A DNA stretch of 64,000 nucleotides from the NCBI RefSeq assembly GCF_000519265.1, contig NZ_KI912608.1:757665-821664 (forward strand), read 5' to 3'. The stretch comes from Desulfonatronum lacustre DSM 10312 (GTDB lineage Bacteria > Desulfobacterota > Desulfovibrionia > Desulfovibrionales > Desulfonatronaceae). Of this stretch, positions 1 to 64,000 are shown one piece after another. How positions within the stretch are numbered: the first letter of the stretch is position 1; every line of letters begins with the position of its first letter. Below the pieces are notes generated by a model, which was given only the letters and a program-made list of their open reading frames with translations, was not told the origin of the DNA and did no database searches. A program made the position numbers and the translations under genes.

Positions 1-2
1 CC

Positions 3-986
3 AACGAGCGTTCCCTGCACCATACCCCCGTCCCCCGGACCGGGGGGCTGGCCATCCTGGCCGGTCTGGCCGTCGGCATGGTCGTTGCCTTGGTGATGGA
101 CGTGCTTGTTCCGGGCGCGCGAGGGCAAGACGCGCTGATCCGCGAAGCGTTTCCGGAGCTGCTCTGGCCGTTGGGCGGGGCGATCCTGGTGGCCTTGATT
201 TCCTTTGCCGACGACCAAAAAGGCGTCGGAGTGGTCCCCCGGTTTGCCGTGCATGTCGCGGCCACGGGCGTCGTCCTGGTCGGCGGCTTGGCCTTGCGTG
301 GTCTGGATCTGGGGGCTTGGGGCTGGATCTGGCCGGGACTTGCGGGCGTACTTTTTTCCGGCCTCTTCATGGTCTGGATGACCAATCTCTACAATTTCAT
401 GGACGGCATGGACGGCTTTGCCGGGGGCATGGGGCTGATCGGGTTCGGCTTTCTGGGGGTGTTCGGCTGGCTGGCCGGAGAGTCCGGTTATGCTCTGGTC
501 TGTTGGAGCACGGCCCTGGCCTGCCTGGGCTTCCTTGCCTTCAACTTCCCTCCGGCCAGGATCTTCATGGGCGACACCGGGGCTTCCACCCTGGGGTTCT
601 GGGCCGGGGCGTTGATCCTTTGGGCCGAGGCCCGAGGGATGTTTCCATTCTGGGCCGGGGTACTGGTTTTTTCACCATTCATCGTGGACGCCACCGTGAC
701 CTTGCTGCGACGTCTGCTGGCCGGAGAAAGAATCTGGCAGGCCCATCGCAGCCATTATTATCAGCGCCTGGTCCAGTTGGGTTGGGGGCACCGTAAAACC
801 GTGCTGGTCGAATACGCCGTGATGCTGGCCGCCGGATCATCAGGCTTGATCCTGATTCAGCTTGGGAAATCGGTGTGGGTTTTACCCGGCCTGCTGCTCT
901 GGGCGTTGATCTATCTTATCCTGGCGTTGCTGGTGGGGCGGATGGAAAGGCGGCTGTCGCAAACCGGCCGGGTGGAAATCGTTTGA
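3..986 (+). CDS. Glycosyltransferase family 4 (WecA/MraY-like), 5' end missing
   Basis: Integral-membrane sugar-1-phosphate transferase that loads a UDP-sugar onto undecaprenyl phosphate to start O-antigen or capsule synthesis. The reading frame is open from base 3 and encodes a family-typical segment (NERSLHHTPVPRTGGLAI) before the first internal ATG at 78, so the true start lies left of the window. Visible motifs are NFMDGMDGFAGG and FMGDTGAS (acidic Mg/substrate loops), and RSHYYQRLVQLGWGH, the cytoplasmic His loop typical of the WbpL/WecA branch. Several hydrophobic stretches alternate with short loops. Which sugar is used cannot be read from sequence. The family is certain; the exact substrate is not. 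Confidence 0.85.
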   Translation, partial: NERSLHHTPVPRTGGLAILAGLAVGMVVALVMDVLVPGARGQDALIREAFPELLWPLGGAILVALISFADDQKGVGVVPRFAVHVAATGVVLVGGLALRGLDLGAWGWIWPGLAGVLFSGLFMVWMTNLYNFMDGMDGFAGGMGLIGFGFLGVFGWLAGESGYALVCWSTALACLGFLAFNFPPARIFMGDTGASTLGFWAGALILWAEARGMFPFWAGVLVFSPFIVDATVTLLRRLLAGERIWQAHRSHYYQRLVQLGWGHRKTVLVEYAVMLAAGSSGLILIQLGKSVWVLPGLLLWALIYLILALLVGRMERRLSQTGRVEIV

Positions 987-1083
987 CGCGGATGCAAACG
1001 CTCGGATATCTACGTTATGAAGAACTGGCCAAGCCCTTTCACTTACCTTGTAGGAGCGATCTCTGCTTGAAAAGGAATATTTT

Positions 1084-1509
1084 ATGACGAACCATGACTT
1101 CACCCTGGAAATGTCCGTTCGCGACTATGAATGCGACATGCAGGGGATTGTGAACAACGCGGTCTATCAGAACTATCTTGAGCATGTCCGCCATGAATGC
1201 ATGAAGTCCGTGGGCATCGACTTCAAGCAATATACCATGATGGGCATTTATTTCGTCGTGGTCCGGGCGGAAATCGACTACAAGAGTGCCCTGACCAGCG
1301 GAGATTCCTTTGTCGTCGGCCTGAGTCTGGTCAAGGAGTCCCGGCTCCGAATGGTCTTTTACCAAGATATTCACCGCCTGCCGGATCAAAAGCTCGTGCT
1401 CAAGGCCAAAATCACCGCCACGGCCCTGAACCAGCAGGGCAGGCCGGAAATTCCCAAGGAAGTGGAAGACGTTATCAGGGCGCGTTTTGTGGAGAAGGAG
1501 AATCAGTGA
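1084..1509 (+). CDS. Acyl-CoA thioesterase, 4HBT (YbgC/FadM-like) hotdog fold
   Basis: A 141-residue single hotdog-fold protein, the normal size for 4-hydroxybenzoyl-CoA-type thioesterases. The N-terminal segment VRDYECDMQGIVNNAVYQNY matches the family active-site region in which the usual Asp of the YxDTD.. motif lies near residues 16-21 (DMQGIVNN); the middle FVVVRAEIDYKSAL strand is also typical. It would hydrolyse an acyl-CoA in the cytoplasm; chain length is unknown. An A/G-rich ribosome site (AAAAGGA) precedes the ATG. A long palindromic repeat begins about 20 bases after its stop codon. Confidence 0.8.
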   Translation: MTNHDFTLEMSVRDYECDMQGIVNNAVYQNYLEHVRHECMKSVGIDFKQYTMMGIYFVVVRAEIDYKSALTSGDSFVVGLSLVKESRLRMVFYQDIHRLPDQKLVLKAKITATALNQQGRPEIPKEVEDVIRARFVEKENQ

Positions 1510-1531
1510 CTGATTATTGAGGGGAATATAG

Positions 1532-1676
1532 CAGTCCGTGGAAAAACTCCCAATTGCTGCGTCGCTGCAAAAAGTTCAAACTCTCACGTATGAATAAATA
1601 CGCTTCGACCTTGAACTTTTTTTGCTCCTTGCACTTGGGGTTTTTGAACGGACTGCCGGATAAGGACTTTTTCAAC
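1532..1676 (+). repeat. Palindromic repeat family P, copy 1
   Basis: About 145 bases that fold back on themselves: outer arms CAGTCCGT / ACGGACTG and inner arms CAAAAAGTTCAA / TTGAACTTTTTTTG surround a roughly 30-base loop. A second copy, about 90% identical by eye, lies inverted at 15757-15903. Each copy sits directly after a stop codon and in the same orientation relative to the upstream gene. No open reading frame is supported in it. It resembles a non-autonomous fold-back (MITE or REP-like) element or a 3'-end structure. Confidence 0.8.
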
Positions 1677-1748
1677 ACTCAGATAGATGAAAGGTGCGAC
1701 CCTGAAAGGTCGCGAGCCAATGGCATGGTCTGAGAAGGGGGGATGGAT

Positions 1749-3287
1749 ATGTCCGAACAGCGCGTGTTGGTCACCGGGGCCACGGGATACATCGGCGGAC
1801 GACTGATCAAGAAGCTGCTGGAACGCGGGCACGCGGTAACGGCCATGGCCCGTTCCCTGGGCAAGGTGGGGTGCCGACCCTGGGCCGGGCATCCGTTGGT
1901 GCGCCTGGCTCAGGGCGACGTCATGGACCAGGCTTCCCTGGAACGGGCCATGGAGGACTGCACCGCGGCCTATTATCTCGTGCATTCCATGACTCCGGGG
2001 GCCAAGGACTTCGCTTCGTCCGACAGGGTCGCGGCGGAGAACATGGCCCGGGCCGCGGATAATCAGGGGCTGTCGCGGATCATCTACCTGGGCGGCCTGG
2101 GGGAGGAGAGCGACGCGCATCTGAGCAAGCACCTGCGTTCCCGGTTGGAGGTGGCCAAGGTGTTGCGGGAGGGGCGCGTCCCCGTGACCTTTTTGCGGGC
2201 GGCGATGATCATCGGGTCGGGCAGTGCGTCGTTCGAGATTCTGCGCTACCTGACCGAACGGCTGCCGGTGATGATCACCCCGCGCTGGGTGCGCACCGAA
2301 TGCCAGCCCATCGCCGTGTCCAACGTCATCGAGTACCTTTCGGGCTGTCTGGAACATCCGGAAACCACCGGCCAGACGTACGACATCGGCGGTCCGGACG
2401 TGCTGACCTATGCCCAAATGTTTCAATTGTACGCCGAAATTGCCGGACTGCCGAAGCGGGTACTGATTCCGGTCCCGCTTCTGACCCCTCATCTTTCCTC
2501 ATTGTGGATCAATTTCGTGACGCCGATTCCCACGATCCTGGCCAAGCCGTTGGTGCTGGGACTGCGCAACCGGGTGGTCTGCTCGGAGAACCGGATTCGG
2601 GAGATCATCCCCCAGCCGCTGTTGACCTGCCGGGAAGCCATCACCACGGCCTTGCGGAAAATCGAGCAACTGGACGTGGAGACCTGCTGGAGCGACGCCG
2701 GGTTTCAGCCTCCGCCGGAGTGGCTGGATTGCGGGGACGCGGCCTATGCCGGGGGCACGCTGCTGGGTTTGTCCTACCACATCAAGATCGCGGCCAAGCC
2801 GGAGGAAGTCTGGCCCGTGGTGGCCGCCCTGGGCGGGGAAACCGGCTGGTACTACGGCGATTGGCTCTGGCGGCTGCGCGGGTTCATGGACCGGGTGGTC
2901 GGCGGGGTGGGGTTGCGGCGCGGGCGACGGCATCCAACGGAAATTCGGGTCGGCGACGCCCTGGACTTCTGGCGGGTGCTTCAACTGGAACCCGGGCGGC
3001 GTTTGCGCCTGTTGGCGGAAATGAAGACACCCGGGGAAGCCCTGCTGGACTTCGAACTGCGTCCCTCCGGCCAGGATGGAGCGTACACGGAAATCATCGA
3101 GCGATCCCGGTTTCTGCCCAAGGGACTGTGGGGCTTGGCCTACTGGTACGTCACCTATCCGTTCCATATCCTGATCTTCAAGGGCATGCTGGAAAAAATC
3201 GCCCATCAGACGGGACGGGCCGCCGGACCGGCCAAGCCGCTGGGGCCATCGTCCACCACGAGTTGCGCTTTGCCCGGTGGACGCTAA
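1749..3287 (+). CDS. SDR-family NAD(P)-binding protein with C-terminal DUF2867
   Basis: Two-domain protein of about 512 residues. The N-terminus is an extended/atypical SDR Rossmann fold (VLVTGATGYIGGRLIKKLL) of the NmrA/complex-I-subunit-like type; the C-terminal half (from about residue 335, GLSYHIKIAAKPEEVW onward) matches DUF2867, a START-like domain often fused to such reductases. The catalytic YxxxK of classical SDRs is not evident, so it may bind cofactor without classical activity. The start at 1749 is preferred over 1743 because the GGGGGG ribosome site then has normal spacing. The substrate is unknown; the fusion is common in bacteria. Confidence 0.8.
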   Translation: MSEQRVLVTGATGYIGGRLIKKLLERGHAVTAMARSLGKVGCRPWAGHPLVRLAQGDVMDQASLERAMEDCTAAYYLVHSMTPGAKDFASSDRVAAENMARAADNQGLSRIIYLGGLGEESDAHLSKHLRSRLEVAKVLREGRVPVTFLRAAMIIGSGSASFEILRYLTERLPVMITPRWVRTECQPIAVSNVIEYLSGCLEHPETTGQTYDIGGPDVLTYAQMFQLYAEIAGLPKRVLIPVPLLTPHLSSLWINFVTPIPTILAKPLVLGLRNRVVCSENRIREIIPQPLLTCREAITTALRKIEQLDVETCWSDAGFQPPPEWLDCGDAAYAGGTLLGLSYHIKIAAKPEEVWPVVAALGGETGWYYGDWLWRLRGFMDRVVGGVGLRRGRRHPTEIRVGDALDFWRVLQLEPGRRLRLLAEMKTPGEALLDFELRPSGQDGAYTEIIERSRFLPKGLWGLAYWYVTYPFHILIFKGMLEKIAHQTGRAAGPAKPLGPSSTTSCALPGGR

Positions 3288-3337
3288 CAGGGCCGAACGT
3301 CACTTGGTTGGTATTCTGGACGCTGGAGCTTGGGAAC

Positions 3338-3432
3338 GATCGAAACATCGAAATCGAAATCGCTATCGAAATCGGAAAGTTGCCAGAAATCGATTTTGGT
3401 CACGATTTCGATTCCGATTTCGATAACGATCC
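3338..3432. repeat. Hexamer-unit hairpin repeat H1
   Basis: Runs of six-base units of the form GAAATC on the left are answered by GATTTC units on the right, so the whole can fold into a long degenerate hairpin. It lies in the gap between the SDR gene and the ATP-grasp gene. It is closely related to H3 (19181-19259), including the shared flank GATCC(A/G)GAGCGCC. Five more members occur in the window. Confidence 0.8.
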
Positions 3433-3550
3433 AGAGCGCCTGCGGCTCGATAACAGATCAGCCCTGCCGTGAACCCCAAAACGATTGACCTCGCCATGGA
3501 AAGGGCCTACCGAGAGCACATTTTATCCGGATGCCTTGGAGGGCGAGAAC

Positions 3551-4969
3551 ATGTTCATGGAGGACGATGTCTTTTTTTCAGACATCAAGCTGGACCCCGA
3601 GGTTTCGTACTTTCTGTACATTGGTGAAATCAAGACGGATTGCCTGAACCAGTTCGTCAAGGAGACCCTGTCCAAAATTCACGGACGGCCTTTTGATTTC
3701 ATCTCCATCCTGTCGGACGTGCTGGAATCCTACCCGCACAAGAACACCCTGGTGATCAATCCCATGGCCCGGGAACTGTACCGGGCCAAGGGGCGCAAGG
3801 TCAGTTTCCGGATCGCCCCGAGGACCTTCGCGTCCATGGTCTCGGCTTCCGCCGCGGTCAACGATCTGATCCGGCAACTCCTGGACAAGCAGGGTCAGGT
3901 GTTCATCCACGTCTTCGAATCCGTGCCGGAGCTGACCCTGGCTTTGATTCCCGACGTGCGCATCCTCGGTCCCAGCGGACACATCGCCAATATCTGGAAC
4001 AACAAGCTTTACCAGCTACAGATGCTCAAGGGCACGGCCCCGCTGATCGACTACCGGGTTTGCGCGGACGCGGAGCACATGCTGGAAACGGCACGGGATC
4101 TCTGGGGGGAATGGCCGGACGGCATTTTCGTCAGCCAGCCCTATTCCGCGGCCGGGGTAAACAGCTTCCTGGCCACTACTCAGGAGGAGATCGAGACCAA
4201 AGTCGCCCACCTCAAGGGGAAGTTCTTCATCAGTCGCTATATTCCCCACCTTGACGATCCCACCGTGCTTGGCGTCGTGGCCGGACCCTCCGACGTCTTC
4301 ATTGCGGCCATCGCGGACCAGGAGATTCAGGACGGAAACAAGTTTCGCGGATCGACCTTTCCGTCGGCGTTGTCTTCCGCCTTGCAGCAGGAACTGCGAG
4401 AGATCACCCGCAAGGTGGGGCAGGTCATGGGCCGCAGCGGGTATCGCGGGATTTTCGGCTGCGATTACGTTGTCGACGGCCAGGGCCGGATTTATTTCGT
4501 GGAAGTCAATGCCCGGAAACAGGGCACCACCATGGAAATGTGCTGTACCCTGGAAAACGCGTTGCCCGCGGACACGCCCGGCTTGTTGGAACTGGAGTAC
4601 CACGCCGTGATGCACAATCGGTTTCCGGAAAACAAGATGGAAATCGTCGACGCTCTGGGAGACATTTGTTGGCGGACCTACAATTACAAGTTGGACACGG
4701 AAGCCGAGACCAATCAGATCGTGCCCGTTGATGAGGATGAACGAACCCTGTTCAGGGAGGTCAAGGCGGGCAGACAGGACCACGGCGTGATCGTGATGGA
4801 ACATGTCGGCGGCAGGCTTGCCGTGCAACCTGGGACGTTCCTGGGTCGCGTGGTGGCCGTTGGTCACACCCGGGCGCAGTTGGAAGAGGATATCCGTCTG
4901 GGCATCCAACAGCTCAAGGAATCCATTTTCGATACGCTACAGACCCAAACCACAACGAAGGATGACTGA
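3551..4969 (+). CDS. ATP-grasp domain ligase-like protein
   Basis: A 472-residue ATP-grasp protein, first gene of a run with a KamA-type radical SAM enzyme and an M20 peptidase. The C-terminal part carries the Mg-ATP signature FVEVNARKQG (Glu318, Asn320, Arg322) after a glycine-rich segment GYRGIFGCDYVV; the first 180 residues match no family I recognise. Such enzymes join a carboxylate to an amine or thiol through an acyl phosphate. The ATG at 3551 is chosen because GGAGGG lies 7 bases upstream; a longer frame from 3485 has no ribosome site and begins near repeat DNA. The next gene starts 2 bases after the stop, so they are almost certainly co-translated. The substrate is unknown. Confidence 0.75.
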   Translation: MFMEDDVFFSDIKLDPEVSYFLYIGEIKTDCLNQFVKETLSKIHGRPFDFISILSDVLESYPHKNTLVINPMARELYRAKGRKVSFRIAPRTFASMVSASAAVNDLIRQLLDKQGQVFIHVFESVPELTLALIPDVRILGPSGHIANIWNNKLYQLQMLKGTAPLIDYRVCADAEHMLETARDLWGEWPDGIFVSQPYSAAGVNSFLATTQEEIETKVAHLKGKFFISRYIPHLDDPTVLGVVAGPSDVFIAAIADQEIQDGNKFRGSTFPSALSSALQQELREITRKVGQVMGRSGYRGIFGCDYVVDGQGRIYFVEVNARKQGTTMEMCCTLENALPADTPGLLELEYHAVMHNRFPENKMEIVDALGDICWRTYNYKLDTEAETNQIVPVDEDERTLFREVKAGRQDHGVIVMEHVGGRLAVQPGTFLGRVVAVGHTRAQLEEDIRLGIQQLKESIFDTLQTQTTTKDD

Positions 4970-4971
4970 TC

Positions 4972-6555
4972 ATGAGCAGCACGACCCCGCATGTCTTGGA
5001 TTCGTTTACCGAGGTTTTTTTTGAAGACTTGTTCATGGCCGAGGGGGATACTTCCGCATCGGAAGTACAACTTGCCGCTGTGGCTGAGTTGAAGGACGCG
5101 GCCTTGACCCAGGACCGCACCGGCCCCATTGTCGAACTCTTCGCGGAATTGGCTCGGATTCATGGTGAGCAGGGCCTGACACCGGAACAGCTTGGCCTGA
5201 CCCGGGAGGAACTTGTCACGTTGGCGGACAAGCATGCCAAACTGGATGAACACGGTGTGACCGTGGGTGGACGAGTAGGCAAGGCCCTGCCCATTGTCGC
5301 CGAAGCCAAGTCCCGGATCACCGACTATCTGGAACGCCACGCCGTGGAAGCCCCCAGCGGGATCGAGGCCTGGGAGCGAATCCAGGAGAATCAGGCCCGA
5401 ATCAAGCGCGTACTGGGCATGACCGACGAGGACTGGAACTCCTATTCCGGACAGTTGCGCCATGCCGTGGAGGACGTGGACGCGCTGGCCTCGATTATCG
5501 ATCTGCCGGCCAAGGCCGTGGAGGAGGTCCGACGGGTCACCCAAACCTACCGGATGCGCCTGACCCCATACTATGCCAGTCTGATCCTACCGAATCGGAG
5601 CAACGACCCCGTGCTGCTTCAGGCCGTGCCCACCGCGGAAATGATCGACAACGCCGGGGTGGAGATCCCGCCGGTGGCCGCGGACCATTCCCCGGCCCGG
5701 CTGATCGACCAGTTCTATCCCCGGGTGGTGACCATCAAGGCCACCAACATGTGCGCCATGTACTGTACCCACTGTCTGCGCATCGCGCACATCGGCGCCA
5801 AGGACCGGATCTACAGCAAGGAAGCCTACGGCGAAGCTCTGGACTATATCCGGGGCAACCCGGAAATCCGGGACGTCCTGGTTACCGGCGGAGACGCTTT
5901 CGTGCTGCCCAACTCCATGCTGGAATGGCTCCTGGGTGAACTGGACTCCATCGAGCATGTGCGGATGAAGCGGCTGGGGACCAGGATCCCGGTCACCACG
6001 CCGCAGCGGGTGGACGGGGCATTGCTGGACATCCTGGAGGCCAGCAATGAGCGCAAGCCGGTGCGCGTGGTCACTCAGATCAATACGGCCCAGGAGATCA
6101 CTCCGGTGTCCAAGGCCGCGTTCAAGGCGATTTCCGGGCGCGTCATGGCAGTGATGAACCAGGCCGTGCTGCTCAAGGGCATCAACGATACGAAGGTCAA
6201 GATGTGGAAGCTGTGCGAGACCATCCAGGAGTCCTACGTCCGGCCCTACTACGTGTTCAATTGCAGCTACCGCAACCCGCAGTTCACGCATCTGCGCGTT
6301 CCCGTGGCCACGGGACAGGAGATCATCGAGAGCATGTACGGCAACATCTCCGGTGATGCCATCCCCCGGTACATCGCCACGGCCGGCGGCAAGATTCCCC
6401 TGCACAAGACCAACCTTCTCGGGCGCAAGGACGGCAACCTGCGGATGCAGAAGCCCTGGAACGAGGAGCGGGTGATGTATCCGGACGCTGATCCCGGAGA
6501 GTACGCCCGCCAGGATTTCGGATTTGCCAGGTATCGGGTCGACACGGAAAAATAG
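4972..6555 (+). CDS. KamA-family radical SAM aminomutase-like enzyme, non-lysine pocket
   Basis: 527 residues. From about residue 150 it aligns with lysine 2,3-aminomutase (conserved WNSYSGQLR, LTPYYASLI, DPV..QAVPT). The radical SAM cluster is C261-AMY-C265-TH-C268 and the PLP lysine is K474 in AGGKIPL. The two aspartates that bind the lysine side chain in the clostridial enzyme (D293, D330) are replaced: the first by S432 (FNCSYR against YQCDLS), the second by T470 or Y467 depending on the gap. So it probably isomerises a different alpha-amino acid to a beta-amino acid. The first ~145 residues are an extension absent from classical enzymes. It is tightly coupled to the ATP-grasp gene (2-base gap) and the M20 gene (7-base gap). 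Confidence 0.8.
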   Translation: MSSTTPHVLDSFTEVFFEDLFMAEGDTSASEVQLAAVAELKDAALTQDRTGPIVELFAELARIHGEQGLTPEQLGLTREELVTLADKHAKLDEHGVTVGGRVGKALPIVAEAKSRITDYLERHAVEAPSGIEAWERIQENQARIKRVLGMTDEDWNSYSGQLRHAVEDVDALASIIDLPAKAVEEVRRVTQTYRMRLTPYYASLILPNRSNDPVLLQAVPTAEMIDNAGVEIPPVAADHSPARLIDQFYPRVVTIKATNMCAMYCTHCLRIAHIGAKDRIYSKEAYGEALDYIRGNPEIRDVLVTGGDAFVLPNSMLEWLLGELDSIEHVRMKRLGTRIPVTTPQRVDGALLDILEASNERKPVRVVTQINTAQEITPVSKAAFKAISGRVMAVMNQAVLLKGINDTKVKMWKLCETIQESYVRPYYVFNCSYRNPQFTHLRVPVATGQEIIESMYGNISGDAIPRYIATAGGKIPLHKTNLLGRKDGNLRMQKPWNEERVMYPDADPGEYARQDFGFARYRVDTEK

Positions 6556-6562
6556 TCGCCCC

Positions 6563-7717
6563 ATGCACGATCAAATCATCGCCTATCTGGCGGAAAAGGA
6601 AACCGAAGCCGTTGAACTGTTGCGGCGTTTGGTGGAGATCCAGAGCGGCAGCCGGAACAAGCCGGGCCTGGACCTTATGGCCGAGGTCATGGGCGAGATC
6701 CTGGGGCAGGTCTTGCCGGACGTCCGAGTCCTGCCCTTTGCCGACTACGGGAACATGGTCCAGGCTTCCTCCGGACCATGGAGCCGTGGCGAATCCGGCT
6801 TCGCCCTGGTGGGACACATGGATACCGTATTCCCCGCGGACACGTCGTTCACCACCTTTCAGGAAGACGGCGAGATCTGTCGCGGGCCCGGGGTTTACGA
6901 CATGAAGGGCGGCCTGGTGGTGGGCGTTTACGCGCTCAAGGCGCTCCGGAGCCTGGGCGTTTTGAATGACATGCCGGTGACGTTTTTGTGTAATTCCGAC
7001 GAGGAGATCGGCTCCCCGGCTTCCCGGCCCTGGATCGAGGAGCAAGCCGTGCGTGGTCTGGCCTGTTTGGTGTTTGAAGGCGGGGGGCTGAACCGGGAAG
7101 TGGTCACGGGCCGCAAGGGCAGGCTGGGTTTGCGGGTGACGGTTCGCGGAAGGGCCGGGCACGCGGCCAAGGGCGGCTCCAAGGCCAGCGCGATCCTGGA
7201 ACTGGCCCACAAGATCACGGCTTTGGAAGCCTTGAACCACGACGTGGAAATCACCGTGAACGTGGGCCGCGTGGAGGGCGGGATCGGGCCGAATACCGTC
7301 CCGGAACTGGCTCAGGCCTTGGTGGACGCCCGGTTTCTCTCACCTGAAGGTCAATCCCGGCTGCGGGAGTCGATGGCGGATATTTTCGCGGATCAAACCG
7401 TTCCCGGTACGTCCTGCGAGCATGTCGAAACCACGGGCCGTCCTGCCATGCCCCAATCCGAGGCGAATAAGCACCTGTACGCGGCGGCCCGGAGGCAGGC
7501 GGCGCTGTTGGGATACGACTTGCCCGACGAGCTGCGTTTCGGAGTTTCCGACGCCAACTTCATTGCCGACCGGGGCGTTCCGGTTCTGGACGGGCTGGGA
7601 CCGCTGGGCGATCTGGATCATAGCGACAAAGAATACATCGTCAGGCGCAGTCTGCTGGAGCGGTCCGCCCTGGTCGCCTCATTGCTGCTGGATTTGTGGA
7701 CCAACCGGCCCCGTTGA
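6563..7717 (+). CDS. M20-family metallopeptidase (carboxypeptidase G2-like)
   Basis: 384-residue dizinc amidohydrolase/peptidase. All expected residues are visible: H85 and D87 in GHMDTVF, bridging D113 in GPGVYDMKGG, catalytic E147 and metal E148 in SDEEIGS, E172 in FEGGG, and H353 near the C-terminus (DLDHSDKEY). The central lid domain follows residue 185 (RGRAGHAAKGGSKASAI). It cleaves an amide or peptide bond next to an amino acid, often glutamate. The ATG at 6563 is 7 bases after the aminomutase stop. In this setting it may break down, or recycle, the amide made by the ATP-grasp enzyme; that is inference. Confidence 0.85.
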   Translation: MHDQIIAYLAEKETEAVELLRRLVEIQSGSRNKPGLDLMAEVMGEILGQVLPDVRVLPFADYGNMVQASSGPWSRGESGFALVGHMDTVFPADTSFTTFQEDGEICRGPGVYDMKGGLVVGVYALKALRSLGVLNDMPVTFLCNSDEEIGSPASRPWIEEQAVRGLACLVFEGGGLNREVVTGRKGRLGLRVTVRGRAGHAAKGGSKASAILELAHKITALEALNHDVEITVNVGRVEGGIGPNTVPELAQALVDARFLSPEGQSRLRESMADIFADQTVPGTSCEHVETTGRPAMPQSEANKHLYAAARRQAALLGYDLPDELRFGVSDANFIADRGVPVLDGLGPLGDLDHSDKEYIVRRSLLERSALVASLLLDLWTNRPR

Positions 7718-7831
7718 CCGCGAATCCTCGGCGTTTGACATCAGCACTCATCTTCGGCATATCACTTCGGACAAGATTGGTGAGAGGTGAATTTGTTTGA
7801 TTTTTAACATTTTTGTTATGGAGGTGTGAGT

Positions 7832-8791
7832 ATGGTAGGAAAGAAATGGTTCGTAGCCTTGGTCGTCGCCCTTGGATTGGCGTTGTCCGCGCCCCAGGCC
7901 ATGGCGAAGCAGGACATTCTGTTCGGCGGAGCGTCCATTACCGGTGTTTACTATCAGGTCGCCCTGCAGATCAGCAACATGATGAACAAGCACATGGGCG
8001 GGGAGTACAACTACATCGGTCGGCCCACCGGCGGCTCGGTGTTCAACATCAACGCCCTGGATCGCGGAGCGTTCGACTTCGCCGTGGCCCAGTCCGACCG
8101 GAATTTTCAGGGCTTCAACGGCACCGCGGACTGGGAAGGCAAGCCGGTCACGGCTTTGCGCAGCGTGTTCAGCATGCATCCCGAGACCGTCATGCTGGTC
8201 ACCCGCAAAGATACGGGCATTACCAGCGTTGACGGCTTGAAGGGCAAGCGGGTGAACATCGGCAATCCCGGTTCCGGTCAGCGCGGCAATGCCGAAGATG
8301 TCCTGCGCATGTACGGGCTGGATTTCAACACGGATTTCCGGGCCGAGGCGCTCCAGCAGCATGAAGCTTCCCGGGCCCTGGTGGACCGCAACATCGACGC
8401 TTTTTTCTACACCGTGGGCAACCCCAGCGCGGCCATTGAAGAGCCCGCCCAGTCGGTGGATCTGGACATGGTTCCCCTGAATTCCGACGCCGTCAAGGCG
8501 TTCGTTGCCGAGCATCCCTTTTACATCACGACCAGCATCCCGGCCGGCACATACCGCGGCATTGACCGGGACATCGAGACCTACGCCGTGACCGCCACCG
8601 TGGTCACCAACGACTCCGTCTCTGAGCAGGTGGTCTACGACATGGTCAAGACGGTATTTGAAAACCTGGATGAGTTGCGGGCTTCCCACGCCGCTTTCCG
8701 TCATCTGAAGCCCGAGGAAATGCTGCAGGGTCTTTCCGCTCCGCTGCATCCCGGCGCCGAGAAGTACTATAAGGAAAAAGGCTGGATGTAG
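7832..8791 (+). CDS. TAXI-family TRAP transporter solute-binding protein
   Basis: 319 residues with a clear signal peptide (MVGKKWFVALVVALGLALSA, cleavage predicted after AMA before KQDILFGG). The mature part begins with the TAXI hallmark FGGASITGVYYQVA and continues with LVTRKDTGITSVDGLKGKRV and NIGNPGSGQRGNAEDVL, typical of this periplasmic receptor class, whose known members bind glutamate or other small carboxylates. The ATG at 7832 is preferred over the GTG at 7826 because GGAGG stands 7 bases upstream. The gene follows the ATP-grasp/KamA/M20 genes after 114 bases and precedes its permease. Confidence 0.92.
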   Translation: MVGKKWFVALVVALGLALSAPQAMAKQDILFGGASITGVYYQVALQISNMMNKHMGGEYNYIGRPTGGSVFNINALDRGAFDFAVAQSDRNFQGFNGTADWEGKPVTALRSVFSMHPETVMLVTRKDTGITSVDGLKGKRVNIGNPGSGQRGNAEDVLRMYGLDFNTDFRAEALQQHEASRALVDRNIDAFFYTVGNPSAAIEEPAQSVDLDMVPLNSDAVKAFVAEHPFYITTSIPAGTYRGIDRDIETYAVTATVVTNDSVSEQVVYDMVKTVFENLDELRASHAAFRHLKPEEMLQGLSAPLHPGAEKYYKEKGWM

Positions 8792-8807
8792 CCTGTCTTG
8801 TTTGCTC

Positions 8808-8838
8808 AGGGGCGGTTTGCGAACCGCCCCTGTTTTGT
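8808..8838 (+). terminator. Hairpin between TRAP receptor and permease genes
   Basis: A perfect 10-bp stem (AGGGGCGGTT / AACCGCCCCT) with a 4-base loop is followed by GTTTTGTT. Placed between the binding-protein gene and its permease, it can act as a partial terminator or as a mRNA-stabilising 3' end, giving more receptor than permease. It is a common arrangement in binding-protein operons. Confidence 0.7.
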
Positions 8839-8879
8839 TCCTCCCTCCGCATTGTTCTCACAAGCACTAAAGGTCCGCC

Positions 8880-11129
8880 ATGACCGATCAGGAACGTACC
8901 GAAACTACGCCGCGAGGCGTTGAGCACGCCGTCGAACCTGACACAGAGGGTTCGCGCAAGAAAACCCGGGTCCGTCAGTCCGCCGAAGACATGGTGGCCA
9001 TGGTCGAAGCCGGGGCTCGGGAGCCGAAGCATCCAGTCGCTGCCTGGATCATCACCCTGTTGTGTCTGGCGTGGTCCGGATTTCAGTTGTATCTGGCCTA
9101 TGAGCCGATGAACTCCCACATCGCCCGTTCCTGGCACCTGGGATTCGCCATCTGCCTCGCCTTTTTGGCCTACCCGGCCTACAAGCAGTACAGTCCGCCC
9201 ATGTGGGTCACCTGGACCCGGAAGATGATTCCCAGCTTCGCCCGTCGCTCCATCCGGACGCATATCCCGATTTACGACATCCTGCTGGCCATTCTGGCCA
9301 CGGCCGGGGCCCTGTACATCTGGTGGGACTACAGCGGGATCATCACCCGGATGGGCCTGCCTTCGCAGCTGGACATCTGGATGGGCGTGATCCTGGTCGT
9401 GCTGCTGCTGGAAGCGGCAAGGCGCGCTCTGGGGCCGGCCCTGGCAGTTCTGGCGGGCATTTTTTTGCTGTACACCATTATTGGTCCTCATTTGCCCGCG
9501 CTGTTGCGCCACCGGGGCGTTCCCCTGGATTTCATCATCAGCGACATGTACCTGACCACTACGGGCATTTTCGGCGTTCCTCTGGGCGTGTCCACGGACT
9601 TCGTGTTCTTGTTCGTCCTCTTCGGGGCTCTTCTGGACCGGGCCGGGGGGGGCAAATATTTCATCGACGTGGCCTTTTCAGCCCTGGGCACCTTCCGGGG
9701 CGGTCCGGCCAAGGCCGCGGTCATGGCCTCCGGGTTGACCGGCCTTGTTTCCGGCTCCTCCATCGCCAACACCGTGACCACCGGAACCTTCACCATTCCG
9801 CTGATGAAAAAGGTCGGCTTTCCGGCGCACAAGGCCGCGGCCATCGAAGTGGCTTCCTCGGTCAACGGGCAACTCATGCCGCCGATCATGGGCGCCGCGG
9901 CGTTCATCATGGCCGAGATCATCGGGATACCGTACCTGGACGTGGTTCGCGCGGCCTTGTTTCCGGCCCTGATCGCATATCTGGCCTTGCTGTACATCGT
10001 ACACCTGGAGGCCCTGAAAATGGGCATCAAGGCCCTGCCGCGCAAGGAACTGCCCAAGTTCGGCAAGACCGTGCTCCGGGGCTGTCACTTCATCATTCCC
10101 CTGGGCGTGCTGATCTTTTATTTGGTGATCATGCGCCGTTCCCCCATCGCCTCGGCGCTGTACGCCATTGAGAGCCTGGTCGTGATCATGCTCGTCCAGC
10201 GGCCGATCATCGCCTTCCTGTCCCTGGGCATGCACAAGCGGGCCGGGACCCTGGACCCGAACATCGACCTGAAGCGCTTTTTGCTGACCGCCACCTGGCA
10301 GGGGCTGCACGATGTCTGGAGCGGGATGATCATGGGAGCGCGGAACATGGTTTCCGTGGGCGTGGCGACGGCCACGGCCGGGATCATCGTCGGCGTGGTG
10401 ACCATCACCGGTTTGGTGGGTCGCTTCATCACCATCATCGCCACCCTGTCCATGGGCAACATCGTGCTTATGCTGGTCTTTACGGCCATCACCAGTCTGA
10501 TCCTGGGCATGGGCATGCCCACCACGGCCAACTACATCATCATGGCCACGCTGACCGCGCCGGTGATCATCCAGCTCGGCGGAGACGCCGGATTGATCTT
10601 CCCGCTGATCGCGGCCCACTTGTTCGTTTTTTATTTCGGCATCCTGGCCGACGTGACTCCGCCGGTGGGCCTGGCGGCCTATGCCGGAGCGGCCATTGCC
10701 CGCACGGACCCGATCAAGACCGGGGTTCAAGGGTTCGCCTACAGCCTGCGTACGGGCATCCTGCCGTTCATCTTCCTGTTCAATACCGAGCTGTTGATGA
10801 TTTCCGGGGTGACCGAAACCGGCAAGGTGATCTGGCTGGAGGATCCATGGTATCTGACCTGGGTTTTTTTCTCCGGTCTGATCGCCATGTTCGCCTTTGC
10901 CTCGGCCCTGCAAGGCTGGCTGGTCACGCGCTGCAACTGGCTGGAGCGGCTCTTCCTGCTGTCCGTCTGCGCCACCACCTTCCGCCCGGGCGTCTTCGCG
11001 GCCTACCTGCCCTTCGATCGTCTGGGCATGCAGATCCTCGGCGTGGCCATGTACTTCTCCCTGTTCGCGTGGCAGATGTACCGGTCGAAACGAACAGGCG
11101 GCGACGCCATGACTTCCCCGGCTTGTTGA
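8880..11129 (+). CDS. TRAP transporter permease, fused 4TM/12TM subunits
   Basis: 749-residue inner-membrane protein in which the small DctQ-like and large DctM-like subunits are one chain, the normal form for TAXI-TRAP systems. Typical large-subunit segments are AVMASGLTGLVSGSSIANTV and GMGMPTTANYIIMA. It drives uptake of the solute delivered by the TAXI receptor, using a Na+ or H+ gradient. The first ~60 residues are charged and cytoplasmic. A G8 tract lies inside the gene near 9647. The solute is unknown; context suggests an amino acid or osmolyte. Confidence 0.92.
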   Translation: MTDQERTETTPRGVEHAVEPDTEGSRKKTRVRQSAEDMVAMVEAGAREPKHPVAAWIITLLCLAWSGFQLYLAYEPMNSHIARSWHLGFAICLAFLAYPAYKQYSPPMWVTWTRKMIPSFARRSIRTHIPIYDILLAILATAGALYIWWDYSGIITRMGLPSQLDIWMGVILVVLLLEAARRALGPALAVLAGIFLLYTIIGPHLPALLRHRGVPLDFIISDMYLTTTGIFGVPLGVSTDFVFLFVLFGALLDRAGGGKYFIDVAFSALGTFRGGPAKAAVMASGLTGLVSGSSIANTVTTGTFTIPLMKKVGFPAHKAAAIEVASSVNGQLMPPIMGAAAFIMAEIIGIPYLDVVRAALFPALIAYLALLYIVHLEALKMGIKALPRKELPKFGKTVLRGCHFIIPLGVLIFYLVIMRRSPIASALYAIESLVVIMLVQRPIIAFLSLGMHKRAGTLDPNIDLKRFLLTATWQGLHDVWSGMIMGARNMVSVGVATATAGIIVGVVTITGLVGRFITIIATLSMGNIVLMLVFTAITSLILGMGMPTTANYIIMATLTAPVIIQLGGDAGLIFPLIAAHLFVFYFGILADVTPPVGLAAYAGAAIARTDPIKTGVQGFAYSLRTGILPFIFLFNTELLMISGVTETGKVIWLEDPWYLTWVFFSGLIAMFAFASALQGWLVTRCNWLERLFLLSVCATTFRPGVFAAYLPFDRLGMQILGVAMYFSLFAWQMYRSKRTGGDAMTSPAC

Positions 11130-11237
11130 CGCAGACCCCGTGCTTTCAAAAAACAAGACCACGGACTCGGCATTTTATACCATTGAACCGCTGGACCGTT
11201 GATCCCCTGAACCCTCCAATCCGACAGTGGAGTCGAC

Positions 11238-11675
11238 ATGTACAAGCGCATCCTTGTTCCCATTGATATCCAGGAAGGCGAGCGCACCCGAAAGATGAGC
11301 CTTGAGCGCGCCGCCGAGTTATGCCGGTTTTATGATGCGAAGATGTTTGCCCTGACCGTGGTTCCGGACATGGGCATGCCCATCGTGGCCGACTACTTTC
11401 CCTCCGACGCCGGCGACAAGATCGTGGCCGACGCGGAAAGTCTCCTGCACGAGCTGGTGGACGCCCATATCCCCGACGACATCGACGTCCAGCACCTCGT
11501 GGCCCAGGGCTCCATCTATCGCCGGATTTTGCGTATGGCCGAAAAAGTCGAAGCCGACCTGATCATCATGCCCGCCCACCGCATCAAACTGCAAGACTAC
11601 CTCCTCGGCACCAACACCTCCAAGGTCGTCCGCCACGCCAAGTGCTCGGTTCTCGTGTTGCGTTGCGAGAGCTGA
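11238..11675 (+). CDS. Universal stress protein (UspA family)
   Basis: 145 residues, standard single Usp domain. It begins MYKRILVPIDI and ends with the nucleotide-binding region typical of ATP-binding members (IIMPAHRIKLQDYLLGTNTS, then KVVRHAKCSVLVLR), where the usual G-2x-G-9x-G(S/T) motif is partly degenerate. It follows the TRAP permease by 108 bases in the same direction. In Halomonas a Usp protein (TeaD) is encoded with, and controls, the ectoine TRAP transporter; a similar role here is inference. Confidence 0.88.
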   Translation: MYKRILVPIDIQEGERTRKMSLERAAELCRFYDAKMFALTVVPDMGMPIVADYFPSDAGDKIVADAESLLHELVDAHIPDDIDVQHLVAQGSIYRRILRMAEKVEADLIIMPAHRIKLQDYLLGTNTSKVVRHAKCSVLVLRCES

Positions 11676-11708
11676 GTTTGTTCGGAGAGATGGCTGGTTC
11701 AATCGTAA

Positions 11709-11873
11709 CTACTCAGCACAGAGTAATTCTGTTGCCGGGGTCGGAATCGGAATCGGGATCGGGATCGAAAGCGCTGGGATGCGTTCTCAATTCTTCCTGT
11801 TTCGATTCCGACTCCGATACCGACCCCGACACCGATTGCCGGAGCATGAACGGACGCAAAATGTGCTGAGTAG
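11709..11873. repeat. Hexamer-unit hairpin repeat H2 with terminal inverted repeats
   Basis: A 165-base element bounded by a perfect 11-bp inverted repeat, CTACTCAGCAC / GTGCTGAGTAG. Inside, GGAATC-type hexamers on the left pair with GATTCC-type hexamers on the right. An inverted relative with nearly the same ends and interior lies at 21724-21906. This is the architecture of a miniature inverted-repeat element. It sits after the Usp gene and before a bidirectional terminator. Confidence 0.85.
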
Positions 11874-11911
11874 ATACGTTCAATCTTGCAAAGCACTTCC
11901 TCTCCGATAGC

Positions 11912-11947
11912 ATGCCGGGGGCTGTGAGGCCTCCGGCATTTTTTTTC
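11912..11947 (+). terminator. Intrinsic terminator after the TRAP/Usp genes
   Basis: Stem ATGCCGG / CCGGCAT with a G/C-rich upper part, followed by a run of eight T. It ends the rightward transcript just before the stop codon of the convergent outer-membrane protein gene. Confidence 0.8.
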
Positions 11948-11953
11948 TCCGGT

Positions 11954-12925
11954 CTAAAAACTCCAACTAATCTTGGCCTCGAACCCTAAAGTCGCGTCCA
12001 GGTCGTGGCTTCGGCGTTTGTCGCCGCCGGAGTCGGAGACTTCCAGTCTTCGGTTGAAGTTGTAGGTCGGGCCGATGCGCAGCAGCAGGGTGGGGGTGGG
12101 GGTGACGTCCAGATAAAGGCCGGTGGTGAACATCCGTGATCGGACATATCCTCTGGGCATGACGGTACTGTCGTCAGCCAGGCGGTAGGTGTCCGAGTTG
12201 ATGCCGAATCCCAGCCAGGTGGACCAGACAGGGGATACGGTGTAGCGCAATTCGCTTTTCGGGAATCCGAGTCGGCCGGAGAAGCCCGGGGCGCGGGGAT
12301 TGCGGTACTGTAAAAAGGGACCGGCCATGGCGAAAGTGCTGGAAAAAGCGAATTTGGTGGTGGGATCCACGCCGATGAATCCTCCCAGGCCCACGGTCCA
12401 GTCTTCATTCCAGGCATAGACTAGGCCTCCGTTGGCAGCCACGCCCACGGACCGGGAGAGCTCCCGCTCGAACCCGGAACGGATCGCTCCCTGGACAAAG
12501 TAGGACCAGCGTTGGGAAAGAATACCGCGCTGGTTGACCATGAAGGTCAGCACGTGCAGCGAATCCCATGGGGCATCCTGTCCGTTTCCAAAAGGCAGGG
12601 CGCTCTTGTCCTCCCAGGAATACCAGTTGGAGTGCCAGCCCAGACTGAAGCGGGACCAGGAGGCGTCTGCCCGGGTCTGGGTCACGGAGACTTTGCCCTG
12701 GTCGTCGCCCACGGCACTGTTGAACAGATGAAAACCGCTGAGCGCGACGCTTCCGGATGGGGCGCCAAATCCAGGCCTACTTTGGGTGGAAGCTGGTGGG
12801 CCATCCTGCCCGTGGGCCGGGCCTACGAGAACCAGGGTGGCCGCGATGAGCAGGGCGATGAAAAATGGCAGTCGGGGTTTGACTCTCCACGGGGATACAT
12901 TTCGACTCGCGCGGGACAGGGACAT
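11954..12925 (-). CDS. Putative outer-membrane beta-barrel protein
   Basis: 323 residues with a signal peptide (RLPFFIALLIAATLVLVGPA then HGQDG). The mature sequence is rich in alternating aromatic/polar strands (FSLGWHSNWYSWEDKSALPF, YFVQGAIRSGFERE, WTVGLGGFIGVDP) and ends in the aromatic KISWSF, as expected of an outer-membrane barrel that ends in Phe. No specific porin family is recognised. The ATG at 12925 is preferred: GGAGG lies 9 bases upstream, whereas longer in-frame extension runs through the antisense of plsY. It stands alone, downstream of a terminator. Confidence 0.7.
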   Translation of the reverse strand: MSLSRASRNVSPWRVKPRLPFFIALLIAATLVLVGPAHGQDGPPASTQSRPGFGAPSGSVALSGFHLFNSAVGDDQGKVSVTQTRADASWSRFSLGWHSNWYSWEDKSALPFGNGQDAPWDSLHVLTFMVNQRGILSQRWSYFVQGAIRSGFERELSRSVGVAANGGLVYAWNEDWTVGLGGFIGVDPTTKFAFSSTFAMAGPFLQYRNPRAPGFSGRLGFPKSELRYTVSPVWSTWLGFGINSDTYRLADDSTVMPRGYVRSRMFTTGLYLDVTPTPTLLLRIGPTYNFNRRLEVSDSGGDKRRSHDLDATLGFEAKISWSF

Positions 12926-13004
12926 GTGAAGGACCTCCAAAGAATGCGATATCAATAATGTGGTGGGTATCCAGTGCTTTCTGTATGGTGAGCTGAGTTG
13001 TTGC

Positions 13005-13040
13005 AAAAAAAAATCCCGCCATGCGCGAGCATGGCGGGAG
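13005..13040 (-). terminator. Intrinsic terminator of the plsY transcript
   Basis: Read leftward, a strong stem CCCGCCATGC / GCATGGCGGG is followed by a run of nine T-equivalents. It lies just after the stop codon of plsY and ends the leftward transcript. Confidence 0.85.
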
Positions 13041-13053
13041 CGGGAAAAGTCCG

Positions 13054-13641
13054 CTAGGCGCGGCATCTCCAGGATTGTTCCTCGCCTTGGGCGAGGCGCT
13101 GGATGTTGTCCTTGTGCCGCGAGTAAACCAGGGCCATGATGACCAAGGTCACCGGAAGCAGGCTGTAGGATTCGGTCAGCAGCATGAAGATGGGCATCAG
13201 GGTGACCAGGACCAGGGAGCCCAGGGAGACGTACCCGCCCAGCTTGATTACGGTCAGACAGACGATCAGGGCCAATACGGCCGGCCAGAAGGCCAGTCCA
13301 AGAAAGATGCCCACGGTGGTGGCCACGCCTTTGCCGCCTTTGCCGTCCAGAAACACGGAGAACATGTGCCCCAGGAGCACGGCCAGGGCGGTGAGGGACA
13401 GGAACAGCCAGGAGTCGCTGAAGGAGGCGGCCACGCCCACGGCGAAAAGGCCTTTGAGGGCGTCCAGGATCAGCGTCATCGCGCCACAGCATGTGCCGCA
13501 AACCCGGGCCACGTTGGTCGCGCCCATGTTTTTGCTGCCGTGCAGCCGCGGGTCGGGCAGTCCGCGCATTTTGGTCAACAGCAGGCCGAAAGGAATGGCC
13601 CCGATCAGATAACTCATGCCCAGCCATAAAATGCTCAACAT
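13054..13641 (-). CDS. plsY: Glycerol-3-phosphate acyltransferase PlsY
   Basis: 195-residue polytopic inner-membrane protein that acylates sn-glycerol 3-phosphate from acyl phosphate, the first step of phospholipid synthesis. All three PlsY loops are present: GSKNMGATNVAR near residue 35, FLDGKGGKGVATTVG near residue 100 and YSRHKDNIQRL near the C-terminus; DALKG is also conserved. Length is normal. It starts 3 bases after the end of the RNase II-like gene, so the two are probably one operon. Confidence 0.95.
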   Translation of the reverse strand: MLSILWLGMSYLIGAIPFGLLLTKMRGLPDPRLHGSKNMGATNVARVCGTCCGAMTLILDALKGLFAVGVAASFSDSWLFLSLTALAVLLGHMFSVFLDGKGGKGVATTVGIFLGLAFWPAVLALIVCLTVIKLGGYVSLGSLVLVTLMPIFMLLTESYSLLPVTLVIMALVYSRHKDNIQRLAQGEEQSWRCRA

Positions 13642-13644
13642 CGT

Positions 13645-15732
13645 CTACTCCTTTTCCTCGGTTTGATCATCAATAATCTCCACAACCTTGATTTCATTTA
13701 GTAATGGATCAATCCTTCCCAGGCGGAGGCCGTAGTTTCCACCGATGAGAAACTTGTCCCCCAGCAGGCGCTTGGGCGCTCGGACCTGTACCTGCTCGGC
13801 GGGCAAAGAGAATACCGCCTGAGTCGGTGTTTCGTCCACTAAAATCGCGCCCCAAATTTTGTCGTTGGCGCTTTGTTGGCGTAAATACTCCAGTTTCCAG
13901 TAGCGCGACCGGGTTCGTTGCACTCGGCCCACCGCCTCCATCCTGGCCCGCCAAAAGGGGAGTGCGGCGTCCAGGTCCCGCTTGGTCAACCGGGCCGATC
14001 CCTGGTCCAGTCGGGAAGCCACCTGGGCCAGGTTGATGAAATCCACGTAGCGCCGCAACGGCGAGGTGATGGAGGCGTAGGCCGAGACGCCGAGGCTGGC
14101 GTGGGGCGCGGGCTTGGTCTGGATGGCGGCGTTGGCCAGCAGGCGGGACAGGCGGTACATGTCTTCCGGTCGCGTGTAGCACCCGCCGATACCCGGTGGA
14201 AGGGCGACGTTCTGGGTCCGGAAAAGCAGGGGAACTTCGTGCTCCCGCGCCCATCCGGCCAGCCGCGTGTTGGCCAGGACCATGAATTCGCTGACCAGGA
14301 GCTGAGCCTTGGGCGAGGCCGGCTTTTCCTCCCGAACGACTCGGATGCCCGCGCCTTCACCGACCAGTTTCAGATGCGGGTCCTGCTGATCAAAGACCAC
14401 GGCGTTGTCGGCGATGCGGTGGTCGCGGAGCATCTCGGCCAGGACATGGGCCGAGGCGAAGGGTTCGATTCCGGCCAGGATGTCCGCCTCCACCTGTTCG
14501 TAGTGCGTATTGGCATGCACCCGGACCCAGCCCAGGCGCGGCTCGATGGAGCGGACCCGGGCTTCGGGGTCCAGGTCCAATTCCAGAAGCAGGGCTGGTC
14601 GCTCCACGTCCTGGCGCAGGCTGAACAACTCGATGCCCAACCGTTCCGGAAGCATGTGGCTGACGCCTTCGAGAAGATAGAGGCTGGAAGCCCGTTGCGA
14701 CACGGCCTGGTCCAGTTCCGAGAGCCAGGACCATTCCAGACAGGGCCGGGCGATGGCCAGGGTCAGGCGGAATCCCTGGTCCGCGGTCCGTTCCAGGGCG
14801 AAGGCGTCGTCGATGTCCCGGGTGGACGGGGAGTCCACGCTGAACAGCGTCAGGGGGGCCGGAGGAGAGACGCGGCCTCGGACCGCTTCTTCCAAGCGCT
14901 GAATCTCCGGCAGGAATTCTCGGCTCCAGTCGTCTTGCCAATCGTAGTCAGCCTGGGCCAGCAGATAGTTGTGGTGGGCCGGTACGAGTCCCCAGGCTTG
15001 GGCCAGGAGCAGGGCTTGCTGGGGATGATCCGGGATGCGCTTGGTCAGGTTGCGCCAAAGGTCGTCCGTGGCCGGGTCCTCGGGCTGATTGATGCGTCGC
15101 AGCAGCAGTTCCCTGAGTTTCGTGGCCGTGGATTCCAGAGGAGGCGGGAAGGAGGCATCGGTTTTCCCGGACGCTTTCGAAACTCCGATTTGCCACAAGT
15201 GGTGGAAAAAGTCCTGTCCGGCCGCAACCAGTTCCTGGTGCTCACGGGCCGCTTCCTGTTCGGTCAACCGGGCGAGGACGGTTTGTTCCGGATAGATCAG
15301 AAACGACGGCGGCTGAAACTTGAAATGGGTCTTGGCCTCCAGCAGAACGCGACCCAGGGCCGAACGCTGATCCGGGCCGGGTTCCTCCCAGAGCAGGTCG
15401 GCGAACCATTCCAAAGGGGCCGCGTCCAACTCGCCCTGGGCCAAGCTCCAGATCTCCATGACGTCGATGGACTCGGTCAACGCCTTGCGGGATTCCAAGT
15501 GTCGGGCCAGCCGCTCTTCATTCTCAGCGCGGGTGGCCGGGAGGGCATACTTCGGACCGTGCCAGGGCAGGAGCCTGGCCGCCGGCAGGTTCATTTCCCG
15601 GCCTCTCTGGGTGAACAGGCGGGTTCGCCCGCCCTGTTCCTCCAGCATCACGGCCAGGTTGACCTGGTTGTCCTGCAGGTATTCGACCAGGGAGCCGGGG
15701 CCGGGGGACGAGGAGGGGGAAGATGAGGTCAA
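13645..15732 (-). CDS. RNase II/R-family exoribonuclease
   Basis: About 695 residues with an RNB catalytic domain in the middle: DSPSTRDIDDAFAL carries the acidic residues that hold the active-site metals, followed by family blocks such as FRTQNVALPPG and YASITSPLRRYVDFINLAQ. The N-terminal ~280 residues (VEYLQDNQVNLAVMLEEQGG) resemble the variant RNase II-like proteins of deltaproteobacteria and cyanobacteria and lack a clear cold-shock domain. It degrades RNA 3' to 5'. The start is TTG at 15732, without a good ribosome site; a later start near the GSLVEYL segment is possible. Confidence 0.85.
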   Translation of the reverse strand: MTSSSPSSSPGPGSLVEYLQDNQVNLAVMLEEQGGRTRLFTQRGREMNLPAARLLPWHGPKYALPATRAENEERLARHLESRKALTESIDVMEIWSLAQGELDAAPLEWFADLLWEEPGPDQRSALGRVLLEAKTHFKFQPPSFLIYPEQTVLARLTEQEAAREHQELVAAGQDFFHHLWQIGVSKASGKTDASFPPPLESTATKLRELLLRRINQPEDPATDDLWRNLTKRIPDHPQQALLLAQAWGLVPAHHNYLLAQADYDWQDDWSREFLPEIQRLEEAVRGRVSPPAPLTLFSVDSPSTRDIDDAFALERTADQGFRLTLAIARPCLEWSWLSELDQAVSQRASSLYLLEGVSHMLPERLGIELFSLRQDVERPALLLELDLDPEARVRSIEPRLGWVRVHANTHYEQVEADILAGIEPFASAHVLAEMLRDHRIADNAVVFDQQDPHLKLVGEGAGIRVVREEKPASPKAQLLVSEFMVLANTRLAGWAREHEVPLLFRTQNVALPPGIGGCYTRPEDMYRLSRLLANAAIQTKPAPHASLGVSAYASITSPLRRYVDFINLAQVASRLDQGSARLTKRDLDAALPFWRARMEAVGRVQRTRSRYWKLEYLRQQSANDKIWGAILVDETPTQAVFSLPAEQVQVRAPKRLLGDKFLIGGNYGLRLGRIDPLLNEIKVVEIIDDQTEEKE

Positions 15733-15756
15733 AACGAATTCCGGATTCTTTTAGTT

Positions 15757-15903
15757 GACTGTTGAAAAAGTCATTGTCTCCAGTCCGTTCAAAAATTCCA
15801 AGTGCAAGGAGCAAAAAAAGTTCAAGGTCGAAGCGTATTTATTGATACGTGAGAGTTTGAACTTTTTGCAGCGACGCAGCAATTGGGAGTTTTCAACGGA
15901 CTG
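15757..15903 (-). repeat. Palindromic repeat family P, copy 2
   Basis: An inverted copy of the fold-back element at 1532-1676, with the same outer (CAGTCCGT-type) and inner arms. It begins immediately next to the AICAR transformylase stop codon (15904-15906) and fills the gap to the RNase II-like gene. Relative to the upstream gene it has the same orientation as copy 1. Confidence 0.8.
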
Positions 15904-17178
15904 TTAGTGCCGAAAGGAGCGCTGCCCGGTGAAAACCATGGCCACCTGGGGATCAGCCTGGTTGACCGCGGTGATGACCTCATGATCCCGGATGGAGCCG
16001 CCGGGCTGGGCGATGGCCGTGACGCCCTGGGCCACGGCCAGGTCCACGCCGTCCCGAAAGGGGAAGAAGCCGTCGGAAACCAGGACCGTTCCGGGCAGGC
16101 CGCCCTTTGCCGTCTCGGTCCGGGCCTGGATGTCTACCAGAATCCGACGCGCTTCCGGGTCGGTCTCGGCCTTGTTCTGAAGCTCGTAAAGGGAAACGCC
16201 CTGTTCGGTGAAGCTGAGCCAGTCCGCGTATTTGGTGTAGGCTTTGTGAATGGTCAACTGGACGCATCCGACCCGGTCCTGCTCGCCGGTGCCCACGGCC
16301 ACGGTGGCCCCGTCGCGGACAAAGAGCACGGAGTTGGAGGTCACGCCGGCCTCCACGGCCCAGGCAAAGAGCAGGTCGTCCATTTCCCTGGCATTGGGCG
16401 TCCTGGCCTGGAGCAGGACACCGTCGCGCTCGGCCTTGGACGGCAGGAAATCCTGGGGACCGCGGATGCGGTTGCGGAACGAGAACTGGACGATCACTCC
16501 GCCGTCGGCCAAGGATTTGACGTCCAGGAAGGGCTTGTCCGCGAAGGTTTTCAACTCCGCCAATCCGGGAATGCGCAGAATGCGCAGGTTCTTGCGCTTT
16601 TTGAGGATGTTCAGGGCCTCGGGGTCATACTCCGGGGCCGCCACCACCTCGAAGTAGGATTCGTTAATGAACGCAGCGCAGGCCGCATCCACGCCGCGAT
16701 TGACCACCACCGTACCCCCGAAGGCCGCGATCCGGTCGCTCCAGAACGCTTTTTTCAGGGCGGTCTCCAGCCCCTGGTCGTTCCAGGCCGCGCCGCAGGG
16801 GTTGTTGTGCTTCAGGATCACCGCGGCGGGCTTGGCGTGCAGGTACTGAAGAATGTTGATCCCGTTGTCCACGTCCGTGAGATTGATCTTGCCGGGGTGC
16901 TTGCCGGCCTGGAGCATGTGCTCTTCGGTCAGGGCGGAGACCAGGCCGTCCCCGGCCTCGCGAAAGGCCACGCCGTCCAGTTCCAGCGTCCCTTGGGCCA
17001 GGGCGTACAGGGCCGCCGGCTGGTCCGGATTTTCTCCGTACCGCAGCCCCCGATCCTCCCCGTCGATGTGCCAGGTACGCTTTTCGAACTTTAATTCTTG
17101 GTCACCCAGGGTGATGGTCATGGTCCTGGGAAACGGGTCCGTGGACAGGGTGCGGTAGACGGTTTTCAGGTCGGACAT
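15904..17178 (-). CDS. Stand-alone AICAR formyltransferase (PurH C-terminal half)
   Basis: 424 residues matching the AICARFT part of PurH: LRYGENPDQPAALY, the active-site KHNNPCGAA segment, DRIAAFGGTVVVN and the C-terminal FFPFRDGVDLA and GGSIRDHEVI blocks. It adds a formyl group to AICAR in purine synthesis. The N-terminal IMP cyclohydrolase (MGS-like) domain of ordinary bifunctional PurH is missing, so another enzyme must close the ring. This split form is seen in Desulfovibrionales. GAGGAG precedes the ATG. It is read toward the RNase II-like gene across repeat P2. Confidence 0.88.
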   Translation of the reverse strand: MSDLKTVYRTLSTDPFPRTMTITLGDQELKFEKRTWHIDGEDRGLRYGENPDQPAALYALAQGTLELDGVAFREAGDGLVSALTEEHMLQAGKHPGKINLTDVDNGINILQYLHAKPAAVILKHNNPCGAAWNDQGLETALKKAFWSDRIAAFGGTVVVNRGVDAACAAFINESYFEVVAAPEYDPEALNILKKRKNLRILRIPGLAELKTFADKPFLDVKSLADGGVIVQFSFRNRIRGPQDFLPSKAERDGVLLQARTPNAREMDDLLFAWAVEAGVTSNSVLFVRDGATVAVGTGEQDRVGCVQLTIHKAYTKYADWLSFTEQGVSLYELQNKAETDPEARRILVDIQARTETAKGGLPGTVLVSDGFFPFRDGVDLAVAQGVTAIAQPGGSIRDHEVITAVNQADPQVAMVFTGQRSFRH

Positions 17179-17615
17179 GGTCGCTCCTCATACTGCTTGG
17201 GGTGTGGCTTGGGTTGATGTTCAGATCGGCTTTCGCCTCCTGCCCCCAACATTTCACCTTGAAAACATCGGACGGAAGGCATAGAAAAACGAATTGCGGC
17301 AGTGTGCGGTTTTTCTGAGAGGTGAACCGTGAACCCTTACAAACAAACGAAGGCAGGGCATTACTCGTGGAAAAGGTGTTAATCAAGCTGGCCGACCAGC
17401 TTGCCCAGTTCGATGAAGCGTCGTTGACGTCGTTGATGGACAAATATGAAGGAATGGCCGGTGAGTTTCAGCCCACGAAAAAATGGGAGCAGGCCGTGAT
17501 GGTCTTGGGGTTGATCCAAGTGGTCCGCTGGAAAAATCATCTCTTCAACTATCATTGGGCCGAGCAGCAAAAACCCCGGAAGACGCTGGAGGCTCCGGCC
17601 TTGCCGCTGACCGCG

Positions 17616-20672
<3,057 letters not shown>

Positions 20673-20684
20673 CGGGAGCCGATC

Positions 20685-21698
20685 ATGGCCAGGACGGCCT
20701 CCCAGGCCCAGGCCCAGACCCGGACCAAGAGCCCAACCAAAAAGCAGACCCAGGACGAGGCCCAGGACTGGGCCCCGAGGGTCGTGCCGGATTTGTTCCG
20801 GATTCCGGGCCAGGATCGGGTGGTGGGCATCCTGGCTCGCCTGCTTTCCCGCCCACCCCGGGTGCTTCTCTTGGAAGGCGGGACCGCCGAAGAGCGCCAA
20901 AAGCTCGGTCTGTATTGGACGGCTCTGCTTAATTGCTCGGCGCTCCCGCCGTCCTCCTCCCTCCATCCCTCTCCTTACGACTCTTCGTTAGCTTTGCCCG
21001 GCGGGCCGAGGCCTTGTGAGCAGTGCCCCGCGTGCAGCCGGATTCGGGACGGCGTGTTTCTGGACCTGGTCTATCTGGACGGCAGGGAAGGGCGGATCGG
21101 CATTGATACGGTCCGGGAACTGCGCGGCCTGCTGGGCCAGGCCCCCCGGGACGCGAAGCGCCGGGTGGTCGTCCTGGGCGAGGCCCAGGAGCTGACCGAA
21201 GAGGCGGGCAACGCTCTGCTCAAATCCATGGAAGATACCGAAACCCGCAACGCCTACGTCTTGCTGGCTCCTCAGCGGGAGCGCCTGTTGCGCACTCTGG
21301 TATCCAGAAGCTGGGTCGCCACCCTGTCCTGGGATTTGGACGGGGTTCAGGAGCGAGAAGGGGGGTCGGATCCGGAATGGACCGAGGCCCTGGCCCGATT
21401 CCTGAAGACCGGCCGGGACTGGTTCGGCCGGACCATGGTCAAGGGCCAGGTGGACCGGCCGCTGGCTTTTCATGTGATCCACGCCTGCCGCCGGGGTCTG
21501 ATCCGGGCCTGCCAGGGCCGAACGGATTCGTCCCTGGCCCGGGCGTTCCTCGAACAAGGGAGCCCGGCGGCCTGGCGGGCCGTTGATCTGCGCCTGGACG
21601 AGGCCGAGCAGGCCCTGCGAACCCAGGTCTCCCCGCCCTTGGTTCTGGACTGGCTGGCCGTGGGGCTGCGCGGGGCGCTGCGAGCACCGCTTCGCTGA
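20685..21698 (+). CDS. holB: DNA polymerase III delta-prime-like subunit
   Basis: 337 residues of the clamp-loader AAA+ family. The segments PCEQCPACSRIRDGVFLDLV (zinc-finger-like cysteines), IGIDTVRELRGLLGQAP and RVVVLGEAQELTEEAGNALL followed by KSMEDTE are hallmarks of HolB/DnaX. There is no Walker A lysine (LLLEGGTAEERQKL), as in delta-prime subunits that do not hydrolyse ATP. The N-terminal ~30 residues are a Q/T/K-rich extension. It starts 12 bases after purA and is probably co-transcribed. Confidence 0.82.
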   Translation: MARTASQAQAQTRTKSPTKKQTQDEAQDWAPRVVPDLFRIPGQDRVVGILARLLSRPPRVLLLEGGTAEERQKLGLYWTALLNCSALPPSSSLHPSPYDSSLALPGGPRPCEQCPACSRIRDGVFLDLVYLDGREGRIGIDTVRELRGLLGQAPRDAKRRVVVLGEAQELTEEAGNALLKSMEDTETRNAYVLLAPQRERLLRTLVSRSWVATLSWDLDGVQEREGGSDPEWTEALARFLKTGRDWFGRTMVKGQVDRPLAFHVIHACRRGLIRACQGRTDSSLARAFLEQGSPAAWRAVDLRLDEAEQALRTQVSPPLVLDWLAVGLRGALRAPLR

Positions 21699-21723
21699 GC
21701 ACGAGAAGGACGATTTACTGTAT

Positions 21724-21906
21724 CTACTCAGCATATTTTGTATCCGCCCTTGCTCCGGCAATCGGAGTCGGGGTCGCTATCGGAATCGGAATCGGAACAG
21801 GAAAAATTTTGAACGCTTCCCAGCGTTTTCGATCCCGATCCCGACTCCGACCTCGACTCCGACCCCGACTCCGACCCCGGCAACAGCATTACTCTATGCT
21901 GAATAG
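21724..21906. repeat. Hexamer-unit hairpin repeat H4 with terminal inverted repeats
   Basis: A 183-base element ending in CTACTCAGCAT / ATGCTGAATAG. The interior carries GGAATC/GGAGTC-type hexamers answered by GATCCC/GACTCC-type hexamers. It is an inverted relative of H2, matching it from tip to tip but with more hexamers in one arm, which points to slippage of the units. It occupies most of the gap between holB and feoA. Confidence 0.85.
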
Positions 21907-21952
21907 GTACATACGAATGAAGTTCCTGATGTGACGAAAGCAGGTTGCATGG

Positions 21953-21980
21953 TTGACATTGAAACTGCTTATCATTAAAT
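21953..21980 (+). promoter_or_regulatory. Putative sigma-70 promoter of feoA
   Basis: TTGACA followed after 16 bases by TTAAAT, about 100 bases upstream of feoA. An exact Fur palindrome is not visible; TTATCATTA inside the spacer recalls half of the classical Fur box. Weakly supported. Confidence 0.35.
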
Positions 21981-22078
21981 ACCATCATCCAGCGCCACTG
22001 ATTGAGCCCGATCGGGGTTTTGCGGGTCGTGGTTTGGAATCATCGTGAGCGTCCTCAACAAGCAAGGAGAATCAAGCC

Positions 22079-22393
22079 ATGTTGCACCGTTTCCGGAAAC
22101 AAAAAGCAATGCCGCTCCAAGAATGCCCTTCCTGTGCGCAGACCACGCAGAGCGGAAATGGCGAGGACCAGACGCTGACCAACGTAGCCAACGGGTGCCG
22201 GTGTCGGATTCGACGGCACAGGGCGCATGGGGCCATCCGGCAGCGCCTGCTGGACCTGGGCTTTGTTCCCAACGCGGAAATTGAAATGGTCCGTTGCGCC
22301 ACGCTGGGCGATCCGTTGGAGATGCGCGTCGGCGACTACTACGTCACCCTGCGCAAGCGGGAAGCTGATTTGATCGACGTGCGGGCCGCCTAG
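22079..22393 (+). CDS. feoA: FeoA-domain ferrous iron transport protein, N-terminally extended
   Basis: 104 residues; the C-terminal ~70 form the SH3-like FeoA domain (IRQRLLDLGFVPNAEIEMVR, LGDPLEMRVGDYYVTLRKRE). FeoA assists the FeoB iron channel in the cytoplasm. The first ~30 residues are an extension with cysteines (ECPSCAQ and GCRCRIRR) that typical 75-residue FeoA proteins lack; it may bind a metal. AAGGAG precedes the ATG at 22079. feoB follows after 178 bases. Confidence 0.88.
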   Translation: MLHRFRKQKAMPLQECPSCAQTTQSGNGEDQTLTNVANGCRCRIRRHRAHGAIRQRLLDLGFVPNAEIEMVRCATLGDPLEMRVGDYYVTLRKREADLIDVRAA

Positions 22394-22451
22394 TCGGGCT
22401 CGTTCCTGTCGTACGCAGGATCAAGTCGAATCTTCCGGTTTTGAATTGATC

Positions 22452-22465
22452 TTGAAAATCATTTT
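22452..22465. promoter_or_regulatory. Fur-box-like site upstream of feoB
   Basis: TTGAAAATCATTTT matches 13 of the first 14 bases of the 17-base palindrome TTGAAAATAATTTTCAA seen at 41458 and 43916, the centre base being the difference, but the right end (GG) is not symmetric. It is about 110 bases before feoB, where an iron-dependent repressor site is expected. Confidence 0.45.
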
Positions 22466-22571
22466 GGTAGTTACTGTGATTTTTTTTTCTTCCAAATAGC
22501 TTCCCGGAGAGACGGCCACCCGCGGTCTTCCCGCGGTCTCTTGGGAACTGCACGATAATCTGAAGGATAGC

Positions 22572-25109
22572 ATGTCACCCGCCAAGAAAAACATCATGAT
22601 CGGGCTGGCCGGTCAGCAGAACGCCGGCAAGTCGACCATCTTCAACATGCTCACCGGGGCGAACCAGCATATCGCCAACTACCCCGGCGTGACCGTGGAC
22701 AAAAAGACCGGCAATTATCACGACGAGCTGGGTCGGGTGGAGGTCGTGGACCTGCCAGGGACCTACAGTCTGACCTCCTTTTCCCTGGAAGAGCGGGTGG
22801 CCCGGGATTTTTTGTTGCGGGAGCGGCCCGACGCCATCCTCAACGTCATCGACGCCTCCAGTTTGCGCCGGGGGCTGTATTTTACCTTCCAGATTCTGGA
22901 AATGTCGTTTCCCGTGGTCATGGCTCTGAACATGGTGGACGTGGCCGCGGCCCAAGGGCGCAAGATCGATCACGAAAAGCTGGGCAGGCTGCTGGGCATC
23001 GAAGTCGTGCCCACGGTGGGTCGCAAGGGCCGGGGCAAGCTGGAACTGCGTCCGGCCCTGCGCCGCGCGGCTCGCGAGGAACGGGGTGAGGATGAAGGAT
23101 TCCAGGATCAGCATGGTTTGCGGATCAATTACGAAGAGCTGGAAGAACACATCGCCGCTGTCCACGAGCATTTGCTGGAATCGGAAAATTTGGTCAAGGC
23201 CGTCCCCTTGCGCTGGATGGCGGTCAAGCTCCTGGAGGGCGACTCCGAGGCCCTGAAGCTGTTGCGACGACACCATGCCCGTGCTGATGCCGTAATGGAC
23301 GCGGTATCCGCGGCCACCGCCGCGTTCCAGGAAAAAATGGACATCACCCCGGCGGACTATATCGTCACTTGCCGGGACCGTCTGGCAGCCTCCCTGGTGG
23401 AGCAGTGCGTGGAGGTGACCAAGGCGGACACGGTGCGCTTTTCCGAAAAAATCGACCGGGTGCTTCTGCACCGGGCCTTTGCCCCGATCTTTCTGGTGCT
23501 CACGGTTTACCTGATCTACGAGCTGTCCATCGTCCAGGGCTACAAGCTGACCTTCCTGACTTGGCCGGCCCTGGCTTGGGTGCGATCCTTCGCGGCCGGG
23601 CTCCTGCCGGACCCCGGCTTGCTGCACGACACCATGCTTCGGTCCATGTCCTTGTGGATGGTGGACAGCGTGAACACTCTGCTGAATTACGTGCCCATCT
23701 TCCTGATTCTCTTCGCCCTGATCGCGATCCTGGAGGATTCCGGGTACATGGCCCGGATCGCCTTTATTCTGGATCGGGTCTTTCAAAGTTTCGGTCTACA
23801 CGGCCAGTCCACGCTGCCGTTCATCCTGGGCGGGGTGTTCACCGGCGGCTGCGCCGTGCCCGGGATCATGGCCACCAAAGGCATTCCGGACGAGCGTTCC
23901 CGCCTGGCCACGATTCTGACCGTGCCGTACATGAACTGCCTGGCCAAAATCCCGCTCTACACCCTGCTGGTCTCCATCTATTTCGCGGCCTACAAATCCT
24001 ATCTGATGTTGTTCATCTCCACGATCACCATTATCATGGCCATGATCATCGCCAAGCTGCTCACCTCGACCATTCTGCGCGGCCGGGAAACGGCTCCGTT
24101 CGTCATGGAGATGCCCAACTACCACATGCCCACGCTGATGGGCGTGTTGCGCCGCGCCGTTGACCGGACCTGGGTCTACATCAAAAAGGTGGGAACCATC
24201 GTGGTGGCCGTGGCCATCGTGGTCTACGTTTTGTTGCAGTTCCCAGGACTGCCGGCCGAACGCATGGCCTATTTCGACGGACGTATGAACGAGGCCGTCG
24301 CCGCCTTTCACGAAGACATTCGGGAGACGGCCTACGCCGAAATCCTGGCCGACGCCGCCGCGGTGCTTAACCTGCTCAACGTGGCCAATACCTACCGCGA
24401 GGCCAAGCTGGCCGCATCCACCCAGGAGGCTTCCTCCGCGGTAGATGCTCGCTACGAGGCCCTGCACCCGGAGATTTTTCCCCTGCTGCGCCCCAGGGAC
24501 CCGGAAGCCCGCAACCTGAGCCGGTCCTTGCGCTCCTTGTCCACGGAACGTTCCAATCTGCGCACGGCCATTCGCGAAGAGACCATCGTCTACAGCTACT
24601 TCGGCACCGTGGGTCGGGCTCTGGAGCCGGTGACCAAGTACGCGGGCTTTGACTGGAAGATCAACGTGGCACTGATCAGTTCCTTCGCTGCCCGTGAATC
24701 CAGCGTGGCCACGCTGGGAGTGCTGTTCCAGGAAGGGGCCGACGAACAACTGTCCCTGGAGGAACGCATGGGCCAGGAAGGCGCAGCCACCGGGTTCACT
24801 CCCTTGCACGCCTTTGCCTTGATTCTCTTTTTCGCCTTGTACCCTCCCTGCCTGGCCACCACGATCATGGTCAAGGTCCAGACCGGTTCCTACAAATGGA
24901 TGCTTTTCTCAATCATCTTCCCAACGGTATTTGGTCTGGCCGTGGCCAGCGGGGTGTTCACCATCAGCTCCTGGCTCGGTTTGAGCGGCATCCAGGCCAT
25001 GTTCGGATTCTACTTCCTGGCCCTGGGCACGGCCATCGGCCTGTCTTTTTTGCCTGATCCGGCCTGGAAGAGACCGGGAACGGCCATCACCCACGCCAAG
25101 GAGGCCTGA
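22572..25109 (+). CDS. feoB: Ferrous iron transporter FeoB
   Basis: 845 residues. The N-terminal G domain shows GQQNAGKSTIFNML (G1), DLPGTYSLTSFS (G3) and LNMVDVA (G4); the C-terminal half has two Gate-type membrane blocks (LPFILGGVFTGGCAVPGIMA and NVALISSFAARESSVATLGV). It imports Fe2+ across the inner membrane. It is longer than the ~770-residue E. coli protein because of a mostly hydrophilic, helical insert around residues 560-680, between membrane segments. The ATG follows GAAGGATAGC. The Cys-rich small gene starts 2 bases after the stop. Confidence 0.95.
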   Translation: MSPAKKNIMIGLAGQQNAGKSTIFNMLTGANQHIANYPGVTVDKKTGNYHDELGRVEVVDLPGTYSLTSFSLEERVARDFLLRERPDAILNVIDASSLRRGLYFTFQILEMSFPVVMALNMVDVAAAQGRKIDHEKLGRLLGIEVVPTVGRKGRGKLELRPALRRAAREERGEDEGFQDQHGLRINYEELEEHIAAVHEHLLESENLVKAVPLRWMAVKLLEGDSEALKLLRRHHARADAVMDAVSAATAAFQEKMDITPADYIVTCRDRLAASLVEQCVEVTKADTVRFSEKIDRVLLHRAFAPIFLVLTVYLIYELSIVQGYKLTFLTWPALAWVRSFAAGLLPDPGLLHDTMLRSMSLWMVDSVNTLLNYVPIFLILFALIAILEDSGYMARIAFILDRVFQSFGLHGQSTLPFILGGVFTGGCAVPGIMATKGIPDERSRLATILTVPYMNCLAKIPLYTLLVSIYFAAYKSYLMLFISTITIIMAMIIAKLLTSTILRGRETAPFVMEMPNYHMPTLMGVLRRAVDRTWVYIKKVGTIVVAVAIVVYVLLQFPGLPAERMAYFDGRMNEAVAAFHEDIRETAYAEILADAAAVLNLLNVANTYREAKLAASTQEASSAVDARYEALHPEIFPLLRPRDPEARNLSRSLRSLSTERSNLRTAIREETIVYSYFGTVGRALEPVTKYAGFDWKINVALISSFAARESSVATLGVLFQEGADEQLSLEERMGQEGAATGFTPLHAFALILFFALYPPCLATTIMVKVQTGSYKWMLFSIIFPTVFGLAVASGVFTISSWLGLSGIQAMFGFYFLALGTAIGLSFLPDPAWKRPGTAITHAKEA

Positions 25110-25111
25110 TC

Positions 25112-25300
25112 ATGTTCTGGGAATACCTGATTCTGGGAGTTCTGTTGGCCTGGGCCGTCTTTTATATTTGGAAATCGTTTTTTAAAAAGAAAGGCTGCTC
25201 CTGCGATTCCTGCCCATCGGCTTTGAAGTTGCCGGGGCAGGAAGGGATTGGGGATTTGCGGCGGGACGGGAAAGAGAAAGGGGGGAGGGATGAAACCTGA
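25112..25300 (+). CDS. FeoB-associated Cys-rich membrane protein
   Basis: 62 residues: one N-terminal membrane helix (YLILGVLLAWAVFYIWKSFF), then KKKGCSCDSCPSA with three closely spaced cysteines. This is the standard small partner encoded after feoB in many anaerobes and proposed to act in Fe2+ uptake. GGAGG overlaps the feoB end, so translation is coupled. The C-terminal ~15 residues run into repeat DNA and are charged and low-complexity. Confidence 0.85.
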   Translation: MFWEYLILGVLLAWAVFYIWKSFFKKKGCSCDSCPSALKLPGQEGIGDLRRDGKEKGGRDET

Positions 25301-25440
25301 GACCTGAGGGGGAAGACGTTCTTGGTTCGTTGTTCTTCGTTGGAAAAATCGCGGGCTGGCGGAGATGGGAGCGTGAACCCGGATGCCCGCCACCCCTCGC
25401 TTCATTCCCCTCCTGGGAGGGGCCAGGGGTAGGTTCTTTT
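25288..25440. repeat. Modular intergenic repeat R1 (heptamer family, left arm only)
   Basis: Contains, in order, a GGATGAAACCTGAGACCTGA module, a left arm with GTTCTTGGTTCGTTGTTCTT (25318-25343), and a GC-rich palindrome CCCCTCCTGGGAGGGG (25407-25422). No right arm is present. It fills the gap after the Cys-rich peptide gene. Confidence 0.7.
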
Positions 25441-25482
25441 GGTATTATTTACACCATTTTTTGATTAGTGGAGGATACTGAC

Positions 25483-25803
25483 ATGTTGCGACGCGGATTG
25501 ATTTTGTTTGTTTTGGCGGGGTTTCTGACGGTCGCGGGGACGGCTTCGGCGCACACGCCGCTGTTTTCCTGCTTCGACAACGCCGACGGGACCATCTACT
25601 GCGAAGGCGGATTTTCCGACGGCTCCAGCGCGTCCGGGGTTCCGATCATTGTCAAGGATGCATCCGGAGAGGTGATTTTGTCTCTCCAATTGTCCGGAAA
25701 CAGCGATGTGGAGTTCGATAAGCCCGAGGGAGAGTACTCCGTTGTTTTCGACGGCGGCGAGGGGCATGATATTCTGATTCCCGGCTCACAGATTTTCGAG
25801 TAG
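25483..25803 (+). CDS. Small secreted protein in the iron cluster
   Basis: 106 residues with a signal peptide (LRRGLILFVLAGFLTVAGTA, cleavage after ASA before HTPLF). The mature part HTPLFSCFDNADGTIYCEGG has two cysteines that could form a disulfide, followed by a beta-rich region resembling the small periplasmic proteins that accompany DUF4198/CbiL-type metal-uptake proteins. It precedes the DUF4198 gene by ~100 bases. GGAGGA stands 7 bases before the ATG at 25483. Function unknown. Confidence 0.65.
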   Translation: MLRRGLILFVLAGFLTVAGTASAHTPLFSCFDNADGTIYCEGGFSDGSSASGVPIIVKDASGEVILSLQLSGNSDVEFDKPEGEYSVVFDGGEGHDILIPGSQIFE

Positions 25804-25904
25804 GAAGTGTCCGGACCGCGGGGGATCCTTCGGCTCGGTTTTCAGTCATTGTTGAGAAAGATTGTTGTTATTAACATTATGTAAACCCTGAAATGGAGGA
25901 AGAA

Positions 25905-26729
25905 ATGAAACGTGGATTGTTGCTTGCCGGACTGTTGACCCTGTTCTTGAGCGTCCCGGCCCTGGCCCACTTCCAGATGCTCTACACCCCGGAGAGCGCC
26001 CTGGAGCAGGGCGGAGAGATGAGTCTGAAGCTGGTCTTCACGCATCCTTTTGACGGTGATCATATCATGGACATGGATCCGGTCCAGGAGTTCTACGTGG
26101 CGCATCAGCGCGGCGAGGAAGGCGAACCCCGGAAGACCGATCTGAAGGAGTATCTCTCGGAGATCACCTGGAAGGGCCTGGACGACGCGGCGGGCAAGGC
26201 TTTTGACGCCAACCTTCCGGCCCGCGTGGTTCGCTCCATGGGAGACTACGTTTTCGTTCTGGTTCCGACTCCCTACTATGAAAAGGCTGATGAAGGATAC
26301 ATCCAGCAGTTCACCAAGATGATCGTGAACGTGGGCGGCATGCCCGGCAATTGGTCCGAGCCCCTGGGTTTGCCCGCCGAGATCGTGCCCCTGAACAAGC
26401 CGTACGCCAATTGGACCGGCGGGGTGTTCACCGGCGTGGTCATGTCCAACGGCGAGCCGGTTCCGAACATCGAGGTCGAGGTCGAGTACCTGAACGTGGA
26501 CGTGGACATGACCGCTAACTCCTTTGTCGGCGAGCCCAAGATCGAGGCCCCGCATCCGGCCTTTGAAACCATGTCCGTGATGGCCAACGGTAAGGGCGAG
26601 TTTTCCATCGGTCTGCCCAAGGCCGGCTGGTGGGGCATCGCCGTGCCGGACGTGGTCGAACTGGAGCACGACGGCAAGGAAATGGTTCAAGAAGCCGTGC
26701 TTTGGATCCAGGTCACGGATATTCCGTAA
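25905..26729 (+). CDS. DUF4198-domain periplasmic protein
   Basis: 274 residues with a signal peptide (MKRGLLLAGLLTLFLSVPAL, cleaved after ALA before HFQML). The mature N-terminal histidine and the motifs LVFTHPFDGDHIMDM and AGWWGIAVPD are typical of DUF4198 proteins, periplasmic components associated with nickel/cobalt and probably iron uptake. A carboxypeptidase-like Ig fold is expected at the C-terminus. GGAGGAAGAA precedes the ATG. Its place behind feoAB suggests a role in delivering Fe2+; that is inference. Confidence 0.82.
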   Translation: MKRGLLLAGLLTLFLSVPALAHFQMLYTPESALEQGGEMSLKLVFTHPFDGDHIMDMDPVQEFYVAHQRGEEGEPRKTDLKEYLSEITWKGLDDAAGKAFDANLPARVVRSMGDYVFVLVPTPYYEKADEGYIQQFTKMIVNVGGMPGNWSEPLGLPAEIVPLNKPYANWTGGVFTGVVMSNGEPVPNIEVEVEYLNVDVDMTANSFVGEPKIEAPHPAFETMSVMANGKGEFSIGLPKAGWWGIAVPDVVELEHDGKEMVQEAVLWIQVTDIP

Positions 26730-26742
26730 GCCCCTCCTGAAG

Positions 26743-26801
26743 CGCCCCGACTTCATCGTTCTTCACCGTAGTTGATGGAGTCGGGGCGGTTTTGTTGTTT
26801 C
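26743..26801 (+). terminator. Intrinsic terminator after DUF4198 gene
   Basis: Stem CGCCCCGACT / AGTCGGGGCG closing a 26-base loop, then a T-rich tail (GGTTTTGTTGTTT). It separates the DUF4198 gene from the HMA2 genes. Confidence 0.75.
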
Positions 26802-26877
26802 TTGTTGCGCAGGGAACAAATTGCTTTGTAAGCAAACAGACTTCAAGGCATAGTGACTTATTCAGGATAGCCAGGAG

Positions 26878-27345
26878 GTGCGAAATGAACATGCTGATGA
26901 AAAATGGATTGTGGTTGCTGGCAACACGATGTACGTCAGTTCCATTCCCGGAAGACTCCGGATTCGCACCGAGGATCAGGCCGCGTTGCAACGTTTGGCT
27001 GAATCCGTCGGCAAGCTGGGGGGCGTTCTCGCTGTTCAACTCAATCCACGTACCGGAAGCCTGTTGGTCCATTACGAGGACGAGTCCAAGGTCGAGGCCG
27101 CGCTGCTCAAAGCCCTGAAAAAAATCCCCCGCTCGGACACCGCCCTGGTGCCCAAATCTACGTCCAAGGCGTCGAACAAGGCCGCCTACATGACCATCGC
27201 CAAGCGAGGCATGCTCTCCAGCCTCGGCCTGGCCATGCTTTTCGCCCTTATCGACAGGGAAGACGGGCACATTTTTACCGGGACCATGTTTCTCGGCTTC
27301 CTGGGTTGCCATCTGTACGGGTATCGGAAGCGGGTGCTGGCGTAG
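26878..27345 (+). CDS. HMA2-domain protein with C-terminal membrane segment
   Basis: The domain part starts MYVSSIPGRLRIRTEDQAAL and is an HMA2-type ferredoxin-like fold with the PGRxR motif but no CxxC; a hydrophobic segment (MLSSLGLAMLFALI) follows near the C-terminus. Similar domains lie at the N-terminus of P1B-type metal ATPases. The start is uncertain: GTG 26878 is in frame, ATG 26929 begins exactly at the domain, but the best ribosome site (AGGAGG) leads to ATG 26885 in another frame. A second HMA2 protein follows. Confidence 0.68.
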   Translation: MRNEHADEKWIVVAGNTMYVSSIPGRLRIRTEDQAALQRLAESVGKLGGVLAVQLNPRTGSLLVHYEDESKVEAALLKALKKIPRSDTALVPKSTSKASNKAAYMTIAKRGMLSSLGLAMLFALIDREDGHIFTGTMFLGFLGCHLYGYRKRVLA

Positions 27346-27349
27346 GGGG

Positions 27350-27515
27350 GACGTTCGTCGTTCGTTGTGCTCCGCTCCTCGTTCTTTGTTGGGAGTGTCG
27401 CGGAGGATCGGGCTTTGCGCCACTTTTTTCCTTGAGAGCAAAAGATGGGTCAGCAAAGTGCAACCGGTGACAGCAAGGAACGTCGAACCAAGAACCAAAA
27501 ACCAAGAACCAAAAC
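27350..27515. repeat. Modular intergenic repeat R2 (heptamer family)
   Basis: Left arm GTTCGTCGTTCGTTGT and CGTTCTTTGTTGGG (27353-27393), right arm of AACCAAGAACC-type units (27476-27515). The right arm stops 1 base before the ATG of the next gene. Confidence 0.75.
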
Positions 27516-27516
27516 A

Positions 27517-27822
27517 ATGCATTTATCCGATCTCGCCAGCCTACGTCGCTATCTGACCATCAAGCATCACATTCCCGGACGCATCAGGCTGCTTTTTAAT
27601 CCGGTCCTGGTTTCCCGGCCCGAGGTTCGGGAATTGATGGCCACGCATTCGGAGTTGCCGCCGGGCGTGTTTTCCGTTCGGGTCAATGCTTTGGCCCTGT
27701 CCTTGGTCATCGAATACGATTCGGAGCGCATCGCTCCGGCGCTGTTGGATGAACTGGTCACTGCGGGCGACGATCGGGTGGTGGAGGTTCTGCGAGAACT
27801 GGGCGAAAGATTGATGACGTGA
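27517..27822 (+). CDS. Small HMA2-domain protein
   Basis: 101 residues, one HMA2 domain: YLTIKHHIPGRIRLLFNPVL then RVNALALSLVIEYDSERIAP. It shares the PGRxR motif with the preceding protein but has no membrane segment. The ATG at 27517 follows repeat R2 directly and has no Shine-Dalgarno sequence; homology begins about ten residues into the protein. A role in iron or heme handling is guessed from the location only. Confidence 0.65.
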   Translation: MHLSDLASLRRYLTIKHHIPGRIRLLFNPVLVSRPEVRELMATHSELPPGVFSVRVNALALSLVIEYDSERIAPALLDELVTAGDDRVVEVLRELGERLMT

Positions 27823-27891
27823 TCGTTCTCGCGAATCAAGTCATCTCTTGATACGCCATGAACCATTCCAACCAAGACAGCCGATCGTATC

Positions 27892-28230
27892 ATGGACACA
27901 TCTTCGGTCATCGACTTCCTGAACGAGAGCATCGCTGAACTGCATAAGAAGGTCGACGATCAGGGACGCATCCTGGCGAAACTGACCATACTGCGAGCAA
28001 ATATTGATATTGATGGTCAGTCTTGTTACCTTTGCGATTATCATCGGGAGAAGCATCTGGAAGGCGCCATTCGCGAGGCGATTCTGGTTCTGGAGCAGAG
28101 CAAGCGCAATTTTCGTTCCAAGCAGCTTGAAACACTGCGCAAGCGCCTCATGGAAGCGCTGCTGGACGTCGATTCCGAAGCACTGGAGAACACACCATGT
28201 CCCACGACTTTTCCGTCTCCACGGAGCTGA
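27892..28230 (+). CDS. Hypothetical protein, helical
   Basis: 112 residues, not recognised. It is strongly helical, with the segment GQSCYLCDYHREKHL holding CxxC and two histidines that could bind a metal. Its last 34 bases overlap the start of the following STAS-like gene in another frame, so the C-terminal PCPTTFPSPRS is dictated by that gene. No clear ribosome site before ATG 27892. Confidence 0.5.
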   Translation: MDTSSVIDFLNESIAELHKKVDDQGRILAKLTILRANIDIDGQSCYLCDYHREKHLEGAIREAILVLEQSKRNFRSKQLETLRKRLMEALLDVDSEALENTPCPTTFPSPRS

Positions 28231-28517
28231 TCTCCGGAGAGCTGCGGATCAAGGCCCGCGGAGAGTTCGACCGCAAGGCCGCGCGTATGTTGCTTGATCT
28301 ACTCCGGGACCATGAATCCGGGCAGGAATGGTTGGTCATCGATACCAGGGAACTCTGGCGGGTGCATACTCACGCCTGCACGGTCTTCAGGGAGGGAATA
28401 TACCGATTTCGGCGTATCGAGCCCCGGTTGAGATTTATCGGCAGCAAGGGCCGGGCCATGGCCGGACGGCGGGAACTGGTGATGCATGGTGAACATCGCG
28501 AAGGGAGTTTTGCATGA
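28197..28517 (+). CDS. STAS-like small protein
   Basis: 106 residues resembling the STAS/anti-sigma antagonist fold: beta-strand GELRIKARGEFDRKAARMLL, then WLVIDTRELWRVHTHACTVF at the position where STAS proteins carry their phosphorylatable Ser/Thr. It is similar in layout to the STAS-like protein at 30267. It overlaps the upstream gene by 34 bases and the thioredoxin gene by 4 bases (ATGA), so the genes are translationally coupled. Confidence 0.5.
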   Translation: MSHDFSVSTELISGELRIKARGEFDRKAARMLLDLLRDHESGQEWLVIDTRELWRVHTHACTVFREGIYRFRRIEPRLRFIGSKGRAMAGRRELVMHGEHREGSFA

Positions 28518-28942
28518 CTTCTCGATGGACGAAACCTCCGACCTGGGGCGGCAAACGGCTCGTGGTGTTGACCCTGGGCCTGGTGCTGGTGGCCACGGTT
28601 TACTTTGGAACCGACGTATCCCGGGGCAACCGGGGTGGTCCGCCGACGGGTTCCGCCGGTCGGGTCGCCCTGCTTCAGTTGACCGCCGAGCACTGCCCGG
28701 CCTGCCGGGACATGGAGCCGACTCTGGAGATGATCCGGCAAAGTCATGGGGAGCGGGTGCTGATTCGCCAAGTGGATGTCTTCCAACGGGCGGGAGCGGC
28801 ATCGAGGTACGGCGTGAGCACGATTCCGGCCCATTTGTTCTTCGACCACCAGGGCCGCGAGCGGTATCGTCACGAAGGCGTCATGGACCGGGAGTCCGTG
28901 CTCAGGGTCCTGGATGAACTGTTGGCGGAACTGGACGGGTGA
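28514..28942 (+). CDS. Membrane-anchored thioredoxin-like protein
   Basis: 142 residues: one N-terminal membrane helix (LVVLTLGLVLVATVYFG), then a thioredoxin fold with C61-P-A-C64 in AEHCPACRDMEP and cis-proline in STIPAHLFF. It faces the periplasm and likely reduces or isomerises disulfides in a partner protein. It shares 4 bases with the upstream gene. Confidence 0.82.
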   Translation: MTSRWTKPPTWGGKRLVVLTLGLVLVATVYFGTDVSRGNRGGPPTGSAGRVALLQLTAEHCPACRDMEPTLEMIRQSHGERVLIRQVDVFQRAGAASRYGVSTIPAHLFFDHQGRERYRHEGVMDRESVLRVLDELLAELDG

Positions 28943-28983
28943 GCAGCGCAATTCCAACATCGATAAGATTACGGAGGTGGAAG

Positions 28984-30084
28984 ATGGTGAACAGACTCGG
29001 CGCCTTGGTGCGCCGGAGATGGAGCGGCTTCGTGGAGGAGGGCGTATTCGGTTCCGAGGGGAGGACCGTCGAAGTACGAAGGAGGCCTTCCGAAGATGCC
29101 CCGCGACCTTTCGAATCCGGCAATGTTCACCCCGACGTCAAGATTCGCTCCCGGGAGGATTGCCTGGCCGCCGAGCCCGTGATGGTCTGGCCGGCCGATG
29201 CCTGCCGCGTGGTTCGGGAACTCAATGCCAGGGTCGCGGAATTGGAGGAAAGCAATGCGACGCTCCGGAGGAGAGACGAGGCGCACCAATTTCGCGTCGC
29301 GCCGGAAACGCCCAGCGCCGTGAGAGACGTGCTCGACGAGGCCCGGTGCTTCGTGGATGAGACCAAGGCTCTCAAATGCGAGTTCTTGCGCACCGTGAAC
29401 CATGAACTGCGGACCCCGCTCAACGGCGCGAAAGGGATGTTGCAGGCGTTGCGGGAGACGAATCTTGATGCGGAGCAGATGGAGTATGTCGACCAGGGAC
29501 TGGCCTCTTGCGAGACATTGGACAGGGCGGTCCGGGATATCCTGGATTACAACACCTTGAATCCCGGCTGCGTCCAGTTGGAACGCAAGCCGTTGGACAT
29601 CGCCGACATCCTGCATGATGTCGAGCAGGTTTATACTCCGGGCTGTGTCGAAAAGGGGCTGGATTTCGTGATCCGTAAGGACTCTTCCGTCAGAGGACTG
29701 TTTTTAGGAGACGCGGCGAGATTGAAACAGATTTTCCGTCACCTGCTGGACAATGCCCTGCGGTTTACTCTTTCAGGTGAAATTCGCGTCGAGGCGTCTT
29801 GTTTGTCCGAGGCGGGGAACGGTCGGGTCCGGCTCTGCCTGAGCGTTCACGACACGGGTATGGGAATTCCCGAGGATTGTTTGGAACGTGTTCTCGAGCC
29901 ATTTGCCCAGGTTGAAGCGGGATTGACCAAGACATTCTCTGGTTGCGGTCTGGGGCTGGCCATGGTCAGGAAGCTGGTCGGGTTGATGGATGGACAGTTT
30001 AGGCTAGAGAGCCTTGAAGGGGCGTACACTTCGGCCTATTGCATCTTGAGCCTGGAGCGGTTGCCCGGAGAGGACGACTGCTGA
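28984..30084 (+). CDS. Sensor histidine kinase, no membrane segment
   Basis: 366 residues. A ~120-residue N-terminus of unknown type with a short coiled coil (VRELNARVAELEESNATLRR) leads to a HisKA domain with H140 in VNHELRTPLNG and a HATPase domain (HLLDNALRFT, DTGMGIPED, GCGLGLAMVRKL). No receiver domain is encoded beside it, so its partner is elsewhere. The ATG at 28984 is preferred because GGAGG is 7 bases upstream. Confidence 0.85.
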   Translation: MVNRLGALVRRRWSGFVEEGVFGSEGRTVEVRRRPSEDAPRPFESGNVHPDVKIRSREDCLAAEPVMVWPADACRVVRELNARVAELEESNATLRRRDEAHQFRVAPETPSAVRDVLDEARCFVDETKALKCEFLRTVNHELRTPLNGAKGMLQALRETNLDAEQMEYVDQGLASCETLDRAVRDILDYNTLNPGCVQLERKPLDIADILHDVEQVYTPGCVEKGLDFVIRKDSSVRGLFLGDAARLKQIFRHLLDNALRFTLSGEIRVEASCLSEAGNGRVRLCLSVHDTGMGIPEDCLERVLEPFAQVEAGLTKTFSGCGLGLAMVRKLVGLMDGQFRLESLEGAYTSAYCILSLERLPGEDDC

Positions 30085-30266
30085 ATGGTCGGAGTGGGGA
30101 AAATATTGAAGTGAAAATTCTACTTGATAAAAGAAATCATTTTCTATATCTTTTTTCTCAAGCGGAATCTTCAGGCTCTGAAGAGCGGAGTAAAACATCC
30201 TCCGCCTATCGTGTCGCCACAAAAAATCTTTTCACGGATCGGATAACCCTTAGAGGAGAAGCCATC

Positions 30267-30674
30267 ATGGACTCGACGTTTCGGATGCGGACTAGAAAAA
30301 GCATGGGCAACCTGCATGTGCGATTGGAAGGAATTTTGGATACCAATTCCGCGACTTCCCTGGCACTTGTCCTGCGTGAGGAAGCCGCGACCTGCCGAAA
30401 GTTTTTTATCAATACCGAGGATTTGGAACGTGTGGAACCTCTGGGAGCGTCCGCGTTGCGAACGTTCATGACGGAGTTCGCGCAAAATACCGCCGAGGAC
30501 GTGAGTACGCGGATCTACTTCAAGGGGAAGAACGGCGCTCAGGTCGCCATGGAAGGTCAACGGGTGCTCCAGACCAAGCCGTCCTCCGGGTGCAAATGCT
30601 CTGGGAAATGCAAGGTCTGCAAATGCGCCCAGCGGATGGAAGGGAGTCCCCACCGATCATCGTGTCACGGATAA
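30267..30674 (+). CDS. STAS-like protein with Cys-rich tail
   Basis: 135 residues. The first ~105 form a STAS-like fold (LHVRLEGILDTNSATSLALV, FFINTEDLERVEPLGASALR). The C-terminus carries a dense metal-binding-looking motif GCKCSGKCKVCKC, followed by a His near the end. GAGGAG precedes the ATG. The 182-base upstream gap is AT-rich and contains AAGAAATCATTTTCT (30131-30145), a weak match to the Fur-like palindrome. A sensory role for iron or redox is inference. Confidence 0.6.
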   Translation: MDSTFRMRTRKSMGNLHVRLEGILDTNSATSLALVLREEAATCRKFFINTEDLERVEPLGASALRTFMTEFAQNTAEDVSTRIYFKGKNGAQVAMEGQRVLQTKPSSGCKCSGKCKVCKCAQRMEGSPHRSSCHG

Positions 30675-30769
30675 CCTCTGGGTTGATTCGAATGTTGGGA
30701 AATGACTTTTGTCTGCTTTACATGATATCGAGTTTCAATTGCATTTTTAACTAGATTGGAGATTGTCAT

Positions 30770-31048
30770 ATGTGCGCAACCTTGATCGGCGGCATGGACC
30801 GCCTGAAGCCGAATTATTTGCAGACCGCCAAAAAGGCGGGAATCAGTCTGAAAATTTTCACCGGCAAGGAAAACTCCATCTCCTCCTCTCTGGGGGACAG
30901 TGAAATGATCATCATCTTTACCAACAAGGTCTCCCATCAGGCCCGCAACGAGGCCATGCAGGTGGCCAAGACCCGGAACATCCCCGTGCATATGCTGCAT
31001 TCCTGCGGTGTTTCCAGTCTGAAGAAATGTTTGCAGGGCACGGCGTAA
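30770..31048 (+). CDS. DUF2325-domain protein
   Basis: 92 residues matching DUF2325 over its full length: CATLIGGMDRLKPNYLQTAK, SEMIIIFTNKVSHQARNEAM and the C-terminal HSCGVSSLKKCL with a conserved Cys. These small cytoplasmic proteins are common in anaerobes and often near iron or redox genes; the biochemical role is unknown. The flavodoxin gene follows after 35 bases and is probably in the same transcript. Confidence 0.82.
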   Translation: MCATLIGGMDRLKPNYLQTAKKAGISLKIFTGKENSISSSLGDSEMIIIFTNKVSHQARNEAMQVAKTRNIPVHMLHSCGVSSLKKCLQGTA

Positions 31049-31083
31049 GCACGGCAAAATCCATTATTCAAGGAGAATGCATC

Positions 31084-31530
31084 ATGAGCAAGGTTTTGAT
31101 CGTTTACGGCTCGACCACCGGGAATACCGAGCATGTGGCCGAGGTAATCGGGGAGGTGCTCCGGAAGTCAGGCAAGGAGGTCGTGGTCAAAAACGTTACG
31201 GATGCCAAAGTCGAGGAACTGGGAAGCGAGTACGACCTGACCTTGCTGGGCGTGTCCACCTGGGGGGACGAAGATGTCGAGTTTCAGGAGGATTTCGACT
31301 CCTTCTACCAGGACATGGACGACGCCGAACTGGAGGGCAGGAAGGTCGCCCTGTTCGGTTGCGGGGACTCCAGCTACGAGCATTTTTGCGGGGCCGTGGT
31401 GCTGTTGCGGCAAAAGGTGGAAGGCCTGTCCGCGGATCTGGTCAACGAGCCCCTGCTCATCGACGGTGATCCGTCCGTCATGCGATCCGAGATCGAAGAA
31501 TGGGCCGAGGAAGTTGGGAGGGCGGCGTGA
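31084..31530 (+). CDS. fld: Flavodoxin
   Basis: 148 residues, short-chain flavodoxin. FMN phosphate loop GSTTGNTE (residues ~9-16), STWGDEDVEFQEDF near the isoalloxazine ring and FGCGDSSYEHFCGAV are close to the Desulfovibrio vulgaris protein. It replaces ferredoxin as low-potential electron carrier when iron is scarce, which fits its place at the end of the iron cluster. AAGGAG lies 6 bases before the ATG at 31084. Confidence 0.95.
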   Translation: MSKVLIVYGSTTGNTEHVAEVIGEVLRKSGKEVVVKNVTDAKVEELGSEYDLTLLGVSTWGDEDVEFQEDFDSFYQDMDDAELEGRKVALFGCGDSSYEHFCGAVVLLRQKVEGLSADLVNEPLLIDGDPSVMRSEIEEWAEEVGRAA

Positions 31531-31539
31531 GAGGAGAGG

Positions 31540-31747
31540 GCTGAAGCCTGAGGGATGAGACCTGAGACTGGGTGGCGGATGTTCTTCGTTCGTTGTTCTT
31601 CGTTGGAGGATGACGCGCGGAGAAAGGGGGCTTTATGCCCCTATTTGCCTGAAAGCGAAAGGCGGGTCAGCACGGAGCAACGAGCGAACAGCAACGAACG
31701 AAGAACGAAGAACCACGAACGTCAAACAAAGAGCAGACGGAGAATAC
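31540..31747. repeat. Modular intergenic repeat R3 (heptamer family)
   Basis: Contains the GAGGGATGAGACCTGAGACT module (31550-31569), a left arm GTTCTTCGTTCGTTGTTCTT (31579-31605) and a right arm of AACGAACGAAGAACGAAGAA type (31692-31735). The right arm ends about 10 bases before the ATG of the next small gene. Confidence 0.78.
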
Positions 31748-31748
31748 C

Positions 31749-31901
31749 ATGATCGACTTGGATAAAGCGCGTCAGGAGTACGCGGAACGGCGACAGGAGT
31801 TGATTCGGATGCGGGAGCGGTGGATTGATGAGATGCGGGATTTCTCGGTGTTTCTTCGGGATAGGGCTGAGAGAGAAAGCAGTGAGAAAGCCGACGAATA
31901 A
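31749..31901 (+). CDS. Small charged helical protein (50 aa)
   Basis: A 50-residue frame beginning MIDLDKARQEYAERRQELIR and ending in SEKADE, entirely charged and helical with likely coiled-coil character. It starts directly after repeat R3 and ends 2 bases before the convergent hybrid-kinase stop codon, so it fills the space exactly. No homologue is recognised. GGAG stands 8 bases before the ATG, which supports translation. Confidence 0.5.
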   Translation: MIDLDKARQEYAERRQELIRMRERWIDEMRDFSVFLRDRAERESSEKADE

Positions 31902-31903
31902 TC

Positions 31904-34348
31904 TCAGATCCTGGCTTCGACCAGGAGCTTGTTGAGCAGTCTCCTGATTTGCTGGATGGTATAGGGTTTGGCTATCGAGCCGACAAAGCCGTATTCTTGA
32001 AAATTGGCCATCACCGGGTCGCTGGAATAGCCGCTGGAGGCCACGACCTTGGCGGCGGGGTCGAGTTTGAGGATTTCCCGGACCGCCTCCTTGCCGCCCA
32101 TGCCGCCGGGGATGGTCAGGTCCATGATCACGACGTCGAAAGGAAGCCCGTCAGCCATGGCCTGTTTGTACTGGGCCACGGCCTCCTCGCCGTTCTGGAC
32201 CGGAACGGCCGCATGGCCCAGGTGTTCCATCAGGTCCACGCTGATGTCGAGGACCATCACATCGTCGTCCATCACCAGGATGCGCCCTCCCGGATGGTCC
32301 GGATCAATCTCTTCGGTGGCGCGGGACGTCGGCAGAGCGGTGGGCACGGCTGGTAAAAAAACATGGAACGTCGTTCCCTGATCGGGCGCGGATTCCACCG
32401 TAACGACGCCGCCGTGGCGTTTGATGATGGAATAACTTGAAGCCAGACCGAGCCCCGAACCGTGGTCCTTGGTGGTGAAGTACGGATCGAATATCTTGGT
32501 CAGGTGTTCCGGCGAGATGCCGTGTCCCTGGTCGGTCACGGAAATCCGCGTGAACGGTCCGGAATTGCTGATGGCTTCAGGGAGATTTGGGCCGTCGATA
32601 TTGCCTCCGGTCAGGGTGACCACGCCGCCTTGGGGCATGGCATGGTGGGCGTTGATCACTAAATTGTGGACCACCCGGCTGACTTGGTCCGGATCGGCGT
32701 GGACGGGCCAAAGGTCGCCGGGAAGATCAAAAACGCATTTGGCGTTGGTCCCGCTCAGGGCGAACTCGGCCGACTCCCTCACCAATTCAGCCAGGGGCAA
32801 AATATCTTTGACGGGTGTGCCGCCCTTGGCAAAGGTCAGCATCTGTTGAGTCAGGGCCTTGCCTCGGTAGGTGGCTCTTTCGGCCTCGCTGAGTTTGTGC
32901 TCGGCTTTGTCCGCATCGGTCAGGGAGAGCTTGGCTGAGGTAATGTTTCCCAGGATCGCGGTCAGAATGTTGTTGAAGTCGTGGGCGATGCTTCCGGCCA
33001 GAATTCCCAGGGATTCAAGTTTTTCGGCTTTAAGGGCTTCGTCCAGGAGGCGCTGCTTTTCGGTCTCGTCCCGGAAGGCCAACACCACGCCGATCATCCG
33101 GCTTTCCTTGTCCCTGAGCGGAGCCGCGTTGGTCGCGATGAGCCGGTGCTTTCCGTCCTTGGAAGCAAGGCGGCTGGTGCCGTCCAACTGGCGAATGATC
33201 CCGTTCGCCAAGACCAAGCGGATCATATTCTCGGCTTCCTCGAAACGCTCATTCCGGAGCTGGAACACTTCGGACAAGAGACGCCCCCGGGCTTCATCCT
33301 GAGACCAGCCGGTCAATTCCTCGGCGGTCTTGTTCAAAAACAGTACCTTCTTTTCCGTGTCCGCCGCGATCACTCCGTCGCCGATGGATCGCAGAATCAC
33401 GGCCAACCGCTCCGAGGCCAATTCCGCCACCTCGGCCATGCGGTGCGCCTCCATTCTGTTGTTCTCAGCCTGGGCCAGGGCGCTTCTCAAATTGGCGACC
33501 ATTTCAGTGATGGCCTGCATCAATCGCCGCGCTTCTCCGTAAAAGCGCCCGGTGACTTTGGCGTTGAGGTCTCCGGCGGAAACCTTGTCCGCATAATCGG
33601 CTAAAATGCCCAGGGATCTGGTGAACACGATGGAGGCGAGCAGGGCCGCGGGCAGGACGAGAAGCAGAATGAACAGCGAAAACGTGATCACCTCCACGCG
33701 CAAGACGCGCATTTCGGCCTGAATGTCGTCGATGTACAGGCCGGTGCCCAGAATCCAACCCCAGGGCTCGAAGAGCAGCGCATAGGAGACCTTGGGATAC
33801 CATGCTTCTTCGGCCATGCCTTCGGAATGCGGCCTGGGCCACATATAGGTCACGAAGCCGTCTCTGGTCTGCGTGACAACCTCGACAATCGCCCAGGTGA
33901 TGTTCTTTTCACGGGCAAAATTCTGTATCGGGCCGTTCACGCCGTACTGGATGCGTGTGACGCAATAGTACAGAGGGTTGTCCGGCAAAGCGTCTTCCAG
34001 TTCCGAGATAAAGGGATGCATGATAAGTCGGAGGTCGAGCGCATCATTACTTCTGATCCAAAGATAACCGTCCCGTCCGTAGCGAATGTGCCTGAGCCGT
34101 TCTTTGGCGCGATTCTGAGCCTCTTCCAGGGTCAATTCTCCGACCCGGACTCGTTGCTGATATTCGCCGAGCAGGGAGTGGACCGAACGCGCGACGTGCA
34201 TCAGTGCTTCCTTCCTGCCGTGCAGCAGCCGCTCTTGCATCAAGGGCAGGAAATAGAACAGAATCATCCCGCAAAAGACGAGAACGAGCGCCAGGATCAG
34301 CCCGAAGGTCTTGGCGGGGATGGACAGGTTCAGGAGTTTGGTGAGCAT
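31904..34348 (-). CDS. Hybrid sensor kinase: Cache-HAMP-PAS-HisKA-HATPase-REC (copy A)
   Basis: 814 residues. Membrane segment near residues 10-35, a periplasmic single-Cache domain (GRDGYLWI, LLFEPWGWILGTGLYIDDI), second membrane segment near 205-230, HAMP, PAS (IGDGVIAADTEKKVLFLNKT), HisKA with H456 in IAHDFNN, HATPase (GSGLGLASSYSIIKRHGG) and a receiver with D743 in VIMDLTIPGG. The ATG at 34348 gives the same length as its paralogue (35822-38266), which begins alike; an upstream TTG is rejected. Its ligand region differs strongly from the paralogue while the receiver is nearly identical. Confidence 0.9.
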   Translation of the reverse strand: MLTKLLNLSIPAKTFGLILALVLVFCGMILFYFLPLMQERLLHGRKEALMHVARSVHSLLGEYQQRVRVGELTLEEAQNRAKERLRHIRYGRDGYLWIRSNDALDLRLIMHPFISELEDALPDNPLYYCVTRIQYGVNGPIQNFAREKNITWAIVEVVTQTRDGFVTYMWPRPHSEGMAEEAWYPKVSYALLFEPWGWILGTGLYIDDIQAEMRVLRVEVITFSLFILLLVLPAALLASIVFTRSLGILADYADKVSAGDLNAKVTGRFYGEARRLMQAITEMVANLRSALAQAENNRMEAHRMAEVAELASERLAVILRSIGDGVIAADTEKKVLFLNKTAEELTGWSQDEARGRLLSEVFQLRNERFEEAENMIRLVLANGIIRQLDGTSRLASKDGKHRLIATNAAPLRDKESRMIGVVLAFRDETEKQRLLDEALKAEKLESLGILAGSIAHDFNNILTAILGNITSAKLSLTDADKAEHKLSEAERATYRGKALTQQMLTFAKGGTPVKDILPLAELVRESAEFALSGTNAKCVFDLPGDLWPVHADPDQVSRVVHNLVINAHHAMPQGGVVTLTGGNIDGPNLPEAISNSGPFTRISVTDQGHGISPEHLTKIFDPYFTTKDHGSGLGLASSYSIIKRHGGVVTVESAPDQGTTFHVFLPAVPTALPTSRATEEIDPDHPGGRILVMDDDVMVLDISVDLMEHLGHAAVPVQNGEEAVAQYKQAMADGLPFDVVIMDLTIPGGMGGKEAVREILKLDPAAKVVASSGYSSDPVMANFQEYGFVGSIAKPYTIQQIRRLLNKLLVEARI

Positions 34349-34401
34349 GGAGTGTCTGAGATTCGGGGAGGCGGAATCCGGGTTCAAAGGGGTAACGGCA
34401 T

Positions 34402-34500
34402 TAATCGGAATTGCAATCGAAACAAGCCTGTTGGCATCGTGTTTTGGGACAAGTTTGTTTATGGCCGATTTCGATTGCGATTGCGATTTCGATACGGATG
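34402..34500. repeat. Hexamer-unit hairpin repeat H5
   Basis: AATCGGAATTGCAATCGAAA on the left faces GATTTCGATTGCGATTGCGA on the right. It lies between the kinase start and the broken XRE-PAS gene, and is the most degenerate member of the hexamer family. Confidence 0.7.
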
Positions 34501-34528
34501 CGCGGCACCCGGACCAGGCCCTGGACCA

Positions 34529-35407
34529 TCAAGCCGACTCCAGAAAATTTTTTGCCCAGCTTATGGCTTGATTCTGGACTTTCGCGGCCAGTTGCCGCCT
34601 GATGGCAAGTGTATTCAGGATTGCCTCGGCTTGAGACCAGTTTCCGCTTTCGGAAGCAAGCGCAAGGTCCAGCCAGGCTTTGCAGTTCCGGGTCGTCGCC
34701 CAGCAGGGCTCGATATTTTTCCTCGCTCGTTCGTAACGCCTTCTCCATCCATTTACGTTCGCTGATGTCCATGGCCATGCCAATGAGCACGGGGGAGCCC
34801 GACCCATCCGTGGTCAAGTGAGCCTGATCGTGCATCCAGCGCCATGTCCCGTCCTTTGCTTGGATCCGATACTCCAGGTCGATGGGATGTCTTTGCATGG
34901 CGGACTCAATGGCCGCGTCAACCTTGGCGGCGTCTTCTGGATGGATGGAGCGGTTCCAGAGCATGGGGGCGTTCATCAGTTCCCCCGCGAGGTCTTCCGT
35001 TCGGGAAAGCCGAACGGGCACCGCAAGACCTCTGACCATGTTTCCCGGCCCGTTGCGAAGTTGAAGCCCCATGTGCCGACCCCGGCAACAAGGTGAACAT
35101 CGGCACTGCGGAAGGACAAAGCGGTCGATCGTTCCTCCGTGTCCGCTGCCAGGTTTTTCGATCCGCTTCCCGGCGACAGGGAAAAATTAGCCACCTCCGT
35201 CCCCAGGGCTTCAGCAGTCTTGACCAGTAGCTCAACGGAGGGATATCCGCAGCCTCTCTCGATCAACCCGACGTGCTGCGCCGTCACGCCCAGACGCATG
35301 GCCAGTTGCTCTCGATTCATGTTGTTCAGCAGACGAAAGAACCTCAGTCGCTCCCCGACCACGCATTCCGTGGTGCCTCTCTCGTTTTTTGATGCCAAAT
35401 ATGTCAT
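34529..35407 (-). pseudogene. Frameshifted XRE-HTH/PAS regulator
   Basis: Coding signal continues across three frames. Frame one (35407 to about 35010) gives an XRE helix-turn-helix (NREQLAMRLGVTAQHVGLIE) and the start of a PAS domain (GTWGFNFATGRETWSEVL). Frame two (to about 34685) continues the PAS domain (SIHPEDAAKVDAAIESAMQR, WRWMHDQAHLTTDGSGSPVL). Frame three ends with a natural-looking tail (AWLDLALASESGNWSQAEAI). Two frameshifts, near 35010-35050 and 34680-34690, break it. The intact relative is the XRE-PAS gene at 38276-39805, in the same position relative to its kinase. Confidence 0.75.
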
Positions 35408-35721
35408 ACTATGCTGAAAGTGAAGCCCGGAGCAAGAAACTTAGATATTTTTTTGCTGTGATTCTCACTGCATGGAAACGCGATATGTTTCAATTTATCC
35501 GGCTTATTCTCTATTTTTTAACGCGATTCTCGCAAAAAAACACAACCACAAAAGCGGCTGTTTTTCCTTTGGCCGTGCGTTCCCGGAGGTGAAGACGGAT
35601 TTCTGCTCATCCATGCTCAATCCTTCCACATGGTCCTTCAGTGGGCACGATTTCTCTTCATTTTGATTAGTTATGGATGATCAGGTCGAACGAGATGTTC
35701 TCCCGAGCTCAGCTTGATATT
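35408..35721. other. Intergenic region without recognised features
   Basis: AT-rich stretch of 314 bases upstream of the broken XRE-PAS gene. It should contain the promoter of that leftward unit, but I see no convincing -35/-10 pair, no conserved gene and no repeat. Confidence 0.5.
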
Positions 35722-35814
35722 CCGAGGATTTGATTTTCCGGTTGTGACGGGCCGGTATCCACAAGGCGGCGATGCATACCGTGACCACCACCCCGGAACC
35801 GGGTCGTGCTGGCA
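35722..35814 (+). pseudogene. Amidohydrolase gene fragment
   Basis: About 93 bases are roughly 90% identical to 40426-40517 inside the amidohydrolase gene at 40314. In frame it reads EDLIFRL, then a stop (CGA changed to TGA), then IHKAA; a one-base insertion follows. It stops 7 bases before the stop codon of the second kinase. It is a dead remnant that marks the border of a tandem duplication. Confidence 0.85.
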
Positions 35815-35821
35815 ATCAAAA

Positions 35822-38266
35822 TTAGCTCACGGACGGAACCAGGAGCTTGTTGAGCAGTCTCCTGATTTGCTGGATGGTATAGGGTTTGGCTATCGAGCCG
35901 ACAAAGCCGAATTCTTGAAAATTGGCCATCACCGGGTCGCTGGAATAGCCGCTGGAGGCCACGACCTTGGCGGCGGGGTCGAGTTTGAGGATTTCCCGGA
36001 CCGCCTCCTTGCCGCCCATGCCGCCGGGGATGGTCAGGTCCATGATCACGACGTCGAAAGGAAGCCCGTCAGCCATGGCCTGTTTGTACCGGGCCACGGC
36101 CTCCTCGCCGTTCTGGACCGGAACGGCCGCATGGCCCAGGTGTTCCATCAGGTCCACGCTGATGTCGAGGACCATCACATCGTCGTCCATCATCAATACG
36201 CGTCCCTTCTCGGGGACCGACTCATCCTTTTCGGCTTGGCGAGGTGTGGGGGATGCGGTGGGAACGGCGGGCAGATAAACATGGAACGTCGTGCCTTGTC
36301 CGGGCACGGATTCCACCGTGATGACGCCTCCGTGTCGCTTGATGATGGAATAGCTTGAAGCCAGGCCGAGCCCGGAGCCGTGGGTTTTGGTTGTGAAATA
36401 CGGATCGAAAATCCTGGTCAGGTGCTCCGGGGAGATGCCGTGTCCCTGGTCGGTCACGGAAAGACGCGTGAACGGTCCGGAATCGAGGATGGCCTCCGGG
36501 AGTTTTGGGGCGTCGATATTCGCCCCGGTCAGGGTGACAAGGCCGCCTTGGGGCATGGCATGGTGGGCGTTGAGGGCCAGGTTGTGGATCACCCGGCTGA
36601 TTTGGTCCGGATCGGCGTGGACGGACCAGAGATCGTCGGGAAGTTGGAAAACGCATTTGGCGCTGGTTCCACGCAGGGCGAATTCTGCCGACTCTCGCGC
36701 CAGCTCGCCCAGGGGCAGGATTTCCCGGACGGGAGTGCCGCCCTTGGCAAAGGTCAACATTTGTTGGGTCAGGCCCTTGCCTCGGTAGGTGGCGCTTTCA
36801 GCCTCGCGGAGCTTGCGTTCGGCCTTGTCCGGTTCGGCCAGGGACAGCCGGGCCGAGGTGATGTTGCCCAGGATCGCGGTCAGGGTGTTGTTGAAGTCGT
36901 GGGCGATACCTCCGGCCAAAATCCCCAGAGACTCCAGCTTTTCGGCCTTGAGAGCCTCGTCCAGAAGTCGTTGCTTCTCGGTTTCGTCCCGGAAGGCGAG
37001 CACCACGCCGATCACCCGGCTTTCCTTGTCTCTGATCGGGGCCGCGTTGGATGCGACGAGCCGGAGCTTTCCGTCCCTGGAGACAAGGTGGCCGGTACCG
37101 CCCAACTGGAGTACGATCCCCTTTTCCAAGAGTTGACGAACCAGAACATCGACCTGTCCGAAACGATCATCCCGCATCTGGAGCACTTCGGACAGGGGCA
37201 GCCCATGGGCCTCATCCTGGGACCAGCCGGTCAGTTCCTCGGCGGCCTTGTTCAGAAACAGCACCTTCCCCCCGGTGTCCGCGGCGATAACCCCATCGCC
37301 GATGGATCGCAGAATCACGGCCAATCGCTCCGAGGCCAGTTCCGCCGCCTCGGCCAACCGCTGCGCCTCCATCCTGCTGTTTTCGGCCTGGGCCAGGGCG
37401 CTTTTTAGATTGCCAACCATTTCGGTAATGGCCTGCATCAACCGCCGCGCTTCACCGTAAAAGCGCCCGGTGACTCCGGCGTTGAGGTCTCCGGCGGAGA
37501 CCTTGTCCGCATAATCGGCTAAAACGCCCAGGGACTTGGTGAACACGATGGAGGCAAGCAAGGCCGCGGGTAGGACAAGAAACAGGATAATCAGCGAAAA
37601 CGTGACCATCTCCACGCGCAAAACGCGCATTTCGGCCTCAATGTCGTCGATGTACAGGCCGGTGCCCAGAATCCAGCCCCAAGGTTCAAAGAGCAACAAA
37701 TAGGATTCCTTGGGGTGCCTCTCCGCGTTGATGCTCGTTTGATGCGGCTTTGGCCAGTTGTAGGCCACGAAGCCATCTCCGGTCGTTTGGACGACCTCGG
37801 TAAAGATCAACAGTAAATTGGCCATGGTTCCCGGAAGCAGCTTCACCGACCCTTGAAAGCCGTACTCCATGCGCATGACCTCGGCGGTCAGAGGGGCGTC
37901 CTGTTCCGTGCCGTCCAGGTCCGGAATGGTCGGATGCATCAGCAGGCGCGGCATGGATGCGGCGTTGTCGCTGATCCAGAGATAATCACCCCGTCCGTAG
38001 CGCATATGCTTGATCCGTCTCTTGGCGCGCTCCTGGGCCTCATCCAGGGTCAATTCTCCGGCCCGGACTCGTTGTTGATATTCGTCAAGCAGGGAGTGGG
38101 CCGAACGCGCGACGTGCATCAGCGCTTCCTTCCTGCCGTACAGCAGCCGCTCTTGCATCAAGGGCAGGAAATAGAACAGAATCATCGCGCAAAAAACCAG
38201 GACGAGCGCCAGGATCAGCCCGAAGGTCTTGGCGGGGATGGACAGGTTCATGAATTTGATGAACAT
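35822..38266 (-). CDS. Hybrid sensor kinase: Cache-HAMP-PAS-HisKA-HATPase-REC (copy B)
   Basis: 814 residues, the same domain order and length as copy A (31904-34348), with H456 and D743 at identical positions. The periplasmic Cache domain differs (residues ~110-190: LLMHPTIPDLDGTEQDAPLT in place of LIMHPFISELEDALPDNPLY), suggesting another ligand. The last 354 bases, coding for the receiver, differ from copy A at only two positions. It starts 9 bases after the XRE-PAS gene, so the two form an operon. Confidence 0.92.
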   Translation of the reverse strand: MFIKFMNLSIPAKTFGLILALVLVFCAMILFYFLPLMQERLLYGRKEALMHVARSAHSLLDEYQQRVRAGELTLDEAQERAKRRIKHMRYGRGDYLWISDNAASMPRLLMHPTIPDLDGTEQDAPLTAEVMRMEYGFQGSVKLLPGTMANLLLIFTEVVQTTGDGFVAYNWPKPHQTSINAERHPKESYLLLFEPWGWILGTGLYIDDIEAEMRVLRVEMVTFSLIILFLVLPAALLASIVFTKSLGVLADYADKVSAGDLNAGVTGRFYGEARRLMQAITEMVGNLKSALAQAENSRMEAQRLAEAAELASERLAVILRSIGDGVIAADTGGKVLFLNKAAEELTGWSQDEAHGLPLSEVLQMRDDRFGQVDVLVRQLLEKGIVLQLGGTGHLVSRDGKLRLVASNAAPIRDKESRVIGVVLAFRDETEKQRLLDEALKAEKLESLGILAGGIAHDFNNTLTAILGNITSARLSLAEPDKAERKLREAESATYRGKGLTQQMLTFAKGGTPVREILPLGELARESAEFALRGTSAKCVFQLPDDLWSVHADPDQISRVIHNLALNAHHAMPQGGLVTLTGANIDAPKLPEAILDSGPFTRLSVTDQGHGISPEHLTRIFDPYFTTKTHGSGLGLASSYSIIKRHGGVITVESVPGQGTTFHVYLPAVPTASPTPRQAEKDESVPEKGRVLMMDDDVMVLDISVDLMEHLGHAAVPVQNGEEAVARYKQAMADGLPFDVVIMDLTIPGGMGGKEAVREILKLDPAAKVVASSGYSSDPVMANFQEFGFVGSIAKPYTIQQIRRLLNKLLVPSVS

Positions 38267-38275
38267 CGGTTGCCT

Positions 38276-39805
38276 TTATTCCAGCTTGGCCGCGGTCTGC
38301 TTCAATTCCGTCACGTTCATGAGCATGACCAGGGCGCCATCGTACTCGCCTGCGTCCGTGAACAACGGTGCGGCGGAAATCATCACCCAAATGATTTGAC
38401 CGTTTTTATGAATGATGCTGGCTGGAAAGCGCACACTGTGGCCCGCCCGGTTCTGCTCCGCGAAAAATTGGATACGTCCGGTTTCTTCAGGGGCAATAAA
38501 GTCCAGGGCCGAGCCCCCCAGCAGTTCCGCCGCGGAGCGTCCTCCAAGCTTTTGTATCCGGGCATTGGCGAACATGATCCGTAAGTGCCGGTCCAACCGT
38601 AATACGCCCTCATTTGCTGTTTCCAAGATTAGTCGATGCTGTTCCTCGCTTTGACGAAGCCGTTCCTGGGCCGCCATGACCGCCGTCAGGTCGTGGAGCG
38701 TGACGATAACGCCGAGTATTTCTTTGTTTTTTAGGCAAGGAGTAAGAAATACCCGCATATATCGTCGTCCTAGCCTTCCATAGCTGAACCATCCTTCCTT
38801 GATCTTCGCTTGCCCGTGGGTTTGAGCTTTCTCCATATCAGGTAGAATGGCTCGATCAAAAAAATCACGTCCCCAGCGTTCGATCAACATATCGTTATAC
38901 AGCCGTCCCTCAAGCTTCCTCAAGGAGATACCCGCAAGTCGGGCATACGCGGGATTGACCTTTTTTACCAAGCCGGACCTGTCCACGAATATCTGAGCGT
39001 CCAGAGAACCGGCGATCATCAGATCGGATATTCGCAAACCTTGTTCGGCCTTATTTCGTTCAAGAATCTCTTGTTGCAACCTTTCCACGGTCAGGGCCAG
39101 TTCCTTGTTCCGCTCCAGCATGTACGTTTCCTGTTGTCTCTGGTTGTGTACAAAAGAGCGGTGCAGGGAGATGCAGTCCGTCACTTCCCGGACGGTCACC
39201 AGAAGGCCGTTTTCGTTATCCGTCTCGAAGCCCAAAGGCTCGGCCTGGACCATGATCATGCGCTGCACCGGACCTTTCCCGGTCAAGGGAACCAGGATGC
39301 CTCGTTCGTTCGGGTCCTGAGCGGAAGAGTGAATGAAGGATTCGACCGCCGCCCTGTCCATGGAACGTACATGCTTGAGAAACCGCTTTAGGGTTGGTTT
39401 GACGGAAAAGGGGCGGTAGCCCAGCAAGGTGTACAAGGAAGCGGACCATGTTCCGTGCCTGGAAGAAGAGGGAAGGAACCATGCTCCGATTCTGGTGGAA
39501 ATGATCTCGTTGTTAGAGATGGCTGCTGTTGGCTCCTGGATGGATGCGGGAGGAAGTTCGGAACAGTTCTGAGGCGGGGAGGGGTCATGAAAGAGAAATA
39601 AGGTTACTGGGGCGATATCCAAAGCCCGGCAAAGTTTTTCCAGGAGAGCGAAGGAGGGAGTTGAGAGGCCGCGCTCGATGCGGCTGATTTGTTTCAGGCT
39701 CAAGCCGACCTTTTCCGCTAATCCGGATTGGGTCAAACGCTGCAGAGAGCGATAATATCGAAGCCGCTCACCGAACCGTCTGGCTACCGATAAGTCTTCA
39801 TTCAT
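38276..39805 (-). CDS. XRE-family regulator with PAS domains
   Basis: 509 residues. N-terminal XRE helix-turn-helix (LTQSGLAEKVGLSLKQISRI ERG), a PAS-like domain near 105-220 (GAWFLPSSSRHGTWSASLYT), a coiled coil near 230-265, a second PAS (DRSGLVKKVNPAYARLAGIS) and a third (RLILETANEGVLRLDRHLRI). It probably senses a small molecule and controls nearby genes, feeding or paralleling the kinase encoded 9 bases downstream. The ATG at 39805 follows GAGGAG and overlaps a 46-residue gene by 8 bases. Confidence 0.85.
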   Translation of the reverse strand: MNEDLSVARRFGERLRYYRSLQRLTQSGLAEKVGLSLKQISRIERGLSTPSFALLEKLCRALDIAPVTLFLFHDPSPPQNCSELPPASIQEPTAAISNNEIISTRIGAWFLPSSSRHGTWSASLYTLLGYRPFSVKPTLKRFLKHVRSMDRAAVESFIHSSAQDPNERGILVPLTGKGPVQRMIMVQAEPLGFETDNENGLLVTVREVTDCISLHRSFVHNQRQQETYMLERNKELALTVERLQQEILERNKAEQGLRISDLMIAGSLDAQIFVDRSGLVKKVNPAYARLAGISLRKLEGRLYNDMLIERWGRDFFDRAILPDMEKAQTHGQAKIKEGWFSYGRLGRRYMRVFLTPCLKNKEILGVIVTLHDLTAVMAAQERLRQSEEQHRLILETANEGVLRLDRHLRIMFANARIQKLGGRSAAELLGGSALDFIAPEETGRIQFFAEQNRAGHSVRFPASIIHKNGQIIWVMISAAPLFTDAGEYDGALVMLMNVTELKQTAAKLE

Positions 39806-39938
39806 AGGACTCCTCTGCAAGGCGAACGAGGTCCGTCATCGTATGGGATGTCGCCCGGTTGTTCGGGAACCGTTTCGACGTTTCACGCCGATATAGCTCC
39901 GTAATCAATCGAAATTGATAGAGCTGTTCTTCATCCAT
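39798..39938 (-). CDS. Small protein (46 aa) coupled to the XRE-PAS gene
   Basis: A 46-residue frame, MDEEQLYQFRLITELYRRET to LVRLAEESYE, with an excellent ribosome site (GGAGG, 7 bases before ATG). Its end overlaps the start of the XRE-PAS gene by 8 bases, a classic translational-coupling arrangement. It is helical and charged; no family is recognised. It may be a leader peptide or a real small partner. Confidence 0.6.
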   Translation of the reverse strand: MDEEQLYQFRLITELYRRETSKRFPNNRATSHTMTDLVRLAEESYE

Positions 39939-40313
39939 TGCAACACCTCCTGCAACTCGTTGCCCACATCCTTGCGAGCAACCGCATCCCGAACACCTTT
40001 TTTGAACGGCTCAAGGTCGAAGGCAAATTGAAGAATTATGTCAGAAATCATTTATCTATCACATATGAACACAGTGTACAGCCCTGATAATGTCCAATTA
40101 TGATCATTTTTGGAAGGTGACATGAAAATCATGAGAGGGGCATCGGGGGGAAGGACGGACCGCGGTACGGCTGGAGGTGTTGGTTTTGGTTGACAATCAA
40201 TCCGTCTCTGGCCGAAAGACTTCCGCTTTTGGCGATCATTAGACAGCCCGCTTCTTTGAGCACAGCGGCTGTCTTGTCTTTCACGAAAAATTAGGCTTTG
40301 AAACCATCACGTA
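39939..40313. other. Divergent intergenic region
   Basis: 375 bases between the leftward XRE-PAS unit and the rightward amidohydrolase. It holds a hairpin GACAGCC...GGCTGTC (40243-40274) followed by TTGTCTTTC, possibly a terminator, and a short rightward open stretch near 39955-40085 (ILASNRIPNTFFERLKVEGK) without a start codon, which might be a gene remnant. Promoters are not evident. Confidence 0.4.
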
Positions 40314-41096
40314 ATGACCATGCATACCGACTGGCACACCCACGCCTTCCACCCCAAGATCGCTCACAAGGTTCTGGCCCAATTGCGCGGGCATTACGGG
40401 ATAGACCCCGTGGGCACGGGCTTGCCCGAGGATTTGATTTTCCGGTTGCGACGGGCTGGCATCCACAAGGCGGCGGTGCATACCGCGGCCACCACCCCGG
40501 ACCAGGTCGTGCCGGCGAACAACTGGTCCATGTTCATGCAGACCGAGCATCCCGAGTTGATCGCCTTTGGAACCCTGCATCCCGGGTTTATGAACTGGGA
40601 ACGGGAGTTGGTCCGCCTGGAAACGGCCGGAATCAAGGGCCTGAAGTTTCATCCGGATTTCCAGGGATTCCGGCTTGACGATCCGGTCCTGTATCCGCTT
40701 TTCGAGGCCATTGGCAACCGGTTCGCGCTCATGTTTCACGTCGGCGACCGGCTTCCTCCGGACCTGAATCCGTCCAGCCCGGCCAAACTGGCCAAAATCC
40801 GCCGCGATTTTCCGAAATTGACGATCATCGCGGCGCACTTCGGCGGCTATCTGCATTGGGACCAGGCCCTGGAGGTCCTGGCCGGGACCGACGTGTATCT
40901 GGACACCTCCAGTTCCTTGCCCTTTATGCCCCGGGATCTGATGCGCGGACTGCTGCGCAAGCATCCCAGGGAACGGCTGCTGTTCGGCAGCGACTATCCG
41001 CTGTTCGATCCCCTGGACGAGATCCGGCTTTTGGAAACCAATGCCGGACTGCGGGAGGAGGAGATTGAGGCGGTGTTGGGGAACGGAGTTTTTTGA
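40314..41096 (+). CDS. Amidohydrolase-2 family metal-dependent hydrolase
   Basis: 260-residue TIM-barrel hydrolase. Metal-binding HTHAFHP at the N-terminus, GIKGLKFHPDFQGF in the middle, IIAAHFGGYLHWDQ and the C-terminal LLFGSDYPLFDP match the amidohydrolase 2 (PF04909) family. Substrates in this family vary widely and cannot be read here. A decayed copy of its codons ~38-68 lies at 35722. No strong ribosome site precedes the ATG; ATG at 40320 is an alternative. Confidence 0.85.
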   Translation: MTMHTDWHTHAFHPKIAHKVLAQLRGHYGIDPVGTGLPEDLIFRLRRAGIHKAAVHTAATTPDQVVPANNWSMFMQTEHPELIAFGTLHPGFMNWERELVRLETAGIKGLKFHPDFQGFRLDDPVLYPLFEAIGNRFALMFHVGDRLPPDLNPSSPAKLAKIRRDFPKLTIIAAHFGGYLHWDQALEVLAGTDVYLDTSSSLPFMPRDLMRGLLRKHPRERLLFGSDYPLFDPLDEIRLLETNAGLREEEIEAVLGNGVF

Positions 41097-41150
41097 GGGC
41101 TGAGGGGGGAAGAGAGGGCTGAAGGATGAGACCTGAGATCTGAATGATGG
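41096..41150. repeat. CTGAGG/GATGAGACC module
   Basis: Degenerate units GGGCTGAGGGG, GGGCTGAAGGATGAGACC and TGAGATCTGA follow the amidohydrolase stop codon. The same module heads repeats R1, R3, R4 and R11. Confidence 0.6.
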
Positions 41151-41216
41151 GGAAGGCGTTCGTTGTTTGCTGGTGGGCGGGAAGGGAGAATTGTCTTGAT
41201 CCTCACCCACTATCTG

Positions 41217-41326
41217 GATCGAAATCGAAATCGTAATCGAAATCGAACGGCATGTCCAAAAAGATGATGTAATCACAGGGTGATGCACAGTAATTTTCGA
41301 TTTCAATCTCGATTTCGATTTCGATG
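41217..41326. repeat. Hexamer-unit hairpin repeat H6
   Basis: GATCGAAATCGAAATCGTAA on the left and CGATTTCGATTTCGATGA on the right enclose about 45 bases. A separate GC palindrome CCCCTCCTGCGAGGGG follows at 41371-41386. Confidence 0.8.
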
Positions 41327-41456
41327 AGAACAGATTTGCCTTGGAGAGGTGCCTTCGTTCTGGTGGAGATCCCCTCCTGCGAGGGGTAGGGGTGGGTTGG
41401 GGAAAGAGAGGGGGGCTGGGATTTGAAACTTGTGACCAATGGAGTTTTTGCTGGAT

Positions 41457-41508
41457 TTTGAAAATAATTTTCAAATTTGTTGACGAATGGGGTGGTTGCG
41501 GATAGATG
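41457..41508 (+). promoter_or_regulatory. Fur-like palindrome and promoter of the GGDEF gene
   Basis: A perfect 19-base palindrome TTTGAAAATAATTTTCAAA (41457-41475) is followed by TTGACG (41480-41485), 17 bases, and TAGATG (41503-41508). The palindrome centre is 14 bases before the -35 box, exactly as in the second such promoter at 43916. The TGAAAATNATTTTCA pattern is that described for Fur sites in Desulfovibrio, whose predicted regulon includes GGDEF and HD-domain genes. Confidence 0.75.
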
Positions 41509-41579
41509 AGATATCGCGGGTTGAGGGGGGGCGAGGAGAGGTGGGGTTGAGATATGTGTTTTGAATCAATGGGAAATTT

Positions 41580-42569
41580 ATGGCGGAAATATCCATGATC
41601 GTTGACAAGCCCGGTGTCGCGACGCGGTTGTATGGCGCGCTGGTCCGTCCGGTGGTGGACTTTGTTTACGGGTGGAGCGTGACCATCAAGGTCCGGCTGC
41701 TGCTCGTCGCCCTGATCGTCCTGCCGTCTATCGGCGGGTTGATCTTGCTGGAGTCCCGCCCGGCGGATCTGCAAACCTACTTCATCTTCGCCCTGGTCGG
41801 GACACTGGCCTTTATCGGACCTCTTTCCAAGATCGTGGCCGACTATCTGGTCATGCGCGACCTGCGGGAGGTGGAGCGGTTTTGCCTGAAGCTGAAGGCC
41901 GGAAATTATCACGTCAAGTTTGATTTGCCGCCCCAGGTGGACGAGGAGCGGGACGTTCTGGTCCTCAAGCGCAACCTGAACTGGATGGCTCACGTGATTT
42001 CCCGCCGGGAGATGCAGTTGGAGGCGGAACTGGCCAAGACCCACAAGGAGCGGGTCCGGTTCGCGGACATGTCCTTGAGGGACCAGCTCACCGGGCTGTT
42101 CAACCGGCGGGGGATGGAGGAAAAGCTGAGTGAATTGGCCCACGAGGCCTGGACTACGGATCGTCCGCTGACCATGCTCTTCCTGGACGCGGACAAGTTC
42201 AAGGCGGTCAACGACACGTACGGCCACCAGGCCGGGGACGATCTGCTGCGCAACCTGGGCGCGATCATCCGGGCCAACGTCAGGGAGGGCATCGACGTTC
42301 CCTTCCGTTACGGCGGCGACGAATTTGGCGTCCTGCTGGTGGGTATCGAACTGGAACGGGCCGAGACCATCGCGGGGCGGGTCCTGCGCGCCTACAACGA
42401 GATTCGGATCGGTGAAACCAGCCTGAGCATCGGCGTCGCCATGATGGTCAAGACCAAAGACGGCCACCTTGACGACGCCGTGAGAATGCTGTCCCAGGCG
42501 GACCAAGCCGCCTATGAGGCCAAGCGCGGAGGAGGGAGTCGCGTGCATGTTCACAAGGAGAGCTCATAA
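41580..42569 (+). CDS. Membrane diguanylate cyclase (GGDEF)
   Basis: 329 residues: two membrane helices (LLLVALIVLPSIGGLILL, YFIFALVGTLAFIGPL), a short HAMP-like linker with coiled coil, then a GGDEF domain with the intact active loop RYGGDEF (G245-F249). It makes cyclic di-GMP from two GTP. The inhibitory RxxD site five residues upstream is not present in the expected form. It lies behind a Fur-like box and is followed by an HD-GYP protein, so one promoter may control both making and breaking of c-di-GMP. Confidence 0.9.
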   Translation: MAEISMIVDKPGVATRLYGALVRPVVDFVYGWSVTIKVRLLLVALIVLPSIGGLILLESRPADLQTYFIFALVGTLAFIGPLSKIVADYLVMRDLREVERFCLKLKAGNYHVKFDLPPQVDEERDVLVLKRNLNWMAHVISRREMQLEAELAKTHKERVRFADMSLRDQLTGLFNRRGMEEKLSELAHEAWTTDRPLTMLFLDADKFKAVNDTYGHQAGDDLLRNLGAIIRANVREGIDVPFRYGGDEFGVLLVGIELERAETIAGRVLRAYNEIRIGETSLSIGVAMMVKTKDGHLDDAVRMLSQADQAAYEAKRGGGSRVHVHKESS

Positions 42570-42570
42570 C

Positions 42571-43323
42571 ATGTTCATGGGATCGGAAGCGTTTCGTTTA
42601 CGAGTGGATTCGCTGGGATGTGGGGCGTCGGGCGAGGTTTTGGGCGAGGGGTTGAGCGAAGTTGGGTGCACTTCCGGGATCTGCGAGTCCTTGCACCAGA
42701 TCGCGGCTGCACTGGGAAACGCCATCGATGCCAAGGACCACTCCACCAGTTCCCACTCCCGGCAGGTGGCCGACCTGGCCCGTTGCCTGGCCCTGCGGGC
42801 TGGCATGTCCATCCATCAGGCCGAGGTGATCCACATCGCCGGCCATCTGCACGACATCGGCAAGATCGGCATCCCGGACGAAGTGCTGTGCAAACGCGAA
42901 CCGCTGACCGACGCGGAGTGGGCCATGATTCGCCAACACCCCGCCATCGGGGCCAGGATCGTCGCCCCTGTGCACATCATGAACGGGTCCACGGGCATCG
43001 CCAAAATGATCCTGCACCACCATGAGCGCTGGGATGGACGAGGCTACCCAAATCGGCTGCGCGGCGAAAACATCCCCCTGGGGGCGCGGATTCTGTGCCT
43101 CGCGGACAGCTTTTCCGCGATGATGGAATCCCGTGCCTACCGAAACCGACTGACCCTGGGCGGCTCCATCGAGGAACTCCGCCGCAACTCAGGAAGCCAG
43201 TTCGATCCGGAACTGTGCGGGCTGATGGTCGACATGCTGCGGGAAGCCGGAGTGGCGGACGAGTACTGTACGCTGGATCTGCTGGTCACCCGGATCATTG
43301 CCTCGGATCATCAGTTTCCGTAA
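42571..43323 (+). CDS. HD-GYP domain phosphodiesterase
   Basis: 250 residues. Complete HD-GYP signature: H94-D95 in GHLHDIGKIGIPDEV and HHHERWDGRGYPNRL with G158-Y159-P160. Such enzymes hydrolyse c-di-GMP. The N-terminal ~45 residues have no recognised domain. The ATG at 42571 follows AAGGAG and is 1 base after the GGDEF stop codon, so the opposing enzymes are translated together. Confidence 0.9.
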   Translation: MFMGSEAFRLRVDSLGCGASGEVLGEGLSEVGCTSGICESLHQIAAALGNAIDAKDHSTSSHSRQVADLARCLALRAGMSIHQAEVIHIAGHLHDIGKIGIPDEVLCKREPLTDAEWAMIRQHPAIGARIVAPVHIMNGSTGIAKMILHHHERWDGRGYPNRLRGENIPLGARILCLADSFSAMMESRAYRNRLTLGGSIEELRRNSGSQFDPELCGLMVDMLREAGVADEYCTLDLLVTRIIASDHQFP

Positions 43324-43361
43324 AGCTGGCCGGGAGGAACGGGAGGTGTATCACGAATGGC

Positions 43362-43667
43362 TTGAACAAGATTTTGACGGCGCGTGAAGATATCCTGGCC
43401 GCGACCAGGAATCCGCCGCCCGGCGGGGATTATGTCTGGGACGGCCAGGACGAAGCCGACCGCCCCCTGGCCCGCAAGGAAATACAGGCCGCACTTGAAG
43501 TCGTCCGCAAGGGCCGAGGCCGCCCTAAAGGGTCAGGGACGAAAGAACAGGTGGCCGTTCGTTTCGACAAGGATATCCTAGAGGTCTTTCGTGCGGCCGG
43601 TCCAGGCTGGCAGACGCGCATGAACGACGCCCTGCGCGACTGGCTCAGGACGCATTCGTCGACATAG
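43362..43667 (+). CDS. BrnA-family antitoxin, orphan
   Basis: About 101 residues. The C-terminal ribbon-helix-helix region VAVRFDKDILEVFRAAGPGW followed by QTRMNDALRDWLRTH is the BrnA signature. A BrnT toxin gene normally lies just upstream; none is present. The start is uncertain: TTG 43362 in frame, no ATG, with GGGAGG about 15 bases upstream. Confidence 0.72.
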   Translation: MNKILTAREDILAATRNPPPGGDYVWDGQDEADRPLARKEIQAALEVVRKGRGRPKGSGTKEQVAVRFDKDILEVFRAAGPGWQTRMNDALRDWLRTHSST

Positions 43668-43912
43668 GTGGGCTGAGGGATGAGACCTGAGAACTGAGGG
43701 GGCGGTTGACGTTCTTGGTTTGTTGTTTTTCGTTCGTTGTTCTTGGTTCCTCGTCGAGGATTGGAGGGTGGGCGGAGGTTGAGGGGAAAGCTGAATCTCC
43801 ACGGAACCGCGGATCATTCCCCTCCTGGGAGGGGCCGGGGGTGGGTGACGGGTGGAAGGGGCTACCGATCCATGAACGAAGAACAAAGAACAACGAACAT
43901 TAAAAAATTCTG
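43668..43912. repeat. Modular intergenic repeat R4 (heptamer family)
   Basis: In order: GAGGGATGAGACCTGAGAAC module (43676-43695), left arm GTTTGTTGTTTTTCGTTCGT (43717-43751), GC palindrome CCCCTCCTGGGAGGGG (43820-43835), right arm GAACGAAGAACAAAGAACAA (43874-43898). It ends just before the Fur-like box at 43916. Confidence 0.8.
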
Positions 43913-43915
43913 GTC

Positions 43916-43966
43916 TTGAAAATAATTTTCAAAATTCTTGACAGGTTTTTCATTTCGGGCTAGAGG
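43916..43966 (+). promoter_or_regulatory. Fur-like palindrome and strong promoter, no gene behind it
   Basis: Palindrome TTGAAAATAATTTTCAA (43916-43932), then TTGACA (43938-43943), 17 bases, TAGAGG (43961-43966). The box, the 14-base step from its centre to the -35, and the spacer match the promoter at 41457. Transcription should begin near 43973. Confidence 0.75.
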
Positions 43967-43972
43967 TACACT

Positions 43973-44104
43973 CGAATTTGGTCACGGATCGTTCTACGGG
44001 CTTCGGACGCGCAAGCGGTCGCGGAGCAAGTGGGGGCGGGACGACGGCACATACGTAGGGGAAAGGAATTGTTTCCCTGTTATGCCGTGGTCCCGCTTTT
44101 TTTT
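43973..44104 (+). ncRNA. Candidate iron-regulated small RNA
   Basis: About 130 bases between a Fur-like promoter and a strong intrinsic terminator, with no supportable coding sequence. The shape (regulated promoter, short transcript, terminal hairpin plus T8) is that of iron-responsive regulatory RNAs such as RyhB or PrrF. No sequence similarity to those is seen, and base-pairing targets cannot be judged by eye. Open frames crossing it start inside the promoter and run through the terminator. Confidence 0.55.
44036..44104 (+). terminator. Strong intrinsic terminator
   Basis: A 14-bp stem with one mismatch (GCGGGACGACGGCA / TGCCGTGGTCCCGC) encloses an inner stem GGGAAA / TTTCCC and is followed by eight T (44097-44104). 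Confidence 0.88.
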
Positions 44105-44363
44105 GGTCCGTGAAGTTTTCAGCCGTGATTTCGTCTGGATCGGCAAGGGCGAGTGCCTTGTTCTGGTGTGGCAAAGAGTAACGTAAACAGGAAAACGATA
44201 ATCGGAATCCTTACCTTGTATGTATAAAGTGCAATCCGTTCGAATGATCTACTCTGGTCCATCCTCCGGCCCGGTCAGTCGGCCCGACTGTTCACATCAC
44301 GCGCCCAGCCAGAACCCGATTCAGGTTCGGGGCGACGGGCGGGAACCGAAACAGGAGACGGGC

Positions 44364-44573
44364 GTGACCAATGTATTGCGCGGAGTGCATACTCCGATCC
44401 TCGAAAAGATTCTCGAACTCTATACCGACCTCTATCTCCATGACGGCTTCGGGACCGTCACCGTGGAGATGCGCTTCCTCAGGCGGGGTCAGAAAGAAAT
44501 CATCGTCAGCAGCGGAAAGGAATACCGCTTTGTGGTGGATTGGCCGGAAGGCGCTCGCGAGGAGGGGAAGTGA
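44364..44573 (+). CDS. Conserved hypothetical small protein
   Basis: 69 residues: VTNVLRGVHTPILEKILELY, then DGFGTVTVEMRFLRRGQKEI and KEYRFVVDWPE. The regular amphipathic helix followed by beta-strands looks like a genuine folded protein; I recall similar proteins in Desulfovibrionales but cannot confirm it. GTG start at 44364 with AGGAGA 6 bases upstream. The longer frame from 44220 has no ribosome site. Confidence 0.6.
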   Translation: MTNVLRGVHTPILEKILELYTDLYLHDGFGTVTVEMRFLRRGQKEIIVSSGKEYRFVVDWPEGAREEGK

Positions 44574-44995
44574 TGCGCCCCTCCACGTCTCCCGCGAGCA
44601 GCCGTTCCCTACCTCCAAGCACGGCCTTCCACCCGGCGACCTTCCGTGACGACGATGACGGGCGGCAAGTGGTGCGTACCGTTGATTACCGGCAAATCTG
44701 TCATGCAGACTCCATCAACACTCCTTCCAAGTCGGTACGCGACACACGACCGGCGCTCCAACACTCCCGCACCGAAACAAAACAGCGATCCTCCAGGCGT
44801 TGTTTCACGGCAGCGGGAATGGACGGGGCGTCGGTCGTGCCGGTCGGTCTGTCCCCCCCAAGGGGGGGAGATGTTATTCCGTTCGTTGTTCTTCGTTCTT
44901 GGTTGTTGGTTTGCGGTAGTGCTTGGACATTGCCGGACTGCACTGCCAGCCTGGCAGTGGCGGATTTCCGGAGCAAGCCGTGCAACCGGCGGTAA
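44573..44995 (+). CDS. Doubtful open frame coupled to the upstream gene
   Basis: Starts TGATG-overlapped with the preceding gene and has a good GAGGAGG site, but the 140-residue product is Ser/Arg/Pro-rich, and its later part (PFVVLRSWLLV) is simply the translation of repeat R5. The first ~60 residues (DDDGRQVVRTVDYRQICHAD) could be a short real protein extended by the repeat. Confidence 0.25.
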   Translation: MRPSTSPASSRSLPPSTAFHPATFRDDDDGRQVVRTVDYRQICHADSINTPSKSVRDTRPALQHSRTETKQRSSRRCFTAAGMDGASVVPVGLSPPRGGDVIPFVVLRSWLLVCGSAWTLPDCTASLAVADFRSKPCNRR

Positions 44996-45048
44996 TCCAA
45001 CTGCTCGCGCAAGAAAACGAAGAACGAAGAACAACGAACGAAAAAACA
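44878..45048. repeat. Modular intergenic repeat R5 (heptamer family)
   Basis: Left arm CGTTCGTTGTTCTTCGTTCT (44880-44910) and right arm ACGAAGAACGAAGAACAACG (45016-45040). The sequence between them contains a shorter GCACTGCCAG / CTGGCAGTG hairpin (44941-44960). Confidence 0.75.
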
Positions 45049-45274
45049 CATTCGAGGAGGTGATGCCGAACAAGAAAAACGCTTCCCCTGTCGCGGCGAG
45101 GGGCCGGAAGGGGAGAGTTGGTGGGGAGGATTTGAATACGTCAGGGATGACGTAGGCGGGGGTTCTCCTCATCGGCTGTGTGTATCGGAATTGTTGGTCT
45201 TTTGTTTCGCGGTAGACTCTGGGGGTGAGTTGCTGCTCCATTCAAACCCTCATTTTTTATACGGAGTTAATCTC

Positions 45275-46324
45275 ATGTTGAAACGGAAAATGAATCGGAA
45301 AAAAGGACAGCTAGGTTTCACCCTTTTGGAAATCCTGGTGGTCGTGGCCATCATGGGCTTCCTGGTCGCCATGGTCGCCCCGCGGTTTGCGGGCATCACC
45401 GACGGCACCGTTGACGTGGTTTGCGACACCAACCAGCAACGCATGATCGCGGCCCTGTCCGCGTATAACGAGCAAAAGGGTACCCTGCCCGGAGGCATGG
45501 TCAACCTTGTGGATGAAGAAGGTCCTCTGACCGATGGTATCGCTGCCGGTTACCTCAGGCCCACCCACACCGGTGAACTGGAATACCCGGACGAGGGACA
45601 GGCTACTTTTTTCGAGGAATTTTACGAGCGGAACCTGTTCCAGGTGCATATCCTGGACGAGGATGAAGTCAAGGAACTGCGCACTTTGGGTATCGGCTCG
45701 GTGTACAACCTGAACGCCTATAATTACGAAGGTCTCGACCCTGCTGCTGGGTACACAGAAGCTACTGATCAGCAAGACCCTCTGCGCCGCCAAGCCGTAA
45801 ATACAGGCATGGGCGTGCTAATGGTCGGTATGGGCGCTGAAGATGCCACTTCTTCTCTTGAAGGCCCCGCTGCTGTGGATGCCGCTGGCATTCTTGACAC
45901 TGACTACGACGAATGGGGTAACCCGGATTGGCTCGGCCGGATCATCCTGGGCGTGGGTCCGGATTCCAGCTTGATCAAGGAAGGCATGATCTCCGCAGCT
46001 GGTTTGTGCCCCGGCGGCATCAACAACGACCAAGTGTATTGGAACAATTACAACGTGCTTCTGCCGCGTCTGGAAGCCACCGTCGCTCGTTACGACGGTT
46101 CCATGATGACTTACCTGTTCGCCAAGGCCAGCGGTGGTTCCTATCGTGAGTTCGACTTGACCGAGGCCCAGGAAGGCTACATGTTCCTGACTCAATGCCC
46201 GGAAGGCCATCGTTTCGCCACTCCGGATGAGTTCTCTGAGTGGGCCATCTACGCTGCCGCTGATGATGCGGAAGCCACACGTACAACTGCGGAAACCGCA
46301 CTGGAAACCTTTTTTGAAGACTAG
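45275..46324 (+). CDS. Large type IV prepilin-like protein
   Basis: 349 residues. A short basic leader ends in G14, followed by the class III signal FTLLEILVVVAIMGFLVAMV with Glu at +5, so a prepilin peptidase should cut after Gly14. The remaining ~310 residues are far longer than ordinary pilins (~150) and acidic, with no family recognised. ACGGAG precedes the ATG at 45275. It heads the pilus/secretion cluster and is followed by a terminator, so it may be made in excess as the main pilin. Confidence 0.85.
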   Translation: MLKRKMNRKKGQLGFTLLEILVVVAIMGFLVAMVAPRFAGITDGTVDVVCDTNQQRMIAALSAYNEQKGTLPGGMVNLVDEEGPLTDGIAAGYLRPTHTGELEYPDEGQATFFEEFYERNLFQVHILDEDEVKELRTLGIGSVYNLNAYNYEGLDPAAGYTEATDQQDPLRRQAVNTGMGVLMVGMGAEDATSSLEGPAAVDAAGILDTDYDEWGNPDWLGRIILGVGPDSSLIKEGMISAAGLCPGGINNDQVYWNNYNVLLPRLEATVARYDGSMMTYLFAKASGGSYREFDLTEAQEGYMFLTQCPEGHRFATPDEFSEWAIYAAADDAEATRTTAETALETFFED

Positions 46325-46368
46325 GCCGGATATTGACCTGACCTAATTCTTCATTTCGACCATTAGCT

Positions 46369-46404
46369 CACGGGAGGGGCCATCTGGCTCCTCCCGTGGA
46401 TTTT
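46369..46404 (+). terminator. Hairpin after the first prepilin gene
   Basis: Stem CACGGGAGGGGCC / GGCTCCTCCCGTG followed by GATTTT; a likely terminator or attenuator that sets the first pilin apart from the rest of the cluster. Confidence 0.65.
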
Positions 46405-46516
46405 GAAAATGATTCGCCTTTTATCTTTGCATGCCACCCAGGAGGGGGATCGTTCGTCTCGTCCGCCTCGCACGGGCCCTCCAAGCGGCTCTCCTTCCTG
46501 GGTGAGATGAGAAGAT

Positions 46517-46967
46517 GTTGTTTCGTTCTTGGTTCGTCGTTGGAAAGCCAACCTACCCCTGGCCCCTCCAGGGAGGGGATAAAGGGATGGTTGAGGGATT
46601 ACAGATGCACATCATCCAGGGGAGGCAACCCGGAGTCCATATCCGGAAAAATCTCATTGATGGCGGACAACGTGGCAAGCGTACCCAGCAACCCTTTTGT
46701 CCTGACCGGCTCGATGATCAGCCGATCACCCTCACGGCGGATGATGGCCGAGTCGGCATCCAGTTCAAACTCCTTGGGAATGCGAATGGCTTGGCAGCAG
46801 CCACTGCGAAAAATACGAACATGACGCGCCATATTCATGCAGATCCCTCCTTTCGTCGTCAGCATGTATTCTGCCTAGATCGGCCGGGAGATGTGCGTCA
46901 AGAACGAAGAACGACGAACGAAGAATAGCGGCGTAGCCGCAAAACGAAGAACGACGAACAAATTTAC
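46517..46967. repeat. Modular intergenic repeat R6 enclosing an antitoxin gene
   Basis: Left arm GTTTCGTTCTTGGTTCGTCG (46520-46541), GC palindrome CCCCTGGCCCCTCCAGGG (46557-46574), then the antitoxin gene, then the right arm AAGAACGAAGAACGACGAAC (46901-46920), GCGGCGTAGCCGC (46930-46942) and a further right-arm segment that ends 6 bases before the next gene's ATG. Confidence 0.75.
46599..46838 (-). CDS. AbrB/MazE-type (VapB-like) antitoxin, orphan
   Basis: 79 residues with the swapped-hairpin AbrB DNA-binding fold: ARHVRIFRSGCCQAIRIPKE and IIRREGDRLIIEPV. It resembles VagC/VapB antitoxins. The start at 46838 follows GGAGGG. No toxin frame follows downstream within the repeat, so it is an orphan or a remnant of a module inserted between the two prepilin genes, antisense to the cluster. 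Confidence 0.8.
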   Translation of the reverse strand: MNMARHVRIFRSGCCQAIRIPKEFELDADSAIIRREGDRLIIEPVRTKGLLGTLATLSAINEIFPDMDSGLPPLDDVHL

Positions 46968-48746
46968 ATGAAAAACAAAGGCTTTACCCTCCTGGAAGTG
47001 CTTGTCGTGATCGGGATCATGGGCTTGATGGCAGCCATGATCTGGCCCATGCGGGGGACTTTGGACGATTCGCAGCGGGAACGGGTAACCATCGAGAAAA
47101 TGGACGCCATCGTCGAGGCCATCCTCGGGCACGAGCAGATCAAGGACCACTATGACCTCAGCCGGACCATCGGCGGGTATGTGGGGGATATTGGGAAGTG
47201 GCCGGAGTTGTATGAGCCGGGGGGGGGCGGCGGTCTGGACGGGGAGCGTGGAGAGTTTGTCGGAGGGCGATTCCAGTGGGAGCGGCCGTTCAAAAATCTA
47301 AAAATTGATGGCGACACGAAAAAAGAAAGCCTGGGTCAGCCACGGGGGCTGTGGGCGAAGGACGAGGTTGCTGCCGAAGACAGAAGCAAGTGGAAAGGCC
47401 CCTACCTGACCCCGCCGGTAACCCGCAACCCGGCCCTGGGCAAACATTACGCCAAGAATCAGGCGGAATATGAGGGCTTGGACCCAACTGACCGTGAATA
47501 TTTCCACCTCCTGCAAGGCAGTGAGCAGCTTACGGACGGCTGGAACCGGGCGTTCCGGTTTTTTATCATCGGCGAAACAGGCGAAACATTCTGTATCGTC
47601 TCCCTGGGGCCGCGCGGGTTTGGGTACGAAGATGATTATGAACAGGACTGCGACCCGGATTCCCCGGAAAACCAGGGCAAGATCGTCAGGGCGTTGCATA
47701 AGAGCGAATGGGGTGCGGTACTGGCGGCGCGAGCGTTACGTAGCACTTCGACCCATCAATTGATCTTCATCACCCAGGACCACATGGACCGCATGGTCCG
47801 CGCCCTGATCGGCGAATCTCCCTCCGGCCCGAATACCGGATACACCGGCGATCTTCTGGACTGGCCGGAGTTGTTCAACTGGGTGTGCCGTGATGACGGG
47901 GGAAATATGGTCGATTGCGAAGATGAGATTGCCGTTAGTGGGACCGGGAAATGGGAATATGAATGTGAGGATCAGTCTTTCTCTGATAAAATAGCGTTCA
48001 AATATGGGCAACCACGCGGACTTTGGGAACGTGGCGAGCTGGCCACCAGCTGGCTCGGCGTGGGTTGGCGGCACGCCTATCTTGAAGCGCCGGACGGGAC
48101 TAATGAGAGCGAAGAACTCAAGGACGCCTGGGACAACGCTTATCATTTTTTCAGAGTTGTGGAGCAAATCAACGGCAACAATTTGGAACAGTTCATGATT
48201 CTTTCCGGCGGGGAGTCGGGGGCTTTTCATTTTCCCCCGGCGGATGAATCGGGAGAGCCCTATGTCGACCCGGATTATCTTAAAGCTGGAGGCCCTGCTG
48301 TCTTATCGAAAAGAGTCCGTTTTTATATGAATCACTACAATCCCGATCATCCTTCAAATCAGGACAATATCGTACGCATCGTCCGGCGCAACGAATGGTT
48401 GCCGGGCTTTATGGATGTGACGCTGGCCATCGCGGGAGGCGACTGCAATGAGGTCAAATGCGGAATATACGGTGTTTTGCCTGATCAATCCGACCTTGTT
48501 TCCCATGAGGTGATCGATGATCTGTGCGTGTTCAAGGCTAAGTATGACGACAACGGTGGCGATAAGCAGATCGTCACCGGTGGCAGATATTGGGTTTGCT
48601 GGGAAGGCGGAGGTGATGAGCCTAGTCCGGGCGATAACGCATGGTGGAAGATTTTCAGCACCTATGGCCATCCGGCAAAGAATGTGAACGTTAGTCTGAA
48701 CGCTTCAGACTTTCAGCCTTTGCCCGACCCCGAAGAAGACGAATAA
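46968..48746 (+). CDS. Giant type IV prepilin-like protein with internal duplication
   Basis: 592 residues. Leader MKNKG is cut before FTLLEVLVVIGIMGLMAAMI (Glu at +5). The passenger shows two related halves: GGYVGDIGKWPELYEP with GQPRGLWAKDEV and QLTDGWNRAFRFF in the first, TGYTGDLLDWPELFNW with GQPRGLWERGEL and ELKDAWDNAYHFF in the second. A nine-G tract (47219-47227) encodes a glycine run near residue 86 and could slip. The ATG directly follows repeat R6, without a Shine-Dalgarno sequence. It may be a tip adhesin or minor pilin. Confidence 0.82.
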   Translation: MKNKGFTLLEVLVVIGIMGLMAAMIWPMRGTLDDSQRERVTIEKMDAIVEAILGHEQIKDHYDLSRTIGGYVGDIGKWPELYEPGGGGGLDGERGEFVGGRFQWERPFKNLKIDGDTKKESLGQPRGLWAKDEVAAEDRSKWKGPYLTPPVTRNPALGKHYAKNQAEYEGLDPTDREYFHLLQGSEQLTDGWNRAFRFFIIGETGETFCIVSLGPRGFGYEDDYEQDCDPDSPENQGKIVRALHKSEWGAVLAARALRSTSTHQLIFITQDHMDRMVRALIGESPSGPNTGYTGDLLDWPELFNWVCRDDGGNMVDCEDEIAVSGTGKWEYECEDQSFSDKIAFKYGQPRGLWERGELATSWLGVGWRHAYLEAPDGTNESEELKDAWDNAYHFFRVVEQINGNNLEQFMILSGGESGAFHFPPADESGEPYVDPDYLKAGGPAVLSKRVRFYMNHYNPDHPSNQDNIVRIVRRNEWLPGFMDVTLAIAGGDCNEVKCGIYGVLPDQSDLVSHEVIDDLCVFKAKYDDNGGDKQIVTGGRYWVCWEGGGDEPSPGDNAWWKIFSTYGHPAKNVNVSLNASDFQPLPDPEEDE

Positions 48747-48789
48747 ACTGATTTCCTCTGCCAACCTCCGAAACGACAAACGTCCCTCA

Positions 48790-50373
48790 ATGCCCCGCAT
48801 TTCCCTCCCCAAAATCGGCCGTCCGAATTTCTCCAAACTTCTGTCCCGCCTGCCCATGCTCGGCGCGTTGTGCCTGGGCGTGGAGTATGTGGAGGATGAG
48901 GTTCGGGCGGCTTTGGTTCGGGCCAAAGGGCGGGAGCGGGAGATCATGGAGTTCGTGGCGGTCAAGGCGCCGGAAGCCGGGGATGATCTGCCGGGCATCG
49001 CTCAGCTTCAGGAAGTCCGCAAGCGCCTGAACTGCAAGCAGAACATCCAAACCGTGTTCGTCACACCCCTGGCTCGCCTGGTGGTCCTGCCCATGAACCG
49101 GGAGCGGGTTTTGAGCATGCGCAGCCACTTGCTGACCGAAGCCGTAAAGTGGGAGGCCGAGACGTATACCGGCGTTCCAGGAAATCAGTCCCTGGCCGGG
49201 GTGGAGGTGGAGAAAACTCGTGTGGAGCCGGGGCAGATCCAGGAAGAGCTTGAAGAGATCATGGTTCATGTGGCCGTGCTGGAACAGAACGTTTATCGGG
49301 CGGCCAAGGAGCGTTTCCGTCTGGCCGGGCTGAAGCTGTCCCGGGTCTATCCCGGCGAGGTCTGCTTTCATGTGCCCTTGTTGTATCAGCACGAAGAATC
49401 GGACCGTGGCGTGCTGGAGATCGGCACGGCTTCTTCGGGGTTTGCTCTGCTCAGGGGCGGCTCGACCCTGGCCATCAACGCCATGAACGTCACGGCGGAG
49501 ATGATCCGGGCGCATCTGGACGGTCGGGCTTTGCCGGACCTGGAAGACAGCTTGCGCTTCAACTTCGGCCAAGCGCCGGGGCCGCTGCCCGTGGCCCTGA
49601 CCGGGGTCGGGGCAATGGATCATCGGATTGTGGCCTTTCTACGTACTCTGGCCCCTACTGGAGTCGAGCCGGTGCTTTTGCAACGCACCTCCGGCCTGAC
49701 CACGGCGGGCTCCGAGGAAGGCCCGATGTTCGCCACGGCCGCGGGCGCGGCCATGCGTGAGCTGGGCGGCAAGGGCATGCAGACCATCGGCATTTCCGAC
49801 GCCGTGCCCGCGGCGGTGCGCATCCGGCAGAGCATTTACCTGATGCCCTTGGCCGCGGCCTCGTTTCTGTTCGTGGTCCTGTTGGGTCACAATCTGTTGA
49901 TGCGCTATCAGGAGAAAGATCTGCTGGAACAGCGCCGGGGCATTGAGACCCAGCTTTCCGAGCGCAAGAAAGAACATGACGAGGCCAACCGTCTGCAAGG
50001 CGACATTCAGAAGGTTGACGAGCGGATCAGAGAGTTACGGGAACAGTTGAAGTACATAAGGGATGACTGGGACACACCCTTGCAAGCCAGGATTGACATG
50101 TACGACGCCTTGATTCGGAATCTTCCGGAAACAGTGGCTCTGATCGGCATTCGTCATGATCAACGCGAGTCTGGCAGGTACGTTGTCAGCGGTGAAGCCG
50201 TGTCGCCCTCGGCGATACTCGAATTCGCCCTGCGGTTGCGGGAAGAAGCGGGGATGTCCGTGGACGTGCAACGTCTGGAGCCGCAACAACAGACACGCGG
50301 CAAGGGCTCCGCGTCCCATCGATTCGTGATGCATCTGGAGGCGGGAAGTGGCCAGAAAGCTGACCAAACTTGA
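48790..50373 (+). CDS. PilM-PilN fusion protein
   Basis: 527 residues. The first ~340 resemble the actin-like PilM/GspL cytoplasmic domain (GALCLGVEYVEDEVRAALVR, VLEIGTASSGFALLRGGS); then a membrane helix (IYLMPLAAASFLFVVLLGHN), a coiled coil (ERKKEHDEANRLQGDIQKVD) and a PilN-like ferredoxin fold. It is the inner-membrane assembly platform of the pilus or secretion machine. In most species PilM and PilN are separate. It overlaps the PilO-like gene by 26 bases. Confidence 0.78.
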   Translation: MPRISLPKIGRPNFSKLLSRLPMLGALCLGVEYVEDEVRAALVRAKGREREIMEFVAVKAPEAGDDLPGIAQLQEVRKRLNCKQNIQTVFVTPLARLVVLPMNRERVLSMRSHLLTEAVKWEAETYTGVPGNQSLAGVEVEKTRVEPGQIQEELEEIMVHVAVLEQNVYRAAKERFRLAGLKLSRVYPGEVCFHVPLLYQHEESDRGVLEIGTASSGFALLRGGSTLAINAMNVTAEMIRAHLDGRALPDLEDSLRFNFGQAPGPLPVALTGVGAMDHRIVAFLRTLAPTGVEPVLLQRTSGLTTAGSEEGPMFATAAGAAMRELGGKGMQTIGISDAVPAAVRIRQSIYLMPLAAASFLFVVLLGHNLLMRYQEKDLLEQRRGIETQLSERKKEHDEANRLQGDIQKVDERIRELREQLKYIRDDWDTPLQARIDMYDALIRNLPETVALIGIRHDQRESGRYVVSGEAVSPSAILEFALRLREEAGMSVDVQRLEPQQQTRGKGSASHRFVMHLEAGSGQKADQT

Positions 50374-50893
50374 AAAATTCGGCCTGATCGCCGCAGTGAT
50401 CACTGGCATGCTCTTTTTCTACCTCAAGCATGTCTACGACCCTCAGCAACAGGCCCTGGTCCGGGCGAGGGAGCAGTTAAACCGGAGCATCACCCAGTTC
50501 AACGAAATGCAGGCCGCGGAACCGCCGTTTCAACTGCGGCGACGCTTGGAAACCCAACGGGAGGCCCTGGCGGAACTGGAGCAGGAATTGACAGTGCTGG
50601 ACATCCGTGTCGGTGACGAGGAAGCCCTGATCCGCGCACAGCACTGGGCGTATCAAGAGATGGAGCGCCGTAATCTGCGCGTGCTGAACGTGGTCCCTCG
50701 CGGCGTTGAAAAGAAGCATCTCGAATGGCGGATATTCAGGATCACGGCTGAAGGCGATTTCAGAAGTCTCGTGGGTATGCTCCGAGAACTTCGCACCTAC
50801 AACACTCCGATGCTCGTGGAGCAGGTCAGCGTTTCCAGGGATGACAAACCCTGGTTGTTGAAGATGGTTATGGACTTGTGGATCGTGAGATAG
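50348..50893 (+). CDS. PilO-like inner-membrane protein
   Basis: 181 residues: N-terminal membrane helix (FGLIAAVITGMLFFYLKHVY), long coiled coil (QQALVRAREQLNRSITQFNE and ALAELEQELTVLD), then a ferredoxin-like domain (WRIFRITAEGDFRSLVGMLR). This is the PilO/GspM plan. GTG start at 50348 within the end of the PilM-PilN gene, after GGAGGCGGGAAG. Confidence 0.75.
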   Translation: MARKLTKLEKFGLIAAVITGMLFFYLKHVYDPQQQALVRAREQLNRSITQFNEMQAAEPPFQLRRRLETQREALAELEQELTVLDIRVGDEEALIRAQHWAYQEMERRNLRVLNVVPRGVEKKHLEWRIFRITAEGDFRSLVGMLRELRTYNTPMLVEQVSVSRDDKPWLLKMVMDLWIVR

Positions 50894-50982
50894 CCGTACG
50901 CTGTAAAGATCTCATTTTTCGCTGTATCGCGGTTTGGATTCGGTGAGTGGATTATTTATTTAGGATAACAGGAATCAAATTC

Positions 50983-51363
50983 ATGTTTGTTTTGAAGCGT
51001 TCCATATTAAAAATCGGGCTGGTCGGCATGTTCGTCTTTTGCGTGATGTACTGCTGGATTGCTCCGGCATCGGCACGGGAGCCGTTTTTCAGCCCCATTC
51101 CGCCCTTGGAAGCCTACGACTTTCCCAAAGCCGCGGATGAAATCAAGCTGCGCGGCCTGCTGCTCACCGAGGACTCCTTTCGGGCCGTGGTCTATTTGCG
51201 GACTTCTCGGGTCTACCGGGTGCTCCGGCCCCTGGACCGGCTGGAGGTGATGGTGGACGGCCTGCGGCACGAGTTCCGGGTGGAGGGCATGGGCGAGCGT
51301 CGCTTGGTGCTGCGCGGAGAGGATGATTACTGGTACGAGATCGGGGTGGAAGAGCGTGAGTAG
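50983..51363 (+). CDS. PilP/GspC-like periplasmic protein
   Basis: 126 residues with an N-terminal membrane anchor or signal (IGLVGMFVFCVMYCWIAPAS) and a small beta domain (LRGLLLTEDSFRAVVYLRTS, YRVLRPLDRLEVMVDGLRHE) like the homology region of PilP/GspC that docks to the secretin. Its stop codon overlaps the GTG start of the secretin gene. Confidence 0.7.
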   Translation: MFVLKRSILKIGLVGMFVFCVMYCWIAPASAREPFFSPIPPLEAYDFPKAADEIKLRGLLLTEDSFRAVVYLRTSRVYRVLRPLDRLEVMVDGLRHEFRVEGMGERRLVLRGEDDYWYEIGVEERE

Positions 51364-53221
51364 GACATCCGGCCACGAATCGCGGAGCGTTGCCCTGGAA
51401 GACCTGCTTACGGCCCCTTTGCTTCCGGCGGCTTGGGGAGTGGGGGGGCTGGTTCTGATCTGCCTGCTTTTGGCAATTCTCACGGGCTGCAAGACCGTAC
51501 AGCCCGCGGCCCAGCTTCAGTACACGCCGCCAGCTCCGGTATTGCAGCGCGACACCCAGCCCATCGTGCGCATTCCCCAGAAAGATCCGGACATGCGGTT
51601 GATTAGTTCGCATCGCCCCACGTCCCAGGACCGGGCCATGCGTTCGGGTTTTCGGCATCCTGACAGCGATACGAAGATCAAGGAGGTTTTCTTCCAGGAT
51701 GTTCCTCTGCATATCGCGGCGGAACTCTTCAATGAGGTGGGCGGCGTCAACCTCATGCTTCAGGGAGAGGTGACTGAAAAGAAAGTCCGTCTGTTTTTGC
51801 GCGACGTGACCTTGGGTTCGGCCGTGGAGGCCTTGTTGCGAGGCAACGAACTGTGGTTCCGCACGGACGGCCGGGTGACCGCAGTGATGACCGAGCAAGC
51901 CTTTGCCGACACCATGGTCTTTCACCAATCCGAGAAGATCCAGGCATTTTTCATGCGCTACACCAATGCCCAGGACATGGCCGCCCTTTTGGCCACGCTG
52001 CTCGGCCCGGAGGTGGAATTCCGGGACATGAGCGGGCAGTCGGTCTACGGGCATTTGGAGGCCCATAGCGTGGGCAGCAGCGCGGATGAGCCGGGTAAGC
52101 TCGATGACCTTACGGCGGAAGAGCGACGCAGGCTTGTGCAGTTGGGCGAGGCCGAGACCACCCAGCACATGGAAGAGGCCAGCAGTGCCCTGGGCCGTCG
52201 GTTGCCGGCCATCGTCACGGTGTTCAAGAAGAACAATTCCATTGTGGTTCGATCCATGGACGAGGGGCTGTTGCGGCACATCACCGGCATGATCCGGGAA
52301 CTGGATACCCCGGTCCGTCAGGTGTTGCTGGAGGTACGGATCGTAAGGCTGGAGCTGGGAGACGGCTTTCAGTCGTTCTTCGATTTTTCCTATGGAGATT
52401 TCGGGAATACCAGTGACCGGAACATCAGTCGGGATGGGTTCTATCAAACCGATTTCACCACCCTGGGAGGCGTGGGACAATTGGCGACGGATACCTTGTC
52501 CTATGTTTTCTCAACGGATCTGCTCAATGCGCGCATGCAGCTTTTCGCCCAGGAAAACCGGTTGAACACCATAGCTTCCCCGTTTCTGATGACCGCGGAC
52601 AACGCCGAGGTCCGTTTCTTCGTGGGCAAGCAGGTCCCGTTGCGCACGGGAGTGACTAAGGAGACCATCCGGGCCAGCGACCTGCAGGACCTAGTCATCT
52701 TCATGCCCCAGATCAGCAACCGGGAACTGGGCACGGACCTGGAGATCAAGAGCTTCATCAATGCGGATCGGACCATCACAATGGAGATCGTGGCTCTCAT
52801 CGAGTCCGCGAATTTGAACGTCTCCAGCATCACCTTGATCAACGACGCGACGGGGACACCGATCACCTTTCCCCTGGACGGCGTGGACAAGAGCGAACTG
52901 CAATCCATCCTCTCCGTACCCACGGGCAACACCGTGGCCCTGGGCGGATTCATCGACATCGAGGACCAAGACTACGAACAAAAAGTCCCGCTTCTGGGGG
53001 ACGTCCCTGTCCTGGGCTACCTGTTCAAAAAGGTGGAACGCAGAGCATCGCGCACGGAAACCGTCATCCTGATCACCCCGCACGTCATGGGCGCACCTGA
53101 CGAAGCCCCGGACACGACCCGCCGTTTTCTGGAAAGAAGCAGCCGGGTTTTGGACGAGGCGGAAGAGGCGAAAGAGCGCGTGATTCCGGAGGGTATGTTG
53201 TTTAAGCCGGTGGAAGAGTGA
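51356..53221 (+). CDS. Secretin (PilQ/GspD-like), probable lipoprotein
   Basis: 621 residues from GTG 51356, overlapping the previous stop by 8 bases. A hydrophobic segment ends in a lipobox-like LLAILTGC about 45 residues in, an unusually long leader. STN/N0 and N1 domains (residues ~100-310, DTKIKEVFFQDVPLHIAAEL) precede the secretin core (VRQVLLEVRIVRLELGD, QENRLNTIASPFLMTADNAE, PLLGDVPVLGYLFKK, TETVILITPHVM). It forms the outer-membrane ring through which the pilus or substrate passes. Confidence 0.88.
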   Translation: MSRTSGHESRSVALEDLLTAPLLPAAWGVGGLVLICLLLAILTGCKTVQPAAQLQYTPPAPVLQRDTQPIVRIPQKDPDMRLISSHRPTSQDRAMRSGFRHPDSDTKIKEVFFQDVPLHIAAELFNEVGGVNLMLQGEVTEKKVRLFLRDVTLGSAVEALLRGNELWFRTDGRVTAVMTEQAFADTMVFHQSEKIQAFFMRYTNAQDMAALLATLLGPEVEFRDMSGQSVYGHLEAHSVGSSADEPGKLDDLTAEERRRLVQLGEAETTQHMEEASSALGRRLPAIVTVFKKNNSIVVRSMDEGLLRHITGMIRELDTPVRQVLLEVRIVRLELGDGFQSFFDFSYGDFGNTSDRNISRDGFYQTDFTTLGGVGQLATDTLSYVFSTDLLNARMQLFAQENRLNTIASPFLMTADNAEVRFFVGKQVPLRTGVTKETIRASDLQDLVIFMPQISNRELGTDLEIKSFINADRTITMEIVALIESANLNVSSITLINDATGTPITFPLDGVDKSELQSILSVPTGNTVALGGFIDIEDQDYEQKVPLLGDVPVLGYLFKKVERRASRTETVILITPHVMGAPDEAPDTTRRFLERSSRVLDEAEEAKERVIPEGMLFKPVEE

Positions 53222-53232
53222 AGGGGGAAGGA

Positions 53233-53440
53233 AGAGATGTTGTTTTGTTCTTTGTTCTTGGTTCTTCGTTTGCGGAAGATGTTGTTTTGTTCGTCGTTCG
53301 TTGTTCTTCGTTAAAATGCCAACCACCCCTGGCCCCTCCAGGGGAGGGGAATGGTCGGCGGTTTCGAGGATATTCAGCTTGACGCTCCAACCTCCGAAAT
53401 CTCGTGGAAACCAAGAACGAAGAACGACGAACCGACAACA
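53233..53440. repeat. Modular intergenic repeat R7 (heptamer family)
   Basis: Two left-arm runs (GTTGTTTTGTTCTTTGTTCT at 53236; GTTTTGTTCGTCGTTCGTTG at 53284), GC palindrome CCCCTGGCCCCTCCAGGGG (53327-53345), then right arm AACCAAGAACGAAGAACGAC (53408-53427). It separates the secretin gene from the antisense antitoxin gene. Confidence 0.8.
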
Positions 53441-53441
53441 A

Positions 53442-53726
53442 TCACATCACCGAGGACGATATCCTGTCATTGGCATACTTGTGGATCAGGGAACTGATCA
53501 ATGTTTGGTACGGGATGCCTTCCCGGATGGCCTTGGCCTTGATTTTTTGGATGTCGGATTCCAGGAGGCGGATGCTGATGGCTTTTTTTTTGTTGATCGT
53601 CCTGTCGACCAGGTCTGAAAAAGCCCGCATCTCCGCGGCCATGTCCGGGGGCTGTTGATAGTTGTTCCGGTGGATCGATTCGATCATCTCCTGCTCTTCC
53701 TGGTCCAGGTAGGGGATGGTGTTCAT
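53442..53726 (-). CDS. CopG/BrnA-type ribbon-helix-helix antitoxin
   Basis: 94 residues; the C-terminal ribbon-helix-helix ISIRLLESDIQKIKAKAIRE with GIPYQTLISSLIHKYAN is typical of CopG-family antitoxins paired with BrnT-like toxins. ATG overlaps the toxin stop by 4 bases (ATGA), so the pair is coupled, toxin first. Lies antisense within the pilus cluster. Confidence 0.88.
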   Translation of the reverse strand: MNTIPYLDQEEQEMIESIHRNNYQQPPDMAAEMRAFSDLVDRTINKKKAISIRLLESDIQKIKAKAIREGIPYQTLISSLIHKYANDRISSSVM

Positions 53727-54016
53727 GATTGGGGCTCCTTTTTGAGAAGATGAGCGTATTTCTTATGATATTTTCTGTCGGGATAGATTGTTTTCAAAAA
53801 AACGCTGGATTCGCTTTCCACGAATGGAACAATATGGACATACCCATTGAGATCGACCACCAAAATTTTTTGATGGGGGTACCTGTCCCGGCGAGGATGG
53901 ACTTCGATGGCCAGAAGTCTGTTTTCCTGGACTGCCAGCAGGACATCCTCGAAACAAATCCCGCGTTGCTCAAGGAATCGCGAATTCTTGTCCTCGCTCC
54001 AGAGTAGGTTTTTCAA
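53723..54016 (-). CDS. BrnT-like type II toxin
   Basis: 97 residues with a BrnT/RelE-like small RNase outline: LLWSEDKNSRFLEQRGICFE, then HQKILVVDLNGYVHIVPFVE and FLKTIYPDRKYHKKY. It probably cleaves RNA and is neutralised by the CopG-type protein. The start appears to be TTG at 54016 with AAGGAG about 10 bases upstream. Substrate unproven. Confidence 0.8.
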   Translation of the reverse strand: MKNLLWSEDKNSRFLEQRGICFEDVLLAVQENRLLAIEVHPRRDRYPHQKILVVDLNGYVHIVPFVESESSVFLKTIYPDRKYHKKYAHLLKKEPQS

Positions 54017-54075
54017 AGTTCAAATCTCCTTGGAGAATGTAATGAATATACAGAGTGAATACAAGAGACGACAGG

Positions 54076-54262
54076 CGTTGTTTTGTTCCTTGTTCATCGT
54101 TCTTCGTTGAAATGCCAATCACCCCTGGCCCCTCCCAGGAGGGGGCAGGCTCAGCGCTGGATCGGGAGGGGGAGACTTTGGCTCGGTTTCCGACGACGAA
54201 CAAAGAACGACGAACATAATAACATTTTCCGACAACGAACAACGAACAGATAAACGAACACA
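54076..54262. repeat. Modular intergenic repeat R8 (heptamer family)
   Basis: Left arm GTTGTTTTGTTCCTTGTTCA (54078-54108), GC palindrome CCCCTGGCCCCTCCCAGGAG (54123-54142), right arm GACGAACAAAGAACGACGAA and ACAACGAACAACGAACA (54193-54249). It ends at the start of the PilT-like gene. R7 and R8 bracket the toxin-antitoxin pair. Confidence 0.8.
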
Positions 54263-54267
54263 AACCC

Positions 54268-55446
54268 ATGACCACCATCACTCAACAAATCGTAAAAGAG
54301 CACAAGCCCGAGAGCATGGAGGAACTGTTGGCCAAGACCGTGGAGTTGGATGCTTCGGATTTGCATCTGACCTATGGCGAGCCGCCGGTGTTCCGGATTG
54401 GCGGGGATCTGCGGCCCATGAGTTGCGAGGCGTATGCGCATGAGGAGATTCGGGGTTTGCTTGATCAGGTCATGCCGCCGCGCTACGCGACGGTGCTGGA
54501 GGAGAAGCGCTCTGTGGACTTTGCCGTGAGCAGCTCCTCGGTGGGACGGTTTCGGTTCGCGGCCTATTATCAACGCGGGGCCTTGTCTCTGGCCATCCGC
54601 CTTCTGGCCAAGGGCATCCCGGATTTTCAGAGCCTGGGCCTGCCGCAGAGCATGGCCCGGCTGCCCACGTTCCGGGACGGGCTGGTGCTGGTCACCGGCG
54701 TGACCGGCTCGGGCAAGTCCACCACCCTGGCGGCGATCATCGACGCCATCAACCGGGCGGAGCGCAAGAACATCATCACGGTGGAGGACCCCATCGAGTA
54801 CGTGCACCAGAACTGCAACTGCATCATCAATCAGCGGGAGCTGCACACGGACGTGCACTCCTTTCCCGACGCGCTGCGCGACTCCCTGCGCGCGGACCCG
54901 GACGTGATCCTGGTGGGCGAAATCCGGGACCTGGACACCATGCGCACCGCGATCATGGCCGCGGAAACCGGGCACCTGGTTTTTTCCACCCTGCACTCCA
55001 AGGATGCCATGTCCAGCGTGAACCGCATGGTGGGTTCGTTCCCGGCCGGGGAACAGACCCAGATCCGGCAGCAGCTTTCCTCCACCCTGCGGGCCGTGGT
55101 CTCCCAGCGGCTTTTGCTTCGGGCGGACAAGTGCGGACGGGTTCCGGCGGTGGAATTGATGTTCGCCACCACGGGCATTTCGAACCTGATCCGGCTGGCC
55201 AAGGACGACATGATCTACTCGGCCATCGAAACCGGCCAGTGCGACGGCATGCAGACCATGGAGCAATCCCTCGTCGGCCTGATGGAGACCGGATTGATCT
55301 CCAGCGAGACGGCCCTGCTTTCGGCCAAGAACCAGGAAATGATGCGCAATCGCCTGACTTTGCGCGGCCTTCTGAATACCGGGACGTGTACGTCCAGGAG
55401 CCGGGTTCGTCCGGTGCCTTCAAGTGTCGGAAATGGAGCCAGATAG
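54268..55446 (+). CDS. pilT: PilT-like pilus retraction ATPase
   Basis: 392 residues. Walker A TGVTGSGKSTTLAAI with K150, Asp box TVEDPIEYVH, Walker B DALRDSLRADPDVILVGEIR and His box TGHLVFSTLH are complete. The N-terminal PAS-like domain includes ASDLHLTYGEPPVFRIGGDL, typical of PilT/PilU. It lacks the C4 zinc motif of PilB. It powers pilus disassembly. The ATG follows repeat R8 with no Shine-Dalgarno sequence. The C-terminal ~35 residues are atypical. Confidence 0.9.
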   Translation: MTTITQQIVKEHKPESMEELLAKTVELDASDLHLTYGEPPVFRIGGDLRPMSCEAYAHEEIRGLLDQVMPPRYATVLEEKRSVDFAVSSSSVGRFRFAAYYQRGALSLAIRLLAKGIPDFQSLGLPQSMARLPTFRDGLVLVTGVTGSGKSTTLAAIIDAINRAERKNIITVEDPIEYVHQNCNCIINQRELHTDVHSFPDALRDSLRADPDVILVGEIRDLDTMRTAIMAAETGHLVFSTLHSKDAMSSVNRMVGSFPAGEQTQIRQQLSSTLRAVVSQRLLLRADKCGRVPAVELMFATTGISNLIRLAKDDMIYSAIETGQCDGMQTMEQSLVGLMETGLISSETALLSAKNQEMMRNRLTLRGLLNTGTCTSRSRVRPVPSSVGNGAR

Positions 55447-55449
55447 ACC

Positions 55450-57120
55450 ATGATGACTCGCGGCGACCGCTTCGGCGGCTACCTGGTCCAGCAGGGCCTG
55501 ATCACCGGGGAGAACCTGGAGCATGTTCTGTCCGTACAGCGGGTGGTCCAGGAAAAGATCGGTCAGTTGCTGGTCCGGGAAGGATTGCTCTCCGAGGATC
55601 AGGTGATGCGGGCCTTGTCCGAGTTCACCAAGATTCCCCTGTACATCGGAAACGGGACGCCCTCGGATCCTCGTGTGGTGCGCCTGATTCCCGAAAAAAT
55701 GGCTCGCCGGGCCGGGGTGATGCCCTTGATGCGCAACGAGGCCAATGAACTCTTGCTGGCCTGCAACGGACCGGTGCCCCGGGCCATGCTCCAGAATATT
55801 TCCCGCCTGGTCCGTGCCCCGGTGCGTCTGGTTCTGGTCACGGAGCGGCAACTGCGCAAGCTCCAGCAGATGGCCTACGCCCGGGAATTCGACACCACGA
55901 TCGACTTCCGGACTCAGGCGGTGAACGGTGAAGATCTGAACGTGGTGGTGGAGCTGCTGGAGAAGCTGATGGTCCGGGCCATTTCCCAGAACAACGTGTC
56001 GGACATTCACTTTGAACCGGAAATGGACGGCTTTCTGGTCCGCTTTCGCGAGGACGGGATGCTGCGCCGGGTGGAGTCCCTGCCCGCGGCCATGGGCCAA
56101 AAGCTGATCTCCCGGATCAAGGTTCTGGCCAACCTGGATATAGCTGAGCGCCGTGCGCCTCAGGACGGCTCCTTCGCCTTCCAGCCCACGCGGCTGAAGG
56201 TTGAGGTGGAGGCCGTGAACCTGCGCGTGTCCATCCTGCCGGTGAACTACGGCGAAAAAGCCGTACTCCGGCTGCTGCCGCCCCACGACGAGGAAGTCCG
56301 GCTGGACTCCCTGGGCATGGATGAGAAGAGTCTGACCAGATTCAAGTCCATCCTGCGCTCCCCGCATGGTCTGATCCTGGTCACCGGCCCCACGGGATCG
56401 GGGAAGTCCACGACCCTGTACGGGGCCCTGCAACTGCTGCGCTCGGATACGACGAACATCACCTCCCTGGAAGATCCGGTGGAACTGACCCTGCGCGGGG
56501 TGAACCAGACCCAGGTGGACGGCGGCGTGCGGCTGGACTTCGCCTCCGGGCTGCGGTCCATCCTGCGCCAGGACCCGGACATCATCATGGTCGGCGAGAT
56601 CCGGGACACGGACACCCTACGGGTCTCCCTGCGGGCCTCCATCACCGGCCACCTGGTGCTCTCCACCCTGCACACCAACGACGCGCCCAGCTCCTTTTCC
56701 CGGCTCCTGGACATGGGCGGGGAGTCCTTCCTGGTGGCCGTCTCGGCCCGGGCCATCCTGGCCCAGCGCCTGGTGCGCCTGGTCTGCGCCCACTGCAAGC
56801 AACCCCGGCCCGTGAACCGGGCCGAACTGGACATGCTGGGCCTGCGGGACACGCCCGAGGGCGCGTTCATGATCCACCGTTCGCTCAATGGCTGCGAGCT
56901 GTGCAACCACAAGGGCTACAGCGGCCGGGTCGGCCTGTTCGAACTGCTGGTGGTGGACGAGGAACTGCGCGAACGCATCATGCACGGCGCCACAACCCAC
57001 GAAATCGCCCGCACGGCCAAAGCCGCCGGCAACTACCGCTCCCTGCTGGAAGACGGCGTGGACAAGGTCAAAATGGGTTTGACTACGCCGGAGGAGATTA
57101 TGCGGGTGACGATGGAATAG
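55450..57120 (+). CDS. pilB: PilB/GspE-type assembly ATPase
   Basis: 556 residues: N-terminal MshEN-like domain (FGGYLVQQGLITGENLEHVL), linker, then the ATPase core with Walker A GPTGSGKSTTLYGAL (K319), SLEDPVELTLRGVNQTQV, Walker B ILRQDPDIIMVGEIRD and a C4 zinc site (CAHCKQP ... CELCNHKG). It energises pilus or pseudopilus assembly. It starts 3 bases after the PilT-like gene. Confidence 0.93.
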   Translation: MMTRGDRFGGYLVQQGLITGENLEHVLSVQRVVQEKIGQLLVREGLLSEDQVMRALSEFTKIPLYIGNGTPSDPRVVRLIPEKMARRAGVMPLMRNEANELLLACNGPVPRAMLQNISRLVRAPVRLVLVTERQLRKLQQMAYAREFDTTIDFRTQAVNGEDLNVVVELLEKLMVRAISQNNVSDIHFEPEMDGFLVRFREDGMLRRVESLPAAMGQKLISRIKVLANLDIAERRAPQDGSFAFQPTRLKVEVEAVNLRVSILPVNYGEKAVLRLLPPHDEEVRLDSLGMDEKSLTRFKSILRSPHGLILVTGPTGSGKSTTLYGALQLLRSDTTNITSLEDPVELTLRGVNQTQVDGGVRLDFASGLRSILRQDPDIIMVGEIRDTDTLRVSLRASITGHLVLSTLHTNDAPSSFSRLLDMGGESFLVAVSARAILAQRLVRLVCAHCKQPRPVNRAELDMLGLRDTPEGAFMIHRSLNGCELCNHKGYSGRVGLFELLVVDEELRERIMHGATTHEIARTAKAAGNYRSLLEDGVDKVKMGLTTPEEIMRVTME

Positions 57121-57271
57121 ATGTTGTTTCGTTCGTCGTTCTTTGTTCTTTGTTGGAGTAGCGAGCTTTCTTTTTGCTGTCGTGCGCTGATTTGAATCAA
57201 GAACGAAGAACAAAGAACGAAGAACAGCGGCGTAGCCGCCAACGAAGAACGACGAACAAAGAACGAGAAAA
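57120..57271. repeat. Modular intergenic repeat R9 (heptamer family)
   Basis: Left arm GTTGTTTCGTTCGTCGTTCT (57122-57141 and on to 57156), right arm AAGAACGAAGAACAAAGAAC (57199-57218 and on), centre GCGGCGTAGCCGC (57227-57239), then ACGAAGAACGACGAACAAAG. It spans the whole gap between the PilB and PilC genes; the last arm ends 5 bases before the ATG. Confidence 0.85.
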
Positions 57272-57275
57272 CATC

Positions 57276-58481
57276 ATGCCCTATTTCGACTGCCGCGCCA
57301 TGGATCCGGGCGGGAACATGATTCGGTTGCGCATCGAGGCTGAGAGTCAGGGGGGGGCGGCGGCTGAGGCGCGGGCCAGGGGGGTGACCCTGATATCCTT
57401 GGAAGAGGCCGGGGGCGGCGGCGGTTTTGATGCATTTTCGCCCACGCGGTTTCTGCCCGTGACCACCAAGGACAAGGTGCTTCTGTTTCGGATGCTGGCC
57501 ACATTGGTCAAGTCCGAGGTCACGGTGACCCAGGCCATCCGCATTCTGCACGACCAGACCGATCGGATGAACGTCAAGGCCGTGCTGGCCGAGGTTCTGT
57601 CCAGGGTCGAGGGCGGTTCGCCGCTTTCCGATGCTTTGTCCCACCATCCGCGGGTGTTCTCGCCCATGATGGTCAATCTGATCCGGGCCGGGGAAATGGG
57701 GGGCATCCTGGACACGGTCTTTCAGCGCATCGCCGACTATATTGAACGCCGGTCCAGCTTGCGCAAAAAGCTGATGATGTCCTTCTTTTATCCGGGGATC
57801 GTGCTGGTGGTGGGCCTGGGCGTGGTGGTGTTCATGGTGTTGTTCGTGATTCCCCGGTTCATGGGGCTGATTCAGGGCAAGCTGCCGCCCGTGACCCAGT
57901 TTTTGATGGATTCCACCGCCTTTCTGCAGGACAACGGTCTGAACATGCTCATTGGCCTGGGCGCGGGGATCGGAGCGTTGGCCGTGATGCACGCCGTGCC
58001 CCTGACCAGATACTATCTGGATCGGGGCAAGGTCTATCTGCCGGTGATCGGGCCGATCATCCGCCTGGGCGTGGTGGTCTCCTTTTCGCGAACCTTCAGC
58101 CTGCTCCTGGAGAGCCGGATACCCATGGTGGAAGCCCTGCGGGCCACCAGCGCGACCATCCCGAATACGGCCGTGAACGCATTTTTGGACAGGACCGTGG
58201 ACCGGGTCATGGCCGGAGAGCCGCTTTCCGTCACGCTCAAGGAGAGCTGGGCCTTCACGCCCATCACCATGTCCATGGCCAATATCGGCGAACACTCCGG
58301 CCTGATGAGCGAATCCATGCTCACCGTGGCCGAGGTGCATGAGAAACTGCTGGAGGACAAAATCGCCCGGATGAGCGCCATGGTCGAACCGGCCCTGATC
58401 CTGACCCTTGGCGGCGTGGTCGGGCTGGTGGTCTATGGGCTGATTTCCGGGATGCTGGCCATGTACGCCGGATCGATGTGA
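57276..58481 (+). CDS. pilC: PilC/GspF-type inner-membrane platform protein
   Basis: 401 residues with two T2SF domains and three main membrane segments (GIVLVVGLGVVVFMVLFVIP, GLNMLIGLGAGIGALAVMHA, ALILTLGGVVGLVVYGLISG). Family motifs GGSPLSDALSHHPRVFSPMM and VSFSRTFSLLLESRIPMVEA are clear. It anchors the assembly ATPase. The ATG at 57276 follows repeat R9 and lacks a Shine-Dalgarno sequence. A G8 tract lies near 57350 in codons ~25-27. Confidence 0.93.
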   Translation: MPYFDCRAMDPGGNMIRLRIEAESQGGAAAEARARGVTLISLEEAGGGGGFDAFSPTRFLPVTTKDKVLLFRMLATLVKSEVTVTQAIRILHDQTDRMNVKAVLAEVLSRVEGGSPLSDALSHHPRVFSPMMVNLIRAGEMGGILDTVFQRIADYIERRSSLRKKLMMSFFYPGIVLVVGLGVVVFMVLFVIPRFMGLIQGKLPPVTQFLMDSTAFLQDNGLNMLIGLGAGIGALAVMHAVPLTRYYLDRGKVYLPVIGPIIRLGVVVSFSRTFSLLLESRIPMVEALRATSATIPNTAVNAFLDRTVDRVMAGEPLSVTLKESWAFTPITMSMANIGEHSGLMSESMLTVAEVHEKLLEDKIARMSAMVEPALILTLGGVVGLVVYGLISGMLAMYAGSM

Positions 58482-58488
58482 GGAGGAG

Positions 58489-58648
58489 TCGTTTTTCCGT
58501 TCGTCGTTCTTTGTTCTTCGTTGGAGAGGCGAGGAGGTTGGTTGCTGTAATATCTGAATAAGAATGATGAACAATGAACGAAGAACGCCGAACGAAGAAC
58601 AACCAGCAATGAACAGCGGCGCAGCCGTCGAACGAAGAACAACGAACA
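58489..58648. repeat. Modular intergenic repeat R10 (heptamer family)
   Basis: Left arm CGTTCGTCGTTCTTTGTTCT (58498-58517), right arms AATGAACGAAGAACGCCGAA and CGAACGAAGAACAACGAAC around GCGGCGCAGCCGT (58617-58629). Followed by AAAGGAG and the ATG of the lipoprotein gene. Confidence 0.82.
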
Positions 58649-58665
58649 TTACTAAAGGAGTACAC

Positions 58666-59559
58666 ATGTCGATTCTACGTAATACCGAGATGAAATTGCT
58701 TTTCATTTTTTTTATCTTCGCCATGCTGCTTGGATGCCAGGAGGTTGAGGTTTCGCATAGGACGGGCGGCGGGGCGGAGTCGGACGGCAGCGCCGTTTCG
58801 AAGTGGATGGACGAGTCGTTTCTGCTGGCTTACGCTCGCCGGATGGTCGATACCAAGGAACACGCCGGACGGGTCACGCCGGAATATGTGCTGGAGCATG
58901 TCCTGAATATGGAATCGCTGATTCGCGAGGCCCGGGACCAGGGTCTCACGGAGATGGCGGAATTCCGGCAGGCCGTGCATCAATTCCAGGCCGAACTGTT
59001 GCTGCGTACGTTGCAGCCGGATCTGGTCGCCGAAGTTCCGAGAGAGAGCATTACGGACGAGGATGCCCGGGCCTTTTTCGAGGAGAACATCGGGATGTAC
59101 TCCCTGCCGGACACCTACGCGGCAACCGTTTTCCACACCCTGGATGAAGGCGAAGCGGGCATTCTGGGCGGCGCGGAAGATCGCGAGGCTCTGGACGCGA
59201 TGGCCGAAGACTTACCGGGCGTGGAAGTGTTGGCCCTGGAGCCGATGCCCTTGGGGCGGTTTCCGGGCGAATGGGCGGAATGCCTCCAAGCACTGGAGCT
59301 CGGAGAATGCAGTCCGGTGGTGATGCACGAGGATCGCTTCGCGGTGGTGTGCCTGGAAGATGCGCGGACGAACCGAACGCAGGACTTCGAGCAGCGCAAG
59401 GAATACATCCGCAACGACGTCCTCTACTCCCGCTATCGCGCGGCCTGGGGCGAAGCCTACGAACATCTGCGCGAAAAGCACGGTATTGAGATCGACCCGG
59501 AAGTAGCGGAGCGGTTCAGGGAAAAGGGGGAAGAGATAGAAATGAGGGATGAGAGCTGA
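58666..59559 (+). CDS. SurA/PrsA-like lipoprotein (peptidyl-prolyl isomerase family)
   Basis: 297 residues. Signal FIFFIFAMLLGCQE has a lipobox with Cys21, so it is a lipoprotein. The N-terminal SurA-like helical region (TPEYVLEHVLNMESLIREAR) and the segment ITDEDARAFFEENIGMYSLP, followed by a degenerate parvulin-like domain (ALELGECSPVVMHEDRFAVV), fit periplasmic folding factors. It may assist the secretin or the large pilins. AAAGGAG precedes the ATG at 58666. Confidence 0.75.
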   Translation: MSILRNTEMKLLFIFFIFAMLLGCQEVEVSHRTGGGAESDGSAVSKWMDESFLLAYARRMVDTKEHAGRVTPEYVLEHVLNMESLIREARDQGLTEMAEFRQAVHQFQAELLLRTLQPDLVAEVPRESITDEDARAFFEENIGMYSLPDTYAATVFHTLDEGEAGILGGAEDREALDAMAEDLPGVEVLALEPMPLGRFPGEWAECLQALELGECSPVVMHEDRFAVVCLEDARTNRTQDFEQRKEYIRNDVLYSRYRAAWGEAYEHLREKHGIEIDPEVAERFREKGEEIEMRDES

Positions 59560-59722
59560 GACCTGAGGGGGAAGGGGTTATCTCGTTCGTCGTTCTTTGT
59601 TTTTCGTTGAATAAGCCAACCCTCCCCTGGCCCCTCACAGGAGGGGGATGGTTCACGCTAGATCGGGGGGGCAGGCCTTGGCTCGGTTTCCGACGTCGAA
59701 CGAAGAACGACGAACAATGAAC
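59547..59722. repeat. Modular intergenic repeat R11 (heptamer family)
   Basis: Module GATGAGAGCTGAGACCTGAG (59548-59567), left arm TCGTTCGTCGTTCTTTGTTT (59583-59602), GC palindrome CCCCTGGCCCCTCACAGGAG (59624-59643), right arm GAACGAAGAACGACGAACAA (59698-59717). The first module overlaps the C-terminal codons of the lipoprotein gene. Confidence 0.8.
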
Positions 59723-59739
59723 CAAAAAACGGAGCTACA

Positions 59740-60309
59740 ATGACTGACAATGCAAACGAAATTCTTTCTAACCGCAAAACATGCATCTGGCTGATGCTGG
59801 CCTTGTTGGTGGCTATTTGGGTGGGTGGCGTCGGGAATGCCTGGGGACACAGTACCGAGGGGTTGGTGCGGGCGCAGTTGGACAAGGAGCGGCCGACCTA
59901 CGACGACTTCGCTTTTTTCATCGAACCCTACGTGAACCAGGAGAAGTACAAGGGCGTGCATCAGCCGTACATGGGGCGATTCTACGCTATGGACGACGTG
60001 ATGGAATTACGGCTCGAAGGCCGGGAGGCCGAGGCCACCTTTGAGGTTCTGGACATGCGGGGCAACGACCGCTTTTTGGATACGATGCGCTTCATCCGCG
60101 GCGACGACGGCGTCTGGCGTTACATGGAAGCCGAGGGTGGCCCTCGGGAAGTATACACCTATATTCCGGAATGGCAGCACATCCTGAAGACCAAAGTCCA
60201 ACCCGCAAGCATGATCGGCCTGCCCGTGATGCTGGCGCTGTTGATCTGGTTGCGCTTGCGCCGGAAGAAGGGGCCGAAGCAGGTGGCGGAATCTATCGAG
60301 CCGACGTGA
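59740..60309 (+). CDS. Membrane-anchored hypothetical protein of the pilus cluster
   Basis: 189 residues, not recognised. N-terminal signal/anchor (IWLMLALLVAIWVGGVGNAW), a periplasmic domain of ~120 residues (YDDFAFFIEPYVNQEKYKGV, FRFIRGDDGVWRYME-like strand), and a C-terminal membrane helix (MIGLPVMLALLIWLRL) followed by RRKKG. It is last in the cluster. AACGGAG lies 6 bases before the ATG. Confidence 0.6.
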   Translation: MTDNANEILSNRKTCIWLMLALLVAIWVGGVGNAWGHSTEGLVRAQLDKERPTYDDFAFFIEPYVNQEKYKGVHQPYMGRFYAMDDVMELRLEGREAEATFEVLDMRGNDRFLDTMRFIRGDDGVWRYMEAEGGPREVYTYIPEWQHILKTKVQPASMIGLPVMLALLIWLRLRRKKGPKQVAESIEPT

Positions 60310-60323
60310 ACAAAAGTCTCCGG

Positions 60324-60355
60324 GAGTCTATGGTTCCATGAGTCTATGGTTCCAT
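60324..60355. repeat. Perfect 16-bp tandem duplication
   Basis: GAGTCTATGGTTCCAT occurs twice in direct succession, 15 bases after the preceding stop codon. The rest of the 296-base gap up to 60605 shows nothing else. Confidence 0.85.
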
Positions 60356-60605
60356 CTTCCGTGCGTCGCGGAGCGAATCGCACGAGGGCGGGGCGGGATC
60401 GCTGGAGCAATTCGGGCGAGGCGGGCAATGGCGGATTACCAGTCAAAGAGAAGAGCGCCATGGACCATGCCACGTCCCGTGCCATACTCCGTCGTCCATG
60501 CGAATGTACGATACCCGGCCATCGATTCCAGGTGGTACGATTCGTGCTTTTGGAACAGCCATGCAGAATTTTCCCCTGTTCAACCTCATGACATAGGAGC
60601 GCGGG

Positions 60606-61223
60606 ATGTCGACGCAAGCGATTGATTCGGCAGTATACGGCTATTCCTGGCAGCAGGCCGTCAACTCCGGCCAGACCGCCGAGACGGCTCAACAAACTCG
60701 GACGCAGCAGTCCGGCGCGAGTTCCGGGCAAACCTCTCTCAAGTCCCAGGTTCGGGGGCATATCGAGTCCTTGCTGGAGGACATTCCGAGATCATACGGC
60801 AAGCTTACCTTCCAAGACGTGTTAAACTACAAGGAAAGCCGGGAGAAGGAATGGTCTGACAGCTTCAAGGCGGACATGGCCGCGCTGGGGGTGAACACAA
60901 CGACCTCCCTCAGCCTTAGCCTTGATCCGTCCACGGGGTTGATCGAGGCCAACGGGAACCACCCGGACAAGGCGGTCGTCGATCAATATTTCCTCGACAA
61001 CCCGGACATGGCTGAGATGTTCGAAAAGGACGTGCAGTTAAGCAAGCTGACCGGCATCGCGGAACGCAAGCTTTCCCCCATGGAACTGCGCCAAAGCCTG
61101 AGCATGCAGAATATGGCCGTCTGGTTCGAGTCCTCGCTGTCCAGCTCGTCCCTTTTTGCCGGCGGCGGCATGGTCTTTGGTCAGGCCGGGACAGGCTACG
61201 CCGGTCTGGACCTGCGCGTGTAA
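60606..61223 (+). CDS. Hypothetical Ser/Gln-rich protein
   Basis: 205 residues, not recognised. A Gln/Ser/Thr-rich N-terminus (TAETAQQTRTQQSGASSGQT) is followed by a folded-looking middle (FQDVLNYKESREKEWSDSFK, LGVNTTTSLSLSLDPSTGLI) and a helical part (LTGIAERKLSPMELRQSLSM). There is no signal peptide. Composition recalls proteins exported by flagellar-type systems, but that is speculation. AGGAGCGGG precedes the ATG. Confidence 0.6.
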   Translation: MSTQAIDSAVYGYSWQQAVNSGQTAETAQQTRTQQSGASSGQTSLKSQVRGHIESLLEDIPRSYGKLTFQDVLNYKESREKEWSDSFKADMAALGVNTTTSLSLSLDPSTGLIEANGNHPDKAVVDQYFLDNPDMAEMFEKDVQLSKLTGIAERKLSPMELRQSLSMQNMAVWFESSLSSSSLFAGGGMVFGQAGTGYAGLDLRV

Positions 61224-61229
61224 CCGCCC

Positions 61230-61312
61230 ACCCCCTGGCTCATCCCTGGAGGGGAATGGATTACGGGTCGGCGCGATCAATTCTTCAAGTTTCAGCCCTC
61301 AGGTCTCATCCC
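61230..61312. repeat. Isolated repeat modules (GC palindrome and CTGAGG, inverted)
   Basis: CCCCCTGGCTCATCCCTGGA (61231-61250) and the reverse-oriented CAGCCCTCAGGTCTCATCCC (61291-61310) are the two accessory modules of the heptamer family, here without heptamer arms. Confidence 0.6.
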
Positions 61313-61466
61313 TCTCTTTTGTCACGGATGAGGCAACGGGGTTTTGAGGAGGGTGGCGGCTGGGTTCGAGGCGGCTTCTTCTGATTATCCCAAGCCCGAA
61401 GCTCGCCAGTCATAGCGTCCTCCGTCCATCGGAATTTCGATACGCTTATCCCATACGTTTTGAGGG

Positions 61467-62681
61467 CTATCGCAGTGCCGCGTATTTTGACTTGAGCCGG
61501 ACAACCTTGGGCAGGTAGTTGCGTGTCTCTTGGTACGGCAGATTTCGGACAAGGCGTTCGTACACTTCTTGCGGTGAGGCTGCGTTGATTCTGGCGACGG
61601 CTTGATTGCGGTCGCGGTGGAAGGCTCGCAGCACGTTGCCGCTTCCGGTATTGTATCCCGCGATCGCGCAGTATTCCCGGCTTCTCGGGTTTTGGACCAT
61701 TTTGAGGTATCGGGTGTCGAGGATGTGCAGGTAGGCCGTTCCCATGCGGATGTTGTTTTCGGGAACGAACAGATACTCTCTGGTCGGGGTGCCCGGACGG
61801 CCGTAGAGGAGCTGGTGGCAGTCCCGCCCCGCGGTGGTCGGGACGATCTGCATCAGGCCGTAGGCCGGAACGTGGCTTACGGCGTAGGGATTGAAGCTGC
61901 TTTCCGCCTCCATGATCGCGTAGATCAGGTCCGGGGGCTGGTTGAATCTTCCGGCGTTTCGGATCACGGAATCCTGAAATTTGAACTGCTGTCGGCCCTG
62001 GTATTCCCGGACCATTTCGAAGGCAACGAAATGGACCCGCGAGCGCCCGGACCCGCTTGTTTCGTAGCGTGTCCGGAGCAGGTGGTCCGCATAGCGCTCG
62101 GCTCGCCAGGCCCAGCGGATATTCTGGTTTTCATGGTCCACGACCAGGCCGAAGAGAAAGGGTTGTCCGCCGATTTTGACCTCCTTGTCGCTGAGCAGGT
62201 CCACGGTGGTCGGGTCTTCCGGGGTGAGCAGGGTCGCGACAATGGCATGCCGGAGCGCGTCCCGGGGAGCATCCTGTCTTCTGGTTTCCACGCGGATGCG
62301 TCCGGTTTCAAAGTTCACCACGGCGCGGCTTTGATAGTCGTCGGTGTATTTGACGTACTCGGTTTCCGTGGGAACCTTCCGGTCTTTCCAGTACCGTTGA
62401 ATTTTGCTGATCAGGGTGGAAACCTGACGCCGGACTAGTTGATCGACCTCCGGAACGCCGGATGTCGGAATGTATGCCCCTACGGCCCCGGCCACATCCC
62501 CGGAAAGGGCGCGATGGGTCGATCTGATGCCTTTTTCCACTTCCCGATGCGTACACCCGAAAAGGAGCGCCGTCGGGATCAGGGTGAGGAATGATCGCCG
62601 ATTCAATGTCGGGCTCCACGGTCTTGGGGCAGGTTGGTCATTGGTCACACGTTCCATCTTTTTGAGTAGGAATGTCTCCAT
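61467..62681 (-). CDS. mltC: Membrane-bound lytic transglycosylase C-like lipoprotein
   Basis: About 404 residues. After a short leader comes LTLIPTALLFGCTHREVEKG with a lipobox, then a DUF3393-type domain as in MltC (residues ~60-220) and an SLT domain with catalytic Glu in IMEAESSFNPYAVS, AYGLMQIVP and CAIAGYNTGSGNV. It cleaves peptidoglycan at the outer membrane. Starts at 62681 or 62657 both lie within the end of the upstream kinase gene, so the genes overlap by 20-44 bases. Confidence 0.88.
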   Translation of the reverse strand: METFLLKKMERVTNDQPAPRPWSPTLNRRSFLTLIPTALLFGCTHREVEKGIRSTHRALSGDVAGAVGAYIPTSGVPEVDQLVRRQVSTLISKIQRYWKDRKVPTETEYVKYTDDYQSRAVVNFETGRIRVETRRQDAPRDALRHAIVATLLTPEDPTTVDLLSDKEVKIGGQPFLFGLVVDHENQNIRWAWRAERYADHLLRTRYETSGSGRSRVHFVAFEMVREYQGRQQFKFQDSVIRNAGRFNQPPDLIYAIMEAESSFNPYAVSHVPAYGLMQIVPTTAGRDCHQLLYGRPGTPTREYLFVPENNIRMGTAYLHILDTRYLKMVQNPRSREYCAIAGYNTGSGNVLRAFHRDRNQAVARINAASPQEVYERLVRNLPYQETRNYLPKVVRLKSKYAALR

Positions 62682-64000
62682 CGAGAGATATCCGGGGTAA
62701 CGAGAAGGTGAAGACCGTCCCTTGCCCTGGCTTGCTTTCAGCCCAGATTCGGCCGCCGTGTTTTTCGATGAACTCCTTGCACAAGAGCAGGCCCAGGCCC
62801 GAGCCGCGTTCGCCTTCGGTGCCGCGCAGGGAGGTTCTGCGATCCAGGGCGAAGAGGCCGCATAGAATGGTCTCGTCCATGCCCACTCCGGTATCCCGGA
62901 TCGAGATGCGGACTGTTTCCTCGTCCTGTTCCGCGGTGATCGTGATCTCGCCTTGACGTTGGGTGAATTTGACCGCGTTGAACAGCAGGTTGCGGACCAC
63001 GGTGCTGAGCATGGGAGGATCGGCGAGGATGGAGATGTGTTCCGGGACCGAGCAGCGTACGGCGATGGCTTTTTGGCGGGCGCTCGGTTCGATGAGTTCC
63101 AGGGTGCCCCGGATCAGGGTCGTGAGAGGTTGCGGCTGGGGCTCAAAGGGGGTGATGCCGCGTTGCATCCGGGCCCAGTCCAGGAGATTGTTCAGCAGGT
63201 TGTAGAGATTTTCCGCGCTGCCTTTCATGTCCTCGGCAAGTTTGCGGATGTCTTCCTGGCTCATGTCCTCGATGTGCCCGACCATCAAACGGATGAAGGA
63301 GAGAAAGCCGATGAACGGCGAACGCAGGTCATGGGCGATGATGGCGAAAAACTTGTCCTTGTCCGCCAGGGTCCCTTCAAGTCGGGCGTTGACCTGGCGC
63401 AGTTCGTCCTTGACCTGGTCCTGCTCGGCCATGGCCCGGGCCAGCTTGACCTGGCCGAAGCTGAGGGTGGACACCAGATCCGCCAGGCGGGCGTAGAAGG
63501 CCATGGCCTGGTCGACGGTGTTCCGGTCATATCGCGGTACCCGGTCCAGCGCATTCAGGTAGGCTTCGGGGTCGAAGCCGTACCTGTGAGCCTGTTCCCG
63601 GAACAGCTCTCGATCCGGCATGTCGTCCGTAAACAGGAATTGGCCCAGAAACATGTTGCCCAGGTGACGGCCGCCGATGATGATCGGCGTGGCCATGTCC
63701 CAGAGATTGTTCTTGCACTTGTAGAGCTTGAAGGTCCCGGGTTCGCCCACGGTGGAGAGCAATGTATCGCTTTCGATGCAATTGCGCAGGGCGTCGGGGT
63801 GGGATCGGTGGAATTTCGTGCAGATGTCCTGCCATCCGGAGGCTACCAGCACTTTGCCGTGCAGGTCCACGATGGCGCTGCCGATGTGAGTCAGGCGGTG
63901 GAAGTCCTCCATCAGCAGTTGGATGGCCCGTGTGTCGATGATGTCTTCCAGGTCCAACTCGCCCACGTCTCCGTCCGGAGAGAGCAGGGCGTCGAGCTTG
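62638..64000 (-). CDS. PocR-domain histidine kinase, 5' end beyond window
   Basis: At least 453 residues; the frame stays open to the window edge (KLDALLSPDGDVGELDLEDI), so the start is missing. A PocR domain (GWQDICTKFHRSHPDALRNC, LWDMATPIIIGGRHLGNMFL with several Cys) is followed by a coiled coil, a HisKA domain with His in AIIAHDLRSPFIGF, and a HATPase domain (LLFNAVKFT, DTGVGMDE, GSGLGLLLCKEFI). It senses a small molecule in the cytoplasm. It overlaps the MltC-like gene. Confidence 0.88.
   Translation of the reverse strand, partial: KLDALLSPDGDVGELDLEDIIDTRAIQLLMEDFHRLTHIGSAIVDLHGKVLVASGWQDICTKFHRSHPDALRNCIESDTLLSTVGEPGTFKLYKCKNNLWDMATPIIIGGRHLGNMFLGQFLFTDDMPDRELFREQAHRYGFDPEAYLNALDRVPRYDRNTVDQAMAFYARLADLVSTLSFGQVKLARAMAEQDQVKDELRQVNARLEGTLADKDKFFAIIAHDLRSPFIGFLSFIRLMVGHIEDMSQEDIRKLAEDMKGSAENLYNLLNNLLDWARMQRGITPFEPQPQPLTTLIRGTLELIEPSARQKAIAVRCSVPEHISILADPPMLSTVVRNLLFNAVKFTQRQGEITITAEQDEETVRISIRDTGVGMDETILCGLFALDRRTSLRGTEGERGSGLGLLLCKEFIEKHGGRIWAESKPGQGTVFTFSLPRISLDGDIPTQKDGTCDQ

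Follow-up and report, generated by a model that had tools for sequence, protein, structure and literature searches.

The kinase locus of Desulfonatronum lacustre DSM 10312 carries two hybrid kinase genes in a row, and comparison with the same locus in congeneric genomes indicates that two haplotypes which are alternatives at this locus are combined in the window (the window is the whole 64,000-nt stretch that we analysed, contig NZ_KI912608.1 positions 757,665–821,664, from a genome that is a single contig of 3.76 Mb; positions below are those of the window unless a contig label is given). We consider it probable that a tandem-type event left two kinases in a row, that the genes in the middle of the first unit (unit A) then decayed, and that the two kinases exchanged segments.

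In Desulfonatronum the kinase locus is flanked by flavodoxin on one side and by a GGDEF/HD-GYP pair on the other, and the gene order and strands given for 31904–41096 in the initial annotation were confirmed. The native left flank is a 50-aa ORF (31749–31901, + strand) which is also found beside the single kinase of three congeners (G002, G003 and G006), and this is followed by hybrid kinase A (31904–34387, − strand, with a likely start ATG at 34348), a region of broken genes, hybrid kinase B (35822–38266, − strand), an intact 514-aa XRE-PAS regulator referred to here as XRE-PAS B (38276–39820, − strand), and an intact amidohydrolase (Amidohydro_2; 40314–41096, + strand). Kinases A and B share the same architecture of an sCache_2-like sensor, PAS, HisKA/HATPase_c and receiver, with sCache_2, PAS, HATPase_c and Response_reg above the Pfam cut-off in both. 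It should be noted that HisKA falls slightly under the cut-off (24.4 and 23.8 vs 26.9), with the H-box AHDFNN found there, and that the H-box, the N- and G-box regions and the receiver Asp motif are all retained on inspection of the alignment by eye. On these domain predictions, both proteins qualify as hybrid histidine kinases with sensor, HisKA, HATPase_c and receiver in one polypeptide. XRE-PAS B lies upstream of kinase B, ending 9 nt before the kinase start, and the two genes are probably co-transcribed, while kinase A, its neighbours lost, may be an orphan.

The junction between the two units can be recognised in the sequence. Direct copies of both ends of the segment are present, as kinase A is a collinear tandem homologue of kinase B (83.6% nucleotide identity over 2448 aligned positions) and a fragment composed only of interior codons of the amidohydrolase (35722–35819, + strand) matches 40426–40522 of the intact gene (98 nt, 88.8% identity, E = 8e-25). 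The fragment begins and ends inside the amidohydrolase gene, and its right end abuts the kinase B stop codon (35822–35824), the tail of kinase B resembling that of G002 as far as GAGCT[A/G]A with the amidohydrolase sequence beginning right after. The fragment thus marks a seam, much as had been proposed earlier from a break inside the amidohydrolase and another just past the kinase. The outer flanks are native on both sides, with the 50-aa ORF beside kinase A and the intact amidohydrolase at the right-hand end, and only one kinase is found in each of G002, G003 and G006. Together with the native flanks and with relatives that have a single copy, the seam speaks for a tandem-type event, and no congener compared has both units with unrelated flanks, the finding that would have told against the earlier proposal (we note that the relatives are few, and that several are drafts or MAGs). 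The whole interval is not present in both copies, however, as the middle genes are unrelated at the DNA level. Besides the kinases and the amidohydrolase fragment, no strong direct repeat joins units A and B.

The broken genes of unit A had been regarded as a second, degenerate copy of the intact XRE-PAS gene, and we rejected this identification. DNA similarity to XRE-PAS B is absent (the best chance match has E = 0.45), and at the protein level the two share 29% amino acid identity over 122 residues of the XRE/PAS N-terminus, far under the 84% of the kinases and the 89% of the fragment. The counterpart of this region is found in G006, where two intact genes, one HDOD/EAL and the other an 875-aa XRE-PAS3-HisKA-HATPase gene, precede the single kinase, and the alignments identify 34526–35636 as the deletion scar of this HDOD/EAL and XRE-PAS3-histidine kinase pair. 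The part at 34526–34710 (− strand), previously counted as XRE-PAS, is actually the 3' end of the HDOD/EAL gene (77% identity to G006), and is joined by a deletion of ~2.6 kb to a PAS piece of the XRE-PAS3-histidine kinase gene (34700–34989, − strand, 87%) at CCAGCAGGGCT, a short stretch which aligns to both sides. The XRE/PAS N-terminus of the same gene and its upstream region follow (34992–35636, − strand, 80%), with a deletion of 0.49 kb on the 3' side. Elsewhere in the window's genome the lost XRE-PAS-histidine kinase has only paralogues at ≤53% identity. We also sought the origin of the stretch between these fossil genes and the amidohydrolase fragment (35637–35721) in eight congeneric genomes, where only the part before 35637 was matched, in G006.

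The order of genes differs amongst the relatives which share the left flank. Reading away from the left flank, the single kinase is followed in G002 by XRE-PAS B, MCP, CheW, the amidohydrolase, ABC transporter genes and GGDEF, in G003 by a ~93-nt remnant of XRE-PAS B and then MoxR and NadE genes, and in G006 by HDOD/EAL, XRE-PAS-HK and RR/HD-GYP genes. The kinase is missing from G004, the sister of G006, in which flavodoxin and GGDEF are ~470 nt apart, and G001, G005 and G007 gave no kinase match at the threshold used. A tree of the rpoB region placed the genomes as ((G006,G004),(G000,G002),(G007,(G005,G001))). The MCP and CheW genes (L021:4413–6885) and the ABC transporter genes (L021:8041–14857) of G002 are not found at the corresponding positions of the window (39952 and 41103–41454, respectively), between XRE-PAS B and the amidohydrolase and between the amidohydrolase and GGDEF, which makes the interval variable within the genus. 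The XRE-PAS B remnant of G003 (L009:3474–3567), with the unrelated genes that follow, represents another loss of a kinase partner. We also observed an apparent frameshift near codon 30 of the single G006 kinase (L022:10772–13250), whose N-terminus requires two frames, and this is either real or a sequencing error.

The kinases themselves are mosaics, and in 90-nt windows kinase A switches its closest partner along its length. We scored all 15 topologies for each segment of kinases A and B and the kinases of G002, G003 and G006. The N-terminus groups kinase A with kinase B (by 18 lnL), and the Cache segment groups kinase A with G002 to the exclusion of kinase B, G003 and G006 (topologies lacking this pair are at least 124 lnL worse), such that the Cache core of kinase A (33793–34090, − strand) is of the type common to G002 and that of kinase B (37711–38008, − strand) of the type common to G003 and G006. 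The histidine-kinase core of kinase A (32373–33093, − strand) groups with G006 (91–97% identity in 90-nt windows; trees lacking the pair are ~92 lnL worse), and for the receiver the best tree pairs kinases A and B, with the second-best topology, kinase B plus G003, not rejected. The receiver tracts of kinase A (31920–32274, − strand) and kinase B (35838–36192, − strand) have 2 differences in 355 columns, and a best 340-nt window with 2 differences compares with never fewer than 31 in 2000 shuffles. Third-codon identity between the two kinases is 0.99 in the receiver against 0.52–0.91 elsewhere, the Cache core being the most divergent part (0.52). These alignments demonstrate recent gene conversion between kinases A and B in the receiver tract, and the segment trees demonstrate that kinase segments have been exchanged between lineages. 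The G006 flank beside the kinase resembles those of G002 and G003 (0.82–0.85), unlike that of the sister genome G004 (0.50), which suggests that G006 may be a recipient. Other Cache genes in the genus are only 41–50% identical to either Cache core, and hence no recent internal donor is seen. An outgroup for the kinases was sought in 297 genomes of the order, where the best relatives other than the congener loci are ≤48% identical and mostly cover the PAS-HK-REC half only, and searches of the open literature found no direct precedent for gene conversion between sensor kinases.

The order of events that we infer starts from the alternative single-kinase haplotypes of the genus, α (kinase, HDOD/EAL and XRE-PAS-HK, as in G006) and β (kinase, XRE-PAS B and amidohydrolase, as in G002). 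In the lineage of the window, a tandem-type joining event would have fused the interior of the amidohydrolase to the kinase stop codon and left two kinases in a row. The differing middle genes imply either that two haplotypes were joined in this event or that the first copy later had its middle replaced, so that α and β copies may have been joined directly, or the β unit may have been duplicated and the middle of its first copy then replaced by α DNA. Deletions would later have eroded unit A's middle genes, and segments swapped between the kinases left near-identical receiver domains with differing Cache sensors. The joining event accounts for neither the left end of the amidohydrolase fragment nor 35637–35721, and both count against it.

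An alternative is that both units were adjacent in the common ancestor, with unit A then lost in G002 and G003 and unit B in G006 through recombination between the kinases. Each relative does retain one of the two contexts, and the repeated kinases would favour such loop-outs, but we think it unlikely, as the cores of kinase A and the G006 kinase are too alike for vertical descent. Third-codon identity in the histidine-kinase core is 0.92, compared with 0.63 for rpoB, 0.63 for GGDEF and 0.59 for flavodoxin in the same two genomes, so that the exchange of this core postdates the split of the window and G006 lineages. Furthermore, the amidohydrolase fragment is nearer to the window's own gene than to that of G002, siding with the former at seven sites and the latter at one, although when the seven sites were polarised with G005 as outgroup one was a shared derived change, three were changes in G002 and three were unreadable. 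The fragment has eight changes of its own in ~98 nt, which is less than the 20–23% by which the window genome and G002 differ at third codon positions, and the comparison leans towards a seam event that postdates the window/G002 split, albeit as a weak date.

Two further explanations fare less well than the tandem-type joining event. A single crossover in the resident kinase could have inserted a foreign molecule carrying a kinase, HDOD/EAL and XRE-PAS-HK genes, duplicating the kinase and bringing the fragment along; this would explain the foreign middle genes and both hybrid kinases at once and agrees with the G006-like core of kinase A, but is quite improbable as the insert must by coincidence have carried a piece of the gene adjoining the locus, and nothing else of a donor, whether genes or plasmid parts, is left between the kinases. 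In the reading favoured in the initial annotation, kinase, XRE-PAS and amidohydrolase were simply copied together in tandem and the first copy then decayed. This reading agrees with where the seam lies, with the order of the genes, with native flanks on the outside and with single-copy relatives, but such copying of a three-gene unit is refuted for the middle gene, where DNA similarity is lacking despite that of the kinases and fragment and the fossil is 77–87% identical to two G006 genes, and with the differing middle genes each single-copy in G006 or G002 and the kinases showing conversion and exchange, we regard it as very improbable.

Both Cache domains are closest to those of PscD and Adeh_3718 (PDB 5g4y and 4k08), and the single Cache carboxylate sensors PscD, McpP and Adeh_3718 are their closest solved relatives. 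PscD contacts its ligand through Tyr90, Trp92, His103, Phe126, Tyr143, Trp145 and Lys156 (PMC5062169), and six of these seven residues align and are identical in both kinases. Phe126, at the back wall of the pocket, falls in a region that is divergent and unaligned in kinases A and B. These known sensors sit in chemoreceptors, whereas the Cache domains here are in kinases. Our best guess is that kinases A and B both sense small carboxylates, tuned differently but sharing one output, in which case they would feed the same phosphorelay, and XRE-PAS B would be their sole remaining partner regulator.

There are partial parallels for this arrangement. The Campylobacter jejuni Cache chemoreceptor paralogues Tlp2, Tlp3 and Tlp4 have identical signalling domains with Cache sensors of ~30% identity, and are subject to duplication and pseudogene formation (PMC9769880). 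Kinases A and B similarly pair like signalling parts with divergent Cache sensors, but are adjacent hybrid kinases with sCache_2-like sensors rather than dCache_1 chemoreceptors, and they show a duplication seam that can still be read as well as exchange across species. Myxobacterial two-component genes evolve by duplication, lateral transfer, indels and input-domain shuffling (PMC4603909), and the same processes are seen here, although in place of the gain or loss of whole domains the sensor has been swapped inside one gene between conserved arms. We suggest tentatively that the locus could be a sensor-exchange site, in which homologous recombination swaps a Cache core of ~300 nt both between copies and across species, with the N-terminal transmembrane segment as one arm and HAMP/PAS/kinase as the other, and if so, the type of sensor would be uncoupled from the remaining kinase and from the partner genes. 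The processes are already known and the locus is a well-resolved new example of them, showing how a second sensor can be gained without a second output when a gene is duplicated, its signalling half is kept alike by conversion and its sensor core diverges, with the breakpoints still legible in the sequence. It also shows that a degenerate gene next to one copy of a duplicated gene is not necessarily a duplicate of the gene next to the other.

Finally, we note two types of short repeats. Intergenic 7-nt repeats (GAACGAA/AACGAAG type) occur in both orientations, often at gene ends, at 31579–31735, 43706–43907 and 44872–45050, with further sites at 27485–27514, 46900–46925, 53244–53270 and 57199–57226. 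Related repeats occupy the G004 gap where the kinase block is missing as well as the ends of two G002 contigs, and this suggests that they may mark breakpoints. Hexamer repeats (ATCGAA/CGATTT and similar) are found at 3347–3430, 19222–19256, 21760–21879, 34466–34493 and 41218–41325, with one array in an extra ~140 nt upstream of kinase A, and the arms at 41218–41247 and 41296–41325 are 90% complementary.

Follow-up and report, generated by a model that had tools for sequence, protein, structure and literature searches.

The block at positions 43916-44104 of the analysed DNA (a stretch of 64,000 nucleotides from Desulfonatronum lacustre DSM 10312, hereafter the window) quite probably constitutes the 5' leader of a Fur-repressed transcript, in which a switch between a structured RNA core and an intrinsic terminator would lead either to a stop after ~130 nt or to readthrough. 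Given the covarying core, the terminator and the position upstream of iron genes, we interpret it as a leader that acts in cis, of the attenuator or riboswitch-like type. The family to which the RNA belongs looks like a new class of leader/attenuator RNA that is not in Rfam 15, an RNA switch for iron supply. In the initial annotation the block had been described as a candidate Fur-controlled small regulatory RNA with the layout of iron-stress RNAs; the structured non-coding RNA, the Fur-type box, the promoter, the terminator, the conservation and the link to iron are supported, whereas an independent, RyhB-like action in trans is not.

The 17-bp palindrome TTGAAAATAATTTTCAA that had been noted upstream of the promoter is indeed present at 43916-43932 (plus strand, like the promoter, core and terminator elements below). 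It fits exactly the dFUR-box WTGAAAATNATTTTCAW, which the passages of PMC545781 on this box derive from the upstream regions of feoAB and fur of delta-proteobacteria, and the location of such a box upstream of a promoter would, at the level of sequence, mark a putative member of the dFUR regulon. A second perfect copy of TTGAAAATAATTTTCAA lies at 41458-41474 on the plus strand, upstream of a GGDEF gene with an identical layout (box, 5 nt, TTGACG-17-TAGATG), which bears out the claim that promoter, box and box-to-promoter spacing are repeated at the two sites. Perfect matches to the 15-bp core of the box are limited to two sites in the 3.76-Mb genome, both inside the window. Allowing up to three mismatches, the window contained three matches versus 0.16 expected, and with up to two mismatches the whole genome yielded 29 sites for the real pattern and 2 per strand in all for a reversed control. 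The -35 element TTGACA (43938-43943) and a weak -10 element TAGAGG (43961-43966) are separated by a 17-nt spacer; both the -35 element and the spacing are kept in G005 and G003, two relatives that carry the block, where the -10 counterparts at this spacing read TAGAGG and TAAAAG, respectively. The promoter had earlier been qualified as good; its TAGAGG has 3 of 6 consensus bases and was not listed by a consensus promoter scan. Boxes of the dFUR type (TTGAAAATTAATATCAA and TTGAAAATTAACATCAA) occur at the equivalent place in G008 and G025; beyond the genus of the window and a single neighbouring family, none adjoined the RNA. Of 66 family members, 38 have TTGAC[AT] at a distance of 30-160 nt on the 5' side of the RNA.

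The RNA of positions 43970-44106 folds at -61.3 kcal/mol (z = -4.9) and contains a conserved structured core (43977-44049) that is recovered by covariance models R2 and R3, the latter with 82.8 bits and an E-value of 2.5e-17 per genome. The core is made up of a stem P1, a GG/AA internal loop and a hairpin P2. More explicitly, the 5' strand of P1 (GUUCUAC, 43991-43997) is followed by an invariant GG and the 5' strand of P2 (GCUUCG, 44000-44005), and the 3' strand of P2 (CGGAGC, 44022-44027) by an invariant AA and the 3' strand of P1 (GUG-G-GGGC, 44030-44037), which overlaps the base of the terminator. The drawing of P1 that fits best, GNYYUAC with GUG-R-RRGC, has seven pairs and one bulged purine, and in this form 97.8% of the cells pair over 39 members; a version without the bulge was rejected, as it fits just 73% of the cells versus 98%. 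Over 67 aligned sequences, P2 showed 93% pairing versus 75% with shuffled partners (maximum 79%), and 86 double-change cells versus 20 after shuffling (maximum 39); covariation was also counted on the 39-member version and on MAFFT-based alignments. The most conserved parts of the RNA are either paired or part of the internal loop, and do not form an exposed single-stranded seed.

Upstream of P1 there is a conserved, unpaired GG, 8-9 nt 5' of UACGG (its bases are present in 59 and 54 of 66 members; 43987-43988 in the window copy), which has no role in the drawn structure. In many feoA-type copies this region reads AGGGAUG, resembling a ribosome site plus start codon, and an AUG lies 4-6 nt 5' of UACGG. 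A leader peptide starting AUG-UCU-UAC was considered; the AUG is absent in the window copy, G021, L085, L089 and L091, and the peptide is therefore not a conserved ORF.

The terminator that had been called very strong is real: its arms (44036-44049 and 44083-44096) pair at 13 of 14 stem positions in an ungapped check and are followed by T8 at 44097-44104. In G003 the stem carries one compensatory change from C-G to A-U. That nothing codes in the stretch of around 130 nt was likewise confirmed, by an insertion of 11 bases in G003 that breaks any frame. In at least 61 of 66 members the core is followed without a gap by an intrinsic terminator (hairpin plus T-run), and the GGCG at the base of the hairpin doubles as the 3' end of P1. 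Considering that the terminator reuses this strand, full P1 and full terminator cannot coexist. Forced folds showed the same: outer P1 and the full terminator are mutually exclusive, and P2 and inner P1 survive in both states. The terminated state was 0.6-10 kcal/mol better in most members, a comparison that is uninformative for a few of them, the window copy included, where an internal T-run was wrongly picked. In an unconstrained fold, the window copy combined the full terminator with a shortened P1. Since outer P1 excludes the full terminator, closure of P1 should weaken termination, a prediction that follows from sequence and fold energies.

The block was found in 2 of 60 relatives (93% in G005, 68% in G003), and in 2 of the 7 same-genus genomes. 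The promoter spacer of G003 has largely diverged, but G003 retains the terminator, the core, TTGACA with its 17-nt spacing and, with one mismatch, the Fur box. A covariance model built from the window, G005 and G003 sequences retrieved copies in another family, namely in G008 and G021 (two at first), with TTGACA upstream; with a second model, a copy in G025 and one more in G021, its third, were found. The conservation that had been proposed as a check is supported, and relatives of the RNA are present in other families and classes. In G021 all three copies belong to a single iron locus, which also contains feoB and encodes a FeoA-domain protein and a P-type ATPase; one of the copies (L028) has no gene close downstream. 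A search pattern based on the invariant parts was applied to the order, the phylum and another three classes. For the class of G549, 18 of 85 genomes contained 25 matches in all (reversed control pattern: 0), and for the class of G703, 42 of 331 genomes contained around 66 (reversed control: 6). After removal of the matches that failed P2 (L086, L087, L090, L107 and L109), around 66 distinct members with flanks were obtained from several classes of the phylum; L138, in which only 2 of 6 P2 pairs form, does not enter the final counts. The homologs found with model and pattern reside mostly in multi-gene iron loci.

Several other matches were discarded. A weak match at 25315-25383 of the window is an interspersed repeat and not a second copy, and a model match in G205 (E 6.7e-4) looks like a chance terminator, given that the core sequence is absent. 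A pattern scan of genome contigs produced two chance matches, both in MAGs (Verrucomicrobia and Nitrospirae); since the 5' motif used was too restrictive to capture the feoA type, the scan is no measure of distribution.

At about 18 distinct loci feoB lies within ~1.4 kb downstream of the RNA, in most cases with feoA in between. The downstream feoA was confirmed by Pfam and starts around 20-30 nt past the terminator in the feoA-type copies. Other downstream products confirmed by Pfam were a TonB receptor, TonB_C, DUF3450, ECF sigma plus FecR, an OprB porin and FmdE; the remaining non-feo assignments were made by sequence or motif. TonB-dependent receptors follow the RNA at L105 (Pfam), L126 and L153 (both by sequence), a TonB protein at L097, DUF3450 at L112 (Pfam) and L095, L146 and L149 (by sequence), an ECF sigma-FecR pair at L118, and FmdE at L092. 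Porins are found at L083, L084, L100, L113, L134, L137, L140 and L143, and at L133 an HD-GYP gene is followed by feoB. At L034 and L036 the downstream gene encodes a periplasmic protein, a homolog of which adjoins feoB in the window. This small periplasmic-type protein (AHTPLFSCFDNADGTIYCEGGFSDGSSA; 25468-25803 in the window) lacks a Pfam family and recurrently adjoins feoB or the RNA, as at L034 and L036 (3' of the RNA), L083, L095, L106 and L113, and it is probably an unrecognised component of iron uptake. In four genomes (L130, L131, L132 and L141) a family of ~420-aa proteins (FFSCPIAGICLSVSEQKQLLKKSG) is encoded directly 3' of the RNA.

The window copy is followed on the same strand by a conserved ORF of 69 aa (44364-44573), homologs of which adjoin the RNA in G005, G003, G008 and L124/L125, and by a pseudopilin operon, so that the block is not isolated. 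The 69-aa ORF is likely the first gene under control in cis. The next gene on the strand encodes a pseudopilin (N_methyl; 45275-46324), and the rest of this type II secretion/type IV pilus-like cluster (46968-57120) comprises a further pseudopilin, a secretin and two T2SSE ATPases, all by Pfam. The small ORF is present in only 5 of 61 relatives, in four of which it adjoins the RNA, and within the genus RNA and small ORF are present or absent together. In G843 and G846, two distant genomes that belong to another class, the order RNA-terminator-small ORF-pseudopilin recurs, and the ribosome-binding site and ATG of the small ORF are located ~20 nt past the terminator, the start-codon distance of L124/L125. 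A pseudopilin homolog lies 3' of the RNA at G008, L093, L124, L125, L127, L128, L144 and L145, with the RNA between small ORF and pseudopilin at L144 and L145. In the window, 260 nt separate the terminator from the start of the first ORF, and a conserved stretch in between (44206-44245) could be a separate promoter. The simplest reading of these sequences is that the window copy would be the leader of the small ORF-pseudopilin cluster, with a spacer that has grown to 260 nt and a Fur-controlled promoter.

Upstream of the block, on the plus strand, the GGDEF gene (41580-42569) overlaps an HD-GYP-type gene (42514-43323; both by Pfam). The pair corresponds to the gene types of gdp (GGDEF) and hdd (HD domain), which the iron passages of PMC545781 list as predicted Fur-regulon members in Desulfovibrio. 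The window also encodes feoB (22572-25109) and a flavodoxin (31078-31530). The HD-GYP gene is followed, ahead of the RNA block, by a BrnA-type antitoxin gene (Pfam PF14384; 43359-43667). In many intergenic stretches, furthermore, units of the GAAC(G/C)AAGAACAACGAAC type form irregular runs, which may lie on either strand (43742-43888, 44891-45029, 46535-46902, 53264-54237, 57201-58637, 25328-25338 and 31591-31703), which also occur in other genomes of the genus and in L021 around 8160-8300.

We propose that at low iron Fur would open the window promoter, after which the RNA itself would decide between a stop after ~130 nt and continuation through the 69-aa ORF to the pseudopilin cluster: readthrough is expected when P1 is closed, termination when it is open. 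In favour of a leader we count the reversed-pattern controls, the covariation, the terminator in 61 of 66 members, the downstream iron genes and the recurrence of small ORF and pseudopilin. Against it we count the 260-nt gap in the window versus ~20-30 nt for feoA, the possible separate promoter at 44206-44245, the lack of a close downstream gene at L028, and the limitation of dFUR-type boxes to the window's genus and one neighbouring family.

The main competing explanation, a Fur-controlled trans-acting sRNA like RyhB or PrrF, with the leaders of iron genes as its relatives or with a terminated leader that also acts in trans, we consider improbable. The window copy does resemble such RNAs (RyhB, PrrF, NrrF, FsrA) in its own Fur box at the promoter, a short non-coding unit of ~130 nt that ends in a strong intrinsic terminator, and the link to iron. 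The 260 nt to the next ORF, the three copies in one G021 locus (these sRNAs, too, sometimes have several copies) and L028 also fit. The relatives, however, directly precede feoA and the small ORF, and so lie in cis 5' of iron genes, which is at odds with a free-standing sRNA gene, and it is structure that is conserved and not an exposed seed. The Northern blot suggested in the initial annotation could not separate the two, since a terminated leader gives a ~130-nt band as well. The idea of an AT-rich palindrome that by chance lies beside the ordinary terminator of an upstream gene may appeal because terminator-like hairpins are common, but it is refuted by the homolog set, given the conservation, covariation, promoter spacing and gene association, and its probability is practically nil.

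Within the preferred leader reading, the core may be switched by a ligand or by a protein. That it represents a phylum-wide, candidate new riboswitch class, directly sensing Fe(II) or an iron-status molecule and gating feoAB, TonB-dependent uptake, porins and the pseudopilin secretion operon, stacked under Fur control in the window's lineage, is a tentative proposal that we hold with reserve. Somewhat more doubtful still is an attenuator in which a regulator binds the core and so switches termination. Possibly this would be a ~100-aa protein, the gene of which lies just 5' of the RNA at many loci (L078, L079, L080, L084, L085, L096, L098, L100, L110, L111, L135 and others), with a homolog in the feo neighbourhood of the window (27892-28230). 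Its C-terminal end (...AFKSKRLEALRKRL; helix EESRKAFKSKRLEALRKRL) is highly conserved and basic, and the protein is a candidate RNA-binding partner. On the other hand, the gene is not nearby at several loci (L081, L091, L105, L126 and others), the protein has no recognised RNA-binding domain, and the co-location could reflect shared iron regulation only.

As for known systems, neither the window nor 17 member loci gave a gathering-score match in Rfam 15, and no match was credible at relaxed thresholds, so that known RNA families with a covariance model there, the NiCo riboswitch included, were rejected. Neither a feo element nor an iron-linked motif is described in the open papers that report RNA discovery (in 26 and 50 genomes) or deal with orphan riboswitches; feo goes unmentioned in a 2024 ncRNA survey of Oleidesulfovibrio alaskensis, and none of the titles and abstracts listed on the subject describes a feoA riboswitch element. 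The family shares with terminator-type riboswitches a compact, conserved and covarying aptamer-like core in the 5' leader of related genes, and a P1 whose nucleotides are shared with a terminator that excludes it; it differs in that it matches no Rfam 15 family in sequence or structure and in that a ligand role is only putative. The NiCo (czcD) riboswitch, which according to a citation in a review (PMC12593503) responds to Fe(II) (Xu and Cotruvo 2020), is likewise a cis-acting metal-linked RNA, whereas the present family has just one P1-P2 hairpin, interrupted by a 2x2 internal loop, and adjoins import genes (feoAB, TonB receptors). With the dFUR regulon of PMC545781 the window has the box and an overlapping gene set (feoAB, gdp, hdd, fld, porins) in common, but the term 'small RNA' has no occurrence in that paper and its iron passages give no RNA element at feoAB.

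The RNA described here is a leader 5' of feoAB in many relatives among the sulfate reducers, and it is compact (core of ~75 nt), easily synthesised and directly testable. To our knowledge, the control of ferrous iron uptake beyond Fur is poorly understood in anaerobes, and dedicated iron-sensing RNAs are few and debated. The family links a little-studied pseudopilin secretion cluster to iron supply and, if our reading is true, the window's lineage would exert a two-step iron control on one promoter.
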